Assembly: GCA_001516055.1 (NCBI GenBank) | Contig: LOEZ01000063.1 | Location: forward strand, 1 to 64,000 | Direction: 5' to 3' | Length of the DNA stretch: 64,000 nucleotides | Source of the DNA: Gracilibacter sp. BRH_c7a | GTDB taxonomy: Bacteria; Bacillota; Desulfitobacteriia; Desulfitobacteriales; Syntrophobotulaceae | Part shown: piece by piece, positions 1 through 64,000 of the stretch | How positions within the stretch are numbered: position 1 is the stretch's first letter | Layout of the letters: each line of letters begins with the position of its first letter | Notes under the pieces: model-generated | The model's input: only the letters and a program-made list of their open reading frames with translations | Database searches by the model: none | Told to the model about the DNA's origin: nothing | Made by a program: the position numbers and the translations under genes

Positions 1-55
1 GATATTCCCTTAAAATATATAGCTACCAGTATAGTATGCAAGGAGTCACTAAACT

Positions 56-379
56 ATGGAAATAAAAAATTGGCAATTAGAGGTAGATAAATGGATTTCC
101 CAGTTTGAAGAAGGCTACTGGCAGCCTTCTTCCATGATGCTCCGGCTTATTGAAGAAGTCGGAGAACTCTCAAGAGAAATCAATCATCACTATGGGCAAA
201 AACCTAAAAAGCCTACTGAACCTGAAGGGGATATAGCTTTAGAATTGGCAGATATTCTGTTCATTATCGTATGTATGGCCAATTCTATGCAAATAGACCT
301 GGATGAAGCTTTTTCTCAGACCATGGAAAAATACCGTCTCAGAGATAGTGACCGTTGGACCAGAAAACTACCGGAATAA
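56..379 (+). CDS. MazG-like nucleotide pyrophosphohydrolase (YpjD-type)
   Basis: A single-domain MazG-fold protein of 107 residues, predicted to hydrolyse a nucleoside triphosphate to the monophosphate and pyrophosphate in the cytoplasm (house-cleaning of non-canonical nucleotides; substrate unknown). The metal-binding pattern is visible: E33-E34-x-x-E37 followed by E63-x-x-D66, both on predicted helices. Length and the ending [11 protein letters not shown] resemble Bacillus YpjD. An AGGAG site lies 10 bases before the ATG. Its 3' end overlaps the convergent DUF362 gene by about 12 bases. In Bacillus the YpjD gene sits near dihydrodipicolinate reductase, but the upstream neighbour is outside this window. 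Confidence 0.88.
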
Positions 380-1510
380 TAATCTGCCTAACAAAGGTTT
401 ACTTATATTCACTGCTTTGTGCGGACAAAGTTCATGACAACAGAAACAACGGATACAAGACTGCAGGTCTACCTGTGGTCTTTTATTCTGCATCACAATA
501 ACCTTCGGTGGACAATTGGCTGCACAATCTCCGCAGCCTACACAAATCTCTGGACTGAAAGTGGGAAATGGTCTCACCTTTCTAATGATTGAATCCTTGA
601 TAACTTTCGGTATCGGGATATAATCTGAGAAATCCACCGACATGGTCTTAGGCAAGATAAAGTCTCTGATATTCCAGATTCCTATGTCATCCCCCTTGAG
701 GCTAACCTGGTCAAAGTTAGAGATTAATCCTCTTGCTTGAGCTGCTCTAATGGTTGGAACCATTTCTGGATTCAGATTAATAAGTTTACAGGCTACGACA
801 TCCATAGCATAGGGATCTGTACTTAATAAAAGAGCCCCAATACTCCGCGGTTTTCCTCCAGAGGGACCGTCACCTTCCATCCCTACGATACCATCCATAA
901 TACTTAAAGAAGGTTTAACCCATTCACAGATATCTACTAAGAGGTTAGCAAAATCATCTAGGTCAGGCATTCTAAAATGATATTCAGCCTTGAGAAGTCC
1001 TGGTATTACTCCGAAAAGTATTTTTACAGCACCAGTGAAAGTCATCATAGCATGAGTCTTCAATTTGGATAGAGGTATGATAACATCGGCATCCATGATG
1101 CTCTTGGTAACTGTCAGGTTCTTGACTACCTTGCCTTCAGGATAAGATACTGAGACCTGTTCCACATCTTCATTCAGGATTGCTCCTGTTCTCTCAGCTA
1201 CACCTTGCAACCCCGAAAGAGCATAAATATTTCTTAAGGCTTTAGCTGTATATACCCCGCCCGGGCTATCGCCGATAATGGGTATCCCCCCGGCTTCCTG
1301 AACCAGTCTGACGACAGCTTCAACAACTGCCGGATGAGTAGTAACTGCTTCTTCAGGGGCTTTCTTCATCAGAAGATTAACCTTAAGAAATACTCTCTGC
1401 CCCGGACTGACAAATCTCTCCATCCCGCCAATCTCCGCAAGACCTTGTTGCATGATATCCTTTAAATTATCTGAGTACTCAGGACAATATTTTAAAATGA
1501 CTTCTGACAA
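368..1510 (-). CDS. DUF362 protein with C-terminal 2x[4Fe-4S] ferredoxin domain
   Basis: A 380-residue cytoplasmic iron-sulfur protein. Residues about 30-290 form a DUF362 domain, with the typical KVNLL near residue 45 and the [14 protein letters not shown] stretch near residue 150. The last 70 residues carry two ferredoxin clusters, [13 protein letters not shown] and [16 protein letters not shown]362 proteins with this tail are common in anaerobes and are assumed to act in redox chemistry, but the reaction is not established. The gene stands alone, convergent with the MazG-like gene. The 334-base spacer upstream probably holds its promoter, which I could not place. Confidence 0.85.
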
Positions 1511-1629
1511 ATAATCACACTTCCGATTACAGATTAAATATTAGTATAAGTATTATATTATATCTTTTTCTTTCATTAGTAAAATTATTTTGTTCCTTAA
1601 TTTTGTTCTTAAATAATGCTACAAATATA

Positions 1630-1658
1630 TTGACCGAAATATTTCATTATGCTAAAGT
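1630..1658 (+). promoter_or_regulatory. Candidate sigma-A promoter for a small + strand transcript
   Basis: TTGACC at 1630-1635 and TAAAGT at 1653-1658 are separated by exactly 17 bases. No protein gene follows on the + strand, but a clear intrinsic terminator lies about 45 bases downstream. The -10 element is a weak match, so this is tentative. Confidence 0.35.
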
Positions 1659-1664
1659 ATTCTG

Positions 1665-1734
1665 TAAATACATAAACTTCAGATTATTGCAGAGTCATAC
1701 TAATTCTCCTGGACGCAGGAGAATTTTTCTTTCT
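1665..1734 (+). ncRNA. Possible ~70-nt small RNA
   Basis: Inferred from a promoter-like pair at 1630-1658 followed by a terminator hairpin at 1703-1724 with a T-rich tail. The interval has no open frame with a ribosome site. It lies in the 334-base gap between the divergently read edges of the DUF362 gene and the acetolactate-synthase-like gene. No known RNA family was recognised. Confidence 0.3.
1703..1734 (+). terminator. Intrinsic terminator on + strand without an upstream protein gene
   Basis: A perfect 9-bp stem (ATTCTCCTG at 1703-1711, CAGGAGAAT at 1716-1724) with loop GACG is followed by TTTTCTTTCT. The opposite strand lacks a T-tract, so the orientation is +. The nearest + strand gene ends at 379. 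Confidence 0.7.
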
Positions 1735-1780
1735 GAAGCTTGCGCGAACACGCTATTGATATGACAATATCACTTAAATC

Positions 1781-1826
1781 AAAGAAGGTCATGTAAAAAG
1801 CATTGCACTTTTACATGACCTTCTTT
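1781..1826 (-). terminator. Intrinsic terminator of the TPP-enzyme gene
   Basis: An 18-bp perfect inverted repeat (1781-1798 with 1809-1826) lies 19 bases past the stop codon of the acetolactate-synthase-like gene. On the - strand it is followed by a T-rich stretch. Confidence 0.75.
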
Positions 1827-1844
1827 ACTATAATTTGAGAATTA

Positions 1845-3614
1845 TTAGATGTTCTCCAATATCCCGTCTAAGGTACCATCTACAGAAACAGAACACATCG
1901 CATTAGGATCAATGGTTAGTTCGAGCAGATACGGTTTCTTGGCCGCGAATGCTCTTTCCAAGGCAGGACCGATATCGTTAGGGTCTTGAACCAATTCTGC
2001 ACACATTCCCATCCCTTTGGCAGTTGAGACGAAGTCTATACCTCGGAAATGGCTGGAGTGGTTATTATTATAATGCAGATCGGTTGAGATCCAGCGTTTA
2101 TCATAGAACATATTCTGCTGTTGACGGATAAGACCTAACAGAGAGTTATTAAGCAGGAATACAACTATCGGTATATTATGCTTGGCTGCCGTGGAAAGGT
2201 CGACAAGAGACATACCAAGGCTGCCGTCACCTACCAGGTTGATGCATTGTCTGTCTGGATAAGCAAGTTTGGCTGCCATCGCAGCACCCAATCCCCAACC
2301 CATAGTCCCAGCCCGACCGGTAATAAGATAAGTTCCCGGTTCGTAGGCTTCAAATAATTGCGAAGAAAGTATCTGGCTGATACCACAGTCATGAGTTATG
2401 ATGGCGTCACGTTTTATATGCTTGCGCAGTTCAGCTATAGCCCGTTGTGGTTTCATTGGGAAAGTATCAAAATCTGTCTGACGGCCGTTCTTTTCCTTTT
2501 CCATCTTCAGTTGCGGGATATCCCAAGCATAACTTGACTCAGGCTTATTTTCTTTAATTCTGGCACAAAGCTTTTCTAAGAAGACTTTGAGGTCAGAATG
2601 AATCGCAAGTTCTGTCTTAACTACACGGTTAAGTTCATGGGGATCGATATTGATATGGATAAATTTTCTTTCTCCGGAGAAAGCCCCAAGATCACCTGTA
2701 GTTCTATCAGAAAAACGACCGCCAAGATTAATGACTAGATCAGAGTCCAGCAAGGTCTTATTGCCTAACGGTGTATGACAGATAGTTCCAATCATTCCGG
2801 CATAAAGAGGATTGTCATTAGGAAAAGCATCTTTACCCATCAGACTTGAAACAACTGGTATCTTCAACAGGGTAGCAAATTCTAACAGTTCCTGAGCAGC
2901 ACCTGCCAGAGTAACCCCACCTCCGACGAGTAAGACAGGAGTCTTTGATGTCTGCAACAGGCTAATAGTTTTCTCGATATCATCTGAGCTGGCCTGAGGA
3001 ATTGATGTATCTTCATCGTTTAACTGATCAAGCCATTCTTCAATATTCATCTCAATCGAGGTCTTTTGAACGTCTAGCGGGAAGTCAAGCAGGATAGGAC
3101 CTCTTTTACCCGTAGTTGCTTTCTTCCAAGCTTCTATTAAGATTCGAGGTATCTCGTTAATGTTATCAAGTAGATAAGCGCCTTTCGTAACAGGCTTCGC
3201 CATCTCTACCATAGGTGCTTCCTGAAAAGCTTCTTTGCCTAGCAAGCTCATAGGAACTTGACCGGTAATCGCGATCAAAGGTATAGAATCAGCAAAGGCA
3301 CTATAGAGACCTGTTAAGAAATTTGTTGCTCCAGGTCCTGAGGTTGCAGCACATACTCCTACTTTTCCGGTTGCTCTGGAGTAGCCATCAGCCATAAAAA
3401 CAGCCGTTTGCTCATGTCTCACATTATACGACCGGATATTTCCTCCTTCAAGAACTGCATCATATACTGGGAGAATAGCGGCTCCAGGTATACCATAAAT
3501 CTGGTCGACCCCTTTTCTCTCCAGGAATTTCACTAATAGTTGGGCACCGGTTACCTTAGTCATTGATGATTGTTCTTTCTTTGTAGTCTCTCTTTCGTCT
3601 CCCCACAAAGCCAT
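1845..3614 (-). CDS. Acetolactate-synthase-type ThDP-dependent enzyme, large subunit
   Basis: A 589-residue ThDP enzyme expected to condense 2-oxo acids, probably pyruvate to acetolactate, in the cytoplasm. The N-terminal ThDP-binding domain has the RHEQ motif with catalytic Glu68. A central FAD/DHS-like domain follows. The C-terminal domain carries the ThDP motif GDGSLGMS ending in NN. Some features recall glyoxylate carboligase (PMKPQRA, the C-terminal GTLDGILE), but carboligases replace the catalytic Glu with Val, and here Glu is kept. No regulatory small subunit (ilvN) is adjacent, so it may be a catabolic or stand-alone enzyme. I prefer the ATG at 3614, preceded by GGGGGTT. An in-frame TTG at 3656 would add 14 residues. 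Confidence 0.82.
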   Translation of the reverse strand: MALWGDERETTKKEQSSMTKVTGAQLLVKFLERKGVDQIYGIPGAAILPVYDAVLEGGNIRSYNVRHEQTAVFMADGYSRATGKVGVCAATSGPGATNFLTGLYSAFADSIPLIAITGQVPMSLLGKEAFQEAPMVEMAKPVTKGAYLLDNINEIPRILIEAWKKATTGKRGPILLDFPLDVQKTSIEMNIEEWLDQLNDEDTSIPQASSDDIEKTISLLQTSKTPVLLVGGGVTLAGAAQELLEFATLLKIPVVSSLMGKDAFPNDNPLYAGMIGTICHTPLGNKTLLDSDLVINLGGRFSDRTTGDLGAFSGERKFIHINIDPHELNRVVKTELAIHSDLKVFLEKLCARIKENKPESSYAWDIPQLKMEKEKNGRQTDFDTFPMKPQRAIAELRKHIKRDAIITHDCGISQILSSQLFEAYEPGTYLITGRAGTMGWGLGAAMAAKLAYPDRQCINLVGDGSLGMSLVDLSTAAKHNIPIVVFLLNNSLLGLIRQQQNMFYDKRWISTDLHYNNNHSSHFRGIDFVSTAKGMGMCAELVQDPNDIGPALERAFAAKKPYLLELTIDPNAMCSVSVDGTLDGILENI

Positions 3615-3662
3615 GATATCTAACCCCCATTTATTATGTCTTGTTTCACTATACAAAACTCG

Positions 3663-3678
3663 GTTTCACATAGTGAAC
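3663..3678. promoter_or_regulatory. Possible operator downstream of the 3687-3715 promoter
   Basis: An inverted repeat, GTTTCAC-AT-AGTGAAC, lies at the predicted transcription start of the TPP-enzyme gene. A related half (GTTTCACTATA) occurs at about 3643-3653. A repressor site is only a suggestion. Confidence 0.25.
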
Positions 3679-3686
3679 TTTGATAT

Positions 3687-3715
3687 ATCATATTATGATT
3701 TTCGTCATGGAACAA
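3687..3715 (-). promoter_or_regulatory. Sigma-A promoter of the TPP-enzyme gene
   Basis: Read on the - strand: TTGTTC (-35, at 3710-3715), a 17-base spacer, then TATGAT (-10, at 3687-3692). This lies about 70 bases before the ATG at 3614. Confidence 0.55.
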
Positions 3716-3775
3716 CAATTATTCTGCCAGTTGCAGAAAACCGGAGACAGAATGCCCTTATAAGTGGTTAAAACG

Positions 3776-3837
3776 CACAAAGGGAGTGTCGCAAAACTAC
3801 TTTATAAGTAGCTAGCGATACTCCCCTTTGTTTATTT
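3776..3837. terminator. Hairpin at the left end of the insertion sequence
   Basis: ACAAAGGGAGT and GTCGC (about 3777-3792) can pair with GCGAT and ACTCCCCTTTGT (about 3815-3832) around an inner CTACTT/AAGTAG stem. It follows the transposase gene on the - strand and could stop transcription in either direction. Half of the hairpin is the putative IS end. Confidence 0.45.
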
Positions 3838-3950
3838 GGTTTAAAATATACTTAAGTATTTATGTTAATACTTTGTTGTTCTTTGCTTCCCCAATTTTAG
3901 GGTATAGTTAAATAAACCTTAGCTCTATAAGGCTTTTATTAGGAAAATTA

Positions 3951-5555
3951 CTAGGCTGTTTTTAGCTGATGAAGAAGTTTTCCGACCCGTTCATTTTGTA
4001 TTTTCGCATGTAGTTTATTAACGTTGTACCCAAAACACAGTAGAATAAACTCATTTCTCACGCTGTTTTTACCACGTGTTAAAAAACGGTTGAAATTATA
4101 ATCATTTTTTAGAACTCCAAAGGCTCCTTCTACTTGTATAGAACGGTTCATTCTTAATAAAGTTCCTTCTTCCGATGTGATGTTTTCATAGGAGACTTGG
4201 CGTTTTTCTACGAACTTTTTGGAAACCTGCATTTGTCGGTTACCCTTTGCTTTTGTACACTTTGCTTTATGCGGGCAGTCTCTACAGTCTTCACATTCAT
4301 ATATGGTTATTTCCGATCGGTAACCGGTTACCGATGTCCTATGGGTGATTGTTGCAGGTTTGAGCTGCTTTCCGTGATGGCAGGTATATTCATCAGTCTC
4401 TGCATTGTAAAACATATTTTCTCGTTTGCTAATGTCTTTTTTAAAACTTACCTTTTTCCATTTTTCATAAGTTTGGGGCTTTATGTAATAGGTCTGTTTA
4501 TTTTCCTCGAGGTAAAGATAATTCTCTTCACTCTCATACCCAGAGTCTGCAATGATTTTCTGGTAATTACTTTTTAGATTAGACTCCATATATTTTAGGA
4601 ACGGAATGAGGGTGGTGGTATCATTTCTATCCTGAAATATCCCGACTCCTGTTACATACTCTCCTTCAACTCCGATCTGGACGTTGTAACCAGGTTTCAA
4701 CTGAGAATTTCGCATATGGTCATCTTTCATACGCATGAATGTTGCATCTGTATCTGTTTTGCAGTAGCTGTTTCTTCCCTCGAACAGTTTGCTATGAGTA
4801 TCGTATTTTTCCTGACGTTCATAGAAAGACTGAAATTGTTCTATGAACTTCTGTAGCATTGACTTCCGTTTGCCAATACCATGAACGAAATCTATCTCCT
4901 CATGCTGCCTTTTTTCTTCTAGATAAGTGAGAACCTTCTTGAGATCACCTAGCAAAGTTTCTTTATTGACTATAAAAGAATTCTTATAGGCCAGGTTAAT
5001 TTCTTCTATACAGGACTGGATTCTCAGAAACATCTTGGCCTTATTTTTGGTTACAACCTTTTTCCAAACGAAAGTATACCGATTAGCGTTAGCTTCAATT
5101 TTCGTCCCATCCACAAAGAGATTCTCAAATTGCACTTCGCCAATTTGATGTAGATATTCAACCATTTGATAAAACAGATCTTCAACTGCTTCATCTAAAT
5201 ATCCCTTTCTAAATCTGGCAATGGTGCTGTGATCTGGAGCCTGGTTCCCCTCCAATAACCACATAAAATTGATGTCTCTTCTGCATGCTTTTTCAATCTT
5301 TCTGCTTGAATAAATGTTGTTCATGTAAGCATAAGTTAATACCTTGAACAGGATTTTCGGCTCGACTGCAGGATTTCTTCCGATGGAAGAGTATGCCTTG
5401 TACAAAACTTTGTAATTTAATCCCTCCAATATAAAGCTTAGCAGTCGGACTGAGTCATCCTTAGGTATTAAGATTTCATGATTTAATGGCAAAACTAATT
5501 GATAGCTTCCATTAAATCCAGTATAATTTTTATTGTGTAATTTTGGTGTTTGCAT
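3951..5555 (-). CDS. IS1182-family transposase
   Basis: A 534-residue DDE transposase that looks full length. The N-terminal DUF772 region (residues about 30-130) includes DHSTIARFRKG. The catalytic core has a first Asp near residue 149 in FVDGTKIE, a second near 337 in IADSGYESEENY, and a Glu near 478 in EGAFGVLKND. The Cys-rich segment (residues about 420-435, CEDCRDCPHKAKC) is typical of this family. A TATAAT hexamer lies very close to the ATG, just after an imperfect hairpin at 5573-5598. The frame is intact, so the element may still be active. Confidence 0.92.
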   Translation of the reverse strand: MQTPKLHNKNYTGFNGSYQLVLPLNHEILIPKDDSVRLLSFILEGLNYKVLYKAYSSIGRNPAVEPKILFKVLTYAYMNNIYSSRKIEKACRRDINFMWLLEGNQAPDHSTIARFRKGYLDEAVEDLFYQMVEYLHQIGEVQFENLFVDGTKIEANANRYTFVWKKVVTKNKAKMFLRIQSCIEEINLAYKNSFIVNKETLLGDLKKVLTYLEEKRQHEEIDFVHGIGKRKSMLQKFIEQFQSFYERQEKYDTHSKLFEGRNSYCKTDTDATFMRMKDDHMRNSQLKPGYNVQIGVEGEYVTGVGIFQDRNDTTTLIPFLKYMESNLKSNYQKIIADSGYESEENYLYLEENKQTYYIKPQTYEKWKKVSFKKDISKRENMFYNAETDEYTCHHGKQLKPATITHRTSVTGYRSEITIYECEDCRDCPHKAKCTKAKGNRQMQVSKKFVEKRQVSYENITSEEGTLLRMNRSIQVEGAFGVLKNDYNFNRFLTRGKNSVRNEFILLCFGYNVNKLHAKIQNERVGKLLHQLKTA

Positions 5556-5637
5556 ACCTTAATTATACGTTATTTGCGGGTTCTTCGGGACCTGCAAATT
5601 CTTTTTTATGAGCTTCTATTATAAAAGATTTTTAGTG

Positions 5638-5812
5638 TGTTTGTGCATTGCTTAGCGAACCTTTAGAGCAGAGAATCGTCGAGAACGCAGCTGATACAGC
5701 GTTAAGCTGCACCGTGGTTAACATCAGGTATTACCCAGAGGTTTAGGTGCAGTAGCTGTATCAGCAAGTGAACAGCTTCGGCGCGCGGTGAGCGGGTAAT
5801 GCACAAATATAC
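5638..5812. repeat. Large nested palindromic segment upstream of the transposase
   Basis: Three nested inverted pairs are visible: TTTGTGCATT (5640-5649) with AATGCACAAA (5798-5807); GCTGATACAGC (5690-5700) with GCTGTATCAGC (5755-5765); and CTGCACC (5707-5713) with GGTGCAG (5746-5752). The whole could fold as one long arm. It lies inside the proposed IS boundary but outside the transposase gene. The TTTGTGCATT core also occurs at about 12173 and 31367. Confidence 0.5.
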
Positions 5813-5885
5813 GATTATCTGACATTTAAAGAAGGAAGGAGCTGCTGCACCGACCAACTACGTTGGTTTATTGTGCAACAGCCCC
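5790..5885 (-). repeat. ~95-bp dispersed repeat, copy A (3' of the anti-sigma gene)
   Basis: Read on the - strand this matches 12101-12200 at roughly nine bases in ten by eye. It begins GGGGCTGTTGCAC, contains a small ACCAAC/GTTGGT hairpin nested in a GGGGCTGT-GCAC / GTGC-CAGCTCC arm, and ends near TTTGTGCATTACCC. Both copies lie just past the 3' end of a gene, in the direction of transcription. Confidence 0.75.
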
Positions 5886-5905
5886 TTTTTCTGTCCTCAT
5901 ATTAA

Positions 5906-7177
5906 CTACAGAACCTTTACTTTGGTAGTATCATCTGCGTATTGGGTATAGTTGATAACCTTGAACATTAAGGTCATATCAGGACTTTGACCTTCAAATC
6001 TATAAACCCTTTCCACTGCTTTCGGACTGACTGGTAGTTCGGAGTAATCACTTTCATCCACCGCTTTAACCTGTTTATCGTTGCGGAAAAGTCCCATGAT
6101 AGGTATTCCTTTGCTCTTAATTACTATACAAGTGTTATCTCCTTCTTGATAAACCCTTGTAATTATAAGGTCTTCATCCACTACCAGGTTTCTAGTGTCG
6201 AAGGAGATGTCCACAGAATTATCTGCCATCTTCATCTGAACAAGCCTGAAGTTGCGAAAATCTATCCCGTTGAATTCCAAGGGTAACCCTCTGACTTCTG
6301 TTTTAAATTCTTTTTTATTGCTGAAGTTAACTCCAACGTAAGCGGTATCATAGAAAGCATCATCGACAAAGATATCAAATTTTAATGTTGGCTGCTCCTT
6401 GCTTTCCCAAACACGGACTCCTTGACTATTTGTCTGTAACGGTTCTATCAACCCTCCGATGGTGGTGTTCAAACGGGAGGCAGTAAGGGTGAGAAAATTG
6501 ATCTCCAGATTCTCTATTTCTACTTGTTTCCCTATATCTTGTTTCACTATCCGTTTCATAGCCTTACTTCTATCGAGGGTAAATTTGATAGATCCCTGTT
6601 CCGAGCTATTGTTATGAGCGAGCATGGTGATATCCAGACTTAGCCATTTCTCATAGAACTTAGGTGCTTCGAAAGAATGCACCCAGAACTGGGTCTGATT
6701 ATCGATATGCACTCCGCTTCCGCCTCGGGCTGAATATCTGATAGGATTGAGACCGTTAATCTCCATTAATAATGATATTTCATCGATATTGAGTCCTGTA
6801 CTTTGTATCTTATAAAAAGCAACCAGTTCATTCTCATCGAACATAATCCCTTCAAGCAAGACTTCTACTCCATTACTGAAGGTATGACTACGTTGTATCT
6901 CTTGTCCAGCACCCTCTTCGTTGAGTTCTGAGATGCTGCCCTGAGCGATTGTTTCGTATCCCATCATTTTTTTACTATAATAAGCCAAGGTATCAAAATT
7001 GTAAGAGAACAGTAAGACAAAAGCGATTGCGGCTGCAATGAATCCTTTATTAATCCTTATCTTTTGTAAGGTTGTCTTATTCAAAGCAGTTCTTAACCTA
7101 TCTTCCAGTTCTTCAGGTGCTTGTAACTTCTGCAATTCTACCTTCTGGCTGTTCAATACATCTTCTATATCTTTCAA
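5906..7177 (-). CDS. Anti-sigma-factor-like membrane protein (DUF4179 type)
   Basis: A 423-residue single-pass membrane protein. Residues 1-45 are cytoplasmic and mostly helical (candidate sigma-binding part), residues about 46-62 form one hydrophobic segment, and the rest is a large extracellular region resembling DUF4179 with a further beta-rich C-terminal part. Proteins of this build hold an ECF sigma factor at the membrane. The start is TTG at 7177 with GGAGGTGA 8 bases upstream; it overlaps the ancestral stop of the upstream sigma gene (TTGA), implying translational coupling. The partner is now degenerate (7174-7567), so this anti-sigma may be an orphan. Confidence 0.72.
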   Translation of the reverse strand: MKDIEDVLNSQKVELQKLQAPEELEDRLRTALNKTTLQKIRINKGFIAAAIAFVLLFSYNFDTLAYYSKKMMGYETIAQGSISELNEEGAGQEIQRSHTFSNGVEVLLEGIMFDENELVAFYKIQSTGLNIDEISLLMEINGLNPIRYSARGGSGVHIDNQTQFWVHSFEAPKFYEKWLSLDITMLAHNNSSEQGSIKFTLDRSKAMKRIVKQDIGKQVEIENLEINFLTLTASRLNTTIGGLIEPLQTNSQGVRVWESKEQPTLKFDIFVDDAFYDTAYVGVNFSNKKEFKTEVRGLPLEFNGIDFRNFRLVQMKMADNSVDISFDTRNLVVDEDLIITRVYQEGDNTCIVIKSKGIPIMGLFRNDKQVKAVDESDYSELPVSPKAVERVYRFEGQSPDMTLMFKVINYTQYADDTTKVKVL

Positions 7178-7567
7178 GAGTAGTCACCTCCTAATAATTC
7201 CCGAAGTCTGGCTAGTCCGGTGGAGATTCGAGATTTAACCGTCCCCAAAGGAGTTGCGGTCCTCATTATAATCCTGCTCTTCGATATCACTTAGGTAAAC
7301 CATTTTGTTGCGTTTTTTTAGAGTCTGGCGGCAACAATTAACCAGGATGGTTTTACTCCAACTAAAGAAGGCTTCGTCATTTTTAAGTGATTGTATATTC
7401 TTATAGAGAATAATGATCATATCTTGAAGTGCATCTAGAGAATCTTCTTTTTGTTTGAGATAAACATAGGCCAATCTATAATATTCATGTTGACGGGCCA
7501 TCACTAACTGAATAAGTGCTTCTTTATCTCCATCTTTAGCTTTATTCACCAATTCGAGTTCTGTCAT
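7174..7567 (-). pseudogene. ECF-type sigma-70 factor with region 4 deleted and frameshifted
   Basis: The open frame gives 110 residues containing sigma region 2 (residues about 15-80, with YYRLAYVYLKQKEDSLDALQD) and then stops at 7235. In another frame, the bases immediately after codon DRN (about 7256) read TPLGTVKSRISTGLARLREL and end at TGA 7174, which is the typical C-terminal end of region 4. The roughly 40-50 residues between, including most of the -35-recognition helix-turn-helix, are missing. A deletion with frameshift is the simplest reading. The old stop still overlaps the TTG start of the anti-sigma gene. Confidence 0.75.
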
Positions 7568-7777
7568 CCCTCCACCCTCCTTTCAATTGTTAGAGTCACC
7601 AGTAAGGTATTTGGTTCATTTTATTTTTGCACAAATATATGATTACCATCAATTATAAGGAAATCAAATCTTTTAGATAAAATTACAAAAAGAAATAATT
7701 TATAATTTTCTTTACTTCAGAGAATTCTATAATTAAGGGTTTTTATATTTTCAAACCTAGAGGAGGAATTATTTATT

Positions 7778-7981
7778 ATGATGACACGTGAAGGTACTAT
7801 ACCTGCTGCCCTAGGTACAGTAGTGACTGCTGCCGGGGTAGCGATGAGGGCTATTGATATGAAGAAGAAGAACGGTACGAGGAAGAGTGAAATAATGCCG
7901 ATGGTGGGTGCAGGTATAATCGGGTTCGGTCTGGCTCATGTTATCCTGGGCGGAATAGATCTCTGGGAACAAAAGTTCTAA
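7778..7981 (+). CDS. Small membrane-associated protein, unknown function
   Basis: 67 residues with two glycine/alanine-rich hydrophobic stretches (residues about 8-26 and 41-58) separated by a basic KKKNGTRK loop, so a hairpin membrane protein is likely. It has a strong AGAGGAGG site 11 bases before the ATG and its own terminator at 7990-8016. I do not recognise the family. Expression signals make it a believable gene. Confidence 0.6.
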   Translation: MMTREGTIPAALGTVVTAAGVAMRAIDMKKKNGTRKSEIMPMVGAGIIGFGLAHVILGGIDLWEQKF

Positions 7982-7989
7982 GAAAATAT

Positions 7990-8016
7990 AAAACCGGCTT
8001 AAACTAAGCCGGTTTT
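7990..8016. terminator. Bidirectional intrinsic terminator
   Basis: A perfect 11-bp stem (AAAACCGGCTT / AAGCCGGTTTT) with a 5-base loop lies between the convergent 67-aa and 182-aa genes, with A/T tails on both sides. Confidence 0.85.
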
Positions 8017-8028
8017 GTCTTCCATTAT

Positions 8029-8577
8029 CTATTTAGGCATCTTAGTAAGAATATCATCTAGTGATTGATATATCCTTTCTGTGTTTTTGGCGATTTTATT
8101 TTCCGGACTGGCAGAGAAAAGAAGATATTTGGTGTAGAAAAAGTCGATTGTTAGTGTTTTTGTATAGTTTTCGCCGTTATCTCCCTGATATGTTAGGGTG
8201 CAATCATACCTTTTGTCAGTATAATCACCCGCGGGCAAGGCACTCATTATTTTTTGTGAAGGGGCTAAAAAAGGAATAGTATAATCAAAGAAAAGCGGAA
8301 TGGGGTTATCTTTGGGATATTCAATCTTAAGCTCCGGATACGTATTTACTCTAATATTATTTGCCACAACTTTCCCGAAGTTCTCAAGCACCACGTAATT
8401 AACTGATTCATCGTGATTTAGCTTGGTCAGATATAAGACTACATATGGTTTTGGTACTTCTTTTTGATTCTTAAGGATTGATCGATAAGAAAAATGAGTA
8501 ACTATAGCAAATATAATTATTGCCAACATAGTTAAGGCCCCACTATAATCTCGCAAATATGAAAGAAAAAGCTCCAT
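8029..8577 (-). CDS. Membrane-anchored protein of unknown function
   Basis: 182 residues. One hydrophobic segment (residues about 13-29) at the N-terminus is followed by a basic stretch and a predicted beta-rich domain of about 130 residues. No catalytic motif is visible and I do not recognise the family. It converges on the 67-aa gene and shares its terminator. Confidence 0.55.
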   Translation of the reverse strand: MELFLSYLRDYSGALTMLAIIIFAIVTHFSYRSILKNQKEVPKPYVVLYLTKLNHDESVNYVVLENFGKVVANNIRVNTYPELKIEYPKDNPIPLFFDYTIPFLAPSQKIMSALPAGDYTDKRYDCTLTYQGDNGENYTKTLTIDFFYTKYLLFSASPENKIAKNTERIYQSLDDILTKMPK

Positions 8578-8810
8578 AAACTATTACTCCTCTCTAATAT
8601 ATAATGGTAATATTTACATCTTTTTGCTATTGTAATTGTATTATAAAAAAGGCTCTATAACAACACGATATACATAGGCTTATAAATGTTTTCTTTTCAA
8701 GTCCAATTATTGTATAATATTTGACTAAATAAACAATTAATCCAAGTTGCCGAGTGTGGCTAAAACAATCAGTTAATATTATATTGAAATATGATAAGGG
8801 AGTTGGAATC

Positions 8811-11800
8811 GTGCCAAAAAGAAGTGATATCCATAAGATACTAATTATAGGCTCAGGTCCTATTGTGATCGGCCAAGGAGCTGAATTCGACTATTCGGGT
8901 ACTCAAGCGTGTAAAGCTTTGAAACATCTCGGTTATGAAGTTGTTCTCGTCAACTCAAATCCAGCAACGATTATGACCGACCCAGCCATGGCTGATGCAA
9001 CTTATATTGAACCCTTGAATGTCAAAAGGTTAACCGAAATTATTGATCGTGAGCGTCCTGATGCCTTACTACCTAATCTGGGCGGTCAATCAGGTCTCAA
9101 TCTTTCTTCGGAACTCTCCAAAGCAGGAGTTCTGGAAAAATACGGTGTAGAAGTGATTGGCGTCCAATTAGATGCGATAGAACGCGGAGAAGATAGGATA
9201 GCTTTTAAAGAGACAATGGCTAAATTAGGTATCGAGATGCCCAAAAGCAAACCGGCTTACACCTTGGAAGAGGCGGAAGAAATAGCTCAAGAGCTTGGAT
9301 ATCCTCTGGTTGTACGTCCAGCTTATACCCTTGGAGGTACGGGCGGGGGATTAGTCTACAATATAGAAGAACTCAGAACCGTGGTCAATCGTGGTATTGC
9401 TGCCAGTCTTGTTGGTCAGGTACTAATCGAAGAGTCCGTCTTGGGTTGGGAAGAATTAGAGTTGGAAGTAGTAAGAGATTCTAAGAACAAGATGATAACC
9501 ATCTGTTTTATTGAAAATATCGATGCTATGGGTGTACATACCGGTGACTCTTTCTGCTCTGCTCCGATGCTGACCATCAGTACGGAAGTGCAGGAAAGAC
9601 TTCAAAAGCATGCCTATGATATTGTTGAGGCTATTCAAGTTATAGGGGGAACAAATGTACAGTTCGCTCACGATCCTAAGACAGGCAGGATTGTAATCAT
9701 TGAAATCAATCCTCGGACTTCTAGATCTTCTGCTCTGGCTTCCAAAGCCACTGGGTTCCCGATAGCTTTAATATCCGCCCTGTTGGCTTCCGGATTAACC
9801 CTTGATGAGATACCTTATTGGCGTGAAGGAACTCTGGATAAATACACTCCTTCAGGTGATTATGTGGTCATCAAATTCCCCCGTTGGGCATTTGAAAAAT
9901 TCCCAGGAGTAGAAGACAAGCTGGGCACTCAAATGCGTGCTGTCGGAGAAGTGATGAGTATCGGCAAGAATTATAAGGAAGCATTCCATAAAGCTATACG
10001 TTCTCTGGAAATAGGTCGTTATGGTCTAGGGTTCGCTAAAGACTTTCATAACCGCACTCTCTCTGAACTCTTAGAGATGTTGTCCGTAGCTACCAGTGAG
10101 CGTCAGTTCATTATGTATGAGGCTCTGCGTAAAGGCGCAGCAATCGAGGATCTTCATCAAATAACGCATATTAAAGAATGGTTCATCCAACAGATGAAAG
10201 AACTAGTCGAATTAGAAGAACAGATCATTCAATATAAGGGGAAAGAACTCCCTGACGAATTATTGATCCAAGCAAAAAAAGATGGTTTTGCCGACCGTTA
10301 TCTGGCAAAGATCTTAGAACTTCCGGAAGCTGTAATCAGGAATAGACGGATAGCTTTAGGTGTCGTGGAAAGCTGGGATATCGTACCAGTTAGCGGTGTT
10401 GAAGACGCTTCCTATTACTACTCTACTTATAACGCTCCCGATAAAGTTCCCGCCAGTGACAAGCAAAAAGTAGTTATTCTCGGTGGCGGACCTAACAGAA
10501 TTGGTCAAGGTATAGAATTTGACTATTGCTGTGTTCATGCTGCCTTTACTATGCGCGACTTAGGTTATGAAACGATCATGATTAACTGTAATCCCGAAAC
10601 GGTATCTACCGACTATGATACCTCTGACAAACTTTATTTCGAACCTTTGACTGTGGAAGATGTTCTGAGCATTTGCTCCAAGGAGAAACCTGTAGGGGTT
10701 ATCGTTCAGTTCGGTGGTCAGACTCCACTTAATATAGCCGATGAACTGGAGAAAGCAGGGATTAGGATTCTAGGTACAGCTCCTAGTATTATTGACTTGG
10801 CAGAAGACAGGGATATGTTCCGAAGAATAATGGAGAAAATGAATATTCCCATGCCTGAAGCCGGCATGGCCAGTAATCTTCCTGAAGCCCTTAAAATTGC
10901 TGAGCGCATCGGCTATCCCGTTATGGTGCGGCCCTCTTACGTCCTCGGAGGGCGAGGGATGGAGATCGTCTATGATGAAGAGATGTTGAAGAAATACGTA
11001 GCTGCAGCAGTCGATGTAACGCCAGAACGCCCTATCCTGATCGATAAATTCCTGGAAAATGCCCTGGAAGCAGAAGCAGATGCATTAGCAGACGGTAAAG
11101 ATGCTTTCGTCCCTGCTATCATGGAGCATATCGAACTGGCCGGAATCCATTCAGGTGACTCAGCTTGTGTGATACCATCTTTGAATATCTCAACTAAGCA
11201 TAGTGATATTATTGCTGAATATACTAAAAGAATCGCTAGCGAACTGCGAGTAGTCGGGTTAATGAACATTCAATATGCTATCGCTAATGATAAAGTCTAT
11301 GTACTGGAAGCTAACCCTAGAGCATCTCGGACCGTACCTTTAGTATCAAAGGTATGTGATATACCGATGGCGCGGATAGCAACAGAACTCATAGCAGCTG
11401 ATTTGGTAGGAAGAACTACTGATATAGTTCAGAGCTTTGTTCCTAGAAATGTCTCACACTTCGGAGTGAAAGAAGCGGTCTTCCCTTTCAATATGTTCCC
11501 CGAAGTAGATCCTCTCTTAGGTCCCGAAATGCGTTCTACTGGTGAAGTTTTAGGACTGGCTGACTCCTTCGGCTTAGCTTACTTCAAAGCTCAAGAGGCA
11601 ACCCAATCCTCACTGCCCGGTGAAGGGACAGTTCTAATGAGTGTGGCTGAACAAGACCGCAGTGCCATTGTTGTGGAAACTGCTCAAGATTTTATCCAAC
11701 TCGGCTTTAAGATTATAGCCACCAAAGGAACTCAGGCCTTCCTAGCCGAACATGGGATTAAGGCTGAAATAGTCAATAAAATGTTCGAAGGAAGACCCAA

Positions 11801-12038
11801 TATCCCAGATGGTATCATGAACGGAGAGATCCAACTTGTTATTAACACCCCTATCGGCAAACAAAGTCAGCACGATGACTCCTATATCCGCAAAACTGCT
11901 ATCAAACATAAGATTCCTTATATCACCACCATTGCAGCAGCCAATGCCAGTGCTAAAGGGATAGTCGCTTATAGGGAGGCAATGGCCAAGAATACCGTTG
12001 TCAAATCACTGCAAGACTATCATGCTGAAATCAAGTGA
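8811..12038 (+). CDS. carB: Carbamoyl-phosphate synthase large subunit
   Basis: Makes carbamoyl phosphate from bicarbonate, ATP and ammonia for arginine and pyrimidine synthesis, normally with the glutaminase CarA. The protein has 1075 residues, close to E. coli CarB (1073). Two tandem ATP-grasp halves are visible: GSGPIVIGQGAEFDYSG near residue 13 and its repeat GGGPNRIGQGIEFDYCC near residue 560. Substrate-binding stretches such as EINPRTSRSSALASK and EANPRASRTVPLVSK follow, with an allosteric MGS-like domain after about residue 935. I choose the GTG at 8811, preceded by AAGGGAG; an upstream in-frame start would add 19 unrelated residues. A TATAAT at 8713-8718 may be the -10. No carA is adjacent. 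Confidence 0.95.
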   Translation: MPKRSDIHKILIIGSGPIVIGQGAEFDYSGTQACKALKHLGYEVVLVNSNPATIMTDPAMADATYIEPLNVKRLTEIIDRERPDALLPNLGGQSGLNLSSELSKAGVLEKYGVEVIGVQLDAIERGEDRIAFKETMAKLGIEMPKSKPAYTLEEAEEIAQELGYPLVVRPAYTLGGTGGGLVYNIEELRTVVNRGIAASLVGQVLIEESVLGWEELELEVVRDSKNKMITICFIENIDAMGVHTGDSFCSAPMLTISTEVQERLQKHAYDIVEAIQVIGGTNVQFAHDPKTGRIVIIEINPRTSRSSALASKATGFPIALISALLASGLTLDEIPYWREGTLDKYTPSGDYVVIKFPRWAFEKFPGVEDKLGTQMRAVGEVMSIGKNYKEAFHKAIRSLEIGRYGLGFAKDFHNRTLSELLEMLSVATSERQFIMYEALRKGAAIEDLHQITHIKEWFIQQMKELVELEEQIIQYKGKELPDELLIQAKKDGFADRYLAKILELPEAVIRNRRIALGVVESWDIVPVSGVEDASYYYSTYNAPDKVPASDKQKVVILGGGPNRIGQGIEFDYCCVHAAFTMRDLGYETIMINCNPETVSTDYDTSDKLYFEPLTVEDVLSICSKEKPVGVIVQFGGQTPLNIADELEKAGIRILGTAPSIIDLAEDRDMFRRIMEKMNIPMPEAGMASNLPEALKIAERIGYPVMVRPSYVLGGRGMEIVYDEEMLKKYVAAAVDVTPERPILIDKFLENALEAEADALADGKDAFVPAIMEHIELAGIHSGDSACVIPSLNISTKHSDIIAEYTKRIASELRVVGLMNIQYAIANDKVYVLEANPRASRTVPLVSKVCDIPMARIATELIAADLVGRTTDIVQSFVPRNVSHFGVKEAVFPFNMFPEVDPLLGPEMRSTGEVLGLADSFGLAYFKAQEATQSSLPGEGTVLMSVAEQDRSAIVVETAQDFIQLGFKIIATKGTQAFLAEHGIKAEIVNKMFEGRPNIPDGIMNGEIQLVINTPIGKQSQHDDSYIRKTAIKHKIPYITTIAAANASAKGIVAYREAMAKNTVVKSLQDYHAEIK

Positions 12039-12100
12039 AACTTCCATTTGGTTAAACTAATCAGAGAGTTAGCGTCTGTTACCGCCCAACTAGAGTCAAA

Positions 12101-12299
12101 GGGGCTGTTGCACAATAAACCAACTAAGTTGGTCAGTGCTACAGCTCCTTCTTTAATGTCAGATAATCGTAGATTTGTGCATTACCCACTCACTACGCAC
12201 CTAAGCTTTTCACTAAGACATTTTTTTTGAAAAAGCGGCCTCTTTTTTTAACTGTCTATCTTATAGGGTTCATTTTAGAAAAGTAGTTTTGCAACACCC
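12101..12299 (+). mobile_element. 199-bp MITE-like element related to the IS at 3.8-5.9 kb
   Basis: Its left end (GGGGCTGTTGCACAATAAAC, 12101-12120) and the following ~80 bp match the right end of the IS. Its right end, read inward from 12299 (GGGTGTTGCAAAACTACTTT), matches the left end of the IS. It encodes no protein. The simplest view is a non-autonomous element with IS-compatible ends, inserted just past the carB stop. The 60-codon open frame crossing it is not a credible gene. Confidence 0.6.
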
Positions 12300-12337
12300 A
12301 GTTATTATTTCGCCAAATTTTTTATTAGTTTTTTCAT

Positions 12338-12366
12338 AATGAAATTGACACTCATCAATTTGAAAT
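12338..12366 (+). promoter_or_regulatory. Candidate upstream activator site for the sigma-54 regulator, copy 1
   Basis: 29-bp motif AATGAAATT, nine variable bases, CAATTTGAAAT. The second copy (23796-23824, - strand) has the same spacing and 22 of 29 identical bases. It sits about 118 bp before the -24 element, the usual range for enhancer-binding proteins. It starts inside a TTTCAT/ATGAAA palindrome. Confidence 0.55.
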
Positions 12367-12482
12367 ATGGAGTTAAGCAGTATTCGGAAAAATAATAAGG
12401 TCTAATCTATTTATTACAACATTCCCATTATAATTATGTCCTTTTTTGCACTTAAGACTACCCTAAATCCACAAGAAAATGT

Positions 12483-12498
12483 TGGCATGGTTCTTGCT
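12483..12498 (+). promoter_or_regulatory. Sigma-54 promoter of the HisD-like gene
   Basis: TGGCATG-GTTC-TTGCT has GG at 12484-12485 and GC at 12496-12497 with exactly 10 bases between, the invariant -24/-12 spacing. It is almost identical to the promoter at 23684-23699. It drives the HisD-like gene through a leader of about 185 bases. Confidence 0.8.
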
Positions 12499-12591
12499 TT
12501 ATTATAGAGACATAGTAAATAAAATGCTTATCTCTACTTACATTTCTTACAACATAATATACAAAAAAATCTAAGGAGGTGCCCTAACATA

Positions 12592-12630
12592 ATGTCTATC
12601 ATATCTTCTCTTATTCGGAGCAGTGGATAA
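12592..12630 (+). CDS. Possible 12-residue leader peptide
   Basis: ATG at 12592 follows a very strong AAGGAGGTG (12583-12591 region) and encodes MSIISSLIRSSG then TAA. It lies in the leader of the HisD-like gene. CTAAGGAGGTG can pair with CACCTCTAAG at about 12647-12656, which could mask its ribosome site. It is too short to have enzymatic function; a regulatory leader or chance are both possible. Confidence 0.3.
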   Translation: MSIISSLIRSSG

Positions 12631-12697
12631 TAATCTCTTAAGGATACACCTCTAAGTATAACCTAATAGAAATCGATGTCAGAAAGGAAAAACTAAC

Positions 12698-13978
12698 ATG
12701 CCTAAGTATATGAAGAGCGGAATGAACCAAGACGAAATTAAATCCATGGATTCTAAAGTCTATGAATCTGTACGTGATATTATAGATGATATTACGCACA
12801 ACGGTGATGAAGCAGTCTTAAGATATTCTAAAAAGTTTGATAATTGGGCACCAGAATGTTTTCTGCTTTCCAAAGCACAAATTGAAGAAATTGTACAGAG
12901 CATCCCTGAACAAACAGTTGAAGATATAAAGTTCGCCCAGACTCAAATCAAAAGATTTGCTGAAGCTCAAAAAGCATCTATGCATGATTTGGAAATCGAG
13001 ACGCTTCCTGGAGTTACTTTAGGTCATAAAAATATTCCTGTGAGCAGTGCCTGCTGTTATATCCCCGGCGGCCGCTATCCAATGGTCGCCTCAGCTCATA
13101 TGAGTGTCCTCACTGCCAAAGTAGCAGGAGTAAAAAGAGTTGTAGCTTGTACCCCTCCCAGTAATGGAACCATTCCTAAAGAAACGGTGTGTGCCATGGC
13201 CTTGGCTGGGGCAGACGAAATCTATATTTTAGGTGGGGTTCAGGCCTTAGCTGCTCTTGCAATCGGAACCGATACAATACAACCGGTTGACGTTCTTGTG
13301 GGACCGGGAAATGCTTATGTGGCTGAAGCGAAAAGACAACTCTTCGGTAGGGTTGGTATTGATCTTATTGCCGGCCCTACCGAAACCCTGGTCATAGCAG
13401 ATCATACAGCTGATGCCGAAATAGTAGCCTGTGATTTACTTGGTCAGGGCGAACATGGTACAAACTCTCCATGTGCTCTTATAACAACATCAGAAGAACT
13501 CGCTTTAGAAACCCTGAAAGAAATTGAACGGCAATTGGAGGTCCTTCCAACAGCAGACGTTGCTAGGATTTCTTGGCGTGATTACGGAACTATCATTCTC
13601 GTAGATAGCATTGAAGAAGCAGTAGTAGAAGCAGATAAATTGGCATATGAACATGTAGAAGTTCTTACTAAGGATCCCCGTTATTTTCTTAAGAATCTAT
13701 CCAATTATGGTGCTTTATTTCTTGGACCGGAAACAAACGTCGCTTATGGCGATAAAGTCATTGGTACTAACCATACTCTCCCTACAGGTAAGGCAGCACG
13801 CTATACTGGTGGACTATGGGTAGGAAAATTCATCAAAACATGCACCTATCAACAATGTACGCCTGAAGCAAGTTCATATATTGGAGAATATGCAGCCCGC
13901 CTTTGTGAGATAGAACACTTCATGGGACATCGAGAGCAGGCCCTGCTACGTGTTAGGCGATACCGTAAATCAAAATAA
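12698..13978 (+). CDS. HisD-family dehydrogenase, HpsN (sulfopropanediol dehydrogenase)-like
   Basis: A 426-residue zinc- and NAD-dependent alcohol dehydrogenase of the histidinol dehydrogenase fold, expected to oxidise a hydroxymethyl group to a carboxylate in two steps. HisD catalytic positions are kept: GQGEHG near residue 249 (Gln and His zinc ligands), EH near 316 (general base pair), Asp near 351 in GDKVIGTNH, and His near 409 in GHREQ. The [16 protein letters not shown] stretch is typical of HpsN-like proteins rather than true HisD, and no other his genes are nearby. The substrate is unknown; sulfopropanediol or another polyol or sugar derivative is possible. It has its own sigma-54 promoter and AAAGGA site, and faces the larger catabolic operon. 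Confidence 0.8.
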
Positions 13979-14006
13979 TCATATGCCCTCCCTAACCCTA
14001 TATAAA

Positions 14007-14040
14007 AGCCAGCGAGCACTCGAGCCGCTGGCTATTTTCT
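14007..14040 (+). terminator. Terminator of the HisD-like gene
   Basis: AGCCAGCG (14007-14014) pairs with CGCTGGCT (14026-14033), followed by ATTTTCTT. It lies 29 bases past the stop and between convergent genes. Confidence 0.75.
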
Positions 14041-14069
14041 TGAATATGCTTATTTGTTATCTTCCTCTA

Positions 14070-15341
14070 TTAGGGTAATAGAGGAAGGATATCTCCTCCC
14101 TGGGGTAGGACAGTCACCTCAGATTCCCTTCCAAGTTTTGCCCATGCTTTGTCTAGTGCTTCCTCAATCGTCGCAGCATGTGAGAAGCCCAATTTAGCCG
14201 CTTCATCTTTGCCAATTCCCCCCGATACCAGGCACACTTCTGCATGTTGTCGGATTTTCGACCAAGCTAGGCCTAATGCTCCGGCAACTTTGTCATTAAT
14301 GATTCCCTCCCGGATCTGTTCATCGATTATATCCGGATGTTGTGAACCGAAAGATAACAATTCTGGGTGTGTAACCGCAATCCCTTCCGGACAAGGAGTA
14401 ACAATAATCATCGTACCTCCCGACTCCACAAGCATATCGCACGGGTACAAAGTTTTGTGTGCTTGCCAAAATTCTATATCGCAGGGATATGAACTCGCCA
14501 AGACGATGGGCGTTCTACCGGGAGCTTCTACCCCATAGAGCTGACGGCTCGCGGTTACCCCTTGACGAAAAGCTTGACGGGTATCCCCGAACAAAGCTTT
14601 AATTATCCTTCCCTTTTCGTCTAATACGGTATTAAATACATATTTTACTCCAGCCTTTTCTGCAATCTCATCCATCTCCTCACGAACCGGATTTTCCGCT
14701 ATACCCAACATAGATCTTCGTGAGCGGACACTTAACAGATGAGTTTCTGCAGTAGTATCTTCTCCACAGATTCCTGGCTGAACAATTTTTGCTCCTCCGC
14801 TAAATCCGGGAATATGATGAGGTACAATGGAACCAATGCCAATAATGACATCGGATTCTAAGACAATCCTGTTTACTTGTATCGGAGTGCCATTGGGTGT
14901 CGTGCCAAAATCATAAAGTACATCCGGATTGCGAAAATCATGATTGAGAATTTCCAATCTTGAAACTACTTCAATCCCGAACTTAGCAATCATTTCTTGC
15001 CGATTCATAGGACGGTGCGTCCCTAAGGCAATAAGAATTTTAATTTGTTTATCCGATACACCCCTACGATTAAGTTCCTTGAGCATAGCTGGCACTATTA
15101 TATCTGTTGGTGTCATTCGAGTATTATCATCAGAGAGTATTAGTACCCGAGTTTTAGGGTTAACCAAATCCGACAGCATTGAACATCCTATTGGATTGTT
15201 TAGGGCCCGGTTAATCTCTGTCACCGGATCAGGAATATGTTCCGGTGTATTAGGGTATAATATTGCTCCCAAATTATTCGACCTTATAGAAACCTCTATT
15301 TCGGTTAATCCGTATTGTACTGTTATCTTATGTTTTGACAT
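14070..15341 (-). CDS. LarA-family racemase (nickel-pincer hydroxyacid racemase-like)
   Basis: 423 residues, the usual LarA length (DUF2088). Key LarA positions are all present: H109 (in LGTHR), H175 (in PHH), K185 (in SGGAKIV) and H201 (in ETHLL), matching L. plantarum H108, H174, K184 and H200, where the Lys holds the nickel-pincer cofactor. LarA homologues racemise or epimerise 2-hydroxy acids. Here it is the last gene of a transport and catabolic operon, so the substrate is probably the imported hydroxy or sugar acid. The cofactor genes larB, larC and larE are not in this window. The start is the ATG at 15341 with AAAGGAG; the longer in-frame start at 15380 lacks such a site. Confidence 0.85.
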   Translation of the reverse strand: MSKHKITVQYGLTEIEVSIRSNNLGAILYPNTPEHIPDPVTEINRALNNPIGCSMLSDLVNPKTRVLILSDDNTRMTPTDIIVPAMLKELNRRGVSDKQIKILIALGTHRPMNRQEMIAKFGIEVVSRLEILNHDFRNPDVLYDFGTTPNGTPIQVNRIVLESDVIIGIGSIVPHHIPGFSGGAKIVQPGICGEDTTAETHLLSVRSRRSMLGIAENPVREEMDEIAEKAGVKYVFNTVLDEKGRIIKALFGDTRQAFRQGVTASRQLYGVEAPGRTPIVLASSYPCDIEFWQAHKTLYPCDMLVESGGTMIIVTPCPEGIAVTHPELLSFGSQHPDIIDEQIREGIINDKVAGALGLAWSKIRQHAEVCLVSGGIGKDEAAKLGFSHAATIEEALDKAWAKLGRESEVTVLPQGGDILPLLP

Positions 15342-15415
15342 ATCGTGCTCCTTTCTAAAAATAGAAATAAGGTTTGCCAAAGTCTAAACCTCAGCAAACC
15401 TTACTCTATACATAA

Positions 15416-17320
15416 TCAGAAGAGATTTATGGATTCAGTATTAACTTTTTTGAATTTTATATACTGAACGAGGAGTACAATTCCTCCCAATCCGAATCCA
15501 AGACTATCTGTTAAAATACCAGGATAAATCAAAAATATTGAAGCTGCAAAAAGCATTACTCTTTCTAGTAAGCTGGTTTTCGTTATTAGCCAGTTTTCAC
15601 TGGCCGCTGCTAAGAAGAATACTCCAACGAGGGAAGTAATAATTGCTCCAATCAATTCCCAATAGTTGTCTCCTAACAAAAGTAAATTAGTATTGAAAAT
15701 AAACATGAATGGAACAATATACGCTGCTAAACCGAGCTTAAAAGCTTGTATACCCGTTTTGAAAGCATCATCATCTGCAATTCCTGCAGCAGCGTAGGCT
15801 GCCAAGGCTACAGGAGGAGTAATGTTAGCAAGATTGGCAAAATAAAATGCAAAGAGATGTGCAGCAATTAATGGCACTTGCAACTTGACTAATGCTGGTA
15901 CCATTAAGGAAGCAACGATAATGTAGGCCGGAGTGGCAGGTAAACCTGTTCCTAAAATGATTGTTGCTACCATGGTAAGCAGAAGAGCAATTTGCAAGTT
16001 ATTATCTGCTACGACTAACATAAATGAAGTAAATCTCAACCCGAGGCCAGTGTAACTGGCGACACCAACAACTATTCCTGCTGCTGCACAAGCCATCGCT
16101 ACCCCTGTAGCTGAACGAACACCATCAATAAGTGCGGCGGCTATCTTTGACATACCCATTCTTGTTGCCTTACGGAAAGCAGCAATAATGACGATGGAAA
16201 CCAGGGAAATTAAAACAGCGAACATCGGACTGTAACCTTTAATAAGAATTGCAACAATAATAATTAAAGGAATGAACAAATAAAAACGTTTCCAAAGATC
16301 TTTGGGTCTTACATATACTTCATCTTTAGCCAAACACCCGATACCGGTTTTTACTGCCTCTAGGTGAACCATAAAGAAAATAGAAACATAGTACAAAATA
16401 GCTGGGAGGAGAGCATGTTTTAGGATTTGTAAATACGGTATACCGGTGTATTCACTCATTATAAAAACTGCTGCACCCATCACAGGCGGCATAATTGCCC
16501 CCCCCGTCGAGGCTACGGCTTCCACAGCACCGGCGAAGAAAGGTCTGTATCCAATCTTTTTCATCATGGGAATAGTAATTTGACCGGTTGTAGCTACATT
16601 AGCCAAAGCACTTCCTGATATACTTCCGAATAAGCCGCTGGCGACAACCGCCATTTTTGCCGGGCCACCACGTGATTTCATAGTTAAAGCTGACGCAAAA
16701 TCAATAAAATAGTTTGCAATACCGGAATGTTGGAGGAAAGAACCAAAAATGATAAACAAAATTACATAAGTTGCAGATACTCCTAAGGCAACTCCAAATA
16801 TTCCTTCAGTTGTAAAATAGAGTTGATCGACAATCTCAACCGGAGTTATCCCTGCATGCTTGAACGATCCGGGCAAATATTGTCCAAGAAAAGCATAGAA
16901 CAATGCTACAAGGGCAACAATCGGCAGAGCAAGTCCCATAGCTCGTCTTGTTCCTTCCAGTACTGTGACAATTAACATAGTTGCAAAAACATATTCATAT
17001 GACTTTAATGGAGTGACATAGTACATCCTATTCAAAATAGCATCATGATTAAATAGAACATACCCTACTGGAATAAGGATACAAAGAATCATCACTACAT
17101 CGATTTTGCCAAGCCTTTTCAAGCTGAACTTTTTACTTGCAGGGATAAGTACAAATACTAGAATTGCTGCAAATAATAGATGGATAGACCGCTGCCTGAG
17201 AGAATCTAAGTTCCCAAAGGCAGCAGTATACAGCTGAAAGGAAGCAAAGGCTAGGCAAAAGATACTCAATATTTTGTTTCCAATTGTTCCAAATTGCCTT
17301 TTGGCCCCTGTTTCACTCAT
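15416..17320 (-). CDS. TRAP transporter fused permease (TAXI type, DctQ-DctM fusion)
   Basis: A 634-residue polytopic membrane protein with roughly 15 or more hydrophobic segments. The N-terminal quarter corresponds to the small DctQ-like subunit and the rest to the DctM permease, including the conserved stretches GSISGSALANVATTGQITIPMMKKIGY and LGTGLPATPAYIIVASLMVPAL regions. It imports a carboxylate using the sodium or proton gradient with the binding protein encoded 16 bases upstream. The substrate is unknown but presumably the one degraded by the neighbouring enzymes. Confidence 0.93.
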   Translation of the reverse strand: MSETGAKRQFGTIGNKILSIFCLAFASFQLYTAAFGNLDSLRQRSIHLLFAAILVFVLIPASKKFSLKRLGKIDVVMILCILIPVGYVLFNHDAILNRMYYVTPLKSYEYVFATMLIVTVLEGTRRAMGLALPIVALVALFYAFLGQYLPGSFKHAGITPVEIVDQLYFTTEGIFGVALGVSATYVILFIIFGSFLQHSGIANYFIDFASALTMKSRGGPAKMAVVASGLFGSISGSALANVATTGQITIPMMKKIGYRPFFAGAVEAVASTGGAIMPPVMGAAVFIMSEYTGIPYLQILKHALLPAILYYVSIFFMVHLEAVKTGIGCLAKDEVYVRPKDLWKRFYLFIPLIIIVAILIKGYSPMFAVLISLVSIVIIAAFRKATRMGMSKIAAALIDGVRSATGVAMACAAAGIVVGVASYTGLGLRFTSFMLVVADNNLQIALLLTMVATIILGTGLPATPAYIIVASLMVPALVKLQVPLIAAHLFAFYFANLANITPPVALAAYAAAGIADDDAFKTGIQAFKLGLAAYIVPFMFIFNTNLLLLGDNYWELIGAIITSLVGVFFLAAASENWLITKTSLLERVMLFAASIFLIYPGILTDSLGFGLGGIVLLVQYIKFKKVNTESINLF

Positions 17321-17336
17321 AGAAATTCCCCTTAAT

Positions 17337-18332
17337 TTACTTTATAGCGCCAATTTCTTTATAGTACTTTTCTGCACCGGGATGCATAGGAATACCGATA
17401 TCCATTCCCATTATTTCAGGCGTTAATCCCTTATAGGCAACATGTGCTTCTCCAAGTTTTTCTCTGTTTTCTACAATGGCTTTAGTTAATTTGTAGACAA
17501 TTTCATCAGACATTGTACTGGGAACCATCATATGGGTGGCCGTCCCAATAGTTATAACATCACTATCCTGGCCTGTATATGTTCCTGCTGGAATTGTCCT
17601 CTGAATGTAGGCTCCATTATTTTTTTTCATAGTCTCAATCGTTTTAGCATCTAGGGAAATAATTTTGACATCACGAACTGATGCTAAATCCATTAGTACA
17701 GAAGCAGGGATTGCTGTTGCAAATGTAAAAGCATCAACAATACCATCTTTCATCTGTTGAACAGAATCCTCATAACCAACCTGTGTTACTTTCTTCAGAT
17801 CATCATAGGTTATGTCTGAAGCGGCTAAGATATTTCTAGTCATATCTTCAGCTAGATTTCCCTTCACTTGAGTTGTAAGGGATTTTCCTTTAAGATCGGC
17901 AACAGAATTTATTCCGGAATCAGCTCTTACTACTAGATGCCATGCTTCGTCGTATAAATAACCCATATTACGAACTAAATCTGTCTTCTGAGTAAAAGGA
18001 GCCTCTCCATTCAATCCTTGGAATGTAGCTGCAGCTTTACCTATCGCGAAATTAGAAATTCCACTCTGAATCGCTTCCACATTGGACTGTCCTGCTCCAG
18101 GTGTTACAGTAATTGTCAGGCCGGGAATTTCGTTAGGGAGAAATTCAGCCATAACCCCGCTAGCAGGATACCAAGTACCGGAAGTGGATCCACTACGATG
18201 TTTAAGTTCAATCATCTCGTCTTTCGGAGCATCTCCTCCGCTACTCTGGGGTGCTGGTTGACTGCATCCAGACAGTGTTACAATTAACATAATAACCAGT
18301 AATAACGCTATTAATTTACTTTTCTTTTTCAT
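17337..18332 (-). CDS. TAXI-family TRAP transporter substrate-binding lipoprotein
   Basis: 331 residues. An N-terminal KKKSK and hydrophobic core lead to the lipobox LSGC (Cys near residue 23), so it is membrane-anchored outside the cell. The body is a TAXI solute receptor, seen from RSGSTSGTWYPASGVMAEF near residue 47 and VTPGAGQSNVEAIQSG near residue 76. It delivers its ligand to the fused permease encoded immediately downstream. TAXI receptors bind carboxylates such as 2-oxoglutarate or glutamate in the few known cases; nothing here fixes the ligand. Confidence 0.92.
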   Translation of the reverse strand: MKKKSKLIALLLVIMLIVTLSGCSQPAPQSSGGDAPKDEMIELKHRSGSTSGTWYPASGVMAEFLPNEIPGLTITVTPGAGQSNVEAIQSGISNFAIGKAAATFQGLNGEAPFTQKTDLVRNMGYLYDEAWHLVVRADSGINSVADLKGKSLTTQVKGNLAEDMTRNILAASDITYDDLKKVTQVGYEDSVQQMKDGIVDAFTFATAIPASVLMDLASVRDVKIISLDAKTIETMKKNNGAYIQRTIPAGTYTGQDSDVITIGTATHMMVPSTMSDEIVYKLTKAIVENREKLGEAHVAYKGLTPEIMGMDIGIPMHPGAEKYYKEIGAIK

Positions 18333-18364
18333 GTAAACATCACTCTTCCTTCTTTAATAATAAT

Positions 18365-19708
18365 TTAATATAGGATAACACCTTGACTTTCTAAACTGCT
18401 TTGCAGTTTTTTTACATCAACCTCCTTTACAGTAATATTTTCTTTGGCTGCCATTGTTGCTGCTAGTCCTGTTGCTTGTCCCATAACCATACAAGCTGCG
18501 ATAGAACGGACAGAAGCTAAGGCTTTATGAGTAGTAGATAAACATCTTCCTGCGATAAGAAGGTTCTCTACTTTTTGTGGTAGTAACGTTCGGAATGGTA
18601 TTCCATATGATCCATCACCGCCAATTGGAGTAAAGGTCACATTTCCACCTTCAGGGTCATGCATATCTAATGGGTAAGCAGCTAAACCAATATTGTCATC
18701 GAATTTACGTCCTGCATTGATATCCTCTTCAGTAAGTTCATAATCTCCTACAAATCTCCTTGTTTCTCTGACTCCTAGGAAATGAGCACCAACCATATTG
18801 GATTCTGCAAAGCCCGGAATATATTTTTTCAGAAATTCATAAACGTTAAATATCTGTATTCTGCTCTTGGCTTCGGCGTTTGTAACATCGTTATAATCAG
18901 TTCCATCCACTCCGACCAACCTTGAAGTATTTACAGTTGCTTCGGTCGACCAAGGAGCTAGGCAGAACATCTGATGATTTTTATCTGTAAATAGTTGCTG
19001 ATACTCTGGTGTTTCTTCCCAGGGAGTTAATACTCCCCTAAAATACACTGGTGTCTTTACTTTACTTCTTGGTTTATCTGCCCAGAGAACTGGTGTTTGA
19101 GTCGGTACTTCATTAGCAAGCTTTATCAGGTCAACATTGGTAAGACGCATCATTAGACTTACAGGCTGCATTTTCCCATCCTGCCGCCCTTTATTAAAGG
19201 GTGCTCCCGCCATATACCCAATATCTCCATCTCCGGTACAATCAATAAAAGTCTTGGCACTTGCGCTAAAGGTATCCGCTTTTGTCTGGATTACAATAGA
19301 ATTAATTCTATTACCTTGCATTCCAATATCTTTAATCAAGGAGTTAAGCATGATATCGACTCCGGCATCCATTACCATCTGCATGAGCACGACTTTAAGA
19401 ATTTCACAATCAACAGGAGTATGGGTGTAAAGATGTCCTCCTTCATAGCGAAGATGCCCTAGAGAGCCTTCCCTTTTGATAAGTTCGTCAATGATTTCTT
19501 GAGGTAACCCGCCAACAGCTTTCTTACCGCTATGCGCAAAAAAACTGTGCGGGTAGAACCCCATTACTGAAACCCCGCCAAGAAAAGGCCCTCTTTCGAT
19601 AAGCAACGTTCTTGCTCCATTTCGTCCGGCGGAAATAGCAGCTAACGCTCCCGCTGTCCCTCCTCCACAAATGACTACATCATAGTCTCCTCTGTGTTTT
19701 ATCACCAT
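18365..19708 (-). CDS. FAD-dependent oxidoreductase (FAD_oxidored family), copy 1
   Basis: 447 residues. The N-terminal FAD-binding fold is seen as DVVICGGGTAGALAAISAGRNGARTL (residues about 9-34), with the second FAD contact DCTGDGDIGYMAGAP near residue 165 and a C-terminal LLIAGRCLSTTHKALASVRSIAACMVMGQATG region. The family (Pfam FAD_oxidored) is widespread in catabolic operons but its reactions are poorly defined. It is a paralogue of the next gene upstream. Oxidation of a hydroxy acid or reduction of an enoate are both plausible. It lies 32 bases before the TAXI receptor gene in one transcription unit. Confidence 0.85.
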   Translation of the reverse strand: MVIKHRGDYDVVICGGGTAGALAAISAGRNGARTLLIERGPFLGGVSVMGFYPHSFFAHSGKKAVGGLPQEIIDELIKREGSLGHLRYEGGHLYTHTPVDCEILKVVLMQMVMDAGVDIMLNSLIKDIGMQGNRINSIVIQTKADTFSASAKTFIDCTGDGDIGYMAGAPFNKGRQDGKMQPVSLMMRLTNVDLIKLANEVPTQTPVLWADKPRSKVKTPVYFRGVLTPWEETPEYQQLFTDKNHQMFCLAPWSTEATVNTSRLVGVDGTDYNDVTNAEAKSRIQIFNVYEFLKKYIPGFAESNMVGAHFLGVRETRRFVGDYELTEEDINAGRKFDDNIGLAAYPLDMHDPEGGNVTFTPIGGDGSYGIPFRTLLPQKVENLLIAGRCLSTTHKALASVRSIAACMVMGQATGLAATMAAKENITVKEVDVKKLQSSLESQGVILY

Positions 19709-19791
19709 TATTTGCCCTCCTCAATAATGTAATAGGCTCTTCGAAAACATTCCCTATGAATTTCCAAGAGATATTTTTGGTCTTCATCAAT

Positions 19792-21270
19792 TTAGAATTT
19801 AGTATACCCCTGCCTGATAAGCGCTTGTTTCAATAATGAAAAATCAAGCTCCTTCGGTGAAACTTTTTCTCGAACAGATACAGCTGCTGCCGTACCAGCC
19901 ACTTGACCCATTCTCATGCAAAAAGGCATCAACCGGGAGAAGGATTCAATGGTGTGTGTGGTTGACATAGTTCTCCCTGCAAAAAGGAGACAGTCAATTT
20001 TCTGGGGAAGCAACATACGATAGCTGAATCGTAACTTCTGTAAGACTTGAAGTACCTTTTTTTGATCTCGCTCATACAAATCCTCCGGAGCACCCTCAAT
20101 AGGAACAGGCGGATGAATGTCAAGTGTATCCTTATCCTCATATCTCGGCAGCTTCCTCTCAAGGGTCATGAAACAGTCATCAAAATCTTTCCCGCTGTAA
20201 ACATCTTCTTCGGTCAAAAAGTATTCTCCTACGAAGCGCCTTGTTTCGCGAACTCCAATGGATGGTGCAACATCAATGAGAAATGCATTCTCACCACCTG
20301 GTAAATATTTTTTTATAAATTTGATTATTTTATTTATCTGATTGCGACCGAGAATCTCACCCTTGGTCAAATCCTGTGGATTAGTGCCATCTAAATAATA
20401 GATTCTAGAAGTGTTACATAGAGCAATTCCTTTATCGATGTATACCGCCTCAAAACGCAGATAATGAATCCATTCATACAGGTCATTATTTGCTTTTGCT
20501 TTGTTAACCAAATCGAAGAAACCACTGAGTCGGTTGATAACCGAATCATCACCAATTTGATGGGTGTGATTGTTCTTGTGCTGAGGCTGCCACTCGTTTG
20601 GATGCTGCTCAACATACTCTAATATTTTCTTAACATCAAGACCGCCAACTCTAAAGAGTAATGCAAAAGGACGCATCTTATTATCGGAATCACGCCCTAC
20701 ACTATAAGGTGCCCCCGCCCGATAGGCAATATCTCCGTCTCCGGTACAGTCAACTACTCTCTCTGCCAGAATTGCTTGTCTACCGCCCTTGCTTTCAACA
20801 ATAACTCCAACGACAGTATTGTTATTAACAATTGGCTTACAAACTCTGGTATATAAATACAATACTACGCCTGCCTCAAGGCACATCTCCAATGCAGTCT
20901 CTTTAAAGCACTCAATATCGAAGGTGATTGTTTCGTTCACATACCCATCCTTCATCTTCTCTAAGCGCTCTTGATAATCCCACTTGGGTGCACCGCCTTT
21001 TTTATTCATCCGGTCTACCAATTCCTCCATAATGCCGCTCATACCACGACAGCCACATAGTGCCTGCATCATATTACTGGTCGCAACACCACCAAGGAAT
21101 CCATTAGTTTCAATTAAAATAGTCTTAACACCTTCGCGAGCGGAAGCGATAGCCGCACCCAATCCGGCTACACCGCCACCTCCAATTACAACGTCAGCCC
21201 TGTCTAAAATAGATATTTCTTGCTGCGGCTCTGTTATAGAATGTTGATTCAATACATAATTATTTGACAT
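19792..21270 (-). CDS. FAD-dependent oxidoreductase (FAD_oxidored family), copy 2
   Basis: 492 residues and clearly related to the neighbouring copy: ADVVIGGGGVAGLGAAIASAREGVKT (residues about 25-50), VVDCTGDGDIAYRAGAPYSVGRD near residue 190, and CLLFAGRTMSTTHTIESFSRLMPFCMRMGQVAG near residue 440. It differs by a longer middle part (residues about 250-400). The two may form a heteromer or act on successive intermediates; that is inference. It lies between the pdxA2-like gene and copy 1. Confidence 0.85.
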   Translation of the reverse strand: MSNNYVLNQHSITEPQQEISILDRADVVIGGGGVAGLGAAIASAREGVKTILIETNGFLGGVATSNMMQALCGCRGMSGIMEELVDRMNKKGGAPKWDYQERLEKMKDGYVNETITFDIECFKETALEMCLEAGVVLYLYTRVCKPIVNNNTVVGVIVESKGGRQAILAERVVDCTGDGDIAYRAGAPYSVGRDSDNKMRPFALLFRVGGLDVKKILEYVEQHPNEWQPQHKNNHTHQIGDDSVINRLSGFFDLVNKAKANNDLYEWIHYLRFEAVYIDKGIALCNTSRIYYLDGTNPQDLTKGEILGRNQINKIIKFIKKYLPGGENAFLIDVAPSIGVRETRRFVGEYFLTEEDVYSGKDFDDCFMTLERKLPRYEDKDTLDIHPPVPIEGAPEDLYERDQKKVLQVLQKLRFSYRMLLPQKIDCLLFAGRTMSTTHTIESFSRLMPFCMRMGQVAGTAAAVSVREKVSPKELDFSLLKQALIRQGYTKF

Positions 21271-21315
21271 TTCCTACTCCCCTTTTAAATAATATTATCC
21301 AACTTCTTAATTTTT

Positions 21316-22353
21316 TCAGTAATTTTTATTGGCTAGAAATGACGCCAAAATCAAGGCATCCATCATGCTCTCAGGGTTGGCAACTCCCTTCCAGGCTTGA
21401 TCAAAAGCTACACCATGATCCACTGATGTGCGAATTATTGGTAACCCTAAGGTCACATTAATTCCTGCCACAGAAGCCAAAGTCCCTGTACTATCCTCAT
21501 ATTTAAATCCAATGACCTTAGCAGGAATGTGCCCTTGATCGTGATACATCGCTACAACTGCATCATATTGACCCCCGTGCAATTTCACAAATACAGTATC
21601 GGGGGATATTGGACCTGTTACATCAATCCCTTGCTCCTTAGCGTCTTTGACGGCAGGTTCGATTTGTTCTATCTCTTCAAAGCCAAATAGTCCTCCATCC
21701 CCTGCATGGGGGTTGAGTCCGGATACAGCTATCCGAGGAATAGGGATACCCATTTTAACTAAAGCTTTATGAGTAAGATCTATTACCTTTAACACCCGTT
21801 CTTTCGTAACAAGCGAAGGAATATCCCTTAAAGATACATGGGTTGTTACATGAGATACACGAAATTTTTTATCAATCAACATCATACAATAATCTTTTGT
21901 ATTAGTAAGATCCGCAAATATTTCCGTATGACCTGCGTAACAGTGCCCCGCACTATTGATAGCTTCTTTGTGAATCGGCCCTGTTGTTACAGCATCGACC
22001 TTTTTAGCTAACGCAAGTTCTATGGCTTTTCTTATATATTGGAAACTGGCTTCTCCACCAAGGCTACTTATTTTGCCATATTCAAGCTGACTGAGATCAA
22101 CATTTGGAATGTCTAGGATATCTATACAACCCTGTGTATATATTCCGTCTTCAGGTTTTTGGACGATGTTAATTTCAAGACATGCTCCTGCAATTTGGAT
22201 TGCTCTCTTCATCAACTCTGCATCGGCTATTACTAATGGACAAGATTGTGAATAAATATTGTCCAGTGCTAAGGTTTTGGCTGTGATTTCCGGACCGATT
22301 CCTGCTGGATCCCCAACACTTATGGCGATTATAGGTCTTCGTTTAAGCTTCAT
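21316..22353 (-). CDS. pdxA2: PdxA2-type 4-phospho-acid-sugar dehydrogenase
   Basis: 345 residues, full length for the PdxA family. Motifs are GDPAGIGPEI near residue 14, GHTEIFADLT near 138, the metal site SGLNPHAGDGG near 210, and YHDQGH near 270. Stand-alone PdxA proteins next to a DUF1537 kinase act in acid-sugar catabolism: the kinase makes a 4-phosphate and PdxA2 oxidises and decarboxylates it to dihydroxyacetone phosphate (known for threonate and erythronate). It overlaps the kinase gene by 4 bases (ATGA), indicating coupled translation. Vitamin B6 synthesis is unlikely from the context. Confidence 0.88.
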   Translation of the reverse strand: MKLKRRPIIAISVGDPAGIGPEITAKTLALDNIYSQSCPLVIADAELMKRAIQIAGACLEINIVQKPEDGIYTQGCIDILDIPNVDLSQLEYGKISSLGGEASFQYIRKAIELALAKKVDAVTTGPIHKEAINSAGHCYAGHTEIFADLTNTKDYCMMLIDKKFRVSHVTTHVSLRDIPSLVTKERVLKVIDLTHKALVKMGIPIPRIAVSGLNPHAGDGGLFGFEEIEQIEPAVKDAKEQGIDVTGPISPDTVFVKLHGGQYDAVVAMYHDQGHIPAKVIGFKYEDSTGTLASVAGINVTLGLPIIRTSVDHGVAFDQAWKGVANPESMMDALILASFLANKNY

Positions 22354-23645
22354 AATAATTGTATCCCTTCTGCATTATTATCAAATTCACTGAACATATT
22401 ATATATCTTCACAAAAGCATCCGGTGTACCAAAACCACCCGCTTTTGTTACTATGGGCAATCCGTCGAGCTTCTTTCCGTATAAATACCCGAAAGGTATT
22501 CCATCAAGAAGTTCTGTGACCAAATTAATTCCTGCGACATCCAAAGAATTACAAATATTTAACGCTGTATCACCGCCGGCTATAATCAATCCCTTGATGT
22601 TTAGGATTAGTGATAATTGATTTACAATAGTTCCAATCGTCTTGGCTATTATGGATCCTATTTTGACATACCCTTCAGAAACAGCCATTTGGTTCCCGAC
22701 AGTGATGATAACTGTATTGGAATAGTATAAATTATTTAAAATTATTTTCATAACCCGTTCGATTTCTTGCTTTCTTTGTTCAATATCTATCATAGCCGCT
22801 GGATTTAGTGCTACAGGTACACAATTAGTAACCTTTGATAATTCATCTATTTGTTGAGTAGTAATTGGATTCCTCGAACCGGCGACGAATAACGTAACTC
22901 CATCATCCGGAATTTTTTTAATTGTTTGTTTACTTGGGTTTCCTTTCACATTCCATGAAAGGTCGATATATGAAGCAAAGCCTGCTGAACCGGCAATAAT
23001 ACTTTTTGATAAAGATTTAATTGCACAAGCGATATTTTCTAAATCCTTTTCTGTTACAGCATCAATCACTAAGACTTCATACTCTTTTTGAGCCTGCTGT
23101 ATAGCTTCTAACAGCTGCTCAGTACCTTTACGAACATTTTCTAATTCTATTAATCCTACCTTCCTCTTCATTTGCTGTTTTAGAACTTCAGGGATATAAC
23201 AATGAGTTTTCATATTTAATTCTGCACTAGGTAATCGAGAAGAACTAATTGTATTCATAACGTATAGATTGCCATCACGAACAATTCTGCCATTGGCTGG
23301 GAACGATGGAATAACCAAACCCAAGGGTGCTTGCGACGCATCCATTAATGCATCCAATTCCACACCTGGATTTCCACGTAAAGTAGAATCAATTTTCTTA
23401 TACAAATGGCTGATTTTTTTATTGCGTAAAATTTCTGCGATATTATATACTGCTGTATAAGCTTCATCAGCTTTCATAGAGCGGGAATTTGTGTTAATGG
23501 ACAGAACTTTTCCGGGATGTACATTTAGATCATTGATAGATGCAGGATCAATAATTACCAAGGTATTAAATCCATGATGGCAAAACTGTACTCCAGTATC
23601 ATTTGCCCCTGTGAGATCATCTGCTATTATTGCTATGCGTAACAT
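22350..23645 (-). CDS. Four-carbon acid sugar kinase (DUF1537)
   Basis: 431 residues with both halves of the family: an N-terminal sugar-binding domain (IADDLTGANDTGVQF at residues 7-21, KKIDSTLRGNPGVELDA near 82) and a C-terminal ATP-binding domain (GLIIAGGDTALNICN near 355, and KAGGFGTPDAF near 408). DUF1537 enzymes phosphorylate acid sugars such as D-threonate, L-threonate or D-erythronate at O4. First gene of the - strand operon, with GGAGG before its ATG and a sigma-54 promoter about 40 bases upstream. The exact substrate cannot be read from the sequence; an apionate-type branched acid is an alternative. Confidence 0.88.
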   Translation of the reverse strand: MLRIAIIADDLTGANDTGVQFCHHGFNTLVIIDPASINDLNVHPGKVLSINTNSRSMKADEAYTAVYNIAEILRNKKISHLYKKIDSTLRGNPGVELDALMDASQAPLGLVIPSFPANGRIVRDGNLYVMNTISSSRLPSAELNMKTHCYIPEVLKQQMKRKVGLIELENVRKGTEQLLEAIQQAQKEYEVLVIDAVTEKDLENIACAIKSLSKSIIAGSAGFASYIDLSWNVKGNPSKQTIKKIPDDGVTLFVAGSRNPITTQQIDELSKVTNCVPVALNPAAMIDIEQRKQEIERVMKIILNNLYYSNTVIITVGNQMAVSEGYVKIGSIIAKTIGTIVNQLSLILNIKGLIIAGGDTALNICNSLDVAGINLVTELLDGIPFGYLYGKKLDGLPIVTKAGGFGTPDAFVKIYNMFSEFDNNAEGIQLL

Positions 23646-23683
23646 CTAGTCCTCCAAGATAATTACTTTACACTTAGTTTTAT

Positions 23684-23699
23684 AGCAATAAACATGCCA
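23684..23699 (-). promoter_or_regulatory. Sigma-54 promoter of the acid-sugar operon
   Basis: Read on the - strand: TGGCATG-TTTA-TTGCT, with GG at 23697-23698 and GC at 23685-23686 separated by 10 bases. It is nearly identical to the promoter of the HisD-like gene. Transcription would start about 28 bases before the kinase ATG. Confidence 0.8.
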
Positions 23700-23715
23700 A
23701 CAGTAAACTGTTGGC
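23696..23715. promoter_or_regulatory. 20-bp palindrome overlapping the -24 element
   Basis: GCCAACAG and CTGTTGGC arms flank a 4-base centre. One arm contains the -24 GG of the sigma-54 promoter. A protein bound here would block the polymerase, so a repressor operator is possible. The other sigma-54 promoter lacks the second arm. Confidence 0.4.
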
Positions 23716-23795
23716 CAAAATGCTTTAATATTAGGTTTTCTTCAGAAATTTTTTTAGGAAACTTTATAAATTATTCAATATAGTCTGATAATATC

Positions 23796-23824
23796 ATTTC
23801 AATTTGAATACTACTAATTTCATT
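23796..23824 (-). promoter_or_regulatory. Candidate upstream activator site for the sigma-54 regulator, copy 2
   Basis: Read on the - strand: AATGAAATT, nine variable bases, CAAATTGAAAT. It sits about 98 bp before the -24 element and between the regulator stop codon and the operon it would control. Spacing inside the motif is identical to copy 1. Confidence 0.55.
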
Positions 23825-23840
23825 TAGAAATGGAAAGTGA

Positions 23841-25769
23841 CTATTCCTTTAATCTGCGCCATAAGGTAGTCTTACTTATCCCTAAACGTTTGCATGTTTC
23901 ATCTCTATCATAATCTGTAAGTTCAAGAGTTTTATGGATAATAGCCTTTTCCATATTTTCCATGTCTCCTGTCAGTGTTAAGTGTAAAACTAAAGAATCA
24001 GAAACTTCATTCTTAAGGAAAATCTCTTTCATATGTTTAACTTCAATTTCTCGTCCACTATATAAAATAACTAAACGTTCTAAGATATTTTCAAATTCTC
24101 TTACATTCCCCGGCCAGGAATATGATTTAAGGATAAAAAGAATTTCATCATTGATAACTGGCGGAAGACAGCCATTTTTAAAACATATTTTATCTATTAA
24201 AGTGTCCATAATAATTGGTATATCTTCCACCCGTTCTCGAAGAGGTGGTAGATTAATCTGAAGTACGTTAAGACGGTAAAAGAGGTCCCTCCGAAAAGTT
24301 TCTTTAATTATTGCTTCTTCCAAGTTGCGATGAGTAGCCGCGATTATCCTTACATCTACGGGAAGAAGCCTATCTCCTCCCACTCTCATGATACTTCTTT
24401 CTTGAAGTACTCTTAATAAACGCACCTGTAGACTTAATGATAATTCTCCCACTTCATCCAAGAAGAGAGTTCCCTTATGAGCTAGTTCAAAAAGTCCTTT
24501 TTTTCCGCCTTTTCTGGCACCAGTGAATGCCCCTTCTTCATACCCAAAAAGTTCACTTTCCAATAAATTTTCTGGAACGGCAGCACAGTTTATGGCTACG
24601 AATGGTTTATCTGACCTTCTGCTGGCATTATGAATGCTTTGGGCAAGAAGTTCTTTTCCCGTTCCTGTTTCCCCCATGATTAATATCGTGGCTTCGGTTA
24701 CAGCATAACGAGATGATCTTTCAAGAAGATCTTGCATGCTTTGGCTATGGGCAACAATGTCCTCAAATGTGAATTGTGCGACATGACCCTTTAGATAAAG
24801 TTCTTGTCTAACCTTTGTTTCCACTCTTTCCAAATGACCTACATCTTGGAATGTGGAGACTACTCCTACGATTTCTTTTTCGATGATAACAGGCACTATG
24901 TTTTGAACGATTTGCGCATTCCTTGAACGATGTAAATCTCCTAATTTGGCTATCCCGTTTTCTTGGACTATTTCAATGGCATATCCTGGTAGTGCTTCCG
25001 CAACCATTCTGCCGATTTGACGTTTCCCATCTATTTTCAATAACTTTTCAGCTGCGATATTAACCAATGAGATTCTTCCTTCAGAGTCTGTGGCAATTAT
25101 CCCGTCATAAATAGTATTTAGTATTACTCTAAGCTGTTCAGTACGTATTCGCTCTCTTCTACGGACTGACGCTAACTCCTGGGCCTCGCGCAAAGCTATT
25201 CCGATAGCTTCTTTGCCGGAATCAACCAAAATCGCCGGTAATCCTAAATTTTTGCAGACACGTACGGATACAGCATCTCCGACAATTACATCAATCCCTT
25301 TTTTCATAAAAGCACTTATTGCTTCCGGTACTTCTTCAGCATCTTCGATTTCTATCTCTTCGATTGATACGTCTAATATGGATTCCAGAGTCTTGCTTCC
25401 GTAAATAATGTTCCGGAATCCTACTACCCCTATCTTTTGTCCGGATAGTTTCGCCTTCGCTACTGCCCTTACTAAGTCAAACGCACTCACCGCAATAGCA
25501 ACTACCGGTACATCCACCTCTTTGGCAATAGCAGTCGCTGTCCCTCCACGACTTATTATAACTTCCGCACCTTCAGAAATTAACTCCTTTGCTACTATTA
25601 AACCCTCGTCAAGATCGCCATCCTGGATAGTCACGCTAATACCTAATTCATTAGATACTTGCTCTGTAAGTTCTGCAAGTTCTCTATAAGTTGCAACCAA
25701 TGCGATTTTATATATACTAGGAGTATTTTTTAGATAATTGTCTTTCGCTTTAGCTTTAGCTTTTTTCAT
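23841..25769 (-). CDS. Sigma-54-dependent activator with PrpR-type sensory domain
   Basis: 642 residues. Domains in order: PrpR N-terminal sensory domain (residues about 15-195, with GGTATAIA near 75), PAS domain (about 215-320), AAA+ sigma-54 interaction domain (Walker A GETGTGKE near 365, sigma-54-contacting GAFTGA near 430, Walker B LFLDEVGEL near 455), and a C-terminal Fis-type helix-turn-helix (DRDETCKRLGISKTTLWRRL). It should hydrolyse ATP to open sigma-54 promoters in response to a small-molecule signal bound by the PrpR domain. Two sigma-54 promoters with a shared upstream motif lie in this locus and are its likely targets. Its own promoter shows no -24/-12 element. Confidence 0.92.
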   Translation of the reverse strand: MKKAKAKAKDNYLKNTPSIYKIALVATYRELAELTEQVSNELGISVTIQDGDLDEGLIVAKELISEGAEVIISRGGTATAIAKEVDVPVVAIAVSAFDLVRAVAKAKLSGQKIGVVGFRNIIYGSKTLESILDVSIEEIEIEDAEEVPEAISAFMKKGIDVIVGDAVSVRVCKNLGLPAILVDSGKEAIGIALREAQELASVRRRERIRTEQLRVILNTIYDGIIATDSEGRISLVNIAAEKLLKIDGKRQIGRMVAEALPGYAIEIVQENGIAKLGDLHRSRNAQIVQNIVPVIIEKEIVGVVSTFQDVGHLERVETKVRQELYLKGHVAQFTFEDIVAHSQSMQDLLERSSRYAVTEATILIMGETGTGKELLAQSIHNASRRSDKPFVAINCAAVPENLLESELFGYEEGAFTGARKGGKKGLFELAHKGTLFLDEVGELSLSLQVRLLRVLQERSIMRVGGDRLLPVDVRIIAATHRNLEEAIIKETFRRDLFYRLNVLQINLPPLRERVEDIPIIMDTLIDKICFKNGCLPPVINDEILFILKSYSWPGNVREFENILERLVILYSGREIEVKHMKEIFLKNEVSDSLVLHLTLTGDMENMEKAIIHKTLELTDYDRDETCKRLGISKTTLWRRLKE

Positions 25770-25964
25770 AATATACCTCCTATTATATAAATTTCATCTT
25801 TATCCAATAAGTAACCGCCTCTAAGGCCCTCACTTCTTAAAGGTTAAACCCACTTGAATCAAGAATATCGTTTATCCTTTAAAATGATTAAATGCTAACT
25901 AAATACTTAAGTTATATAATATAATAAACTTGTAAAATTTTCATTACTAAAATATTCATGAAAA

Positions 25965-26008
25965 AAGTACACCTCCAAATATCTTAGTATTTCATTTGAG
26001 GTGCACTT
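25965..26008 (-). terminator. Terminator of the YmaF-like gene
   Basis: AAGTGCACCTCAAAT (26008 to 25994) pairs with ATTTGGAGGTGTACTT (25980 to 25965) on the - strand, followed by TTTT. Confidence 0.8.
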
Positions 26009-26042
26009 CATTAACCACTCAAAAAAGAACAGAATTCATTTA

Positions 26043-26357
26043 CTATACACCTGGGGCAGGCATATCCAGACCCTTGACATGATGTCTGTGACCATCATCC
26101 ATTGTGGTATAGAAGTCCCAGTGATGGACATGGTAGCCATTAGGTAGGGGCAGCGAAGGGCCAGAAAATGCTTTGTAGTAATGGGCGTGGCCATATTCAT
26201 AGAGAACCCAGTTTTCTGATTGATGAATATGGCTTTCACCTCTGGGTATAGCTAAACCGCTGATGTCTAAACACTGATGCGCATGACCATGATCACAAGA
26301 TGTATGCGTTACACTGCCATGGTTATGTCTCATTTCATTATTTTTATGACTCATCAT
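26043..26357 (-). CDS. YmaF-like histidine-rich protein
   Basis: 104 residues, about one fifth histidine, arranged as repeated H-x-H pairs (HNHGSVTHTSCDHGHAHQ, ESHIHQS, YGHAHYYKA, NGYHVHHWDF, DDGHRHHVKG). This is the pattern of the YmaF family of Firmicutes, whose function is not established; metal binding is a reasonable guess. It has no signal peptide. It stands alone with its own terminator, between the acid-sugar regulator and a small membrane protein gene. Confidence 0.75.
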   Translation of the reverse strand: MMSHKNNEMRHNHGSVTHTSCDHGHAHQCLDISGLAIPRGESHIHQSENWVLYEYGHAHYYKAFSGPSLPLPNGYHVHHWDFYTTMDDGHRHHVKGLDMPAPGV

Positions 26358-26441
26358 TGTTCACCCTTTTTTACTAGACTATGAAAAATTGTTTAGAAGG
26401 GTAGCACCAGGCCTTATGTTAATTATTTCCTTAAAACTTCT

Positions 26442-26485
26442 AAGAGCCACCTCAAAATTATGTTTGAGATGGCTCTTATTTTTAG
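26442..26485. terminator. Terminator after the 61-aa membrane protein gene
   Basis: AAGAGCCACCTCAAA (26442-26456) pairs with TTTGAGATGGCTCTT (26463-26477). The T-tract is better on the + strand (TTATTTTT), but the gene it follows is on the - strand 10 bases away, so it may work in both directions. Confidence 0.6.
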
Positions 26486-26486
26486 G

Positions 26487-26672
26487 CTATTCTACAGTTT
26501 GCTCAACAATCTGTTCTGTTAAGTTATCAGTTTTAACAGTATTTTCAGTATTATCCAGGTCCAGATAAATAAACAATAAAATCATAATAATAATGGCTAA
26601 TTCATATACTACAACCCATCCGAAAATAGCAGGTGTGTTTTTTGGATCTAGTTTACAACTGCAATCGCACAT
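26487..26672 (-). CDS. Small single-pass membrane protein, unknown function
   Basis: 61 residues: a short Cys-containing N-terminus (MCDCSCKLDP), one long hydrophobic segment (residues about 16-37, FGWVVVYELAIIIMILLFIYL), then an acidic and Gln-rich tail. It has an AGAAGGTAAGG ribosome site before the ATG. No family recognised. Confidence 0.5.
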   Translation of the reverse strand: MCDCSCKLDPKNTPAIFGWVVVYELAIIIMILLFIYLDLDNTENTVKTDNLTEQIVEQTVE

Positions 26673-26762
26673 TTGGCCTTACCTTCTTTACTTAAGTTTT
26701 TACTGGTAATATATTCCAAAGTGTTTGCAGATGAAATTTGTCCGTAAGTACAAAAGCTAACA

Positions 26763-26791
26763 TTTACAATTCTAACCTTAGCCACTATAAT
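26763..26791 (+). promoter_or_regulatory. Sigma-A promoter of the glycine cleavage operon
   Basis: TTTACA (26763-26768), a 17-base spacer, and a perfect TATAAT (26786-26791). Transcription would begin near 26798, about 45 bases before the first glycine aptamer. Confidence 0.8.
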
Positions 26792-26837
26792 TGAATATGA
26801 TATAAAAATTAACAATTTACAAGAAAAGTTAATAATT

Positions 26838-27050
26838 CTGGATGAATGATACGGGAGATACCCTCTTTTGGGAGCCGAAGAAGCAAATTGTAAAACTGTC
26901 TTCTTACAATGAAACTTTCAGGCAAAAAGACCGTTTCAGGACAGGTTCTCTGGAAAGTCGTAAGACACCGACGGAGCAACACTTCAACAAAGTGGAATCT
27001 CTCAGGTAACAGATACAGAGGAGTGACATAAAAAGTCACTCCTCTGTTTA
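26838..27050 (+). promoter_or_regulatory. Tandem glycine riboswitch with intrinsic terminator
   Basis: Two glycine aptamers follow one another. Aptamer 1 (about 26850-26936) shows GGGAGATACCC, GCCGAAGAAGCAA and AAACTTTCAGGCAAAAAGACCG. Aptamer 2 (about 26937-27015) shows GGACAGGTTCTCTGGAAAG, ACACCGACGGAGCAA and the closing AATCTCTCAGGTAACAGA. A terminator with a perfect 13-bp stem (27015-27027 with 27035-27047) and tail TTATTTTA follows. By the known mechanism, bound glycine favours read-through into gcvT, so the pathway is switched on by its substrate. Confidence 0.93.
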
Positions 27051-27085
27051 TTTTAAGAAGTATTAGGTATTGGAGGGTAATTATA

Positions 27086-28183
27086 ATGAAGAAAACACCT
27101 ATTTATGATTTACATCTTGCTCTTGGTGGAAAGATCATCGATTTTGGCGGTTGGGCCTTACCGGTAGAATACGACGGTATTATTGCTGAGCACAATAATG
27201 TAAGATCTGCCGCCGGGCTATTCGATGTTTCGCATATGGGTGAAATTGAGGTGAAAGGCCCTGATGCTGAAAGATTCCTCCAATATGTATTGACCAATGA
27301 CATCTCTGCTATGGCTGACCATCAGGTATATTATACCCTTATGTGTTATCCGAATGGCGGAGTGGTCGATGACTTAATCGTTTATAAGTATAATCCCGAA
27401 TATTATCTGCTAGTGGTCAATTCCTCCAATAGAGATAAAGACTTCCGTTGGCTTCAGGATAATTCTTCTGGTCAGATTGAGATTAATGATCTATCTGACC
27501 GTTATGCTCTGCTTGCCTTACAGGGCCCTAAGGCTGAGGTGATCTTGCAAGAGCTTACAGATATTGATCTGGACGGGATTAAGTTTTTTAGATTCCACCC
27601 TGAACTTAAGATTGCTGGAATACCTGCTCTCGTTTCCCGTACCGGATATACTGGTGAAGATGGTTTTGAGATTTATGTCAACCCCACCCAAGCCCCCCTT
27701 CTCTGGGAAAGCATACTGGAAGCAGGAGCAAAACACGGTTTAAAACCTACCGGGCTAGGAGCTCGGGATACCTTACGCTTTGAAGCTGCTCTCCCGTTGT
27801 ATGGTCAAGAAATCAGTCAGGATATCACTCCTTTGGAAGCAGGTCTAGGTTTCTTTGTGAAACTCACGAAGGATGACTTTATCGGGAAACAGGCTTTGGT
27901 GAGCCAAAAGGAAACAGGCATTAAGCGCAAACTTATAGGATTCGAAATGATTGACCGGGGCATTCCTCGCAGTAAATATGAAGTAGAGGTTAACGAAGAG
28001 AAGATAGGTTTCGTGACAACCGGGGGCTTCTCTCCCAGTTTGAATAAAAGTATTGGTTTAGCTTTAATAGATTCCAATTATGCCCAAGAAGGTGCTGCCA
28101 TCGAGGTCATAATCCGCCAAAAAAGTCTTAAAGCTAAGATTATTGCAAAGCCTTTCTATAAAAAAAGATATAAAGATCAATAA
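27086..28183 (+). CDS. gcvT: Glycine cleavage system T protein (aminomethyltransferase)
   Basis: 365 residues. It transfers the methylene group from the aminomethyl-lipoyl H protein to tetrahydrofolate and releases ammonia. Recognisable blocks are FGGWALPVEYDGIIAEHNNVRSAAGLFDVSHMGEIEVKG split across residues 20-60, ALQGPKAEVIL near 150, SRTGYTGEDGFEIY near 190 and GLGARDTLRFEAALPLYGQE near 230. The start is set by GGAGGG 10 bases before the ATG. First gene of the operon, 36 bases past the riboswitch tail. Confidence 0.97.
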   Translation: MKKTPIYDLHLALGGKIIDFGGWALPVEYDGIIAEHNNVRSAAGLFDVSHMGEIEVKGPDAERFLQYVLTNDISAMADHQVYYTLMCYPNGGVVDDLIVYKYNPEYYLLVVNSSNRDKDFRWLQDNSSGQIEINDLSDRYALLALQGPKAEVILQELTDIDLDGIKFFRFHPELKIAGIPALVSRTGYTGEDGFEIYVNPTQAPLLWESILEAGAKHGLKPTGLGARDTLRFEAALPLYGQEISQDITPLEAGLGFFVKLTKDDFIGKQALVSQKETGIKRKLIGFEMIDRGIPRSKYEVEVNEEKIGFVTTGGFSPSLNKSIGLALIDSNYAQEGAAIEVIIRQKSLKAKIIAKPFYKKRYKDQ

Positions 28184-28204
28184 TACTTAAAAGGGGGTCT
28201 ACTA

Positions 28205-28588
28205 ATGAAAATTAATAAGGATCTAAAGTACACCGGTTCTCACGAATGGGTACGCCTAGAAGGAAATATAGCCTTCATAGGTATAACTGATTATGCGCAG
28301 AGTCATTTAGGAACTATCGTATTCGTCGAACTACCAGAGGTTGGAGAAGAGATAAGTAAAGGGGCACCTATGGCAGTGGTGGAGTCTGTCAAAGCGGCCT
28401 CCGATGTTTATACACCTTTATCGGGAACCGTTACCGCGATCAATGAGGAGCTTATGGATGATCCTGAACAGATTAATAGTGATCCTTATGAAAGCTGGTT
28501 TGTATCTCTCGAATTAAGCGATTCTACAGAATTGGAAAGTTTGATTGACGCTGAAGGATATCAAAGACTGTCTGAACAGGAGGAATAA
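28205..28588 (+). CDS. gcvH: Glycine cleavage system H protein
   Basis: 127 residues, the usual size. The lipoyl-attachment Lys is K63 in VVESVKAASDVY, and the N-terminal YTGSHEWVRLEG block is typical. It shuttles the aminomethyl and dihydrolipoyl group between the P, T and L proteins. It lies 21 bases after gcvT with an AAGGGGG site. Confidence 0.97.
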   Translation: MKINKDLKYTGSHEWVRLEGNIAFIGITDYAQSHLGTIVFVELPEVGEEISKGAPMAVVESVKAASDVYTPLSGTVTAINEELMDDPEQINSDPYESWFVSLELSDSTELESLIDAEGYQRLSEQEE

Positions 28589-28591
28589 GTT

Positions 28592-29905
28592 TTGTCACAA
28601 CAAGAGATGTTAAATCAGATTGGTCTTGGAACTGTTGAAGAGCTATTCGGCGACATTCCCCAAGAGGTTCGTTTATCAAGGGACTTAAACCTCCCTGTGG
28701 CCCTCTCCGAATTTGAACTGTTGAATCACACGCAAAATCTGTCCCGCAAGAATTTAAATCTAAATGATCATACCTGTTTCCTGGGAGCAGGAGCCTATGA
28801 TCATTTTATCCCAAGTGCAGTAGACGCTCTTCTTTCCAGACAGGAATTCTACACAGCGTACACTCCCTATCAACCGGAAATAAGCCAAGGAATGCTTCAA
28901 GCAATATTTGAATTCCAGACCATGATTTGTGAACTAACCGGCATGGATATCGCCAATGCTTCCATGTATGATGGGGCGAGTGCTCTGGCAGAAGCTATGC
29001 TTCTAGCTTGTCAATCCCAAAAACGCCAGGAAGTGTTAGTAGCTAGGACGGTTCACCCCGAAAGTCGAGAAGTCTTAAAGACCTACGCCAAGTTCCGCGG
29101 TCTAACTGTCCGGGAGGTGGGATATCTTGATGGACAGTTGAATATCCAAGAACTGAAAGAAACTGTGACATCCGATACAGCAGCGATTATCGTCCAAAAC
29201 CCTAATTTCTTCGGCACAATGGAGTCTTTAGGGGAGATTGGAGAAATCGCTCACAACAATAAAGCACTTTTTATCGTTAGTGCTGACCCTATTTCTCTAG
29301 GAATTCTAAAATCTCCAGGGGAACTGGGGGCCGATATCGTGGTAGGAGAAGGTCAGTCTCTGGGTAATCCTCTTAATTTTGGTGGTCCTTACTTAGGCTT
29401 TTTTGCAGTAAAAGAGAAACTGCTGAGAAAAATACCGGGTAGGATTGTAGGGGAGACTAAAGATAAAAACGGCAACCGCAGTTTCACCCTGACTATTCAG
29501 ACCCGGGAACAGCATATCCGTAGAGAAAAAGCAACCTCCAATATCTGCTCTAATCAGGCTCTCAATGCCTTGGCTGCAACTATTTACTTAACCCTGTTGG
29601 GTAAACAAGGTTTGAAAGAAGTAGCCCTACTTTCCCTTCAGAAGTCCCATTATGCATTTGAACAACTTACTTCTCATGATAATTTCTCACCAGTATTCAG
29701 CTCTCCTTTCTTCAAAGAGTTTGTAATCCAAAGTGTCGTCTCTCCGCAAGAACTGAATAGAAAATTACTTGACCATAAAATAATCGGGGGCTACCCGTTA
29801 GAACAAACTTATCCTGAACTGACAAACGGTTGGCTAGTAGCTGTTACAGAAAAAAGGACCAAAGAGGAAATCGACTCTTTTGTCCTGAAAGCGGGAGGGC
29901 AATAA
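28592..29905 (+). CDS. gcvPA: Glycine dehydrogenase (decarboxylating) subunit 1
   Basis: 437 residues: the N-terminal half of P protein in the two-polypeptide form used by Firmicutes and archaea. [12 protein letters not shown] near residue 67, [14 protein letters not shown] near 90 and the segment [20 protein letters not shown] near 300 are characteristic. The start is TTG at 28592, with AGGAGG 8 bases upstream overlapping the end of gcvH. It decarboxylates glycine together with subunit 2. Confidence 0.96.
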
Positions 29906-29906
29906 A

Positions 29907-31361
29907 ATGAAGCAACAACCTCTCATCTTTGAACTTACTAAAACTGAACGTCAAGGTTTTTCGTTACCGACATGTGACGTTCCAACCAAGAGTATCGAGC
30001 AGCTCGTTCCCGAGGCTTATATTAGAATTAACCCTCCAGAATTGCCAGAGGTGAGCGAACCAGATGCTGTTCGTCATTTTACGCAATTATCCCAAAGAAA
30101 CTACGGCTTGGATTCGGGCTTCTATCCTTTGGGAAGCTGTACTATGAAATATAATCCTAAGGTAAATGAAGTGATTGCCCGCATGGATGGATTCCAGAAT
30201 ATCCACCCTTATCAGGCGGAAGATACTGTCCAGGGTTGTCTGGAATTAATGTATGGCCTGGATACTATGCTCTCGGAAATAAGCGGAATGGCTCGGTTCT
30301 CTCTTCAACCGGCAGCGGGTGCTCATGGTGAATTAGCAGGGTTGATGATTATCAAAGCTTATCATGAACAGCGCGGTGAAAATCGCACAAAAATTATAGT
30401 TCCTGACTCTGCTCATGGAACTAACCCTGCTTCGGCCGCTATGGTTGGTTTCGATGTTATAGAGGTCAAAAGCAATTCTCGGGGCGGGATGGATTTAACC
30501 TCACTTAGAGAAAGTATGAATGAAGATATCGCCGGCTTGATGCTGACTAATCCGAATACCCTCGGCTTGTTTGACGAAAATATTACTGAAATCGCTAAGA
30601 TTGTTCATGATGCAGGGGGTCTTCTCTACTATGACGGAGCAAATGCTAATGCAATCATGGGGATTACTCGCCCGGGAGATATGGGTTTTGATGTCGTTCA
30701 TCTTAACTTGCATAAAACATTCGGTACTCCTCATGGGGGTGGAGGCCCTGGTTCAGGCCCGGTAGGGGTCAGGGAAGATTTAGTAAGATTCTTACCGAAA
30801 CCTGTAGTGGAATATGAAGAAGGCAGATATTATCTGGACTACGATAGACCTCTTTCTGTCGGTAGAGTTAAGGCTTTCTACGGTAATTTTAGTGTTCTGG
30901 TTAAAGCTTATTCCTATATCAGAAGCAAGGGACCCGACGGTCTCCGTCAGGTCTCAGAGAATGCCGTTCTTAATGCTAATTACTTGCTTAATAGTCTTAA
31001 GGATATGTTCGTCTTACCTTATGACCGCACTTGTATGCATGAATGTGTCTTCTCCGGTATCAAACAACTGGTGAAAGGTGTCTCTGTGCTAGATATCGCC
31101 AAAAGGTTGCTGGACTATGGTTATCATCCCCCTACCATGTACTTCCCTCTCATCGTCCAGGAAGCCTTGATGATGGAACCTACTGAAACAGAAAGCAAAG
31201 AAACTTTGGATGAGTTTATCAAAACTTTGGGAATTATTATGCAAGAAATAGAGACCAACCCTGAACTGGTCAAGTCGGCACCTCATAACACTGTGGTTGC
31301 CCGCCTGGATGAGGTGGCCGCTGCCCGACATCCTAAAGTTCGGTGGCGACGTAGCCTTTAG
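29907..31361 (+). CDS. gcvPB: Glycine dehydrogenase (decarboxylating) subunit 2
   Basis: 484 residues: the PLP-binding half of P protein. The cofactor Lys is about residue 270 in NLHKTF, followed by the glycine-rich [31 protein letters not shown] near residue 170 is also diagnostic. It starts one base after the subunit 1 stop region, so the two subunits are made together. A short fragment of the dispersed repeat lies just past its stop. Confidence 0.97.
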
Positions 31362-31386
31362 TATATTTGTGCATTGCCCGATCACC
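31362..31386 (+). repeat. 25-bp fragment of the dispersed repeat
   Basis: TATATTTGTGCATTGCCCG followed by ATCACC differs from the corresponding part of the repeat at 5786-5810 (- strand) at only two positions. It lies between gcvPB and lpd, directly after a stop codon. Confidence 0.45.
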
Positions 31387-31441
31387 ACAAATATTACTAA
31401 TGTGTCTGAGAAGCTAAGATTTGTAGCTTGGAGGAATAATT

Positions 31442-32839
31442 ATGGAAATGGATCTTATCGTAATTGGCGGGGGGCCTGGGGGCTATGTAGCGGCTATTCG
31501 GGCTGCTCAGCTTAGTGCTAAGGTGGTAATCGTCGAACAGGATAAAATCGGCGGGACTTGCCTTAATAAGGGGTGTATCCCCACCAAGGCTTTATACAGA
31601 AATGCACAGATGCTCAACTACCTAAAAGGAATGAAGGATTTTGGTATAACGCTGGAAGGTTACTCCTTTGATATTGAAACCGCTCAGACCAGAAAACAAG
31701 AAATTGTTGACCGTCTACAGACCGGGATTATTCAGTTACTAAAGAGTTTCGGTATTCAGGTTATCCAAGGCAAAGGTACACTTATCAGCCCTTCCGTTGT
31801 GGAAGTAACTGATATAGATGGTAAAAAAGAAAGAATCAGTGGTCGCAATATCTTACTGGCAACCGGTTCACAACCTTCAAGGATTCCCGTTCCCGGCCTT
31901 GATCTTCCAGGCGTAATCACCAGTGATCAAGCTTTAGAGTTAGACCATGTTCCCAAAGATATGGTTATTATAGGTGGCGGGGTGGTCGGAATCGAGTTCG
32001 CAGGAATATACCAAGCTTTTGGAACCAAGGTGACGATAGTAGAACTCTTACCTCGTATCTTGCCTACCGTAGATGAAGAACTTGTTAGAAGGCTGACTCC
32101 ACTCCTCAAGAAAAAGGGAATAAAAATTGAAACTGGTGTGACAGTTAAAGAGATTATTCAGGAAAACAGCAGTTTGAAAGTGGTGGCAGAAGGAAAGCAA
32201 GGACCTCGGGAATACTTCGGGGAATTCATCCTCGTATCTGCAGGAAGAAGAGCTAACACCGAAAACCAGAACTTAGCTGAACTGGGCATTACCTATGACC
32301 GTGATGGTATCAAAGTTGATGGCCAATACATTACTTCTGTTCCTGGGATTTATGCTATCGGTGATGTTATCGGAGGTCAGATGCTGGCCCACGTTGCCTC
32401 TGAACAAGGGAAATCAGTTGCCGAGAATCTCTTCGGTTCGGGTGCACAAATCAACCATGATGCTATCCCTTCCTGTGTCTTTTCTTTTCCGCAAGTGGCT
32501 GGGGCAGGCTTGACAGAGGATGAAGCTAGGAAAAGAGGAATCCCCTATTCTGTAAGCAAGTTTATGTTTGCTGCCAATGGTAAGGCCCTAACTATGGGTG
32601 AAACTGATGGTCTGGTAAAAGTGATCTCGGAAGAGCAAAGCAAGAAAATAATCGGAGTTCACATCCTTGGACCTCAAGCCAGTGATCTTATCCACGAAGG
32701 TGTTCTGGCTATTCATCATGGGTTGAATGCTGAAGAGATAGGCAAGGTAATCCATGCTCATCCTACCTTAGCGGAGAGCTTTCAGGAAGCGGTATTAGGC
32801 TTGAACGATCAAGCTATTCATTTAATCCCAAGGATATAA
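31442..32839 (+). CDS. lpd: Dihydrolipoamide dehydrogenase (glycine cleavage L protein)
   Basis: 465 residues. It reoxidises the dihydrolipoyl group of the H protein using NAD. FAD motif GGGPGGYVAAIRAAQL at residues 7-22, redox-active disulfide GGTCLNKGCIPTKAL near 38-52, NAD motif IIGGGVVGIEFA near 175, and the C-terminal His-Glu pair in HAHPTLAESFQEA. GGAGG lies before the ATG. It is the last gene of the glycine operon, which is complete in this window. Confidence 0.95.
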   Translation: MEMDLIVIGGGPGGYVAAIRAAQLSAKVVIVEQDKIGGTCLNKGCIPTKALYRNAQMLNYLKGMKDFGITLEGYSFDIETAQTRKQEIVDRLQTGIIQLLKSFGIQVIQGKGTLISPSVVEVTDIDGKKERISGRNILLATGSQPSRIPVPGLDLPGVITSDQALELDHVPKDMVIIGGGVVGIEFAGIYQAFGTKVTIVELLPRILPTVDEELVRRLTPLLKKKGIKIETGVTVKEIIQENSSLKVVAEGKQGPREYFGEFILVSAGRRANTENQNLAELGITYDRDGIKVDGQYITSVPGIYAIGDVIGGQMLAHVASEQGKSVAENLFGSGAQINHDAIPSCVFSFPQVAGAGLTEDEARKRGIPYSVSKFMFAANGKALTMGETDGLVKVISEEQSKKIIGVHILGPQASDLIHEGVLAIHHGLNAEEIGKVIHAHPTLAESFQEAVLGLNDQAIHLIPRI

Positions 32840-32864
32840 TGTAAAGATTATTTAAACAAAACAA

Positions 32865-32902
32865 AGCCTTCCCATAGTAGTAACTTCTACTACAGGAAGG
32901 CT
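32865..32902. terminator. Bidirectional terminator between lpd and the 53-aa gene
   Basis: AGCCTTCC...AGTAG pairs with CTACT...GGAAGGCT around a 6-base loop. The - strand tail (TTTGTTTTGTTT) is the stronger, so it best serves the 53-aa gene and secondarily lpd. Confidence 0.7.
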
Positions 32903-32923
32903 CTAATTCATTAATTCTTATTA

Positions 32924-33085
32924 TTACTGACCTTTTAGACCATTTCCCTTCTTCATCTTCTCTGTATCAAAAGGTTGGGCAGGTTTCTGCTTATAAGACT
33001 TATCTTCGCCGGTACCTCCCATACCCATGATATTTATTCCAGAAGGCATGTCAGGTTGATTGAAACCTTTGTTTTTCTTACTCAT
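32924..33085 (-). CDS. 53-residue basic protein of unknown function
   Basis: The frame encodes MSKKNKGFNQPDMPSGINIM and continues with a glycine-rich GMGGTGEDKS, then ends in a Lys-rich KMKKGNGLKGQ. It has an AAAAGGAGAA ribosome site 8 bases before the ATG and a strong terminator right after the stop, so expression is likely. It is hydrophilic, without a membrane segment or cysteines, and probably unstructured. I do not recognise a family. Confidence 0.6.
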   Translation of the reverse strand: MSKKNKGFNQPDMPSGINIMGMGGTGEDKSYKQKPAQPFDTEKMKKGNGLKGQ

Positions 33086-33193
33086 GCTAATTTCTCCTTT
33101 TAAATTATTTATTAGGATTAAAATTTGGTAGCATGATTATTTTTCCCCTGTTTGAGAATAGCATGTATAAGAAATAGTTCAAATATTGGTTTT

Positions 33194-34162
33194 TCATTCC
33201 ATGAAAAAACCGTCTTTACATAATTCGATACAAGCCTCTACCACTTTAATATCATAGATTTTTCCTTTACCTTTAGAAATTTCTTCTAAAGCTTTATCTA
33301 ATCCTAAAGCTTGGCGATAGGGGCGATGAGATGACATTGCCTCTACCACATCAGCTACAGCTATTATTCTTGCTTCTTGAATAATATCATCGCCTTTTAT
33401 ACCATGCGGATATCCTGAACCATCTAGCCTTTCATGATGCTGTAAGACAATTTGGGCTACAGGCCAAGGAAATTCAATTCCTTGTAATATTTCATATCCT
33501 GTCTCAGAATGGGCTTGAATGAGGCTGAATTCATGATGATTGATACGACCTGGTTTACTAAGAATATCAATGGGAATTACGATTTTACCAACATCATGGA
33601 CAAGCGCGGCTATTTCAATTCCTTCAACTTTTTCTTCTGAAATTCCCATCTTGCGTGCTATACCGGCGGCTAATATGCTAACGCGTTGTTGATGTCCTGC
33701 TGTATAAGGGTCTCTTTTCTCAACAGTTTTAGTGATGGCTTCAATAATGGAATGCGTGACGTTGTTGAGTTTAAAGATACTAGCTTTTAGTTGCTCTTCA
33801 TCCTGTTTACTTTTCGTAATATCTTGTGCTATATGGAAATAAGCTACTTCTTCTCCGGATAAACTATGCTCAAAAGGATATATGGATGTCTTAATCCATT
33901 TCTGAATATTATCATCATAGTATTCCTTCTCTACCAGGCTGCCTGTTGAGACTGCTTCTTGCAATGGGCAATGCTCAAATTCAGTATCTAATCCGTGTAC
34001 AAGCTTAGGGCAATATCCTCCAATCAGATCTTCTGGCTTTAGCTTCAATTCCCTCTCTACTGCTTTATTAGCAAATAGTATTTCATGACTTTTATTGATT
34101 ATCAAGACATAAAAAGGGAGAGCATCAAGAATTTTTTTAACCTCGGAGCCGAACACTGCCAT
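33194..34162 (-). CDS. PAS-HD-GYP protein, probable c-di-GMP phosphodiesterase
   Basis: 322 residues. A PAS domain (residues about 7-120) is followed by an HD-GYP domain (about 140-310) with GHQQRV, HDVGK near residue 190, and HHERLDGSGYP near 240. HD-GYP enzymes hydrolyse cyclic-di-GMP using two or three metals. The PAS domain holds two cysteines (YCPKLVHG, EHCPL) spaced as in some redox or haem PAS domains, but this is uncertain. No membrane segment. GGAGG lies before the ATG. Confidence 0.88.
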   Translation of the reverse strand: MAVFGSEVKKILDALPFYVLIINKSHEILFANKAVERELKLKPEDLIGGYCPKLVHGLDTEFEHCPLQEAVSTGSLVEKEYYDDNIQKWIKTSIYPFEHSLSGEEVAYFHIAQDITKSKQDEEQLKASIFKLNNVTHSIIEAITKTVEKRDPYTAGHQQRVSILAAGIARKMGISEEKVEGIEIAALVHDVGKIVIPIDILSKPGRINHHEFSLIQAHSETGYEILQGIEFPWPVAQIVLQHHERLDGSGYPHGIKGDDIIQEARIIAVADVVEAMSSHRPYRQALGLDKALEEISKGKGKIYDIKVVEACIELCKDGFFME

Positions 34163-34448
34163 CGAACTTTCCTCCTCAAAAACTATTTACAGGCAAAATA
34201 GGATTCTCACGAGTTCTCATTCTAATTGGTTGCAAAAAATAGTACACCATGTTGAAATAACTTAAGGAAATACTTTTCAAGAATTTCGTTATATTATATC
34301 ACTTTTTATAATACGCGGATGGATAATTCATAAAATTTTAAATTTTTTTACTTAAATAGATAGTTGCTTGAATGGACAAAAGCTGTTAAACAATTTAGAA
34401 TGAACAGAAAGATCAGTTAGAAGAAGTAACGAAAAGGAGGTGATTCTC

Positions 34449-34898
34449 ATGAAGGTCATGGATATTATGCAAACAGGAGTCGTAACAATCGAACCCAGTA
34501 CAGAAATCAAGGAGATTGCTAAAACCTTGTACGAGAATAAAATCTCTGGAGTCCCTGTTGTGAATTCTTCCGATCAGATATTAGGAATTATCAGTGAAGG
34601 TGACTTGCTGCATAAAGAAACAAGCCCAAGGGTCCCTGATGTAGTGGGAGTCTTAGGATCACTTATTTATTACCGTGGTGTTAAACAGTATAATTCCGAT
34701 TTTAAAAAATTGATTGCCTTACAAGCCTCGGAGATTATGACCGAAGATGTGATAACCATCCATAAAGATGCTAAAATCGAAGATGCAGCATCCTTAATGA
34801 TTAATAATAACGTTAAACTTTTGCCTGTTGTAGAGAATGGAAAAATTATCGGCGTTGTCAGCCGAATGGATATTATAAAAACACTTATGGAGGATTAA
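34449..34898 (+). CDS. CBS-domain pair protein
   Basis: 149 residues made of two CBS motifs: VMDIMQTGVVTIEPSTEIKEIA at residues about 3-24 and ASEIMTEDVITIHKDAKIEDAA near 93. The first CBS is followed by an insert (VPDVVGVLGSLIYYRG) before the second, the pattern of DUF294-free CBS proteins that bind adenosine nucleotides. The partner is unknown. The ATG at 34449 is preceded by AAGGAGGTGA; the GTG at 34440 lies inside that site and is unlikely. Confidence 0.85.
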   Translation: MKVMDIMQTGVVTIEPSTEIKEIAKTLYENKISGVPVVNSSDQILGIISEGDLLHKETSPRVPDVVGVLGSLIYYRGVKQYNSDFKKLIALQASEIMTEDVITIHKDAKIEDAASLMINNNVKLLPVVENGKIIGVVSRMDIIKTLMED

Positions 34899-34910
34899 GC
34901 AAATATCATT

Positions 34911-34993
34911 AAAGGACCCAAAAGCCGCCTTGAATTACCCACGGTCGACCTGGCATGGATAGTTCATTTGGCACTGATGGGTCCTTTATTTAT
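34911..34993 (+). terminator. Long-loop hairpin and T-tract after the CBS gene
   Basis: AAAGGACCCA (34911-34920) pairs with TGGGTCCTTT (34978-34987) and is followed by ATTTATTTATTT. The enclosed 57 bases are GC-richer than their surroundings and may fold further. It looks like a terminator with an unusually large loop. Confidence 0.55.
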
Positions 34994-35075
34994 TTATTTA
35001 GTGGAAGAAATTGCCACAGAAATATCCAGGTGATAAAATTAATTTGGAATATTTGCTAAATATGGTTTAAAAAGT

Positions 35076-35084
35076 TGATATAAT
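35076..35084 (+). promoter_or_regulatory. Extended -10 promoter of the NRPS operon
   Basis: TGATATAAT is a perfect extended -10 (TGn followed by TATAAT at 35079-35084). No good -35 is seen at 17 bases, which extended -10 promoters can tolerate. It lies about 60 bases before the NRPS start. Confidence 0.5.
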
Positions 35085-35143
35085 AGAAATAATTAGTCGG
35101 TTAAGCGAGACGTTGTGAATAAATTGGAGGCGAGATTTGTTTT

Positions 35144-38100
35144 ATGCCTAATACTGATAAAAATGCTAAACGATATTATCCCTTGACTCATTCCCAAAAA
35201 AGTATCTGGTATAGTGAAAAGCTTTTCCCGAATACAAGCATGGGAAATATAGCAGCAACACTTCGGATGTTCAGCAATGTAGATTATTCTTTGCTGGAGC
35301 AAGCCATTAATACCTACTTGGAAAAGAATGACGCAGTCCGTCTTCGGATTGTTGAAATAGAGGGTGAACCGAAGCAGTACGTATCTGATTACTCATATTG
35401 CAATTTTGATCGCCTTGATTTCAACGGTGATTTAAATGAGCTCTTTCGTTGGGATGAGAAACAAACCCGAATGCCAATGAATATTATTGAATCCGATTTA
35501 TTCTCCTTTGTTCTCATCAAAATAAATGACCATGATGGTGGTTTTTTTGTAAAGTTTCATCATTTGATTTCCGATGCCTGGACCATGTCTCTACTAGGGA
35601 ATCATGTTATGGAATACTATACAGCACTCAAAAATGGAGAATTGATTTCCGAGGAGAAGAAACCTTCATTTATCGACTACATAGAAAATGATAAGTATAG
35701 AGAATCTAGTAGATTCCAAAAGGATAAGGCCTATTGGGAAGAAAAATTCGAAACTTGGCAAGAAATAACAGCTTTAAAGAATAGGAAGATGGGTAATGCA
35801 AGCACAAAAGCACGCAGGAAGACATTATTAATTCCACAGAAACTAACTGCTAAAATTCACGAGTATTGCGCTCAACAAGGGGTCTCTGAATTCAGCCTGT
35901 TTTTAGCCGCAATCTCTATGTATATAACCAGAGTAACGAACAAAGAAGATCTCGTCTTTGGAACTACTTTTTTGAATCGTTCCAATGCCAAGGAAAAAGA
36001 TACCGCAGGCATGTTTGCTAATGTAGCAGTTCCCCTAAGATTTTATATCCAGGATGAGATGAATTTCAATGATTTTGTGGAGAGCGTCTCCAAGGAGATA
36101 ATAACTGTATTGCGGCATCAGAAGTATCCATATGACCTATTATTAAAAGAAGTCAGGGAAAAAAAAGGTACGAAGGATAATCTTTTCGATATTGTGCTGA
36201 CTTACCAAAACTCTAAATTTATTAAAGATCAGGATTTTGAAGAATATATTACAAGATGGCATTTTAACGGGCACCAATTAGAATCCCTTATTATTAATCT
36301 TAACGATAGGGAAAATGATGGCCGTTTAATTATAGACTATGACTATTTGACTGATTTGTTTTACGCAACCGAAATCGAATTTATTCACAACCATGTCATT
36401 AGTCTCTTATGGCATGCTCTGGATAACCCTGTTAAAAATATCTCAAAGCTTGAAATATTATCTGAGAAGGAAAAACGGAAGATACTTTATAAATTTAATG
36501 ACACCCAAGCTGATTTCCCAATGAATAAAACTGCCCAACAATTATTTGAGGAGCAGGTACAACGGACACCCCATAATATTGCTGTGGAGTTCAGGGATGA
36601 GAGTTTGACTTATAGGGAATTGAACGAAAAGTCCAATCTGCTGGCAAGGATTTTACGGGAAAAAGGTGTAAGCCCCGATAGTATTGTAGGGATTATGTTA
36701 GACCGTTCTCTGGAAATGATAATTGGTATCTTCGGTATCTTGAAGGCCGGAGGGGCGTATCTGCCTATCGATCCGAAAAATCCCCAAGATAGAATTAACT
36801 ATATGCTTGATGATTGTGGTGCGCAGATTTTACTTACGAATTGTATTCAGGAGAACGCGACCCAATTCAGTGCAGATATAATTAATTTAAGTGATGGTAA
36901 ACTCTACACGGGAGATCCATCAAATCCTGAGCATGTAAACAAACCAACAGATTTAGCTTATGTCATCTATACCTCCGGGTCTACAGGTAACCCTAAAGGT
37001 GTTATGATTGAGCACCGAAGCTTAGTGAATAGGATTAACTGGATGCAAAAGAAATACCCCATAGATGAAAGCAGTGTAATACTCCAAAAGACCACTTATA
37101 CTTTTGACGTATCAGTATGGGAACTCGTGTGGTGGTCATTTATAGGTGCTAAGGTTTGCATGCTTGAACCTGAAGGTGAGAAAGATCCCTTAGTAATTAT
37201 TGAAACGATAAAAAGATATGGCGTCACGACTATGCATTTTGTGCCATCAATGTTAAGCATTTTTCTTCATTACCTGGAAAACTATCAAGATATCAAAGCA
37301 TTATCCAGCCTTAAACAAGTTTTTGCAAGTGGAGAGGCTTTAAATCTTCAGCAAGTCGAGAGATTTAACAGACTGCTAAATGCTCCGAATAGTACAGAGC
37401 TTTATAATCTATATGGGCCCACAGAAGCTGCTATTGATGTAACGAGCTTTGACTGCTCGCCAAAGGTAGAGTTAAATACTGTCCCCATAGGCAGACCTAT
37501 CGATAATATTAACCTATACATTCTGGACAAGCACTTGAACCTGTTGCCTATCGGTATTCCCGGGGAGCTTTTCATCGGCGGAGTTGGAGTTGCCCGAGGG
37601 TATATAAACAAACCTGAGCTAACTGAGGAAAAATTCATTCCGAATCCTTTTGTACCAGGAGAAAAGTTATATAGGACGGGAGATCTTGTCCGATGGTATT
37701 CTGAAGGTGATATCGAATACTTGGGTAGGCTTGATCATCAAATTAAAATCAGGGGCTTCCGGATAGAACTTGGTGAGATAGAGAATAAGTTGCTTCTACA
37801 CCCTGATATTAAAGATGCAGTGGTTGTTGGAATTGAAGACAAAGATAGAAAATACTTATGTGTCTACTATGTAAGTTCAAAGGAAATATCAAGCAGAGAA
37901 CTGAGGAGAATCTTATCAGTTTACTTGCCTGAATATATGATTCCATCGATTTTTGTTAGAATGGATACTCTTCCTTTATCATCAAATGGTAAGATAGATA
38001 TAAAGGCTTTACCTCAACAGTGCATGAATGAGTCAAAAGTAGACTATGCCCCTCCAAGAAACAGTATAGATCAAGACTTTGTAGAGATATTTGAAGATGT

Positions 38101-39235
38101 GTTGGATATCGAAAAAATAGGAATCGATGACAGCTTATTCGATCTGGGAGGAGATTCTCTAACTGTAATGATGATTTTTTCTCGGATCTATGATTGTAAC
38201 TGGGGGATTACTGCTGCTGATTTCTACCTCTATCCAACAATACGCGAGCTCTCCGATAAAATTAATGGTGAGCTAAAGCTAAATGCGCTAATGCGTCCAA
38301 TGGATATTCTTGAAATAGGACGACAGGAAGTGGCTGCAGTAAGAGAAATGCTTACGTTTGGTAACATTTTGCTTACCGGAGCTACTGGATTTCTAGGTAG
38401 TCATATTTTAAACGAGTTGTTAAAAACTACAGATAGCAATATTTATTGCCTAGTCCATGGAGAAAGTGATTCTTTGGCAGAAAACAGGCTAAGACAAACA
38501 ATTTCTTTCTATTTTGGGGATAAATACGACAACTATTTTGGAGAAAGAATTATTGTCGTGAGCGGAGATGTCACTAAAGAAAACCTGGGTCTGAAAGAAA
38601 AAGAATATGAAAGATTAGGAAAGCAAATCGATACAATTATACATTCCGCTGTAATGGTCAAATACTCCGGCGACTATAGTCTAATTGAGAAAGTCAATGT
38701 ATTTGGAACAAAAGTAATGATTGATTTTGCGCAAAAGTATAACTGTAAGCTAAACCATTTCTCAACTATCCTTGATACTGAAAAGTATGATAAAAATTTC
38801 GATAATAAAAGAGTTGCGTTAGATTTTAGTGAAATCAATTATGCCATAGGTCACTGTTTTGAGAATTTATTTACAAAAAGTAAATTTGAAGCGGAGAAGC
38901 TCGTACTAAATGCGAGTAAAAAAGGATTGGAAGCAACAATTTTCAGAATGGGTAATTTGATAGGTAGACATATCAATGGATATTTTCAACAAGATGAAGA
39001 CGAAAATAGTTTATTCAGTACCATCAGGTCGATGATGGTTCCAGGGGCACCGGTTGAGGACTTGTATAAAAAAGAAATTGAGTTTTCGCCCGTTGAGCTT
39101 AGTGCCAGAACTGTTGTTGAGATTCTGGAAACTCAGGAAGTTACTAACAAGATATTCCATATTTATAATGATAAAAAAATTAAAATGCGTGACCTTAAGG
39201 GAATCTTGCAAAATATAAATTCAACTCAGACATAA
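35144..39235 (+). CDS. Single-module nonribosomal peptide synthetase, C-A-T-R, serine-like pocket
   Basis: 1363 residues. Condensation domain (about 10-440; HHLISDA near 138), adenylation domain (about 450-955; YTSGSTGNPKG near 607, YGPTE near 756, NGK near 947), thiolation domain (Ser near 1003 in GGDSL), and a reductase domain (about 1065-1350; TGATGFLGSH near 1075). By eye the adenylation pocket in GrsA numbering is D235 V236 W239 H278 F299 S301 L322 I330 D331 K517, one change from the known serine code. Reductase release gives an aldehyde or alcohol rather than an acid. A leading condensation domain without an upstream module suggests an N-acylated or in-trans starter. It is followed 37 bases later by a sensor kinase. 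No phosphopantetheinyl transferase is nearby. Confidence 0.9.
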   Translation: MPNTDKNAKRYYPLTHSQKSIWYSEKLFPNTSMGNIAATLRMFSNVDYSLLEQAINTYLEKNDAVRLRIVEIEGEPKQYVSDYSYCNFDRLDFNGDLNELFRWDEKQTRMPMNIIESDLFSFVLIKINDHDGGFFVKFHHLISDAWTMSLLGNHVMEYYTALKNGELISEEKKPSFIDYIENDKYRESSRFQKDKAYWEEKFETWQEITALKNRKMGNASTKARRKTLLIPQKLTAKIHEYCAQQGVSEFSLFLAAISMYITRVTNKEDLVFGTTFLNRSNAKEKDTAGMFANVAVPLRFYIQDEMNFNDFVESVSKEIITVLRHQKYPYDLLLKEVREKKGTKDNLFDIVLTYQNSKFIKDQDFEEYITRWHFNGHQLESLIINLNDRENDGRLIIDYDYLTDLFYATEIEFIHNHVISLLWHALDNPVKNISKLEILSEKEKRKILYKFNDTQADFPMNKTAQQLFEEQVQRTPHNIAVEFRDESLTYRELNEKSNLLARILREKGVSPDSIVGIMLDRSLEMIIGIFGILKAGGAYLPIDPKNPQDRINYMLDDCGAQILLTNCIQENATQFSADIINLSDGKLYTGDPSNPEHVNKPTDLAYVIYTSGSTGNPKGVMIEHRSLVNRINWMQKKYPIDESSVILQKTTYTFDVSVWELVWWSFIGAKVCMLEPEGEKDPLVIIETIKRYGVTTMHFVPSMLSIFLHYLENYQDIKALSSLKQVFASGEALNLQQVERFNRLLNAPNSTELYNLYGPTEAAIDVTSFDCSPKVELNTVPIGRPIDNINLYILDKHLNLLPIGIPGELFIGGVGVARGYINKPELTEEKFIPNPFVPGEKLYRTGDLVRWYSEGDIEYLGRLDHQIKIRGFRIELGEIENKLLLHPDIKDAVVVGIEDKDRKYLCVYYVSSKEISSRELRRILSVYLPEYMIPSIFVRMDTLPLSSNGKIDIKALPQQCMNESKVDYAPPRNSIDQDFVEIFEDVLDIEKIGIDDSLFDLGGDSLTVMMIFSRIYDCNWGITAADFYLYPTIRELSDKINGELKLNALMRPMDILEIGRQEVAAVREMLTFGNILLTGATGFLGSHILNELLKTTDSNIYCLVHGESDSLAENRLRQTISFYFGDKYDNYFGERIIVVSGDVTKENLGLKEKEYERLGKQIDTIIHSAVMVKYSGDYSLIEKVNVFGTKVMIDFAQKYNCKLNHFSTILDTEKYDKNFDNKRVALDFSEINYAIGHCFENLFTKSKFEAEKLVLNASKKGLEATIFRMGNLIGRHINGYFQQDEDENSLFSTIRSMMVPGAPVEDLYKKEIEFSPVELSARTVVEILETQEVTNKIFHIYNDKKIKMRDLKGILQNINSTQT

Positions 39236-39272
39236 CTGTAATTCAAAAATTAATAATGAAAGAAGAATATAT

Positions 39273-41117
39273 ATGGTATTGAGCTATAACGGACTTGTTG
39301 TTTTAATGTTCATATCCACATTAATGCAGTTGTTTATGGCCATCCTTATTTGGAGGATGAAAAATAAACAACAAATTCATTATGCTTTTTTAGGTACAAT
39401 AGTGGCCATATTTTTTTGGAGCATTATTAGGCTAATCCAGATTTTTGTTGAAGGCAATATCCCTCTCGTTATATTTTTGGAAAAGCTACATTATGTTGGT
39501 GTATGTCTGCTTCCTGTGGCGCTATTACTTACAGGTATCATTTACGCAAAAACTCATATCACCTTCTCTTGGAAGTATTGGCTTTTATTCGTTGTTCCCA
39601 TTATCTCAATAATCATTGTTTTCACTAATGATTATCACCATTTGTTTATTGTAAAATATAGTTTTATTAGCACTGAGTTTGAATATGGTCCTTATTACTT
39701 ATTTCATGAACTTTATTCTTATTCGGCTATTCTTATTGGTATGTTTTATTTGCTGTATTTTACAATAAAAAACTCTGGTTTCTTTTCGAGACAATCTTTC
39801 CTGGTGTTTATGGGAATCACTTTCCCCCTTGTTATAAATGTTTTAAGTACTCGCAAAATCGTTACCATGCCGGTATTTTTCGAGTGTATCGCTTTTTCAG
39901 TTGCAATATTGTGCTTTGCAATTGCTATCTTTAAGTTTCAATTTTTAAATATCTTGCCAATAGCGTTACAACGGATTGTTGACCTTATTTCAGACAGCTA
40001 CATAGTCGTAAATGAAGCCGGTGAAATTATCGATTATAACAAGCCCTTCGTCGATACATTTCAAGGTATTATGCGTATCAAAAGAAAAGATAATATAATC
40101 AATCTTTTGTCAAATGTTGAACTTCATACGAACAAGAAAAAAATCATACGTCTCATAAGAGAAGCGTTGGAGAAGAAACACAACACATCATTTGAAGAAT
40201 ATATTGTAGGAAAGGACTTTGAGAAGCATTTTATTATCGAGATAATCCCCATCTTGTCCAATCATAGTCAACTTGGTACTATTATTCTGTTCAAAGATAT
40301 TTCAGAGCACAAAAAAAATATTGAGATAATTAAACGTAATCAAGAAATACTGATGGAACAAGAAAGAATGGCGTCCTTAGGCCAGATGATTGGAGGTATT
40401 GCTCATAACCTAAATACACCTATCATGTCCTTAGCAGGAGGCATAGAGGCCCTCAAAGACTTAGCTCATGAATATAAAGATTCAATTGAAGATAAGAATG
40501 TGAATTCTGAGGACCACCACGAGATAGCAAGCGAAATGCTGGAATGGCTTGAAAAGATGAAGCCTTATTGCTCGTATATGACAGATATCATCGGTGCCGT
40601 TAAAGGGCAGGCTGTTCAGATGAATTATTCTAAATTCGATAAATTCACTATTGAAGAACTGGTAAAAAGAATAGATGTTCTTATGAAACACGAACTAAAA
40701 AAATATCACTGTACATTAAAAACGGACTTCGCTCTTGATATGACTACAGAAATAAAAGGTGAACTAAATAGTCTGGTTCAGGTCTTTGATAACATGATCC
40801 TCAATGCTATTCATGCTTATGAAGGAGAAAGTGGTGAAATCTATTTCAAAATAACCAAAACTGAAAACAATGTAGAGTTTACCCTTAGCGATAACGGTAA
40901 GGGTATGCCTGAAGAAGTGCAAAAAAGGCTTTTCAAAGAAATGTTGACAACAAAAGGTAAACATGGAACAGGACTTGGACTTTATATGTCGTATTCTACA
41001 ATTAAAGGGAGATTTCTTGGCACCATGCGGTTTAAATCGGTGGAAGGTATCGGTACAACGTTTTATATTACTATTCCCTACATCAACAGTGAAATGCAAC
41101 AGGAGGAATTAGAATGA
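39273..41117 (+). CDS. 7TM sensor histidine kinase with PAS domain
   Basis: 614 residues. Seven hydrophobic segments fill residues about 5-225, matching the N-terminal 7TM module of some Firmicutes kinases. A PAS domain (about 235-345) and a HisKA-type dimerisation region with phospho-acceptor His near 376 (IAHNLNTP) follow. The ATPase domain has DNMILNAI near 507, DNGKGMP near 540 and GTGLGLYM near 567. It should sense a lipophilic or periplasmic-side ligand and phosphorylate the regulator whose ATG overlaps its stop (ATGA, 41114-41117). Co-transcription with the NRPS is likely. Confidence 0.9.
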   Translation: MVLSYNGLVVLMFISTLMQLFMAILIWRMKNKQQIHYAFLGTIVAIFFWSIIRLIQIFVEGNIPLVIFLEKLHYVGVCLLPVALLLTGIIYAKTHITFSWKYWLLFVVPIISIIIVFTNDYHHLFIVKYSFISTEFEYGPYYLFHELYSYSAILIGMFYLLYFTIKNSGFFSRQSFLVFMGITFPLVINVLSTRKIVTMPVFFECIAFSVAILCFAIAIFKFQFLNILPIALQRIVDLISDSYIVVNEAGEIIDYNKPFVDTFQGIMRIKRKDNIINLLSNVELHTNKKKIIRLIREALEKKHNTSFEEYIVGKDFEKHFIIEIIPILSNHSQLGTIILFKDISEHKKNIEIIKRNQEILMEQERMASLGQMIGGIAHNLNTPIMSLAGGIEALKDLAHEYKDSIEDKNVNSEDHHEIASEMLEWLEKMKPYCSYMTDIIGAVKGQAVQMNYSKFDKFTIEELVKRIDVLMKHELKKYHCTLKTDFALDMTTEIKGELNSLVQVFDNMILNAIHAYEGESGEIYFKITKTENNVEFTLSDNGKGMPEEVQKRLFKEMLTTKGKHGTGLGLYMSYSTIKGRFLGTMRFKSVEGIGTTFYITIPYINSEMQQEELE

Positions 41118-42616
41118 GAAGGTCAAAGTCAAGTATTTCTTCAGAATATAAAATAATGATCGTAGATGATGAACCAGGTATTGTTGATTCATTATCCGTT
41201 GTATTCAAACGAAGTGGATATCATATGACCGGTCTTACTGATCCGCTAGAAGCCATAGAGAGAATTCGTAACGAGAAATTTGATTTGTTAATACTTGATT
41301 TCCTTATGTATCCCATACATGGTGACAAAGTAGTGGAGAAGATAAGGGAGTTTAATACAGATTTGTATATTTTACTCCTAACCGGGCATAAAGACCTTGC
41401 CCCTCCTCTTGAAACCATCAAAGCTCTTGATATTCAGGGCTACTGTGAAAAAGGTGACAGGTTGGATCAACTCCTGTTACTCGTCGAATCAGGGATAAAA
41501 TCTATTTCTCAAGTAAGAACAATTAGAAAATTCCAGGAAGGACTTAACAAGATTCTGCAGGCCGTGCCGAAAATATATCAGTTGCAGCCTATCGATAATA
41601 TTCTAGAAGATATCTTAGCCGAGATTTTACCTCTTATTAACAGTACAAATGCATTTATTCTTGTTGACGATATAACAAGAATAAGCATCGGTAACAACAG
41701 CATCTACAAGGGAATCGGCAAATATAAAACAGAGATCGAAGATTTTATGGAAATGCTGGATCCCAGTCTTATGGAGCATATTGGTAGCGCAAGAGTGAAT
41801 AAAAAGTCTGTCAGCCTTGAACATGAAGTTATTATTCCATTGATGAATGAATCTCAACAGGATATAGGGGTCATCTATGTTGAGGGAGATGATATTAATG
41901 ACGGCGTTAAACTCCTTGAGATTTATGCCGGCCAAGCAGCTTCCTCAATTAGTAATGCCTTTTTGCATTCTCTGGTAAACATTAAAAATGATGAACTAAA
42001 TATAACTTATGACCAATTAAGGGAAAGGTATATGGACACCATAGAAGCTCTTCGCTTGGTCGTCGATGCTAAAGATATATACACCCGCGGTCATTCGGAA
42101 AGAGTAGCTTATTTCTCAGTTAAGATAGGTCAAGCCTTTGGTTTATCTCAAGAAGAACTGGAACTTCTGCGCATAAGTGGATTATTCCATGATGTTGGAA
42201 AGGTCGGAACTTCCGACGATATCTTATTTAAATCAGCTCAACTAGATGAAAAAGAATATGAGGAGATTAAAAAACATCCCTTGAAAGGTGCCCATATCCT
42301 TTCGGCAGTATCCATGTTTAAAAAGGTAGTCCCGATTGTCAAATGTCATCATGAACGTGTTGACGGTATGGGCTATCCAGAAGGTTTAAAAAAAGAAGAG
42401 ATACCTTTTATGGCAAGAATAATTGCAGTCGCGGATGCTTTTGATGCCATGATATCCGATAGACACTACCGTACAAAACTCAATTTTGAAGAAGCAAAAA
42501 GCCAGCTCTTACAGGGTACTGGAACTCAATTTGATGAAGAAATAATCAACAAGTTTATATATGAGTTAAACGACTTTGATCAGATGGTTAGAGAGATAGC
42601 AACAACGTACGAATAA
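41114..42616 (+). CDS. Response regulator with GAF-like middle and HD-GYP output
   Basis: 500 residues. Receiver domain (about 12-130; DDE acidic pocket near 18, phospho-acceptor Asp near 59 in LILDF, Lys near 110), a middle region of about 150 residues resembling a GAF domain, a coiled-coil linker, and an HD-GYP domain (about 305-490; RGHSERV, HDVGK near 360, HHERVDGMGYP near 415). It would change cyclic-di-GMP levels in response to the upstream kinase. Translation is coupled to the kinase gene. Confidence 0.9.
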   Translation: MRRSKSSISSEYKIMIVDDEPGIVDSLSVVFKRSGYHMTGLTDPLEAIERIRNEKFDLLILDFLMYPIHGDKVVEKIREFNTDLYILLLTGHKDLAPPLETIKALDIQGYCEKGDRLDQLLLLVESGIKSISQVRTIRKFQEGLNKILQAVPKIYQLQPIDNILEDILAEILPLINSTNAFILVDDITRISIGNNSIYKGIGKYKTEIEDFMEMLDPSLMEHIGSARVNKKSVSLEHEVIIPLMNESQQDIGVIYVEGDDINDGVKLLEIYAGQAASSISNAFLHSLVNIKNDELNITYDQLRERYMDTIEALRLVVDAKDIYTRGHSERVAYFSVKIGQAFGLSQEELELLRISGLFHDVGKVGTSDDILFKSAQLDEKEYEEIKKHPLKGAHILSAVSMFKKVVPIVKCHHERVDGMGYPEGLKKEEIPFMARIIAVADAFDAMISDRHYRTKLNFEEAKSQLLQGTGTQFDEEIINKFIYELNDFDQMVREIATTYE

Positions 42617-42644
42617 AAGACCTCGGTTAAAACCAAGGTCTTTT
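42616..42644. terminator. Terminator between the NRPS operon and the BspA-type gene
   Basis: AAGACCTCGGTT and AACCAAGGTCTT form a 12-bp stem with one mismatch, followed by TT. It lies at the stop codon of the response regulator and also 40 bases past the convergent gene. Confidence 0.75.
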
Positions 42645-42682
42645 GCTATGTTTAACGTTCTGGCCTTTGAAGTGATATCCGA

Positions 42683-45600
42683 TTATTCCCTGATTTCGCG
42701 AATACTCAGATAGGGACCGGATATACCATTAATTCTGACATATTCGGCATCGCCCGGAATATCATCCGTATAGTCTTGATCATAGCCGGCGATATCCAGG
42801 CTACCGGTACTTACTTCATTCAGTTCCTCGTCCAGGTACTCTAATTCAACAGTCTGACTGCTTCCGTCGGAAGCATTCAGCGTATATACAGCCTCATCCC
42901 CTCCGGCCAAGCCGAGAACGGAAAGCTTATAGATGATATAGCCGTTGCTACCAAAGATATTGGAATACGTATCAAGATTCCCGTCATAGGCATGATCTAT
43001 ATTATTTGCAGACTGCCAAAGATCCGGATTGGAAGCTAAATCTTCAATTTCATGGATATTGACAATTCCGCTTGTTCCGTTAATCCTGACATACATTCCA
43101 TCAGAAGGTTTTTTCACCACATAACTGTTTTTATCCCCGGTAATATCTAGGGTACGGCTGGCAACAACATCTAAATTCTCATCTAAACATTCAATTAAAA
43201 CGCTTTTGCTGCTAGTACCTAGGGTTATGTCGTAATTCATATATTTTAGGCAATATTTCAGCATTTCCACATCATCCAACCCCAGATCAGAAAGTTTGTA
43301 GACAATATATCCGCCTGGCGTAAATATGTTGGCATAAGAGGTATCGATTTCATCATAGGCATGGGTCTGATTATTGGCATTCCTCCAAAGACTAGGACTC
43401 GCATTGACAGATACCCTGCCAATCTCATGAATGTTAACAATGCCGGCTATTCCGCTAATTTTGACATAGACGGAACCATCGGCAATTTGCGCTGCATAGC
43501 TTCCGGCGACTCCGGAGATATCCAACGTATCGGTGTCAATCACGTTGAAATCAGCATCCAAGTATTGGAGCAAAACGCTTTCGTTTCCGTCACCAAAGCT
43601 TCCGTCATCATTGGTAAATTTAATGGTAAACTCTATCCTGTTCTTACCGTCCAGGTCCAGTACGGATAATGGATAGACAATATAGCCATCATTGGAAAAG
43701 ATATTGGCATACGTATTAATCTTGCCGTCATAGGCATGGGTCAGGTTACTAGCATTTTTGTATAATTCTGCCGTTATCCCTTCATTCGTTCTCATCTCAT
43801 AGATATTAATTTGAGCATCCGTCTTTCCTTTGATTTTGACATATACCGCCCCGTTAGGGATCCGATCGGTATACGCATTCTTATATCCGGATACATCTAA
43901 GGTACTTGCGCTGATAATTTGGAATTCGGAATCCAAATATTCAAGTTCAATAGTTTGAGCACTTCGATCGGAAGCACTGATTACATATCTCCCTTCGTCA
44001 CTGTCTTGCAGTCCGAGATCCGACAGTCCATAAATGATATACCCTTCCTCGTGGAAGATGTTTGCGTATGTGTTGAGATCCCCATCCTTACCATGGGGAA
44101 TGTTATTGGCATATTTGGAAAGTTCCGGAACAACGAAAGCGTACGCTGGAATCACTACTACCGCATCCGCCCCAGCATCAAATCCTAGGGTGGCAGCATA
44201 GCGGACATAGTATGTTCCTGCCGCCAATCCGGTGATAGAAGTCTCCGTCACGCTTATATAGTCGGTCGCGGTGGACAGGCGGTATTCCATCGCCGTGGTA
44301 ACACCGGTAATCTGTCCGTCCTGATTCTCTGCTGTAGTTGGTGCTACACCAACTATACCTGCAGGTGCCGCCTGTTCCTGGTTAACAGGCATATATTCCG
44401 GTATGACAACAGTTGCCTCTGCTCCTGCGTTAAACCCTTCAGCCGCAGCATATCTGACAAAGTAGGTGCCCGGTACCAAGCCCGTAATGGCGGTCCCTGT
44501 AACAACCGTATAGTCCGTGGCTGTGGATAATCTGTATTCCATCGCGGATGTTACCCCGGTAATCTGTCCGTCGTTATTAGCCGGTGACGTCGGGGCTATC
44601 CAAGTTAATAACGTAGGCGCAGCCTGATCTTGATTAACCACCGAATATTCCGGAACAACAACCCCTGCATCGTCTCCGACGTTATACCCTTCGGCAGCAG
44701 CATACCTAACATAATAGATTCCCGGGGCCAACCCCGTAATCGATGTTCCGGTCACCGCCGTATATTCCGCTGACGTCTCAAGTTTATATTCCATCGCCGT
44801 TGTCACCCCAAGAATCTGCCCGTCATTCCCGGCTACCGAGGTCGGGGCTACGACGCTTAAGCCCTCGGGAGCTGGCTGGTCCTGGTTCACTGCCATATAT
44901 TCCGGGATGACCACTGCTGCATCCTCTCCCGCATTATAACCTGTTTTAGCGGCGTACCGGACAAAATAAGTGCCCGGAACCAAACCCGTAATCTCAGTCT
45001 CCGACACAGCTGTATAGGTTGTTTCCGTATCGAACCTGTATTCTAAGTCTGATGTAACACCAGTGATTTTGCCGTTATCATTGGCGGCCGTGGTTGGGGC
45101 GACTCCTACCAGGCCTTCCGGTGCAACCTGCTCCTGATTGGCTGCATCTGGTATCATCATAGTTTGGTATCCATGCCAAGTAGGCGTGGTAAATCCGGCG
45201 GTCCCTTCGAGATAGTAGACAAAAAAGTCGGACTTGGCACCATCAAATATCCGGTTGCCCACGGAAGGAGCATTGTTGGTAAAATATGCATTCAACAAAC
45301 TGCTGCACCCGTAAAAAGCCTCATCCCCAATACCGCTCACATTTGGAAGGGCTACGCTTGTCAGGCTTGTACACCCGTTAAAAGCCCGCGAATCTATTGT
45401 TTTCACACTGCCTATATGCAAATCCTTCAAGCTGGCAATACCATAAAATGCTTCCACGGCAATACTTGAAACTTTTTCCATCTCCACGCTTTGAAGTTTT
45501 GAACATCCCTGAAATGCCCGGGCGCCAATGCTCGTCTCATTTCCTTGGATTGAAACACTCTTCAGATTGGAACAACCGTAAAAGGCTTCATTCGCTATGC

Positions 45601-46204
45601 TTGTTACATTCACCATGGTTACGCTCTTCAGTCTGGTACAGGCGTTGAAAGCCCGCTGTCCTATGCTAGTCCCGCTTCCCTCGATGGTAAGATTCTTTAT
45701 TCCGGTTCCGGTAAATGCGTCGATCCCTATGTTGGACACATCCTCCATGTTCACCGTATCCAGATTGGAGCAACCTTGAAAGGCCCGCTGTCCGATGGTG
45801 GACACGTCCTCAATCGTTACATATTTTAGGCCCGAGCATTGATAGAAGGCATCATTGGCTATGTTCCCAACATTCTTAATGATCACACTTTCCAGATTGG
45901 AACAATTTTGGAATGCCCGATCACCAATCTTTGTTAGCCCTTCAATCTCCACACTATGTATGCTGGTCTTTCCATAAAAGGCATCATTCCCTATACTAGT
46001 AACTTCGATTCCATTAATGCTGTCCGGGACCACGATGTCCCCGCCGCTTCCATTATAACCTGTAATAACACCGGAACCATTAATAACGAAATCGCTGTCA
46101 GCAGCCAGCGAAAATCCAGGAAATGAGAAAAGGAACATCATCCCTATACACAAAATGATGGCTATCAGTTTATGGCTCTTCTTCGTGAGCGCGCTGTTAT
46201 TCAT
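42683..46204 (-). CDS. Secreted BspA-type leucine-rich repeat protein with two further repeat arrays
   Basis: 1173 residues. A signal peptide (residues about 10-35, hydrophobic core ending SLAA) is followed by BspA/LRR_5 repeats (about 40-330; repeated AFxGCSxLxSVxIxxV units). Next come four ~84-residue repeats (about 355-690; each ends near YYVRYAAxxGYxxGxDA) and four ~115-residue beta-rich modules (about 695-1173; each begins with xxANNxxHAYDG and ends near VxIHEI). No sortase motif or S-layer domain is seen, so it is probably secreted or loosely attached. Such proteins act in adhesion or matrix formation. The ATG at 46204 has AGGAG upstream. GC content is higher than that of the neighbours, which may reflect transfer. 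Confidence 0.85.
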   Translation of the reverse strand: MNNSALTKKSHKLIAIILCIGMMFLFSFPGFSLAADSDFVINGSGVITGYNGSGGDIVVPDSINGIEVTSIGNDAFYGKTSIHSVEIEGLTKIGDRAFQNCSNLESVIIKNVGNIANDAFYQCSGLKYVTIEDVSTIGQRAFQGCSNLDTVNMEDVSNIGIDAFTGTGIKNLTIEGSGTSIGQRAFNACTRLKSVTMVNVTSIANEAFYGCSNLKSVSIQGNETSIGARAFQGCSKLQSVEMEKVSSIAVEAFYGIASLKDLHIGSVKTIDSRAFNGCTSLTSVALPNVSGIGDEAFYGCSSLLNAYFTNNAPSVGNRIFDGAKSDFFVYYLEGTAGFTTPTWHGYQTMMIPDAANQEQVAPEGLVGVAPTTAANDNGKITGVTSDLEYRFDTETTYTAVSETEITGLVPGTYFVRYAAKTGYNAGEDAAVVIPEYMAVNQDQPAPEGLSVVAPTSVAGNDGQILGVTTAMEYKLETSAEYTAVTGTSITGLAPGIYYVRYAAAEGYNVGDDAGVVVPEYSVVNQDQAAPTLLTWIAPTSPANNDGQITGVTSAMEYRLSTATDYTVVTGTAITGLVPGTYFVRYAAAEGFNAGAEATVVIPEYMPVNQEQAAPAGIVGVAPTTAENQDGQITGVTTAMEYRLSTATDYISVTETSITGLAAGTYYVRYAATLGFDAGADAVVVIPAYAFVVPELSKYANNIPHGKDGDLNTYANIFHEEGYIIYGLSDLGLQDSDEGRYVISASDRSAQTIELEYLDSEFQIISASTLDVSGYKNAYTDRIPNGAVYVKIKGKTDAQINIYEMRTNEGITAELYKNASNLTHAYDGKINTYANIFSNDGYIVYPLSVLDLDGKNRIEFTIKFTNDDGSFGDGNESVLLQYLDADFNVIDTDTLDISGVAGSYAAQIADGSVYVKISGIAGIVNIHEIGRVSVNASPSLWRNANNQTHAYDEIDTSYANIFTPGGYIVYKLSDLGLDDVEMLKYCLKYMNYDITLGTSSKSVLIECLDENLDVVASRTLDITGDKNSYVVKKPSDGMYVRINGTSGIVNIHEIEDLASNPDLWQSANNIDHAYDGNLDTYSNIFGSNGYIIYKLSVLGLAGGDEAVYTLNASDGSSQTVELEYLDEELNEVSTGSLDIAGYDQDYTDDIPGDAEYVRINGISGPYLSIREIRE

Positions 46205-46356
46205 CGGTTTTCCCACTCCTCACTCAGTTTTTTGCTCGGAAGAATTTTTATAATTAAATAATATGTCTATCTTATTTATTTTACTACTTTTTTCCAATTT
46301 TTTGAACATTTTTTTAAATATTACAGACTTTTTCTATCTCATATTGAAAATTATAA

Positions 46357-46386
46357 AGTGCGCTTTCGTGACCCGGAAACGCACTC
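46357..46386 (-). terminator. Probable terminator downstream of the pucR-like gene
   Basis: AGTGCG (46380s) and CGCACT arms with inner GTTTC/GAAAG pairing; on the - strand the tail is TTTATAATTTTC. It is about 120 bases past the gene. Confidence 0.5.
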
Positions 46387-46508
46387 TTCCCATATTCTTC
46401 ATATTCACTTTCAACGGTACAGGATATTGTAATGAATGAGTGTCCAGTTTATCATACCATTTCCAGTTTTAAATATACCCATGCTGTCTGACAAATGGGT
46501 GCAGTTCA

Positions 46509-48179
46509 CTATAAGGAGAGCATATCGCTTTTAATTAAATTTGTTTTTCTTTTTTTTTCAATTATCCTAATCATTTTAATGCCAATTTCTGCTTCAAGTC
46601 TATATTTATTGCTATTTAAGTCTAAAGACCCTATTTCCTTTATCCTTTCCAGTCGGTGTAAGACAGTTTTGTAATGAACAAATAGCTCTTTTGCAGTACG
46701 GGTAGCGTTCCCATTAGCCTTGAGGAAAACCTCTAATGTGTTTAATAAATTGGTATCATTCTCTTTGTCATGCTTTAGCAACGCATTTACTGAACCTGGA
46801 ATAAATTCCTCGAGCGAATTATTTTCTGCAAACTTACAAAATATTCTCATGATACCTAGCTCAGAAAAGCTAACCACGTTTTCATTTAAAATTTTAGCAA
46901 AGTTTATTGCATCTTGGGCCTCTTCATAACTTTGTGCTATCTGTTCAACTTCCTCAGCTACACTACCAATCCCAGTAATAATATTTATTCTTTTAAATTT
47001 ATTAGTTACTTTCTTTGTGATTTTACTTATAGCCTCTTTAATGTCCTGAATAAGATCCTCTTCGCATTTTTCTGAAGGCCATAAAACATAAATGGAATCG
47101 CTCTTAATTCTTACAAAATAGTCATTCTTATCAATACTCTCTTTGATGCTTCTGGAGACAATGGAACCAATCTCCAAAATAACATTATCCATTTCATTAA
47201 GGTAATGGTTTATATTCTCTATATCCAGTATTGTCACAGCATAAGAGCCTGATAAGTCCCACCCAAGTAACGAAGCTCTTTCAAGAACTATATTTTTATC
47301 AAAATCACCTGAGACTAGGTTATCTAGTAAGTCATACTTAAACTTTGTTTCTACTTCGCCAATAGCAAACCTTTTAACTAATTCTAACGATATTACTGTT
47401 GAAGCATTTTCTAGAATGATAAATTCACTTTCACAAAGCTTATGATCTAATTCTACAACTGTTAAATAGGCAGATATTTGATTTAATTGCTGTATAGGTA
47501 CTACAACTTGAGTCGCCTTTCTATTATTTTGATATGGTAAGATTACTTCTTGCCTATAATAGTAAACTTTTTCATTTAAGTTTTCTCTTTCAGAGCTATC
47601 CTTAATCTCAGTAAATTTATTCAAATGTGGGTTAGTAGAAGCTAACACATTAAATCTTTTATCGTAAACAATCACTGGATTACCAATTAACTCTTCTAGA
47701 ACTTTTGTTATACCCTCTAGACCTTCTCCAGCTATGACTAGATCTGTTAGCCTGTCTTGGACGTTTTTGTAGTATTGCAGCTTTGATACTTGCTTATTAA
47801 AAAGCTCCCCCATCACTGGGTACATGATATCAATATATTTTATTTTTTCTCCTATCTCAATTATAGGTAAATTATATTCGTTGCCTGCATCTATAATTTC
47901 TTTAGGAGTTCTATCTACAACCCTGCCGGTCTTTACTATTAGTCCACTTACTCCTTTTTTAGCCATTTTCCCCAGATAATCCTTATAGCTCCATGAATCA
48001 GAATGGACATTATAAAGACTCGTAAGTAAGAGTTCTCCACCTTTAAGCCATTCTACAATATCAGGAGCCTCAATGATTGTAATCCCTTTAACTTTATTAT
48101 CCAGGCCCTTGTGTCCAGCAATTAGACGCCCTTCCTTAAGCGTAGTATTCATTATATCTCTTAGAAATAATTCTTCCAC
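46509..48179 (-). CDS. pucR: PucR-family transcriptional regulator
   Basis: 556 residues. The N-terminal PucR purine-sensing domain (residues about 8-125; GLDNKVKGITIIEAPDIVEWLKGGELLLT split over 25-55) is followed by a GGDEF-like middle (about 300-430) and a C-terminal helix-turn-helix (about 485-540; NGNATRTAKELFVHYKTVLHRLERI). PucR controls purine and allantoin catabolism genes in Bacillus, and the allantoin genes are immediately adjacent here. It is separated from allC by a terminator, so it has its own transcript. Confidence 0.88.
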   Translation of the reverse strand: MEELFLRDIMNTTLKEGRLIAGHKGLDNKVKGITIIEAPDIVEWLKGGELLLTSLYNVHSDSWSYKDYLGKMAKKGVSGLIVKTGRVVDRTPKEIIDAGNEYNLPIIEIGEKIKYIDIMYPVMGELFNKQVSKLQYYKNVQDRLTDLVIAGEGLEGITKVLEELIGNPVIVYDKRFNVLASTNPHLNKFTEIKDSSERENLNEKVYYYRQEVILPYQNNRKATQVVVPIQQLNQISAYLTVVELDHKLCESEFIILENASTVISLELVKRFAIGEVETKFKYDLLDNLVSGDFDKNIVLERASLLGWDLSGSYAVTILDIENINHYLNEMDNVILEIGSIVSRSIKESIDKNDYFVRIKSDSIYVLWPSEKCEEDLIQDIKEAISKITKKVTNKFKRINIITGIGSVAEEVEQIAQSYEEAQDAINFAKILNENVVSFSELGIMRIFCKFAENNSLEEFIPGSVNALLKHDKENDTNLLNTLEVFLKANGNATRTAKELFVHYKTVLHRLERIKEIGSLDLNSNKYRLEAEIGIKMIRIIEKKRKTNLIKSDMLSL

Positions 48180-48281
48180 TTATCTCTCTCCTTCGATAAG
48201 ATTAAGCATGTCCCTCATAGCAAATTATACTAAGCAATTGCCGAAATATCTATCCTTAAATGATAAAGGTAAAATATACTA

Positions 48282-48309
48282 AAAGTACAGACCAAAAGGT
48301 CTGTACTTT
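48282..48309. terminator. Terminator of the allE-allC operon
   Basis: A perfect 12-bp stem (AAAGTACAGACC / GGTCTGTACTTT) with a 4-base loop, 17 bases past the allC stop, with T-rich tails in both directions. Confidence 0.85.
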
Positions 48310-48326
48310 CTATATAAGGCTTAAAT

Positions 48327-49592
48327 TCACAAAGCAGCTAAATTATTAACTTTTTCTTTTATGGCCAATTTTAGAACTGTTTCATAGAGAAGTTCAGCAC
48401 CTTTTGAACAGTCCTCATAACTACTCCATTCGTCGGGATGATGACTTATTCCATCCTTAGAGCGTACAAATATCATACCAATGGGGCAGATGTTAATTAT
48501 TTGCATTGCATCATGCCCAGCTCCACTTGGTAGTTTGAATACAGGTATATCTATGCCCTGACACCCTTTCTCCATCATGCTAATGATTTCGGGATCACAT
48601 GGAGCTGGCGGCACCCTTTGAAGCTCTTCGAATTCTATTTCTACTCCTCTTTTTTTACAAACCTCTATAGCTTGCTTCATTATCCTGTCTTCAAGTTCTT
48701 TACCTACTTCCGCGGAAAGGTCTCTCAAATCAATAGTAAACTCTACCTTACCAGGAATTATATTTACTCCACCGGGGAAAGCTTCTATTCTGCCTACAGT
48801 TCCTACAGCATCTTCTGTATTACTTGCTTCCTTTTCAATAATTAGAATTATCTCCGCTGCAGCAGTGAGACTATCTTTGCGTAATTCCATTGGTGTAGCC
48901 CCAGCATGATCAGTACTTCCGATTATCGTTACTTTCAGTCTTAAGGAACTGGCAATCCCAGTTACTATGCCAACAGATAGATTCTTACATTCAAGTACTT
49001 TCCCTTGTTCAGGGTGTAATTCAAGATATGCTTTGATCTCTTCAGGCTTACGAGCAGCCTGTTTGTATTCTTCAGGGTTTAATCCGTTATTCTTTAGAAC
49101 CTCTCTTATCGTTAAACCATCTTTATCTTTATAATCAAAGTTCTCCTGTCTTACAATCCCTGCCGCACTTCGGCTTCCAAAGGAGCTAAAACCAAATCTA
49201 CATCCTTCCTCATCTCTGAAAGCATATACCTCAAGAGGATGTTTGGTCGAGATATTTTGTTCATTCATGGTTTGTAATACTTCTATCCCTGCAAGAATAC
49301 CTAGGTTTCCATCGAAAATTCCACCATTGATTACTGAATCGATATGTGAACCCATAAGTACAGTTGGGGCATCGGGGTTTGTTCCTTCTTTACGACCGAT
49401 AATATTTCCTACAGCATCCTCTCTAACTTTAAGGCCTGCTTTTTCCATTAAGATTCTCACAAATCTTAAAGCTTCCTTTTCTTCTTCAGTAAATCCAAGG
49501 CGAGTTATTCCACCGGTTTCTTGTTTTCCAATTTCCCCAAGCGTTATTAAGTTATCCCATAATCTTTTTGAATTTATCATTATGTCTTTCAC
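48327..49592 (-). CDS. allC: Allantoate amidohydrolase (M20 metallopeptidase fold)
   Basis: 421 residues. Metal-binding blocks typical of the hydantoinase/carbamoylase family are present: MGSHIDSVINGGIFDGNLG near residue 80, EEGCRFGFSSFGSR near 127, ELHPEQGKVLE near 190, and GAGHDAMQ near 358. It removes the carbamoyl nitrogen of allantoate giving ureidoglycine, carbon dioxide and ammonia. An N-carbamoyl amino acid hydrolase is the alternative, but the neighbours argue for allantoate. It lies 2 bases after the allE stop, so the two are one operon. Confidence 0.88.
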   Translation of the reverse strand: MKDIMINSKRLWDNLITLGEIGKQETGGITRLGFTEEEKEALRFVRILMEKAGLKVREDAVGNIIGRKEGTNPDAPTVLMGSHIDSVINGGIFDGNLGILAGIEVLQTMNEQNISTKHPLEVYAFRDEEGCRFGFSSFGSRSAAGIVRQENFDYKDKDGLTIREVLKNNGLNPEEYKQAARKPEEIKAYLELHPEQGKVLECKNLSVGIVTGIASSLRLKVTIIGSTDHAGATPMELRKDSLTAAAEIILIIEKEASNTEDAVGTVGRIEAFPGGVNIIPGKVEFTIDLRDLSAEVGKELEDRIMKQAIEVCKKRGVEIEFEELQRVPPAPCDPEIISMMEKGCQGIDIPVFKLPSGAGHDAMQIINICPIGMIFVRSKDGISHHPDEWSSYEDCSKGAELLYETVLKLAIKEKVNNLAAL

Positions 49593-49594
49593 CT

Positions 49595-50356
49595 TTATAG
49601 TTTTATATCTCTATTACAATCTTTCGTATAGATGTAAATCGCATTTTTTCTTCCACTACAATAAAATGCTTGTGGTACATAGGGACCAAACCAAATAAAG
49701 TCTTCTTCTTTTACAGGAACCCATTTATCGTCTATAAGGTATACCCCTTCTCCACCGAGAAAGTACAGTCCGTGCTCTTGTAAATGTGTTTCAACAAATG
49801 GATGGCATCCACCTGGATAAAACTCTAACGTGTGAAAGTTAACATCGAAGCCAAGATCCGTAGGCAAAAGATCTTTTATTCTCACATTATCCATACCATC
49901 GTATGGCTGATCTTCCATGTCATAAAGATTTCCTGTTACAACTTTAGCTTCATAACCCTCAAGCTTATTGTAGCGTTGCTTATATAGTAGAACACTCCAT
50001 TGTTCTTGAGAGTTGTTTTTGAGGGAAACAGCTTGTGAGGCGGGAGCAAATACATAACCACCGGCTTCTACATTGTACTCTTTATCCTCTACTTTTATGG
50101 TGCCTTTTCCACTTCTGCAAAATACAAATGTTTCTATTCCTTCTGCTTGAAATGGCTGCACTGTCCCTCCATTGGGTTCAATCTCTACTGTATAAAACGC
50201 AAATTTGGTACCTAGCTCAGGAGAGCCTAAGACACTTGTCCTGCATTTTTCTAAATTAGGTATGACATTATTTACTCTTCCTTGAGGGGGTATAAGAGCA
50301 TATCTGCCATGTTTTATTATCGAACGTGTTGCTAGTAAATCATTTGGATATCCCAT
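49595..50356 (-). CDS. allE: (S)-ureidoglycine aminohydrolase
   Basis: 253 residues forming two cupin domains. It releases ammonia from ureidoglycine to give ureidoglycolate. The metal-site region GGCHPFVETHLQEHGLYFLGGEGVY near residue 170-195 and the N-terminal YALIPPQGRVNNVIP near residue 20 are typical. The ATG at 50356 is preceded by GGAGG; an in-frame ATG five codons earlier overlaps that site and is less likely. Confidence 0.9.
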   Translation of the reverse strand: MGYPNDLLATRSIIKHGRYALIPPQGRVNNVIPNLEKCRTSVLGSPELGTKFAFYTVEIEPNGGTVQPFQAEGIETFVFCRSGKGTIKVEDKEYNVEAGGYVFAPASQAVSLKNNSQEQWSVLLYKQRYNKLEGYEAKVVTGNLYDMEDQPYDGMDNVRIKDLLPTDLGFDVNFHTLEFYPGGCHPFVETHLQEHGLYFLGGEGVYLIDDKWVPVKEEDFIWFGPYVPQAFYCSGRKNAIYIYTKDCNRDIKL

Positions 50357-50371
50357 AATAAATTCCTCCAT

Positions 50372-50804
50372 TTTTTTTATTATTTATATTTTTATATATT
50401 TTTCGAAAAATGTCCTTAGCAATATGTGATAATGTTATATTTTTGACATTGTCCTACTTTGGCAACTAGATAGGTATATGATTCATGTCTCACTTGTCTC
50501 AAACTATTGAATCTACTAGTATTATTGATTGTTTTTCTTCATTTATCCTGTAGCCTTTTCTCGTATCAGACTTCTATCCTTATCCATACCTGATGAAAGT
50601 ATCTAATGACTTTTATCCTAATTGTCCAACGCCATAATGTCAGAAATATCGTAAAATATTTTCAATACTGAAAAAAGTATAAAAATCATTTACTTGCCCG
50701 ATAATATTCCGCAGTGTAAGCAACTCATACATTAAATATTGCACTAGAGTTATCTGAATCGTTTAATATCCAAAGGGTAAAGTAAATAAAAGGAGGTATG
50801 AGAT
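50372..50804. other. Divergent control region of the allantoin genes
   Basis: 433 bases, very AT-rich, between the divergent allE and first allantoinase genes. It must hold both promoters and probably the PucR sites. A TTGACA-like element occurs near 50443, but I could not pair it with a convincing -10, and no clear repeated operator is visible. Confidence 0.4.
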
Positions 50805-52163
50805 GTGTTTGATCTAGTCATCAAAAACGGAAAAATTGTTACTAGTGACAGAATATTTGAGGCGTCAATTTGTGTCAAGGAAGGGAAAATTGCAGCTATA
50901 GTTGATCCGCAAAGTCCTGTCGAAGCTGAGAAAGTAATTGATGCCAAAGGGAATTACGTGTTCCCAGGTGCAATTGACAGCCATGCACACTTAAATGACC
51001 CTGGCTATCTATGGAGAGAGGATTATGCCCATGGTACTGCAGCTGCAGGGGTTGGTGGTATAACAACGCTCGTTGATATGCCTCTCCAAAATGAACCTGC
51101 TCTAACTGATGCTAAAATTTGTGACAAAAAATTAGAGTCTGTCTCTCCTAATGCTTACGTTGACTATTGTTTCTGGGGAGGCTTAGTAGATTACAATTTG
51201 GGTAATTTACAAGAACTCGATGAAAAAGGCTGTGTTGCCTTCAAGTCATTTATTGGCCCTGTATCTCCGGATTATGTCTCTCTTACTATTGGACAGGCAA
51301 AAGAGGCTATAGAAATTTTAAAAGAATATGGTGCACGTGCAGGGTTCCATTGCGAAGATTATTCCATCATTAAGTGGGAAGAAGCAAGGGCCCAAAGAAA
51401 AGATAAAAATGATTGGCAAGATTTTCTGGACTCAAGACCATTGATTGCTGAGTTAGTAGCAACCCAAAACATAATTGACTTAGCTAAAGAATTAGATGCA
51501 AAAGTTCATATCTGTCATGTTAGCCATCCTAAAGTAGCAAAAATTATTAGAGATGCTCAATTAGAAGGTGTTGATGTTACAGCAGAAACATGTGGCCACT
51601 ATCTCACATTTACTGATAAAGATGTCATAAAAAATGGTAGTCTATTTAAGTGTGCTCCACCTTTAAGAGAAGCTGCTGCCGTTGAAGAAATGTGGGAGTA
51701 TGTAAATAACGGAACTTTAGCCTGCGTTGGTTCTGACCACTCCCCTTGCGAGCTAAGCGAGAAGAGCGAAGAAAAACATGGTGTATTTGGAGCTTGGGGA
51801 GGGATAAGTGGAATCCAGAATGTTATGCAGGTTGTTTTCAGTGAAGGTGTGGTAAATAGAGGCTATAGTCCGACTTTATTAGCAAGATCCTTAAGTGAAG
51901 GCCCTGCAAAGACCTTCGGTATTTACGGGAAGAAAGGTGCTATTGAGGTTGGATTTGATGCTGACTTAGTAATTCTCGACCCTGAAAAGGAATGGGAAAT
52001 CACCTCAGAGTCATTATACTATGTAAATAAAATTTCTGCCTTTGTGGGCTTAAAGGGAAAAGGTTTGCCAGTTTGTACCTTAGTAAGAGGAGACGTTGTA
52101 GCACAGGATGGTCAGTTAACAGGTAAAAGAGGCTTTGGCGAGTTTGTTAAAAAGATTAAATAA
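50805..52163 (+). CDS. allB: Allantoinase / cyclic amidohydrolase, copy 1
   Basis: 452 residues of the dihydropyrimidinase-allantoinase family. Binuclear zinc ligands are visible: SHAHLND near residue 59, the carboxylated Lys in AFKSFIG near 147, FHCED near 185, HICHVSH near 237, and SDHSPC near 312. It hydrolyses allantoin to allantoate. The start is GTG at 50805 with AGGAGG 8 bases upstream. It is paired with a second, related enzyme; which of the two is the true allantoinase cannot be decided by eye. Confidence 0.85.
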   Translation: MFDLVIKNGKIVTSDRIFEASICVKEGKIAAIVDPQSPVEAEKVIDAKGNYVFPGAIDSHAHLNDPGYLWREDYAHGTAAAGVGGITTLVDMPLQNEPALTDAKICDKKLESVSPNAYVDYCFWGGLVDYNLGNLQELDEKGCVAFKSFIGPVSPDYVSLTIGQAKEAIEILKEYGARAGFHCEDYSIIKWEEARAQRKDKNDWQDFLDSRPLIAELVATQNIIDLAKELDAKVHICHVSHPKVAKIIRDAQLEGVDVTAETCGHYLTFTDKDVIKNGSLFKCAPPLREAAAVEEMWEYVNNGTLACVGSDHSPCELSEKSEEKHGVFGAWGGISGIQNVMQVVFSEGVVNRGYSPTLLARSLSEGPAKTFGIYGKKGAIEVGFDADLVILDPEKEWEITSESLYYVNKISAFVGLKGKGLPVCTLVRGDVVAQDGQLTGKRGFGEFVKKIK

Positions 52164-52192
52164 ACATATTAAGTATGAAGGAGGGATTGAAT

Positions 52193-53551
52193 ATGAGCGA
52201 GCGATACGATCTAATCATTAGAAATGGAATAGTAGTATGTCCTGACAGTGTAAAGAAAACTGATGTGGCAGTTTCTAATGGAAAAATCGTAGAAATTGCT
52301 GAAGAGATCTCAGGGGATGCCAAAGAAGTCATTGATGCTGCAGGGAAACACATATTTCCTGGTGTGACAGATGGCCACGTACATTTTAATGAACCTGGAA
52401 GGTCTGAGTGGGAGACAGTTACCACTGGAAGTAGCGCTATTGCTGCAGGCGGTGGAGTAGCGTACTTTGATATGCCACTTAATTGTAGTCCATGTACACT
52501 CGATGCCAAAAACTTTAACGCCAAGCTTGCTGTAGCGCAAAAGGATTCTCTAGTTGATTACGGATTTTGGGGTGGACTAACTCCCAAAAACCTTGATAAG
52601 CTCGAAGAACTTGCTGAGTGTGGAGTTATAGGGTTTAAAGCTTTTTCATGCCATAGCGGTATTGATGAGTTCGAAAGAATGGATGATTTTACCGCCTTAG
52701 TAGGGATGGAAAAACTAGTCAAGCTTGGGTTGCCTCTTATGGTACATTGTGAGAATGCTGAAATAACCAAAGACTTGACATCAATTGCACTCGCCAATAA
52801 CAAAACAACTGTACGGGATTATTTTGCAGCTCGTCCACCTATTACAGAGATCGAAAATGTTTCTCGCATGATTACTTTTGCAGAGGAAACTGGATGCAAA
52901 CTAATCATTGCCCATATCAGTACTGCAAAAGCTGTTGAGCTTGTTGCCCAGGCGAGAAGCAGAGGAGTAGATGTATCCTGTGAAACAATTGGCCATTATC
53001 TGATTCTCACAGACGATGATGTTGAAAGGTTAGGTACAGTTGCTAAATGCTCTCCACCTATTAGAAATATTGATAATCAAACAAAAATGTGGGCTAAGCT
53101 ATTAAATGGTGATATTGCAATTATATCCTCTGACCATTCACCTTGTGATCCTAAGATTAAGGTTGGAGAATTCATGAAAGTATGGGGTGGAATATCGGCT
53201 TGTCAAACAACTCTACCTGCAATGCTTACTCATGCTTACCATGACCGCAAGTTTCCACTTGTAGACATCGCAAAATTGACTTCCCAGAATGTCAACGAGA
53301 TCTTCAAAATTGAAGGAAAAGGGAAAATAGCCGTTGGTTTTGATGCTGATTTTGCACTAATTGATATCGATGAAGAATATACACTCGAGGCTGAGGATCT
53401 TTTCTATAAGCATAAAGTAAGCCCATATGTTGGTGAACGTTTTCGTGGAGTAGTTACCCAAACAATTCTAAGAGGAACAACAGTATTCAAGGACGGTAAA
53501 ATTGTATCTAAACCTATTGGTAAACATTTAAAACCTAATAATTTAGGTTAA
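52193..53551 (+). CDS. Allantoinase / cyclic amidohydrolase, copy 2
   Basis: 452 residues, same family and metal ligands: GHVHFNE near residue 61, GFKAFSCHSG near 150, VHCEN near 185, IIAHIST near 237, and SDHSPCD near 315. It is clearly diverged from copy 1, so it is not a recent duplication; it may favour a different hydantoin or form a complex with copy 1. The start chosen is the ATG at 52193 with GGAGGG upstream, not the in-frame ATG at 52175. Confidence 0.85.
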   Translation: MSERYDLIIRNGIVVCPDSVKKTDVAVSNGKIVEIAEEISGDAKEVIDAAGKHIFPGVTDGHVHFNEPGRSEWETVTTGSSAIAAGGGVAYFDMPLNCSPCTLDAKNFNAKLAVAQKDSLVDYGFWGGLTPKNLDKLEELAECGVIGFKAFSCHSGIDEFERMDDFTALVGMEKLVKLGLPLMVHCENAEITKDLTSIALANNKTTVRDYFAARPPITEIENVSRMITFAEETGCKLIIAHISTAKAVELVAQARSRGVDVSCETIGHYLILTDDDVERLGTVAKCSPPIRNIDNQTKMWAKLLNGDIAIISSDHSPCDPKIKVGEFMKVWGGISACQTTLPAMLTHAYHDRKFPLVDIAKLTSQNVNEIFKIEGKGKIAVGFDADFALIDIDEEYTLEAEDLFYKHKVSPYVGERFRGVVTQTILRGTTVFKDGKIVSKPIGKHLKPNNLG

Positions 53552-53576
53552 AACAATTGAAATAGGAGATGAGAAA

Positions 53577-54974
53577 ATGGCTGTAAATACAGAGGCTTTG
53601 GAGTCTAAGGAAGTAGAAATCGAACATGTCGCCGGTGTTGATGAATCATTATATCCAAAAACTAAAAAGGATAGAACAGTAGGCCCTTGGGCTTACATCG
53701 CAATGTGGATTGGGGACGGAGTAAATCTTGGTAATATGACCTTGGGGGCCAGTTTGATCGTGGCTGGTCTCGCGACACTGAACATTTTCCAAACATTCGC
53801 TGCCGCAATTATTGCAATTGGTATTATATCTATTGTGTTTACCCTAAATGACAGACTAGGATACAAAACAGGAATTCCTTATGTTGTTCAACTTAGAATG
53901 TCTTTCGGGATTAAGGGCTCAGTTGTGTCATCACTGTTACGTGGTATCCCTGCTATTGTTTGGTACGGTTTTCAGAGTTGGATAGGTGGCACGGCTCTGA
54001 ATGAGATCGCTAAGGTTGCAACTAATGGTGCCTTCGATAGTGTAGCTATTTGTTTCGTAATACTTCAGTTGGTTCAAATCGTATTATCTATGTATGGATT
54101 TCATGCAATCAAATGGGTGGAAACTATTGTATCAGTAGTTATAATGGGTGCACTTGTATATGTATTTGGTCTTTTATTAACAGAGCATTCCGGTGTAATC
54201 GCTGAAAAGTGGGTTCAATCCAAAGGTTCTTGGGGCTTACCATTCTTCGCTTTTATAATGGTATTTATGGGTAATTATGCTGCTATCTTCTTAAGTGCAG
54301 CCGACTATTCCAGGGAACTTAAAACAGGAATCAGCGACACAAAACGTGGGTTACTGTACTTCGTACCGATCATATTAGCTTATGGTTTCGTTATTACAAT
54401 TGGGGCTATGCTAGCTTCAGCAACTGGAATATCTAATCCTGTTAAGGCATTTGCCATTGTAGTAGATAATTCCTTAATTACTGTATTTGTCTCTGCCTTT
54501 ATTGTACTCGGTGCCATTGGTGTAAACATGGTGGCAAACATTGTACCTCCTGCTTATGTTATTACCCTGCTTACCAAGCTCAAATATAAGCCAGCAGTTG
54601 CTATAACTGGACTGCTTGGATTATTCTCATTCCCTTGGTTACTTGTACAAGATTCTTCAGCAGAAGGTCTTGGAATGTTCATTCTTATATACTCTGCATT
54701 TTTGGGACCAATCGTTGCAATTTTGTTAGTTGAATACTATATTCTAAGAAGACAAAAGATTGATATTACTCAATTATATGATGAAAATGGCCCCTTCACC
54801 GGATATAACATGGCTGCAATATATGCAATGTTAATTGGTGCAGCTGCCGCCTTTATGTTTGTGAAACTCGCATGGGTCATAGGTCTAGTTGTAGCAGGAA
54901 TATCTTATTATCTTCTTACTAAATATGGATTCAAAGATTCAAAATTTAAAAAAGGAACTATTTTTGAAAAATAA
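53577..54974 (+). CDS. NCS1-family allantoin/nucleobase permease
   Basis: 465 residues with about twelve hydrophobic segments. The N-terminal GPWAYIAMWIGDGVNLGNM (residues about 36-54) and GIPAIVWYGFQSWIGG near 125 are typical of NCS1 transporters (PucI/AllW group). It probably imports allantoin with a cation. It follows copy 2 by 25 bases with AGGAGATG, closing the operon. Confidence 0.88.
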   Translation: MAVNTEALESKEVEIEHVAGVDESLYPKTKKDRTVGPWAYIAMWIGDGVNLGNMTLGASLIVAGLATLNIFQTFAAAIIAIGIISIVFTLNDRLGYKTGIPYVVQLRMSFGIKGSVVSSLLRGIPAIVWYGFQSWIGGTALNEIAKVATNGAFDSVAICFVILQLVQIVLSMYGFHAIKWVETIVSVVIMGALVYVFGLLLTEHSGVIAEKWVQSKGSWGLPFFAFIMVFMGNYAAIFLSAADYSRELKTGISDTKRGLLYFVPIILAYGFVITIGAMLASATGISNPVKAFAIVVDNSLITVFVSAFIVLGAIGVNMVANIVPPAYVITLLTKLKYKPAVAITGLLGLFSFPWLLVQDSSAEGLGMFILIYSAFLGPIVAILLVEYYILRRQKIDITQLYDENGPFTGYNMAAIYAMLIGAAAAFMFVKLAWVIGLVVAGISYYLLTKYGFKDSKFKKGTIFEK

Positions 54975-55068
54975 TAAGTAAGAAGCAGTGCGAACTACTT
55001 CTTAATACCGGCTCTTTGTCATATGTTTGGGTTTGAATTCAAAATCAGAGAGTAAATAGATTTTATTA

Positions 55069-55099
55069 GCTGCTGGCAAATTGCCAGCAGCATTCTTGT
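55069..55099 (+). terminator. Terminator of the allantoin operon
   Basis: GCTGCTGGCAA (55069-55079) pairs with TTGCCAGCAGC (55081-55091), a very stable near-perfect palindrome. The following CATTCTTGTT is only weakly T-rich. Confidence 0.6.
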
Positions 55100-55216
55100 T
55101 CCAAGGCGAAGATTAGACTACCTAAGAGCTAGATAGGTTGTACAGACTAATGAAAAAGTATATTCTATGTAAGAAGAACGGTAGGATACTGTAACAAAAA
55201 GGAGGTAAATAATAAG

Positions 55217-55573
55217 ATGATTAAGAAGTCAAATGAATTACGTATGGATTATGTCCCTAATTTAAAGGGAGGGAAAGATACAGTTAAGATTATTAATATT
55301 CTCGAAAATGAGGATAATTATGGTGGGAGGCTATTTGGTATTAGTATCATTCCTGTTGGCGGCTCAATTGGATACCATCAGCATATAGGCGACTTTGAAA
55401 CTTATTATATTCTGAAGGGGAAGGCTCTTATCAATGATAACGGAAATGAGCAGGTTTTAAACCCAGGGGATATGACGCATTGTAAAGATGGAGATTGGCA
55501 TTCAATAGAGAATGTCGGGGACTGTGAGTTAGAGTATGTGGCAGTTATCCTCTATAATAAAGAAAAGAAGTAG
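55217..55573 (+). CDS. Small single-domain cupin protein
   Basis: 118 residues. The cupin metal motifs are H-x-H in GYHQHIGDFETYYILKG (residues about 54-70) and a second His in GDWHSIEN near 96. Small cupins of this type often bind a sugar or small ligand, and the reaction is unknown. It has AAAAGGAGGT before the ATG and lies after the allantoin operon terminator, so it has a separate transcript; a link to ureide metabolism is possible but unproven. Confidence 0.75.
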   Translation: MIKKSNELRMDYVPNLKGGKDTVKIINILENEDNYGGRLFGISIIPVGGSIGYHQHIGDFETYYILKGKALINDNGNEQVLNPGDMTHCKDGDWHSIENVGDCELEYVAVILYNKEKK

Positions 55574-55578
55574 AGCAG

Positions 55579-56679
55579 TCACACACTAAAATTTGCTGAC
55601 GTAATCCTCTCAACTATTTTGCTGACAGCACCATCCAAGCCCGGCTCTTTCAACCGTGTATCTGGTATCCAATAACTCAATATCTTTTTCTTATTGTTTT
55701 TTAGGTATGAGTAGATAATTTGGGCCTCATCTAAATCATGCTGGGTCAATCCACTTTTATCACTCGTTTTTTCTGTTGTAAATTTTCCCCGAATTAATTG
55801 TTTTAAGTGCTGACTCAATTCTGTAGTATTTTTCTCGATGGTGTCCAGTATTTCTCTGTAAAGAAGTTTGTTCCCTTTGATGAAGAATATTTTGGCATGA
55901 GTATGGTCAATAAACTCGACTGCCAAAATATTTTTTTGTTTATTTGATGATCGCACAAGTTGTTGTTTGCCAAGTATATGCCGAAGCCCTAAATAATACT
56001 CTCTATATTGGGCTGCATGTTCAAAGTTAAGATTATCAACAGCCGAATCGATTAGCTTGGGGAGTTCCTGGAATGCCGCCTGATCAGCACCATTTAAAAG
56101 CTGCCGAATTTTCTCAATATGATTTTGGTATTCATCTGGCCTAATCTGCGCAGTACAGACTCCCAAACATTTACCTAATTGCAAATAAAGACAACCATTA
56201 GATCTCTTTACTACTCTTGGGCTAGCACATTTACGGATCGGATAGAACTCATTCAAATATTGAATTGTTGTCTCCACCTGACGACGGCTGGTAAAGGGGC
56301 CAAAATACAAGGCATCATCAGCCTCTTTTTCTTTCGCTATTTTGACCTTAGGAAATGGTTCAGCCGGTATTTTTATAAAGAGATATTTTGCGGTATTCTT
56401 CAATTGTCTGTTGTATCTAGGCTTAATTTCTTTGATAAGACGGCATTCATCAAGGAAAGCATCTAATTCTGTATCTGTAACAACATATTTTATCGAATAA
56501 ATGTTGCGTATCATTTCCTCAACTTTGGGAGCTCTGTCCTTATTGTTTGTGAAATATTGTAATACCCTATTTTTAAGGTTTTTGGCTTTCCCCACATAAA
56601 TAATATTGCCCCGAGAATCGAACATTTGATATATGCCTGGGCTTTGTGGTATTTGCTTGAGTGTTTCAGTTATATCCAT
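55579..56679 (-). CDS. UvrC-like GIY-YIG protein lacking the C-terminal nuclease
   Basis: 366 residues. GIY-YIG nuclease domain (about 10-95; GIYQMFD and YVGKAKNLKNRVLQYF), the UvrC cysteine cluster (CASPR...GCLYLQLGKCLGVC, about 160-185) and a UVR UvrB-binding motif (about 205-235) are present. The RNase H-like second nuclease and helix-hairpin-helix repeats of full UvrC (about 600 residues) are missing; the last ~120 residues are unfamiliar. It could make only the 3' cut, as E. coli Cho does. The frame is intact and ends in its own sequence, so it does not look like a simple truncation. Confidence 0.8.
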   Translation of the reverse strand: MDITETLKQIPQSPGIYQMFDSRGNIIYVGKAKNLKNRVLQYFTNNKDRAPKVEEMIRNIYSIKYVVTDTELDAFLDECRLIKEIKPRYNRQLKNTAKYLFIKIPAEPFPKVKIAKEKEADDALYFGPFTSRRQVETTIQYLNEFYPIRKCASPRVVKRSNGCLYLQLGKCLGVCTAQIRPDEYQNHIEKIRQLLNGADQAAFQELPKLIDSAVDNLNFEHAAQYREYYLGLRHILGKQQLVRSSNKQKNILAVEFIDHTHAKIFFIKGNKLLYREILDTIEKNTTELSQHLKQLIRGKFTTEKTSDKSGLTQHDLDEAQIIYSYLKNNKKKILSYWIPDTRLKEPGLDGAVSKIVERITSANFSV

Positions 56680-56696
56680 AAATTTTGCTCCATTGT

Positions 56697-57357
56697 TTAA
56701 GAATGAAGATATCGTCTGATTCGAGTATATAATGCTTGTTGTCTCGAAACAATACTTTTCATTAGTATAGCCTTCTCGTATTGCATAAAAAGGCGATTAT
56801 TCATTGGATTCAAAAACACCCAGATCCTTTTCTTTCTTTGTAAGTAAATAAATACATATCCTAAAGACACCCCATGCAGGGTAGCGCCAATTATATTTGA
56901 TACAGATGTATGTAAAGATATTTCTAACAGTTCAGGTACTTGATATAAAGTAGTAATCACATAAGAGAAAAACCATATTCCTATGCCATAAGCCCAGCCT
57001 TTAAAAAGCAGATTCTTACCGTTTATAAGTTTCAGGAAAAAAGCAAAACTTATTCCCAAAAGTCCATGCCAAAAAGCGACTACGAATAGTCCAAAGATGT
57101 ATTCGTAAAGTATTTTGTATAAATCTGCCATATATTAGGGCTGCTGCAAAATCGATGAAGGTTAATTCAGAAAAACCAAGAATGAATTTGCTTATGTTAT
57201 TCCAAATCAGTGGCATTATCAAAGCAATAATTCCAGCTATGAATCCGCTCGAATACCTGTCTTGTAAAATTTTTTGCCACAGACTTTCTCTTGTGTTGGG
57301 AACAATTCCTGCTGTTAATTCCACAGACGTTTCCCATTTATCGTTATTTTCGGCCAT
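56697..57357 (-). pseudogene. Frameshifted multi-spanning membrane protein gene
   Basis: Two overlapping frames encode the two halves of one membrane protein. Frame 1 (57357 to about 57110) gives residues ending FILGFSELTFIDFAAALIYG; frame 2 (from about 57131 to 56697) continues with KILYEYIFGLFVVAFWHGLLGI and two or three more hydrophobic segments. Neither half alone is a sensible protein and the overlap (57016-57131) is hydrophobic only in frame 2. A one-base shift near 57110-57130 is implied: mutation, sequencing error or, less likely, programmed frameshifting (no slippery heptamer seen). The uninterrupted product would have about 190 residues and five or so membrane segments. Confidence 0.65.
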
Positions 57358-57532
57358 GTCCTAAAATATTAATATTTTACACATATTAATACTCGTTATA
57401 TAGATTTGAGGAAATGATGAAGGATTACACAATACTTATATCTGCAAAATCAAGAATTGCCGACATACAGGTTTTAGATTTAAGATATGCATGAGTCTGT
57501 ATATCCGTTTATGATTAAAGTTAAGATTATAT

Positions 57533-57649
57533 TCACGATTTAGTTTTGATTGTCATCTGGCGGTATCCAAGGATTCCATTCCTTTCTTCGTAGCACTGTG
57601 GAATGCGCATCGAAGGCTGTAAAGCAATTGCCGTATATTGAGGAATCAT
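57533..57649 (-). CDS. Possible 38-residue protein, unknown
   Basis: ATG at 57649 has AGGAGG 9 bases upstream and opens a short frame beginning MIPQYTAIALQPSMRIPQ and ending at TGA 57533. No family was recognised. The frame is short and the only support is the ribosome site, so it may be a gene remnant. Confidence 0.25.
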   Translation of the reverse strand: MIPQYTAIALQPSMRIPQCYEERNGILGYRQMTIKTKS

Positions 57650-58011
57650 ATAAAGATCTACCTCCTTATAAAATGGTTTTCTTCATTATTACAAGGGTAA
57701 ACAGGTTTGTCTGTTCCCTCAAAAACATTTTTGAAATAATTTTGATAACTCATTTGGTATTTAATAATTATACTAATATTACTGCAGAGTCTACCTGTAA
57801 TGGTATTATAGTCCCCCTTTATATAAATCAGTTACTCATACTCAAAGAACTACTTAACGGTTTGATGTGAAAAGATAAAGCTCCTTTAAGGGCAGCTTTA
57901 GAAGATGGTAAGGGGTACCCGTGAGGGTACCCCTTAATAATGAAATTATGTTTTGAAACGGAGAGTTTGATTAACCTCTCCCAAAATTTGCATAGGTAAT
58001 CCTCACTTTAA
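57650..58011. other. Gene-poor spacer with a perfect hairpin
   Basis: AT-rich spacer without a credible gene. It holds an AAAGCT/AGCTTT hairpin near 57878-57900 and a perfect 12-bp palindrome (TAAGGGGTACCC at 57909-57920 with GGGTACCCCTTA at 57925-57936) that probably ends the torD-like transcript. T-tracts are weak. Confidence 0.4.
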
Positions 58012-58677
58012 TCAGACATTTTTTAAGATAATAATGTGTGATATAATAAGACCTTTTAGAAGTAAAGCTAAGCCTTTAAATAGATCTTCCTTTGTTGATG
58101 TAATTAAATCCTGAGAAAACCTTGGTATCCAAGTAATTAAATGATTCTCCATAAAGTTCAATTGCTTTTCCAGCAGCTGATCTAACTCATTTCTTTCTTC
58201 TTTTTCAATTAATTCGATAGATTTATCTGTTAAGTAAGCCATGTACTCCAGCTCAGCTCCCAAGTAATCATCTGGGACAACATTCAATTTGTTCATAACT
58301 ATATTACTCTCAAGATATTGTTTGCGAACTTCGATAGTATTTTCATCCATAAGTTTTGGTTTTGGTTCTTTATTTAAATACACTGAAGAATAGGGATAAA
58401 TCGGGGTTTTGCCAGGACCAATAAATAATCTTGTATATTCATTCATAAATGCTTTTTCATCTGATTCTGATAACTCATGACCTAGAGCTTTCTGGATGGT
58501 TATAATCCCTTTAATCATTTCATCATTTTCCTGATTTTCATCCCCGGCGAAATCGTTGAACGTATATAAGAAGCTATTTAGAAATTCCTTTTTGGGACCT
58601 ACTGTTATTATCTTACTTAAAAAAGCATATAATTCTCGCTCTACAGTAAGTATTTCTTTAAGTTCCTTGATATCCAT
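58012..58677 (-). CDS. TorD/DmsD-family molybdoenzyme chaperone
   Basis: 221 residues, all-helical, cytoplasmic. The conserved FIGPGKTPIYPYSSVYL (residues about 91-107) identifies the TorD family. It binds the Tat signal of the partner molybdoenzyme and helps cofactor insertion before export. The ATG at 58677 is preceded by GGAGG; an earlier in-frame ATG overlaps that site. Last gene of the molybdoenzyme operon, 64 bases after the catalytic subunit. Confidence 0.85.
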   Translation of the reverse strand: MDIKELKEILTVERELYAFLSKIITVGPKKEFLNSFLYTFNDFAGDENQENDEMIKGIITIQKALGHELSESDEKAFMNEYTRLFIGPGKTPIYPYSSVYLNKEPKPKLMDENTIEVRKQYLESNIVMNKLNVVPDDYLGAELEYMAYLTDKSIELIEKEERNELDQLLEKQLNFMENHLITWIPRFSQDLITSTKEDLFKGLALLLKGLIISHIIILKNV

Positions 58678-58756
58678 AATTATAACCTCCATTGTTTAAT
58701 CTCTAGGTGGTAAGAGAATCGAGTTAGTACTCGATTCTCTTAATTTTTATTGAATG

Positions 58757-61600
58757 TCAATCTTTGATGACTTTGACAATCATATCTGCATAACATGGCA
58801 TTCCCATTATTGGACTATGTGCGTTCGGATCAACCAAGCCGCTATGGTTCGGAGTGTAATCCTTATGCTTGGATGTCGGGCCTAATCCGGGAGAGAACCG
58901 TCCTCCCGTTCCGAAACCTAACTTGATTGTACCGGGTCTCATACCCTCTGTGACAAAGACTTTACCTTTTTCCTGAGATCCGAGTGGGTTCTCCAATATA
59001 ACCAGGTCTCCCGTCTTCAGTCCCATTGTTTCTGCATCACTGGCATTAATAGCAATAGTACCCACACAGAAGGTTCCCGCCTTAAACTCTTTTTCGACCT
59101 CTTCCAGCTCGCCTTTGGCGTTAGGGTCAATTATCTTATGCTTAAATGCATCGTTCAGCGGCATCCAGGTTCCTTCTACGGGTGTTTCCGACAGCCACGG
59201 AACCATTTGGGTTCCTGTCATGGCATGGTGGACACGTCCACAGATTAGTTGGAACGGGTACTCGTCTTTATACTTGGCATATTCCTTATTAGTATAAGGA
59301 TTCCATTTTGTTTCAAACCAGTAGAATGTATTAGGATAACGCTCATAACCGATCTCTTTTAATCCCCTTGGTATTATACCGGTCTCGTCAATAAGTTTGT
59401 TATATTTGTTATAGCCGCTGAAAGTGAATTCAAACATCTTTGAACTGGTCTTAGCAACTGCTTTGCTGGCAACATATTTACCTTCTTCTTTATCGAATAT
59501 CTTGAAACGATTCCAGCTCATCGGCCAAACCGCAACCCCTTTGTTTTTGCGCATCCACTCTGCTGTTACCGGTTCTCCCTGCACTACTTTCTTTTCATGG
59601 TCAATTGTAACTCTTCCGGCCTCAAGCGAATCGGGAGTTCCCAGGAGTTTATAGCCTAGAGGTAGGTGTGGATAAGGGATAGGTTCACCAGCATGATTTC
59701 TACCAGGTGCAGGGAGGAGCATCTCATTGACAAAATCTTCTTGAGTCTTGTATTTTTCCCAGAAGTCTTCGCCTTTTAAGTCAGAGTCACCGAGTTTATT
59801 TAATTTTTTGGCAATCGAATTCATGATATCTGTAGGAGCCTTACTTTCATGGAGAGGTTTAATTACCTCGTCTCTCATCCAGAGGACCTGATGTGAGGGG
59901 TAGACATCTGAGAGGCTCATCCGTTCAGCATAGCTTGCTTCAGGCAGAATAACATCTGCATACATCCCGGTTTCCAGGTAAAGAGTGTCGATATTGACTA
60001 CAAGTTCAACTTTATAATTACCATTCCCATCCTTGGCAGTCAGAGCGTCAATCCAGTCATTAGTATTACCGCCGGTCATTACCGGGTTACCTGTACGGAT
60101 CATAAAACCTTTAATGGGATACTTGTACCCTTTAAAAGGTCCGTAATTGATGTTTACCCCTTCTCTGAATCTTCTCGGATAGTCTCCGACAACATCATCC
60201 CAGGCAGCAGGCCAGTCTCCATACCAATCCATATGGAGGTATTCTATTTCAGCTTCTACCTCCTGACCATCTATTAATCTTTTGACTTTGCGTTTTGTAA
60301 AGTCTGATCCTTTGGCCTTACCGCCTTTATCGCTCTTCACCAGCTCCGTATCTATGGCTCCGCCTGGTACATCCATGTTTCCTGTAATGATATTGAGTGC
60401 GGTTCCCAGAATGGAGCAGGGATAGCCGTTATAATGGTGACCTGGACTCTGCATACCCCAGACGAGAGCTGCAGGTTTGGTTAAACCATATTCATGAGCA
60501 ATATCCTGTATCTGTTCGCTGGGTAAACCGGTTCTGTCGGCTGCCCAGTCGAGACTGAAGTACGGCTTACCATTGATAGGATCGATTTTGCTCCACCATG
60601 ATTTGAATTCTGCTTCAAATTCATCCCAGCCTACGCTGAATTCCTTAAAGCTCCAATCAATATATTTTCTTAAAGGATTATACTGATCGTCATTTTCCAG
60701 AATATATCTGAGCATGGCTGCGAAGAGGTCTCCGTCTGTTCCAGGTCTGATTGGTACCCATAAGTCTGCTTGAGAAGCAGTATTTGTATGGGCAGGGTCG
60801 ACTACTATCACTTTACAACCGTTTTCTACCTTGGCACCTACCGTTCCTCTGCTTTCATAGTTGATACGGGTAGCTACAAAAGGATTCCAGCCAACGTAGA
60901 TAATCAGTTTGGAATAGTACGTATAGTCCTTCTTCAGACTACCGTCCGGTTGCCTCACAAGAAGAGGACGCATTACATCCGGTTCGATCCTTTTACCACC
61001 GAGCATCAGTTTTGGCCCATGACGACGGGGAGTATCACAGATTGAGCCGTGCTCAACGCAGTTAGGTGTACCATAACCATGAAATACTCTATAATAATGG
61101 TCTCTATCAGTAACGTCTCCCGCATCCATAATAACGGACTCCGCACCATATTTTTTCTTGATATCTGTAAGCTTAGAACCAATATAATCTATAGCTTCTT
61201 CCCAGGTAGCACGTCTGAATTTTCCTTCGCCACGTTCGCCCTCTCTGATAAGGGGATACTTATTACGTTCAGGAGAATATACCAATTGCATCCCTGATGC
61301 ACCTTTGGCGCAACAAGTGCCATCATTGAACGGACAGCTATCATTACCATATATCTTTACGATACGGCCATCCTGGACCCACATTTCCATGCCGCACTCA
61401 CTGGGACACATTACATCAGCTGTATATTTTACTTCTATATTTCCTAAATTATTTGCTAACTCTTCAGATTCAGCAGCAGAAACTTTCTTTAGGTTCAATA
61501 AGCTTGGACCGAGACCTATTCCTACACCTGCAGACACAGCGGCAGAAACTTTTAAGAAATTCCTCCTGGAAAGTGAAAAGGAATTACCTTTGCTAGTCAT
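58757..61600 (-). CDS. Tat-exported molybdopterin oxidoreductase, catalytic subunit
   Basis: 947 residues of the complex iron-sulfur molybdoenzyme (CISM) family. A Tat signal SRRNFLK (residues 11-17) directs folded export. The N-terminal [4Fe-4S] region has C-x3-C (CPSEC near 64) and a later CCAKG, but the first ligand of the usual C-x2-C-x3-C pattern is Asp. A Cys in GSICDTPRRHG (near 188) is the likely molybdenum ligand, as in polysulfide, thiosulfate and arsenate reductases. The C-terminal MGD-binding domain starts near 790. The active site faces outside the membrane. The substrate cannot be named from sequence. The operon order FeS-NrfD-catalytic-chaperone supports a membrane-bound respiratory complex. 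Confidence 0.9.
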   Translation of the reverse strand: MTSKGNSFSLSRRNFLKVSAAVSAGVGIGLGPSLLNLKKVSAAESEELANNLGNIEVKYTADVMCPSECGMEMWVQDGRIVKIYGNDSCPFNDGTCCAKGASGMQLVYSPERNKYPLIREGERGEGKFRRATWEEAIDYIGSKLTDIKKKYGAESVIMDAGDVTDRDHYYRVFHGYGTPNCVEHGSICDTPRRHGPKLMLGGKRIEPDVMRPLLVRQPDGSLKKDYTYYSKLIIYVGWNPFVATRINYESRGTVGAKVENGCKVIVVDPAHTNTASQADLWVPIRPGTDGDLFAAMLRYILENDDQYNPLRKYIDWSFKEFSVGWDEFEAEFKSWWSKIDPINGKPYFSLDWAADRTGLPSEQIQDIAHEYGLTKPAALVWGMQSPGHHYNGYPCSILGTALNIITGNMDVPGGAIDTELVKSDKGGKAKGSDFTKRKVKRLIDGQEVEAEIEYLHMDWYGDWPAAWDDVVGDYPRRFREGVNINYGPFKGYKYPIKGFMIRTGNPVMTGGNTNDWIDALTAKDGNGNYKVELVVNIDTLYLETGMYADVILPEASYAERMSLSDVYPSHQVLWMRDEVIKPLHESKAPTDIMNSIAKKLNKLGDSDLKGEDFWEKYKTQEDFVNEMLLPAPGRNHAGEPIPYPHLPLGYKLLGTPDSLEAGRVTIDHEKKVVQGEPVTAEWMRKNKGVAVWPMSWNRFKIFDKEEGKYVASKAVAKTSSKMFEFTFSGYNKYNKLIDETGIIPRGLKEIGYERYPNTFYWFETKWNPYTNKEYAKYKDEYPFQLICGRVHHAMTGTQMVPWLSETPVEGTWMPLNDAFKHKIIDPNAKGELEEVEKEFKAGTFCVGTIAINASDAETMGLKTGDLVILENPLGSQEKGKVFVTEGMRPGTIKLGFGTGGRFSPGLGPTSKHKDYTPNHSGLVDPNAHSPIMGMPCYADMIVKVIKD

Positions 61601-61638
61601 ATTATACCTCCTTGTTATTTACTAAAATATTAATACCT

Positions 61639-62559
61639 TTAGGGGAGTACCGCTGCAAGACCAGCAAACACGATAGAATATCTCATCGAAAATACTCCGA
61701 TCAATAATAAGCCTCCAGTAAGAGTCAGTAGGACAGAGTTCTTTTTGATATCTCCGAATAACAGCAGGGCAAAAGGAATAATCAGACCAAGCACCAATTC
61801 TCCCCATAAAAACCATCCTGATTTCCATAAAGCCTGGGCGGCAGCTTCTGCTTCAAGACCAGATGTTGAGAGAGTCATGCTTCTGGAAACTATCCAGACA
61901 AAGCTTAGTAGTATCAGGCTTATGGCTATAGGCTTTGCTGCGGAGATAAAATCCTGCAGTGATTCTTGCTTGGCAGCAAATCTTCCCACCAAAAATAATA
62001 CGCCGATTCCTCCCAAAAGGCTGGTTGTGATAAAGTACACTGGAAGTACAGGGGTATTCCATAAGGCTTTCCCCGGAACTACTCCTAATTCTAAACCCGG
62101 ATAAGCACTTAAGAACACAGCAAATGCGAACGCAACTATATATAACAACTTTGAGCGCCCGCTTGCCGAAGCAGCAGTTTCAGCTATGGTCTGTGATGTG
62201 GAACCCGCTCCAATATACTTCTTGGCAAGTAAGAGTAAGGTTATGCCGTAGAGTATCAGCAGAAATCCACCCCAAGACATTGGAGATTGTACATTAAAGT
62301 TAAAAGGATTGATTACATATAAAAACCTTAGCGGCTGTCCCAAATCAAGTATCAAAAAGATTGGGGCAAGCACGAGCGTAACTAAAGAAGTGAAGACAGC
62401 AGGACGAACAATTATCTGATATTGTTTTAGTCCGAAAACTGTGCTAAAAGATGCTACCATCAGACTACCGGCACTTATACTTATAAGTAAAAAATATATT
62501 GGGACAAATGCTTCCCAGTGCGATTCATTAACAAATGTATACATATCATTAACGGTCAT
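61639..62559 (-). CDS. NrfD/PsrC-type membrane anchor subunit
   Basis: 306 residues with eight or more hydrophobic segments and the NrfD-like layout (EAFVPIYFLLISISAGSLMVAS at residues about 15-36; DLGQPLRFLYVINPFNFNVQSPMSWGGFL split over 72-100). It exchanges electrons with the quinone pool and passes them to the iron-sulfur subunit. It lies 38 bases before the catalytic gene and 17 bases after the iron-sulfur gene. Confidence 0.9.
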   Translation of the reverse strand: MTVNDMYTFVNESHWEAFVPIYFLLISISAGSLMVASFSTVFGLKQYQIIVRPAVFTSLVTLVLAPIFLILDLGQPLRFLYVINPFNFNVQSPMSWGGFLLILYGITLLLLAKKYIGAGSTSQTIAETAASASGRSKLLYIVAFAFAVFLSAYPGLELGVVPGKALWNTPVLPVYFITTSLLGGIGVLFLVGRFAAKQESLQDFISAAKPIAISLILLSFVWIVSRSMTLSTSGLEAEAAAQALWKSGWFLWGELVLGLIIPFALLLFGDIKKNSVLLTLTGGLLLIGVFSMRYSIVFAGLAAVLP

Positions 62560-62576
62560 TAATTTCCCTCCTTACT

Positions 62577-63152
62577 TTAAAACTTTTGGTTAAAATCAGC
62601 CCCGATATAATAGACCTGTGGCTTTGTGCCCACATGGGGATTAATAACTTGTACCGGATTCTTTGCAATTACCTGTGATATCCGACTGTTGGGATCGTTT
62701 AAATCTCCGAAGATACGGGATTTACCCATACAGTTTTTTACACATGCAGGCTCACCGCCGTTATCGATTCGATGATCACATAATGTGCATTTATCAGCAA
62801 CTTTTTGGGTATCGCTCAGATACCGGGCATTATAAGGACAAGCAACAACACAGTATCCACAACCGATACATTTCTCCTTGTCGACTAGTACGACACCATC
62901 TTCGCGTTTATAAGTGGCCTTGACAGGGCAAACAGCAACACAGGGTGCTTTTTCGCAATGGTTGCATAATCTGGGCTGGTAGAATCTTTTTACAGCAGGG
63001 AAATCACCTTTTTCAGTCATATTTACCCATGACCTGAAAACTCCGAATGAGACTCCATTCTCCATTTTGCATGATACCGAACAGGACATACATCCGACGC
63101 ATTTCCTTACGTCAATAGCCATACCGTATTTTTTTGGCTTACTTTCGGGCAT
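62577..63152 (-). CDS. Four-cluster ferredoxin-like electron-transfer subunit
   Basis: 191 residues of the PsrB/NrfC/DmsB type. Four cysteine groups for [4Fe-4S] clusters are visible: CVGCMSCSVSCKM near residue 18, CNHCEKAPCVAVCP near 63, CIGCGYCVVACP near 95, and CTLCDHRI...CVKNCM near 122-140. It carries electrons between the NrfD subunit and the molybdoenzyme. No signal peptide of its own, so it is presumably co-exported with the catalytic subunit. First gene of the operon. Confidence 0.93.
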   Translation of the reverse strand: MPESKPKKYGMAIDVRKCVGCMSCSVSCKMENGVSFGVFRSWVNMTEKGDFPAVKRFYQPRLCNHCEKAPCVAVCPVKATYKREDGVVLVDKEKCIGCGYCVVACPYNARYLSDTQKVADKCTLCDHRIDNGGEPACVKNCMGKSRIFGDLNDPNSRISQVIAKNPVQVINPHVGTKPQVYYIGADFNQKF

Positions 63153-63246
63153 ACTTCAACCTCCTTCAATAATTTCTATTTAGGAAAATTAGTTCAAGCA
63201 AGGCTATATTAAATCTCCTCCTTTTTACTCTTTTCTTTATCCTAAT

Positions 63247-63319
63247 AAAAAACCCGGAGAGTTAGTATCAGGTAAGCACTACGATTATCTTCAGTACTCA
63301 CCTGAAAAACACCCCGGGT
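63247..63319 (-). terminator. Branched terminator after the response regulator
   Basis: On the - strand, ACCCGG and CCGGGT arms enclose a second stem (CAGGTGAGTACT / AGTGCTTACCTG, 63293-63304 with 63269-63280) and are followed by TTTTTTATT. It lies 70 bases past the regulator stop. Confidence 0.7.
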
Positions 63320-63389
63320 AAACACCTAGTGCTTATGGTTATTTTCACAAACAACATTGTATCAGCACTAGCATATTAATTTTTGAATC

Positions 63390-64000
63390 TTAAGAGTTAA
63401 TCAAACCCCTTCTTATAGCGTATTTGGTCAAATCAACTTTGCTGTGCAGGTTCAGTTTCTTCATAAGGTTTGTTCTGTGATAGTCAACAGTTTTAGAGCT
63501 TATATTTAGGATGGGAGCGATTTCGGCATTTGTATATCCTTTGGCAAGCAGTACTAAGATTTCTCTTTCCCTTTCCGTAAGAGTTTCGTACACATCTTCA
63601 TTCCCTTGCCGATAAGCATTTATTACAATATCGGCGATTTCCGGATCTAAAAATGATCTTCCTTGATAAGCCGTTCGTATAGCATTGACGACCTCATCTG
63701 CAGCTGCTCTTTTCAAGACGTATCCTGCAGCCCCGATCCTCAAGGCCGGAAGAATATACTCTTTATTCTCGTGCTGTGTCAAAAAAATCACTTTTGTCTT
63801 AGGGTTAGTAAGCAAAATATCTTTGGTAGATGTTAAACCATCTATACCTTTCATTGCAATATCCATCAACACTATATCAGGTTTAAGGTTTTGAACCATT
63901 GCCACTGCTTGTGAGCCATCTTCCGCTTCCCCAATAATTTCGAAGTCATCTTGTAAGTTTAACAGCATCCTGATACCTTGACGGAATACAGTGTGGTCAT
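63390..64000 (-). CDS. NarL/LuxR-type response regulator (5' end outside the window)
   Basis: At least 203 residues. The frame stays open to the window edge and its first visible residues DHTVFRQGIRML belong to a receiver domain, so the gene starts a few codons beyond 64000; the internal ATG at 63968 is not the start. The phospho-acceptor Asp is in VLMDIAM near visible residue 46, with a Lys in VLKRA. The C-terminal LuxR helix-turn-helix is seen as LTEREREILVLLAKGYTNAEIA and SSKTVDYHR. It probably controls the molybdoenzyme operon just downstream, with a sensor kinase expected beyond the edge. Confidence 0.9.
   Translation of the reverse strand, partial: DHTVFRQGIRMLLNLQDDFEIIGEAEDGSQAVAMVQNLKPDIVLMDIAMKGIDGLTSTKDILLTNPKTKVIFLTQHENKEYILPALRIGAAGYVLKRAAADEVVNAIRTAYQGRSFLDPEIADIVINAYRQGNEDVYETLTEREREILVLLAKGYTNAEIAPILNISSKTVDYHRTNLMKKLNLHSKVDLTKYAIRRGLINS

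Follow-up and report, generated by a model that had tools for sequence, protein, structure and literature searches.

The window analysed here, a stretch of 64,000 nucleotides of contig LOEZ01000063.1 from Gracilibacter sp. BRH_c7a, encodes a nonribosomal peptide synthetase (NRPS) followed on the same strand by a histidine kinase and a response regulator. The NRPS gene (35144..39235, + strand) is an open frame of 1363 aa, in which the Pfam matches follow one another in the C-A-T-R order of aldehyde-releasing NRPSs: Condensation (E 1e-85), AMP-binding (1.5e-89), PP-binding (1.6e-11) and NAD_binding_4/thioester-reductase (1.6e-48). Its condensation domain is the only one found by a genome-wide search of the 4.1-Mb draft genome; the thiolation domain (38066..38278, + strand) carries DLGGDSL with the phosphopantetheine serine, and an Sfp-type phosphopantetheinyl transferase (PPTase) is encoded on another contig. 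A riboswitch was sought in the NRPS leader and none was found; the only ones detected were tandem glycine riboswitches before gcvT. The closest full-length homologs, with identity measured across the whole length, are those of G001 (76%; the metagenome-assembled genome Gracilibacter sp. LH_M27, of the same genus) and G008 (68%), followed by about 30 further C-A-T-R genes from the same family and order (38-45%). An earlier sequence-only reading had described a stand-alone C-A-T-R synthetase predicted to make a serine-derived aldehyde. The domain order was read correctly, the reductase is present but carries damage that went unnoticed in that reading, and "stand-alone" applies to the module and not to the locus, where the histidine kinase gene starts 37 bp past the NRPS stop and overlaps the gene of a REC-HD-GYP regulator by 4 bp. 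This kinase/regulator pair was absent from the earlier reading.

The condensation domain (35171..36487, + strand; active-site motif HHLISDAW) is predicted to be of the starter, N-acylating type. In a quick tree of 82 condensation domains, which has 19 weak forks elsewhere, it shares a clade with the starter domains of surfactin/lichenysin synthetases (SH-aLRT 95 for the joint clade), and the same clade takes in other stand-alone C-A-T-R proteins. The reference starters are N-terminal domains from Bacillus mojavensis and B. glycinifermentans, whose synthetases were called surfactin/lichenysin from gene order; the window domain is placed apart from the internal LCL and post-epimerisation DCL domains of these same synthetases, and the tree thus rules out the dipeptide type. 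The best solved-structure matches by sequence are 7c1k/7c1h, which we take to be the starter domain RzmA-Cs. Consequently, of the two products left open by the sequence-only reading, which had proposed this phylogeny to tell starter from dipeptide type, the N-acyl form is favoured over the N-aminoacyl form, and an N-acyl-seryl thioester would be expected on the T domain. RzmA-Cs was described with octanoyl-CoA, and starter condensation domains can take acyl-CoA (PMC7804268). The missing acyl-CoA ligase gene, which the sequence-only reading had remarked on, is therefore not odd; an AMP-binding ligase gene does adjoin the NRPS gene at six homologous loci. Compared with the lipopeptide synthetases that supply these starter domains (SrfAA, RzmA-Cs; PMC7804268), the window enzyme is a single module with no peptide elongation. 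The fatty-acid-amide systems OaaA/OaaACP/OaaC of gut Clostridia (PMC13142362) likewise combine a starter-related condensation domain with a lipid-amino product, but they consist of free-standing proteins acting on a free amine, whereas in the window protein A and T are fused and serine would be loaded on the T domain.

Serine as the substrate of the adenylation domain (36545..38023, + strand) is well supported by its pocket code. Aligned with E. coli EntF, an annotated serine-activating enzyme (42% A-domain identity), the window pocket reads DVWHFSLIDK against DVWHFSLVDK, with Ile for Val at position 330 as the single difference. The serine prediction of the sequence-only reading is thereby strengthened, while the departure from the serine code that it placed at position 299 disappears: EntF itself has Phe there, so Phe299 is an ordinary serine-code residue. 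The two enzymes differ in their ends and products, EntF terminating in a thioesterase and making a siderophore. The codes of the G001 and G008 enzymes are identical to that of the window, and most other homologs have DIxQxGMVWK-like codes, which resemble published glycine codes; the amino acid thus seems to have been switched in the clade formed by the window, G001 and G008.

The thioester-reductase domain (38351..39184, + strand) is degenerate: its Rossmann half keeps the NADPH-binding GxxGxxG motif, as GATGFLG, and its catalytic half is eroded. In the homolog alignment, the codon at 38870..38872 (+ strand) encodes Phe1243 in place of the catalytic Tyr of short-chain dehydrogenases/reductases (YxxxK to FTKSK), so that of the Thr/Ser-Tyr-Lys triad only Thr and Lys remain. 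The Tyr is kept in all 32 aligned homologs and occupies the same position in the solved R domains 6vtj, 4u7w, 4f6c and 8v1x; Phe1243 is found in the window protein only. A second lesion lies at the C-terminus (39194..39272, + strand), where about 85 codons of the homologs are absent, leaving the substrate subdomain incomplete in comparison with both homologs and solved R domains. Homologous proteins extend 70-100 residues past the window C-terminus, and DNA alignment with G001 and G008 reveals that about 255 bases have been deleted downstream of residue ~1350 and ahead of the stop codon (39233-39235), which is followed by 37 bp to the kinase gene. No remnant of the lost C-terminus was found in the other reading frames.

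The damage is confined to R. Taking the columns that are invariant across the other full-length homologs, the window protein breaks none of the 102 in C, A and T (0/22, 0/71 and 0/9, respectively), one of 18 in the Rossmann (N-terminal) half of R and 10 of 28 in the catalytic half, where the damage in intact relatives stops at one or two columns and only a truncated copy in G037 reaches five. Structural models (AlphaFold) agree with these counts: in the window R domain the Rossmann core is well predicted, the catalytic loop stays below pLDDT 50 and the C-terminal helices are absent. The model of the G001 domain, with a mean pLDDT of 87, is complete and aligns along its entire length with solved R domains. 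A sequencing or assembly artefact was rejected as the cause: ten changes spread over invariant columns, with the frame still open and synteny into the kinase gene conserved, are an unlikely outcome of error. Nor is R likely to have been replaced by a reductase of foreign origin, since the window domain remains closest to its sisters and has their FRMGNL signature. Known aldehyde-releasing NRPSs with a terminal R domain (AusA of aureusimine, the archaeal T-R protein 6vtj, MxaA and the minimal ATRed of Xenorhabdus, PMC7586950) have the same A-T-R order and R fold, matched over the full length by G001 R; the window protein differs from them in having neither the catalytic Tyr nor the final ~85 residues, in the starter condensation domain preceding A, and in the adjoining kinase/HD-GYP pair.

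The selection acting on each part of the synthetase follows the same division. In three-taxon counts, lineage-specific changes are nearly balanced between the window and G001 outside R (16 vs 15 in C, 32 vs 23 in A), whereas the catalytic half of R has 43 window-specific substitutions against 10 in G001. In a codon model with five taxa, omega in the R catalytic half is 0.55 on the window branch against 0.10 elsewhere (2dlnL 71.6), in the Rossmann half 0.28 against 0.15, in C 0.035 against 0.094 and in A 0.077 against 0.113, absolute values being rough, given that the deeper branches are nearly saturated at synonymous positions. Since an enzyme dead over the whole time in which R was relaxed would have raised omega in C and A too, and the opposite is seen, the C-A-T core has been kept by selection despite the loss of the reductase. 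These comparisons show, at the level of sequence evolution, strong purifying selection on C-A-T in a protein whose R domain has lost reductive catalysis. The same values bear on the reading of the gene as a pseudogene in progress, with the whole pathway being lost and R decaying first. Homologous loci do decay elsewhere (G019 has an in-frame stop, G013 an interrupted gene, and G037 the truncated copy), but in the window no invariant residue is lost from C or A, whose omega values are the lowest on this branch, no stop or frameshift precedes the terminal deletion, and the kinase and regulator are also conserved; we consider this reading unlikely.

An omega of 0.55 is still below 1, and together with the open frame, the kept cofactor motif and the single broken column in the Rossmann half it would be compatible with a repurposed R domain, serving in non-redox release or cyclisation, or as a cofactor-binding regulatory or structural domain. 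The catalytic loop, modelled as disordered, speaks against such a role. In fungi, the known Dieckmann R* domains use a beta-keto group that a PKS partner would supply, and the window synthetase has no such partner; we judge repurposing improbable. Less probable still, and by our estimate a minor candidate, is that the enzyme continues to release N-acyl serinal through an R domain that is slow without its Tyr. In carboxylic acid reductases, the Y863F variant of AtCAR has drastically reduced activity without being dead, and a Tyr-to-Ala variant of NcCAR is inactive (PMC5826065); the intact GATGFLG, the remaining Thr and Lys and the confidently modelled Rossmann half would leave room for such residual turnover. 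Against it stand the 10 of 28 broken catalytic-half columns, the deleted C-terminal subdomain and an omega that is raised five-fold in R alone. Residual aldehyde formation is therefore unlikely, because the Tyr-to-Phe change drastically cuts activity in these reductases and the substrate subdomain is gone as well.

The serinal that the sequence-only reading assigned to this protein depended on an active reductase, and it is not upheld: the domain is eroded in sequence (Phe1243, last ~85 residues missing), with selection relaxed in R specifically. For the G001 and G008 enzymes, aldehyde (serinal) release remains reasonable, because both keep the same serine code together with an intact reductase. 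The degenerate domain occurs in one genome only, which is the main limit on the proposal developed below.

Our preferred reading, held with about even confidence, is that the window encodes a lipo-amino-acid synthetase in which R has lost reductive catalysis and C-A-T is maintained, and whose product is likely a signal for the adjoining sensor. Judging from the code, the phylogeny and the invariant motifs, the A domain would load serine onto the T domain and the starter condensation domain would acylate this serine, with acyl-CoA as the probable donor, yielding N-acyl-seryl-S-T. In relatives with intact motifs, R would then release the chain as an aldehyde; in the window lineage the chain would leave in some other way than reduction, because R has lost reductive catalysis. 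Searches of the window genome found neither a PF00975 thioesterase nor a second thioester reductase (PF07993) of comparable score, and the simplest remaining route is probably hydrolysis to N-acyl-serine. The locus thus offers a natural case of an NRPS that shed its release chemistry with its synthetic core still under selection, and two close relatives with the intact domain serve as controls.

The two genes after the NRPS complete the proposed module. The histidine kinase (39273..41117, + strand) has an N-terminal HisKA_7TM membrane domain and an intact His box, AHNLNTP; the response regulator (41114..42616, + strand), of REC-DUF3369-HD-GYP architecture, keeps the HD and HHE..DG.GYP motifs. 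Both are under purifying selection, being 69% and 87% identical to their G008 homologs with pairwise omega values of 0.05 and 0.03, respectively. A synthase gene next to a membrane histidine kinase and a REC-HD-GYP regulator is also the layout of the DSF module RpfF-RpfC-RpfG (RpfC: PMC5391125). There, the synthase is of the RpfF type (crotonase family); no such enzyme is encoded in the window operon, whose enzyme is the NRPS, and the locus is outside the Rpf/DSF family, the likeness being one of layout by analogy and not of homology. By this analogy, a lipidic signal would be read by the neighbouring membrane sensor and lead to c-di-GMP hydrolysis, and we propose that the locus supplies synthase and receptor to a lipidic signalling module. 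Gene linkage does not by itself prove sensing.

The linkage recurs among the relatives. Eight loci have the NRPS-kinase-regulator neighbourhood, and the kinases among them use two unrelated input domains; at seven loci the gene directly upstream of the NRPS gene encodes a PPTase. A kinase or HD-GYP gene is encoded within three genes of the NRPS at 31 of 35 loci, compared with 9 of 207 ORFs further away. At most loci outside the clade of the window, the neighbouring protein carries a shared N-terminal domain that lacks a Pfam match and contains about six hydrophobic segments; its fusion partner is a histidine kinase, a kinase-REC hybrid or, without a kinase in between, HD-GYP. Across 101 genomes, 36 of the 45 strong copies of this undescribed ~6-TM sensor domain have a C-A-T-R synthetase no more than 3.5 kb away; for weaker copies the figure is 1 of 16. 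With about six different arrangements among the loci, plain descent of a single layout is disfavoured, although the loci are related and not independent. We found no description of an NRPS paired with a histidine kinase or HD-GYP protein in Clostridia, Desulfosporosinus or Dehalobacter in the open-licence literature.

This recurrent pairing of a synthetase with a membrane sensor leading to HD-GYP points to a testable candidate system of lipo-amino-acid signalling in strict anaerobes. Were the ligand confirmed, the ~6-TM sensor domain would be a new receptor class. Extended to the group as a whole, the proposal becomes more tentative: it is possible, though we hold it with low confidence, that Desulfitobacteriales-like relatives signal between cells, in a system so far undescribed, through N-acyl amino aldehydes made by one-module NRPSs, mostly with glycine-like codes and with serine in the clade of the window, and that these are read by the adjacent ~6-TM sensor-kinase or sensor-HD-GYP protein, the window being a derived form whose signal would be N-acyl-serine. 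The HisKA_7TM kinase type found in the window is less exclusive, since several relatives also have it where no NRPS gene is in the neighbourhood.

Histidine kinases and HD-GYP proteins have in common an N-terminal domain of about six transmembrane segments, without Pfam match, whose copies chiefly adjoin C-A-T-R synthetases (examples, all on the minus strand: L031:6260-7573; L046:12128-13441 and L046:5820-7133). Some synthetase copies in relatives were broken: the copy at L056 (genome G037) was truncated in the reductase domain and the adjoining HD-GYP genes were fragmented; a stop split the copy at L047 (G019); and the copy at L052 (G013) was interrupted by an inserted gene of about 480 aa, present again in the neighbouring kinase region.

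A cluster on another contig (L148:238-8875; G000:C38), its translations read by eye, included two phosphopantetheinyl transferases (PPTases) alongside AMP-ligase and SDR genes and others of KAS III-like and dehydratase-like kind; it may encode a pathway of fatty-acid-like or polyene-like type and may also provide the synthetase's PPTase.

Within the window, tandem glycine riboswitch aptamers (26842-27028) lie 5' of an operon for glycine cleavage that is complete (gcvT, gcvH, gcvPA, gcvPB, lpd; 27086-32839). The gene at 42683-46216 (minus strand) is convergent with the regulator gene; its 1177-aa product has a signal-like N-terminus and, besides BspA-type leucine-rich repeats (LRR_5), contains other repeats. 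The genes at 46509-50371, read by eye only as translations, encode a PucR-like regulator, an enzyme resembling allantoate amidohydrolase and a protein resembling ureidoglycine aminohydrolase, a combination that suggests purine catabolism.
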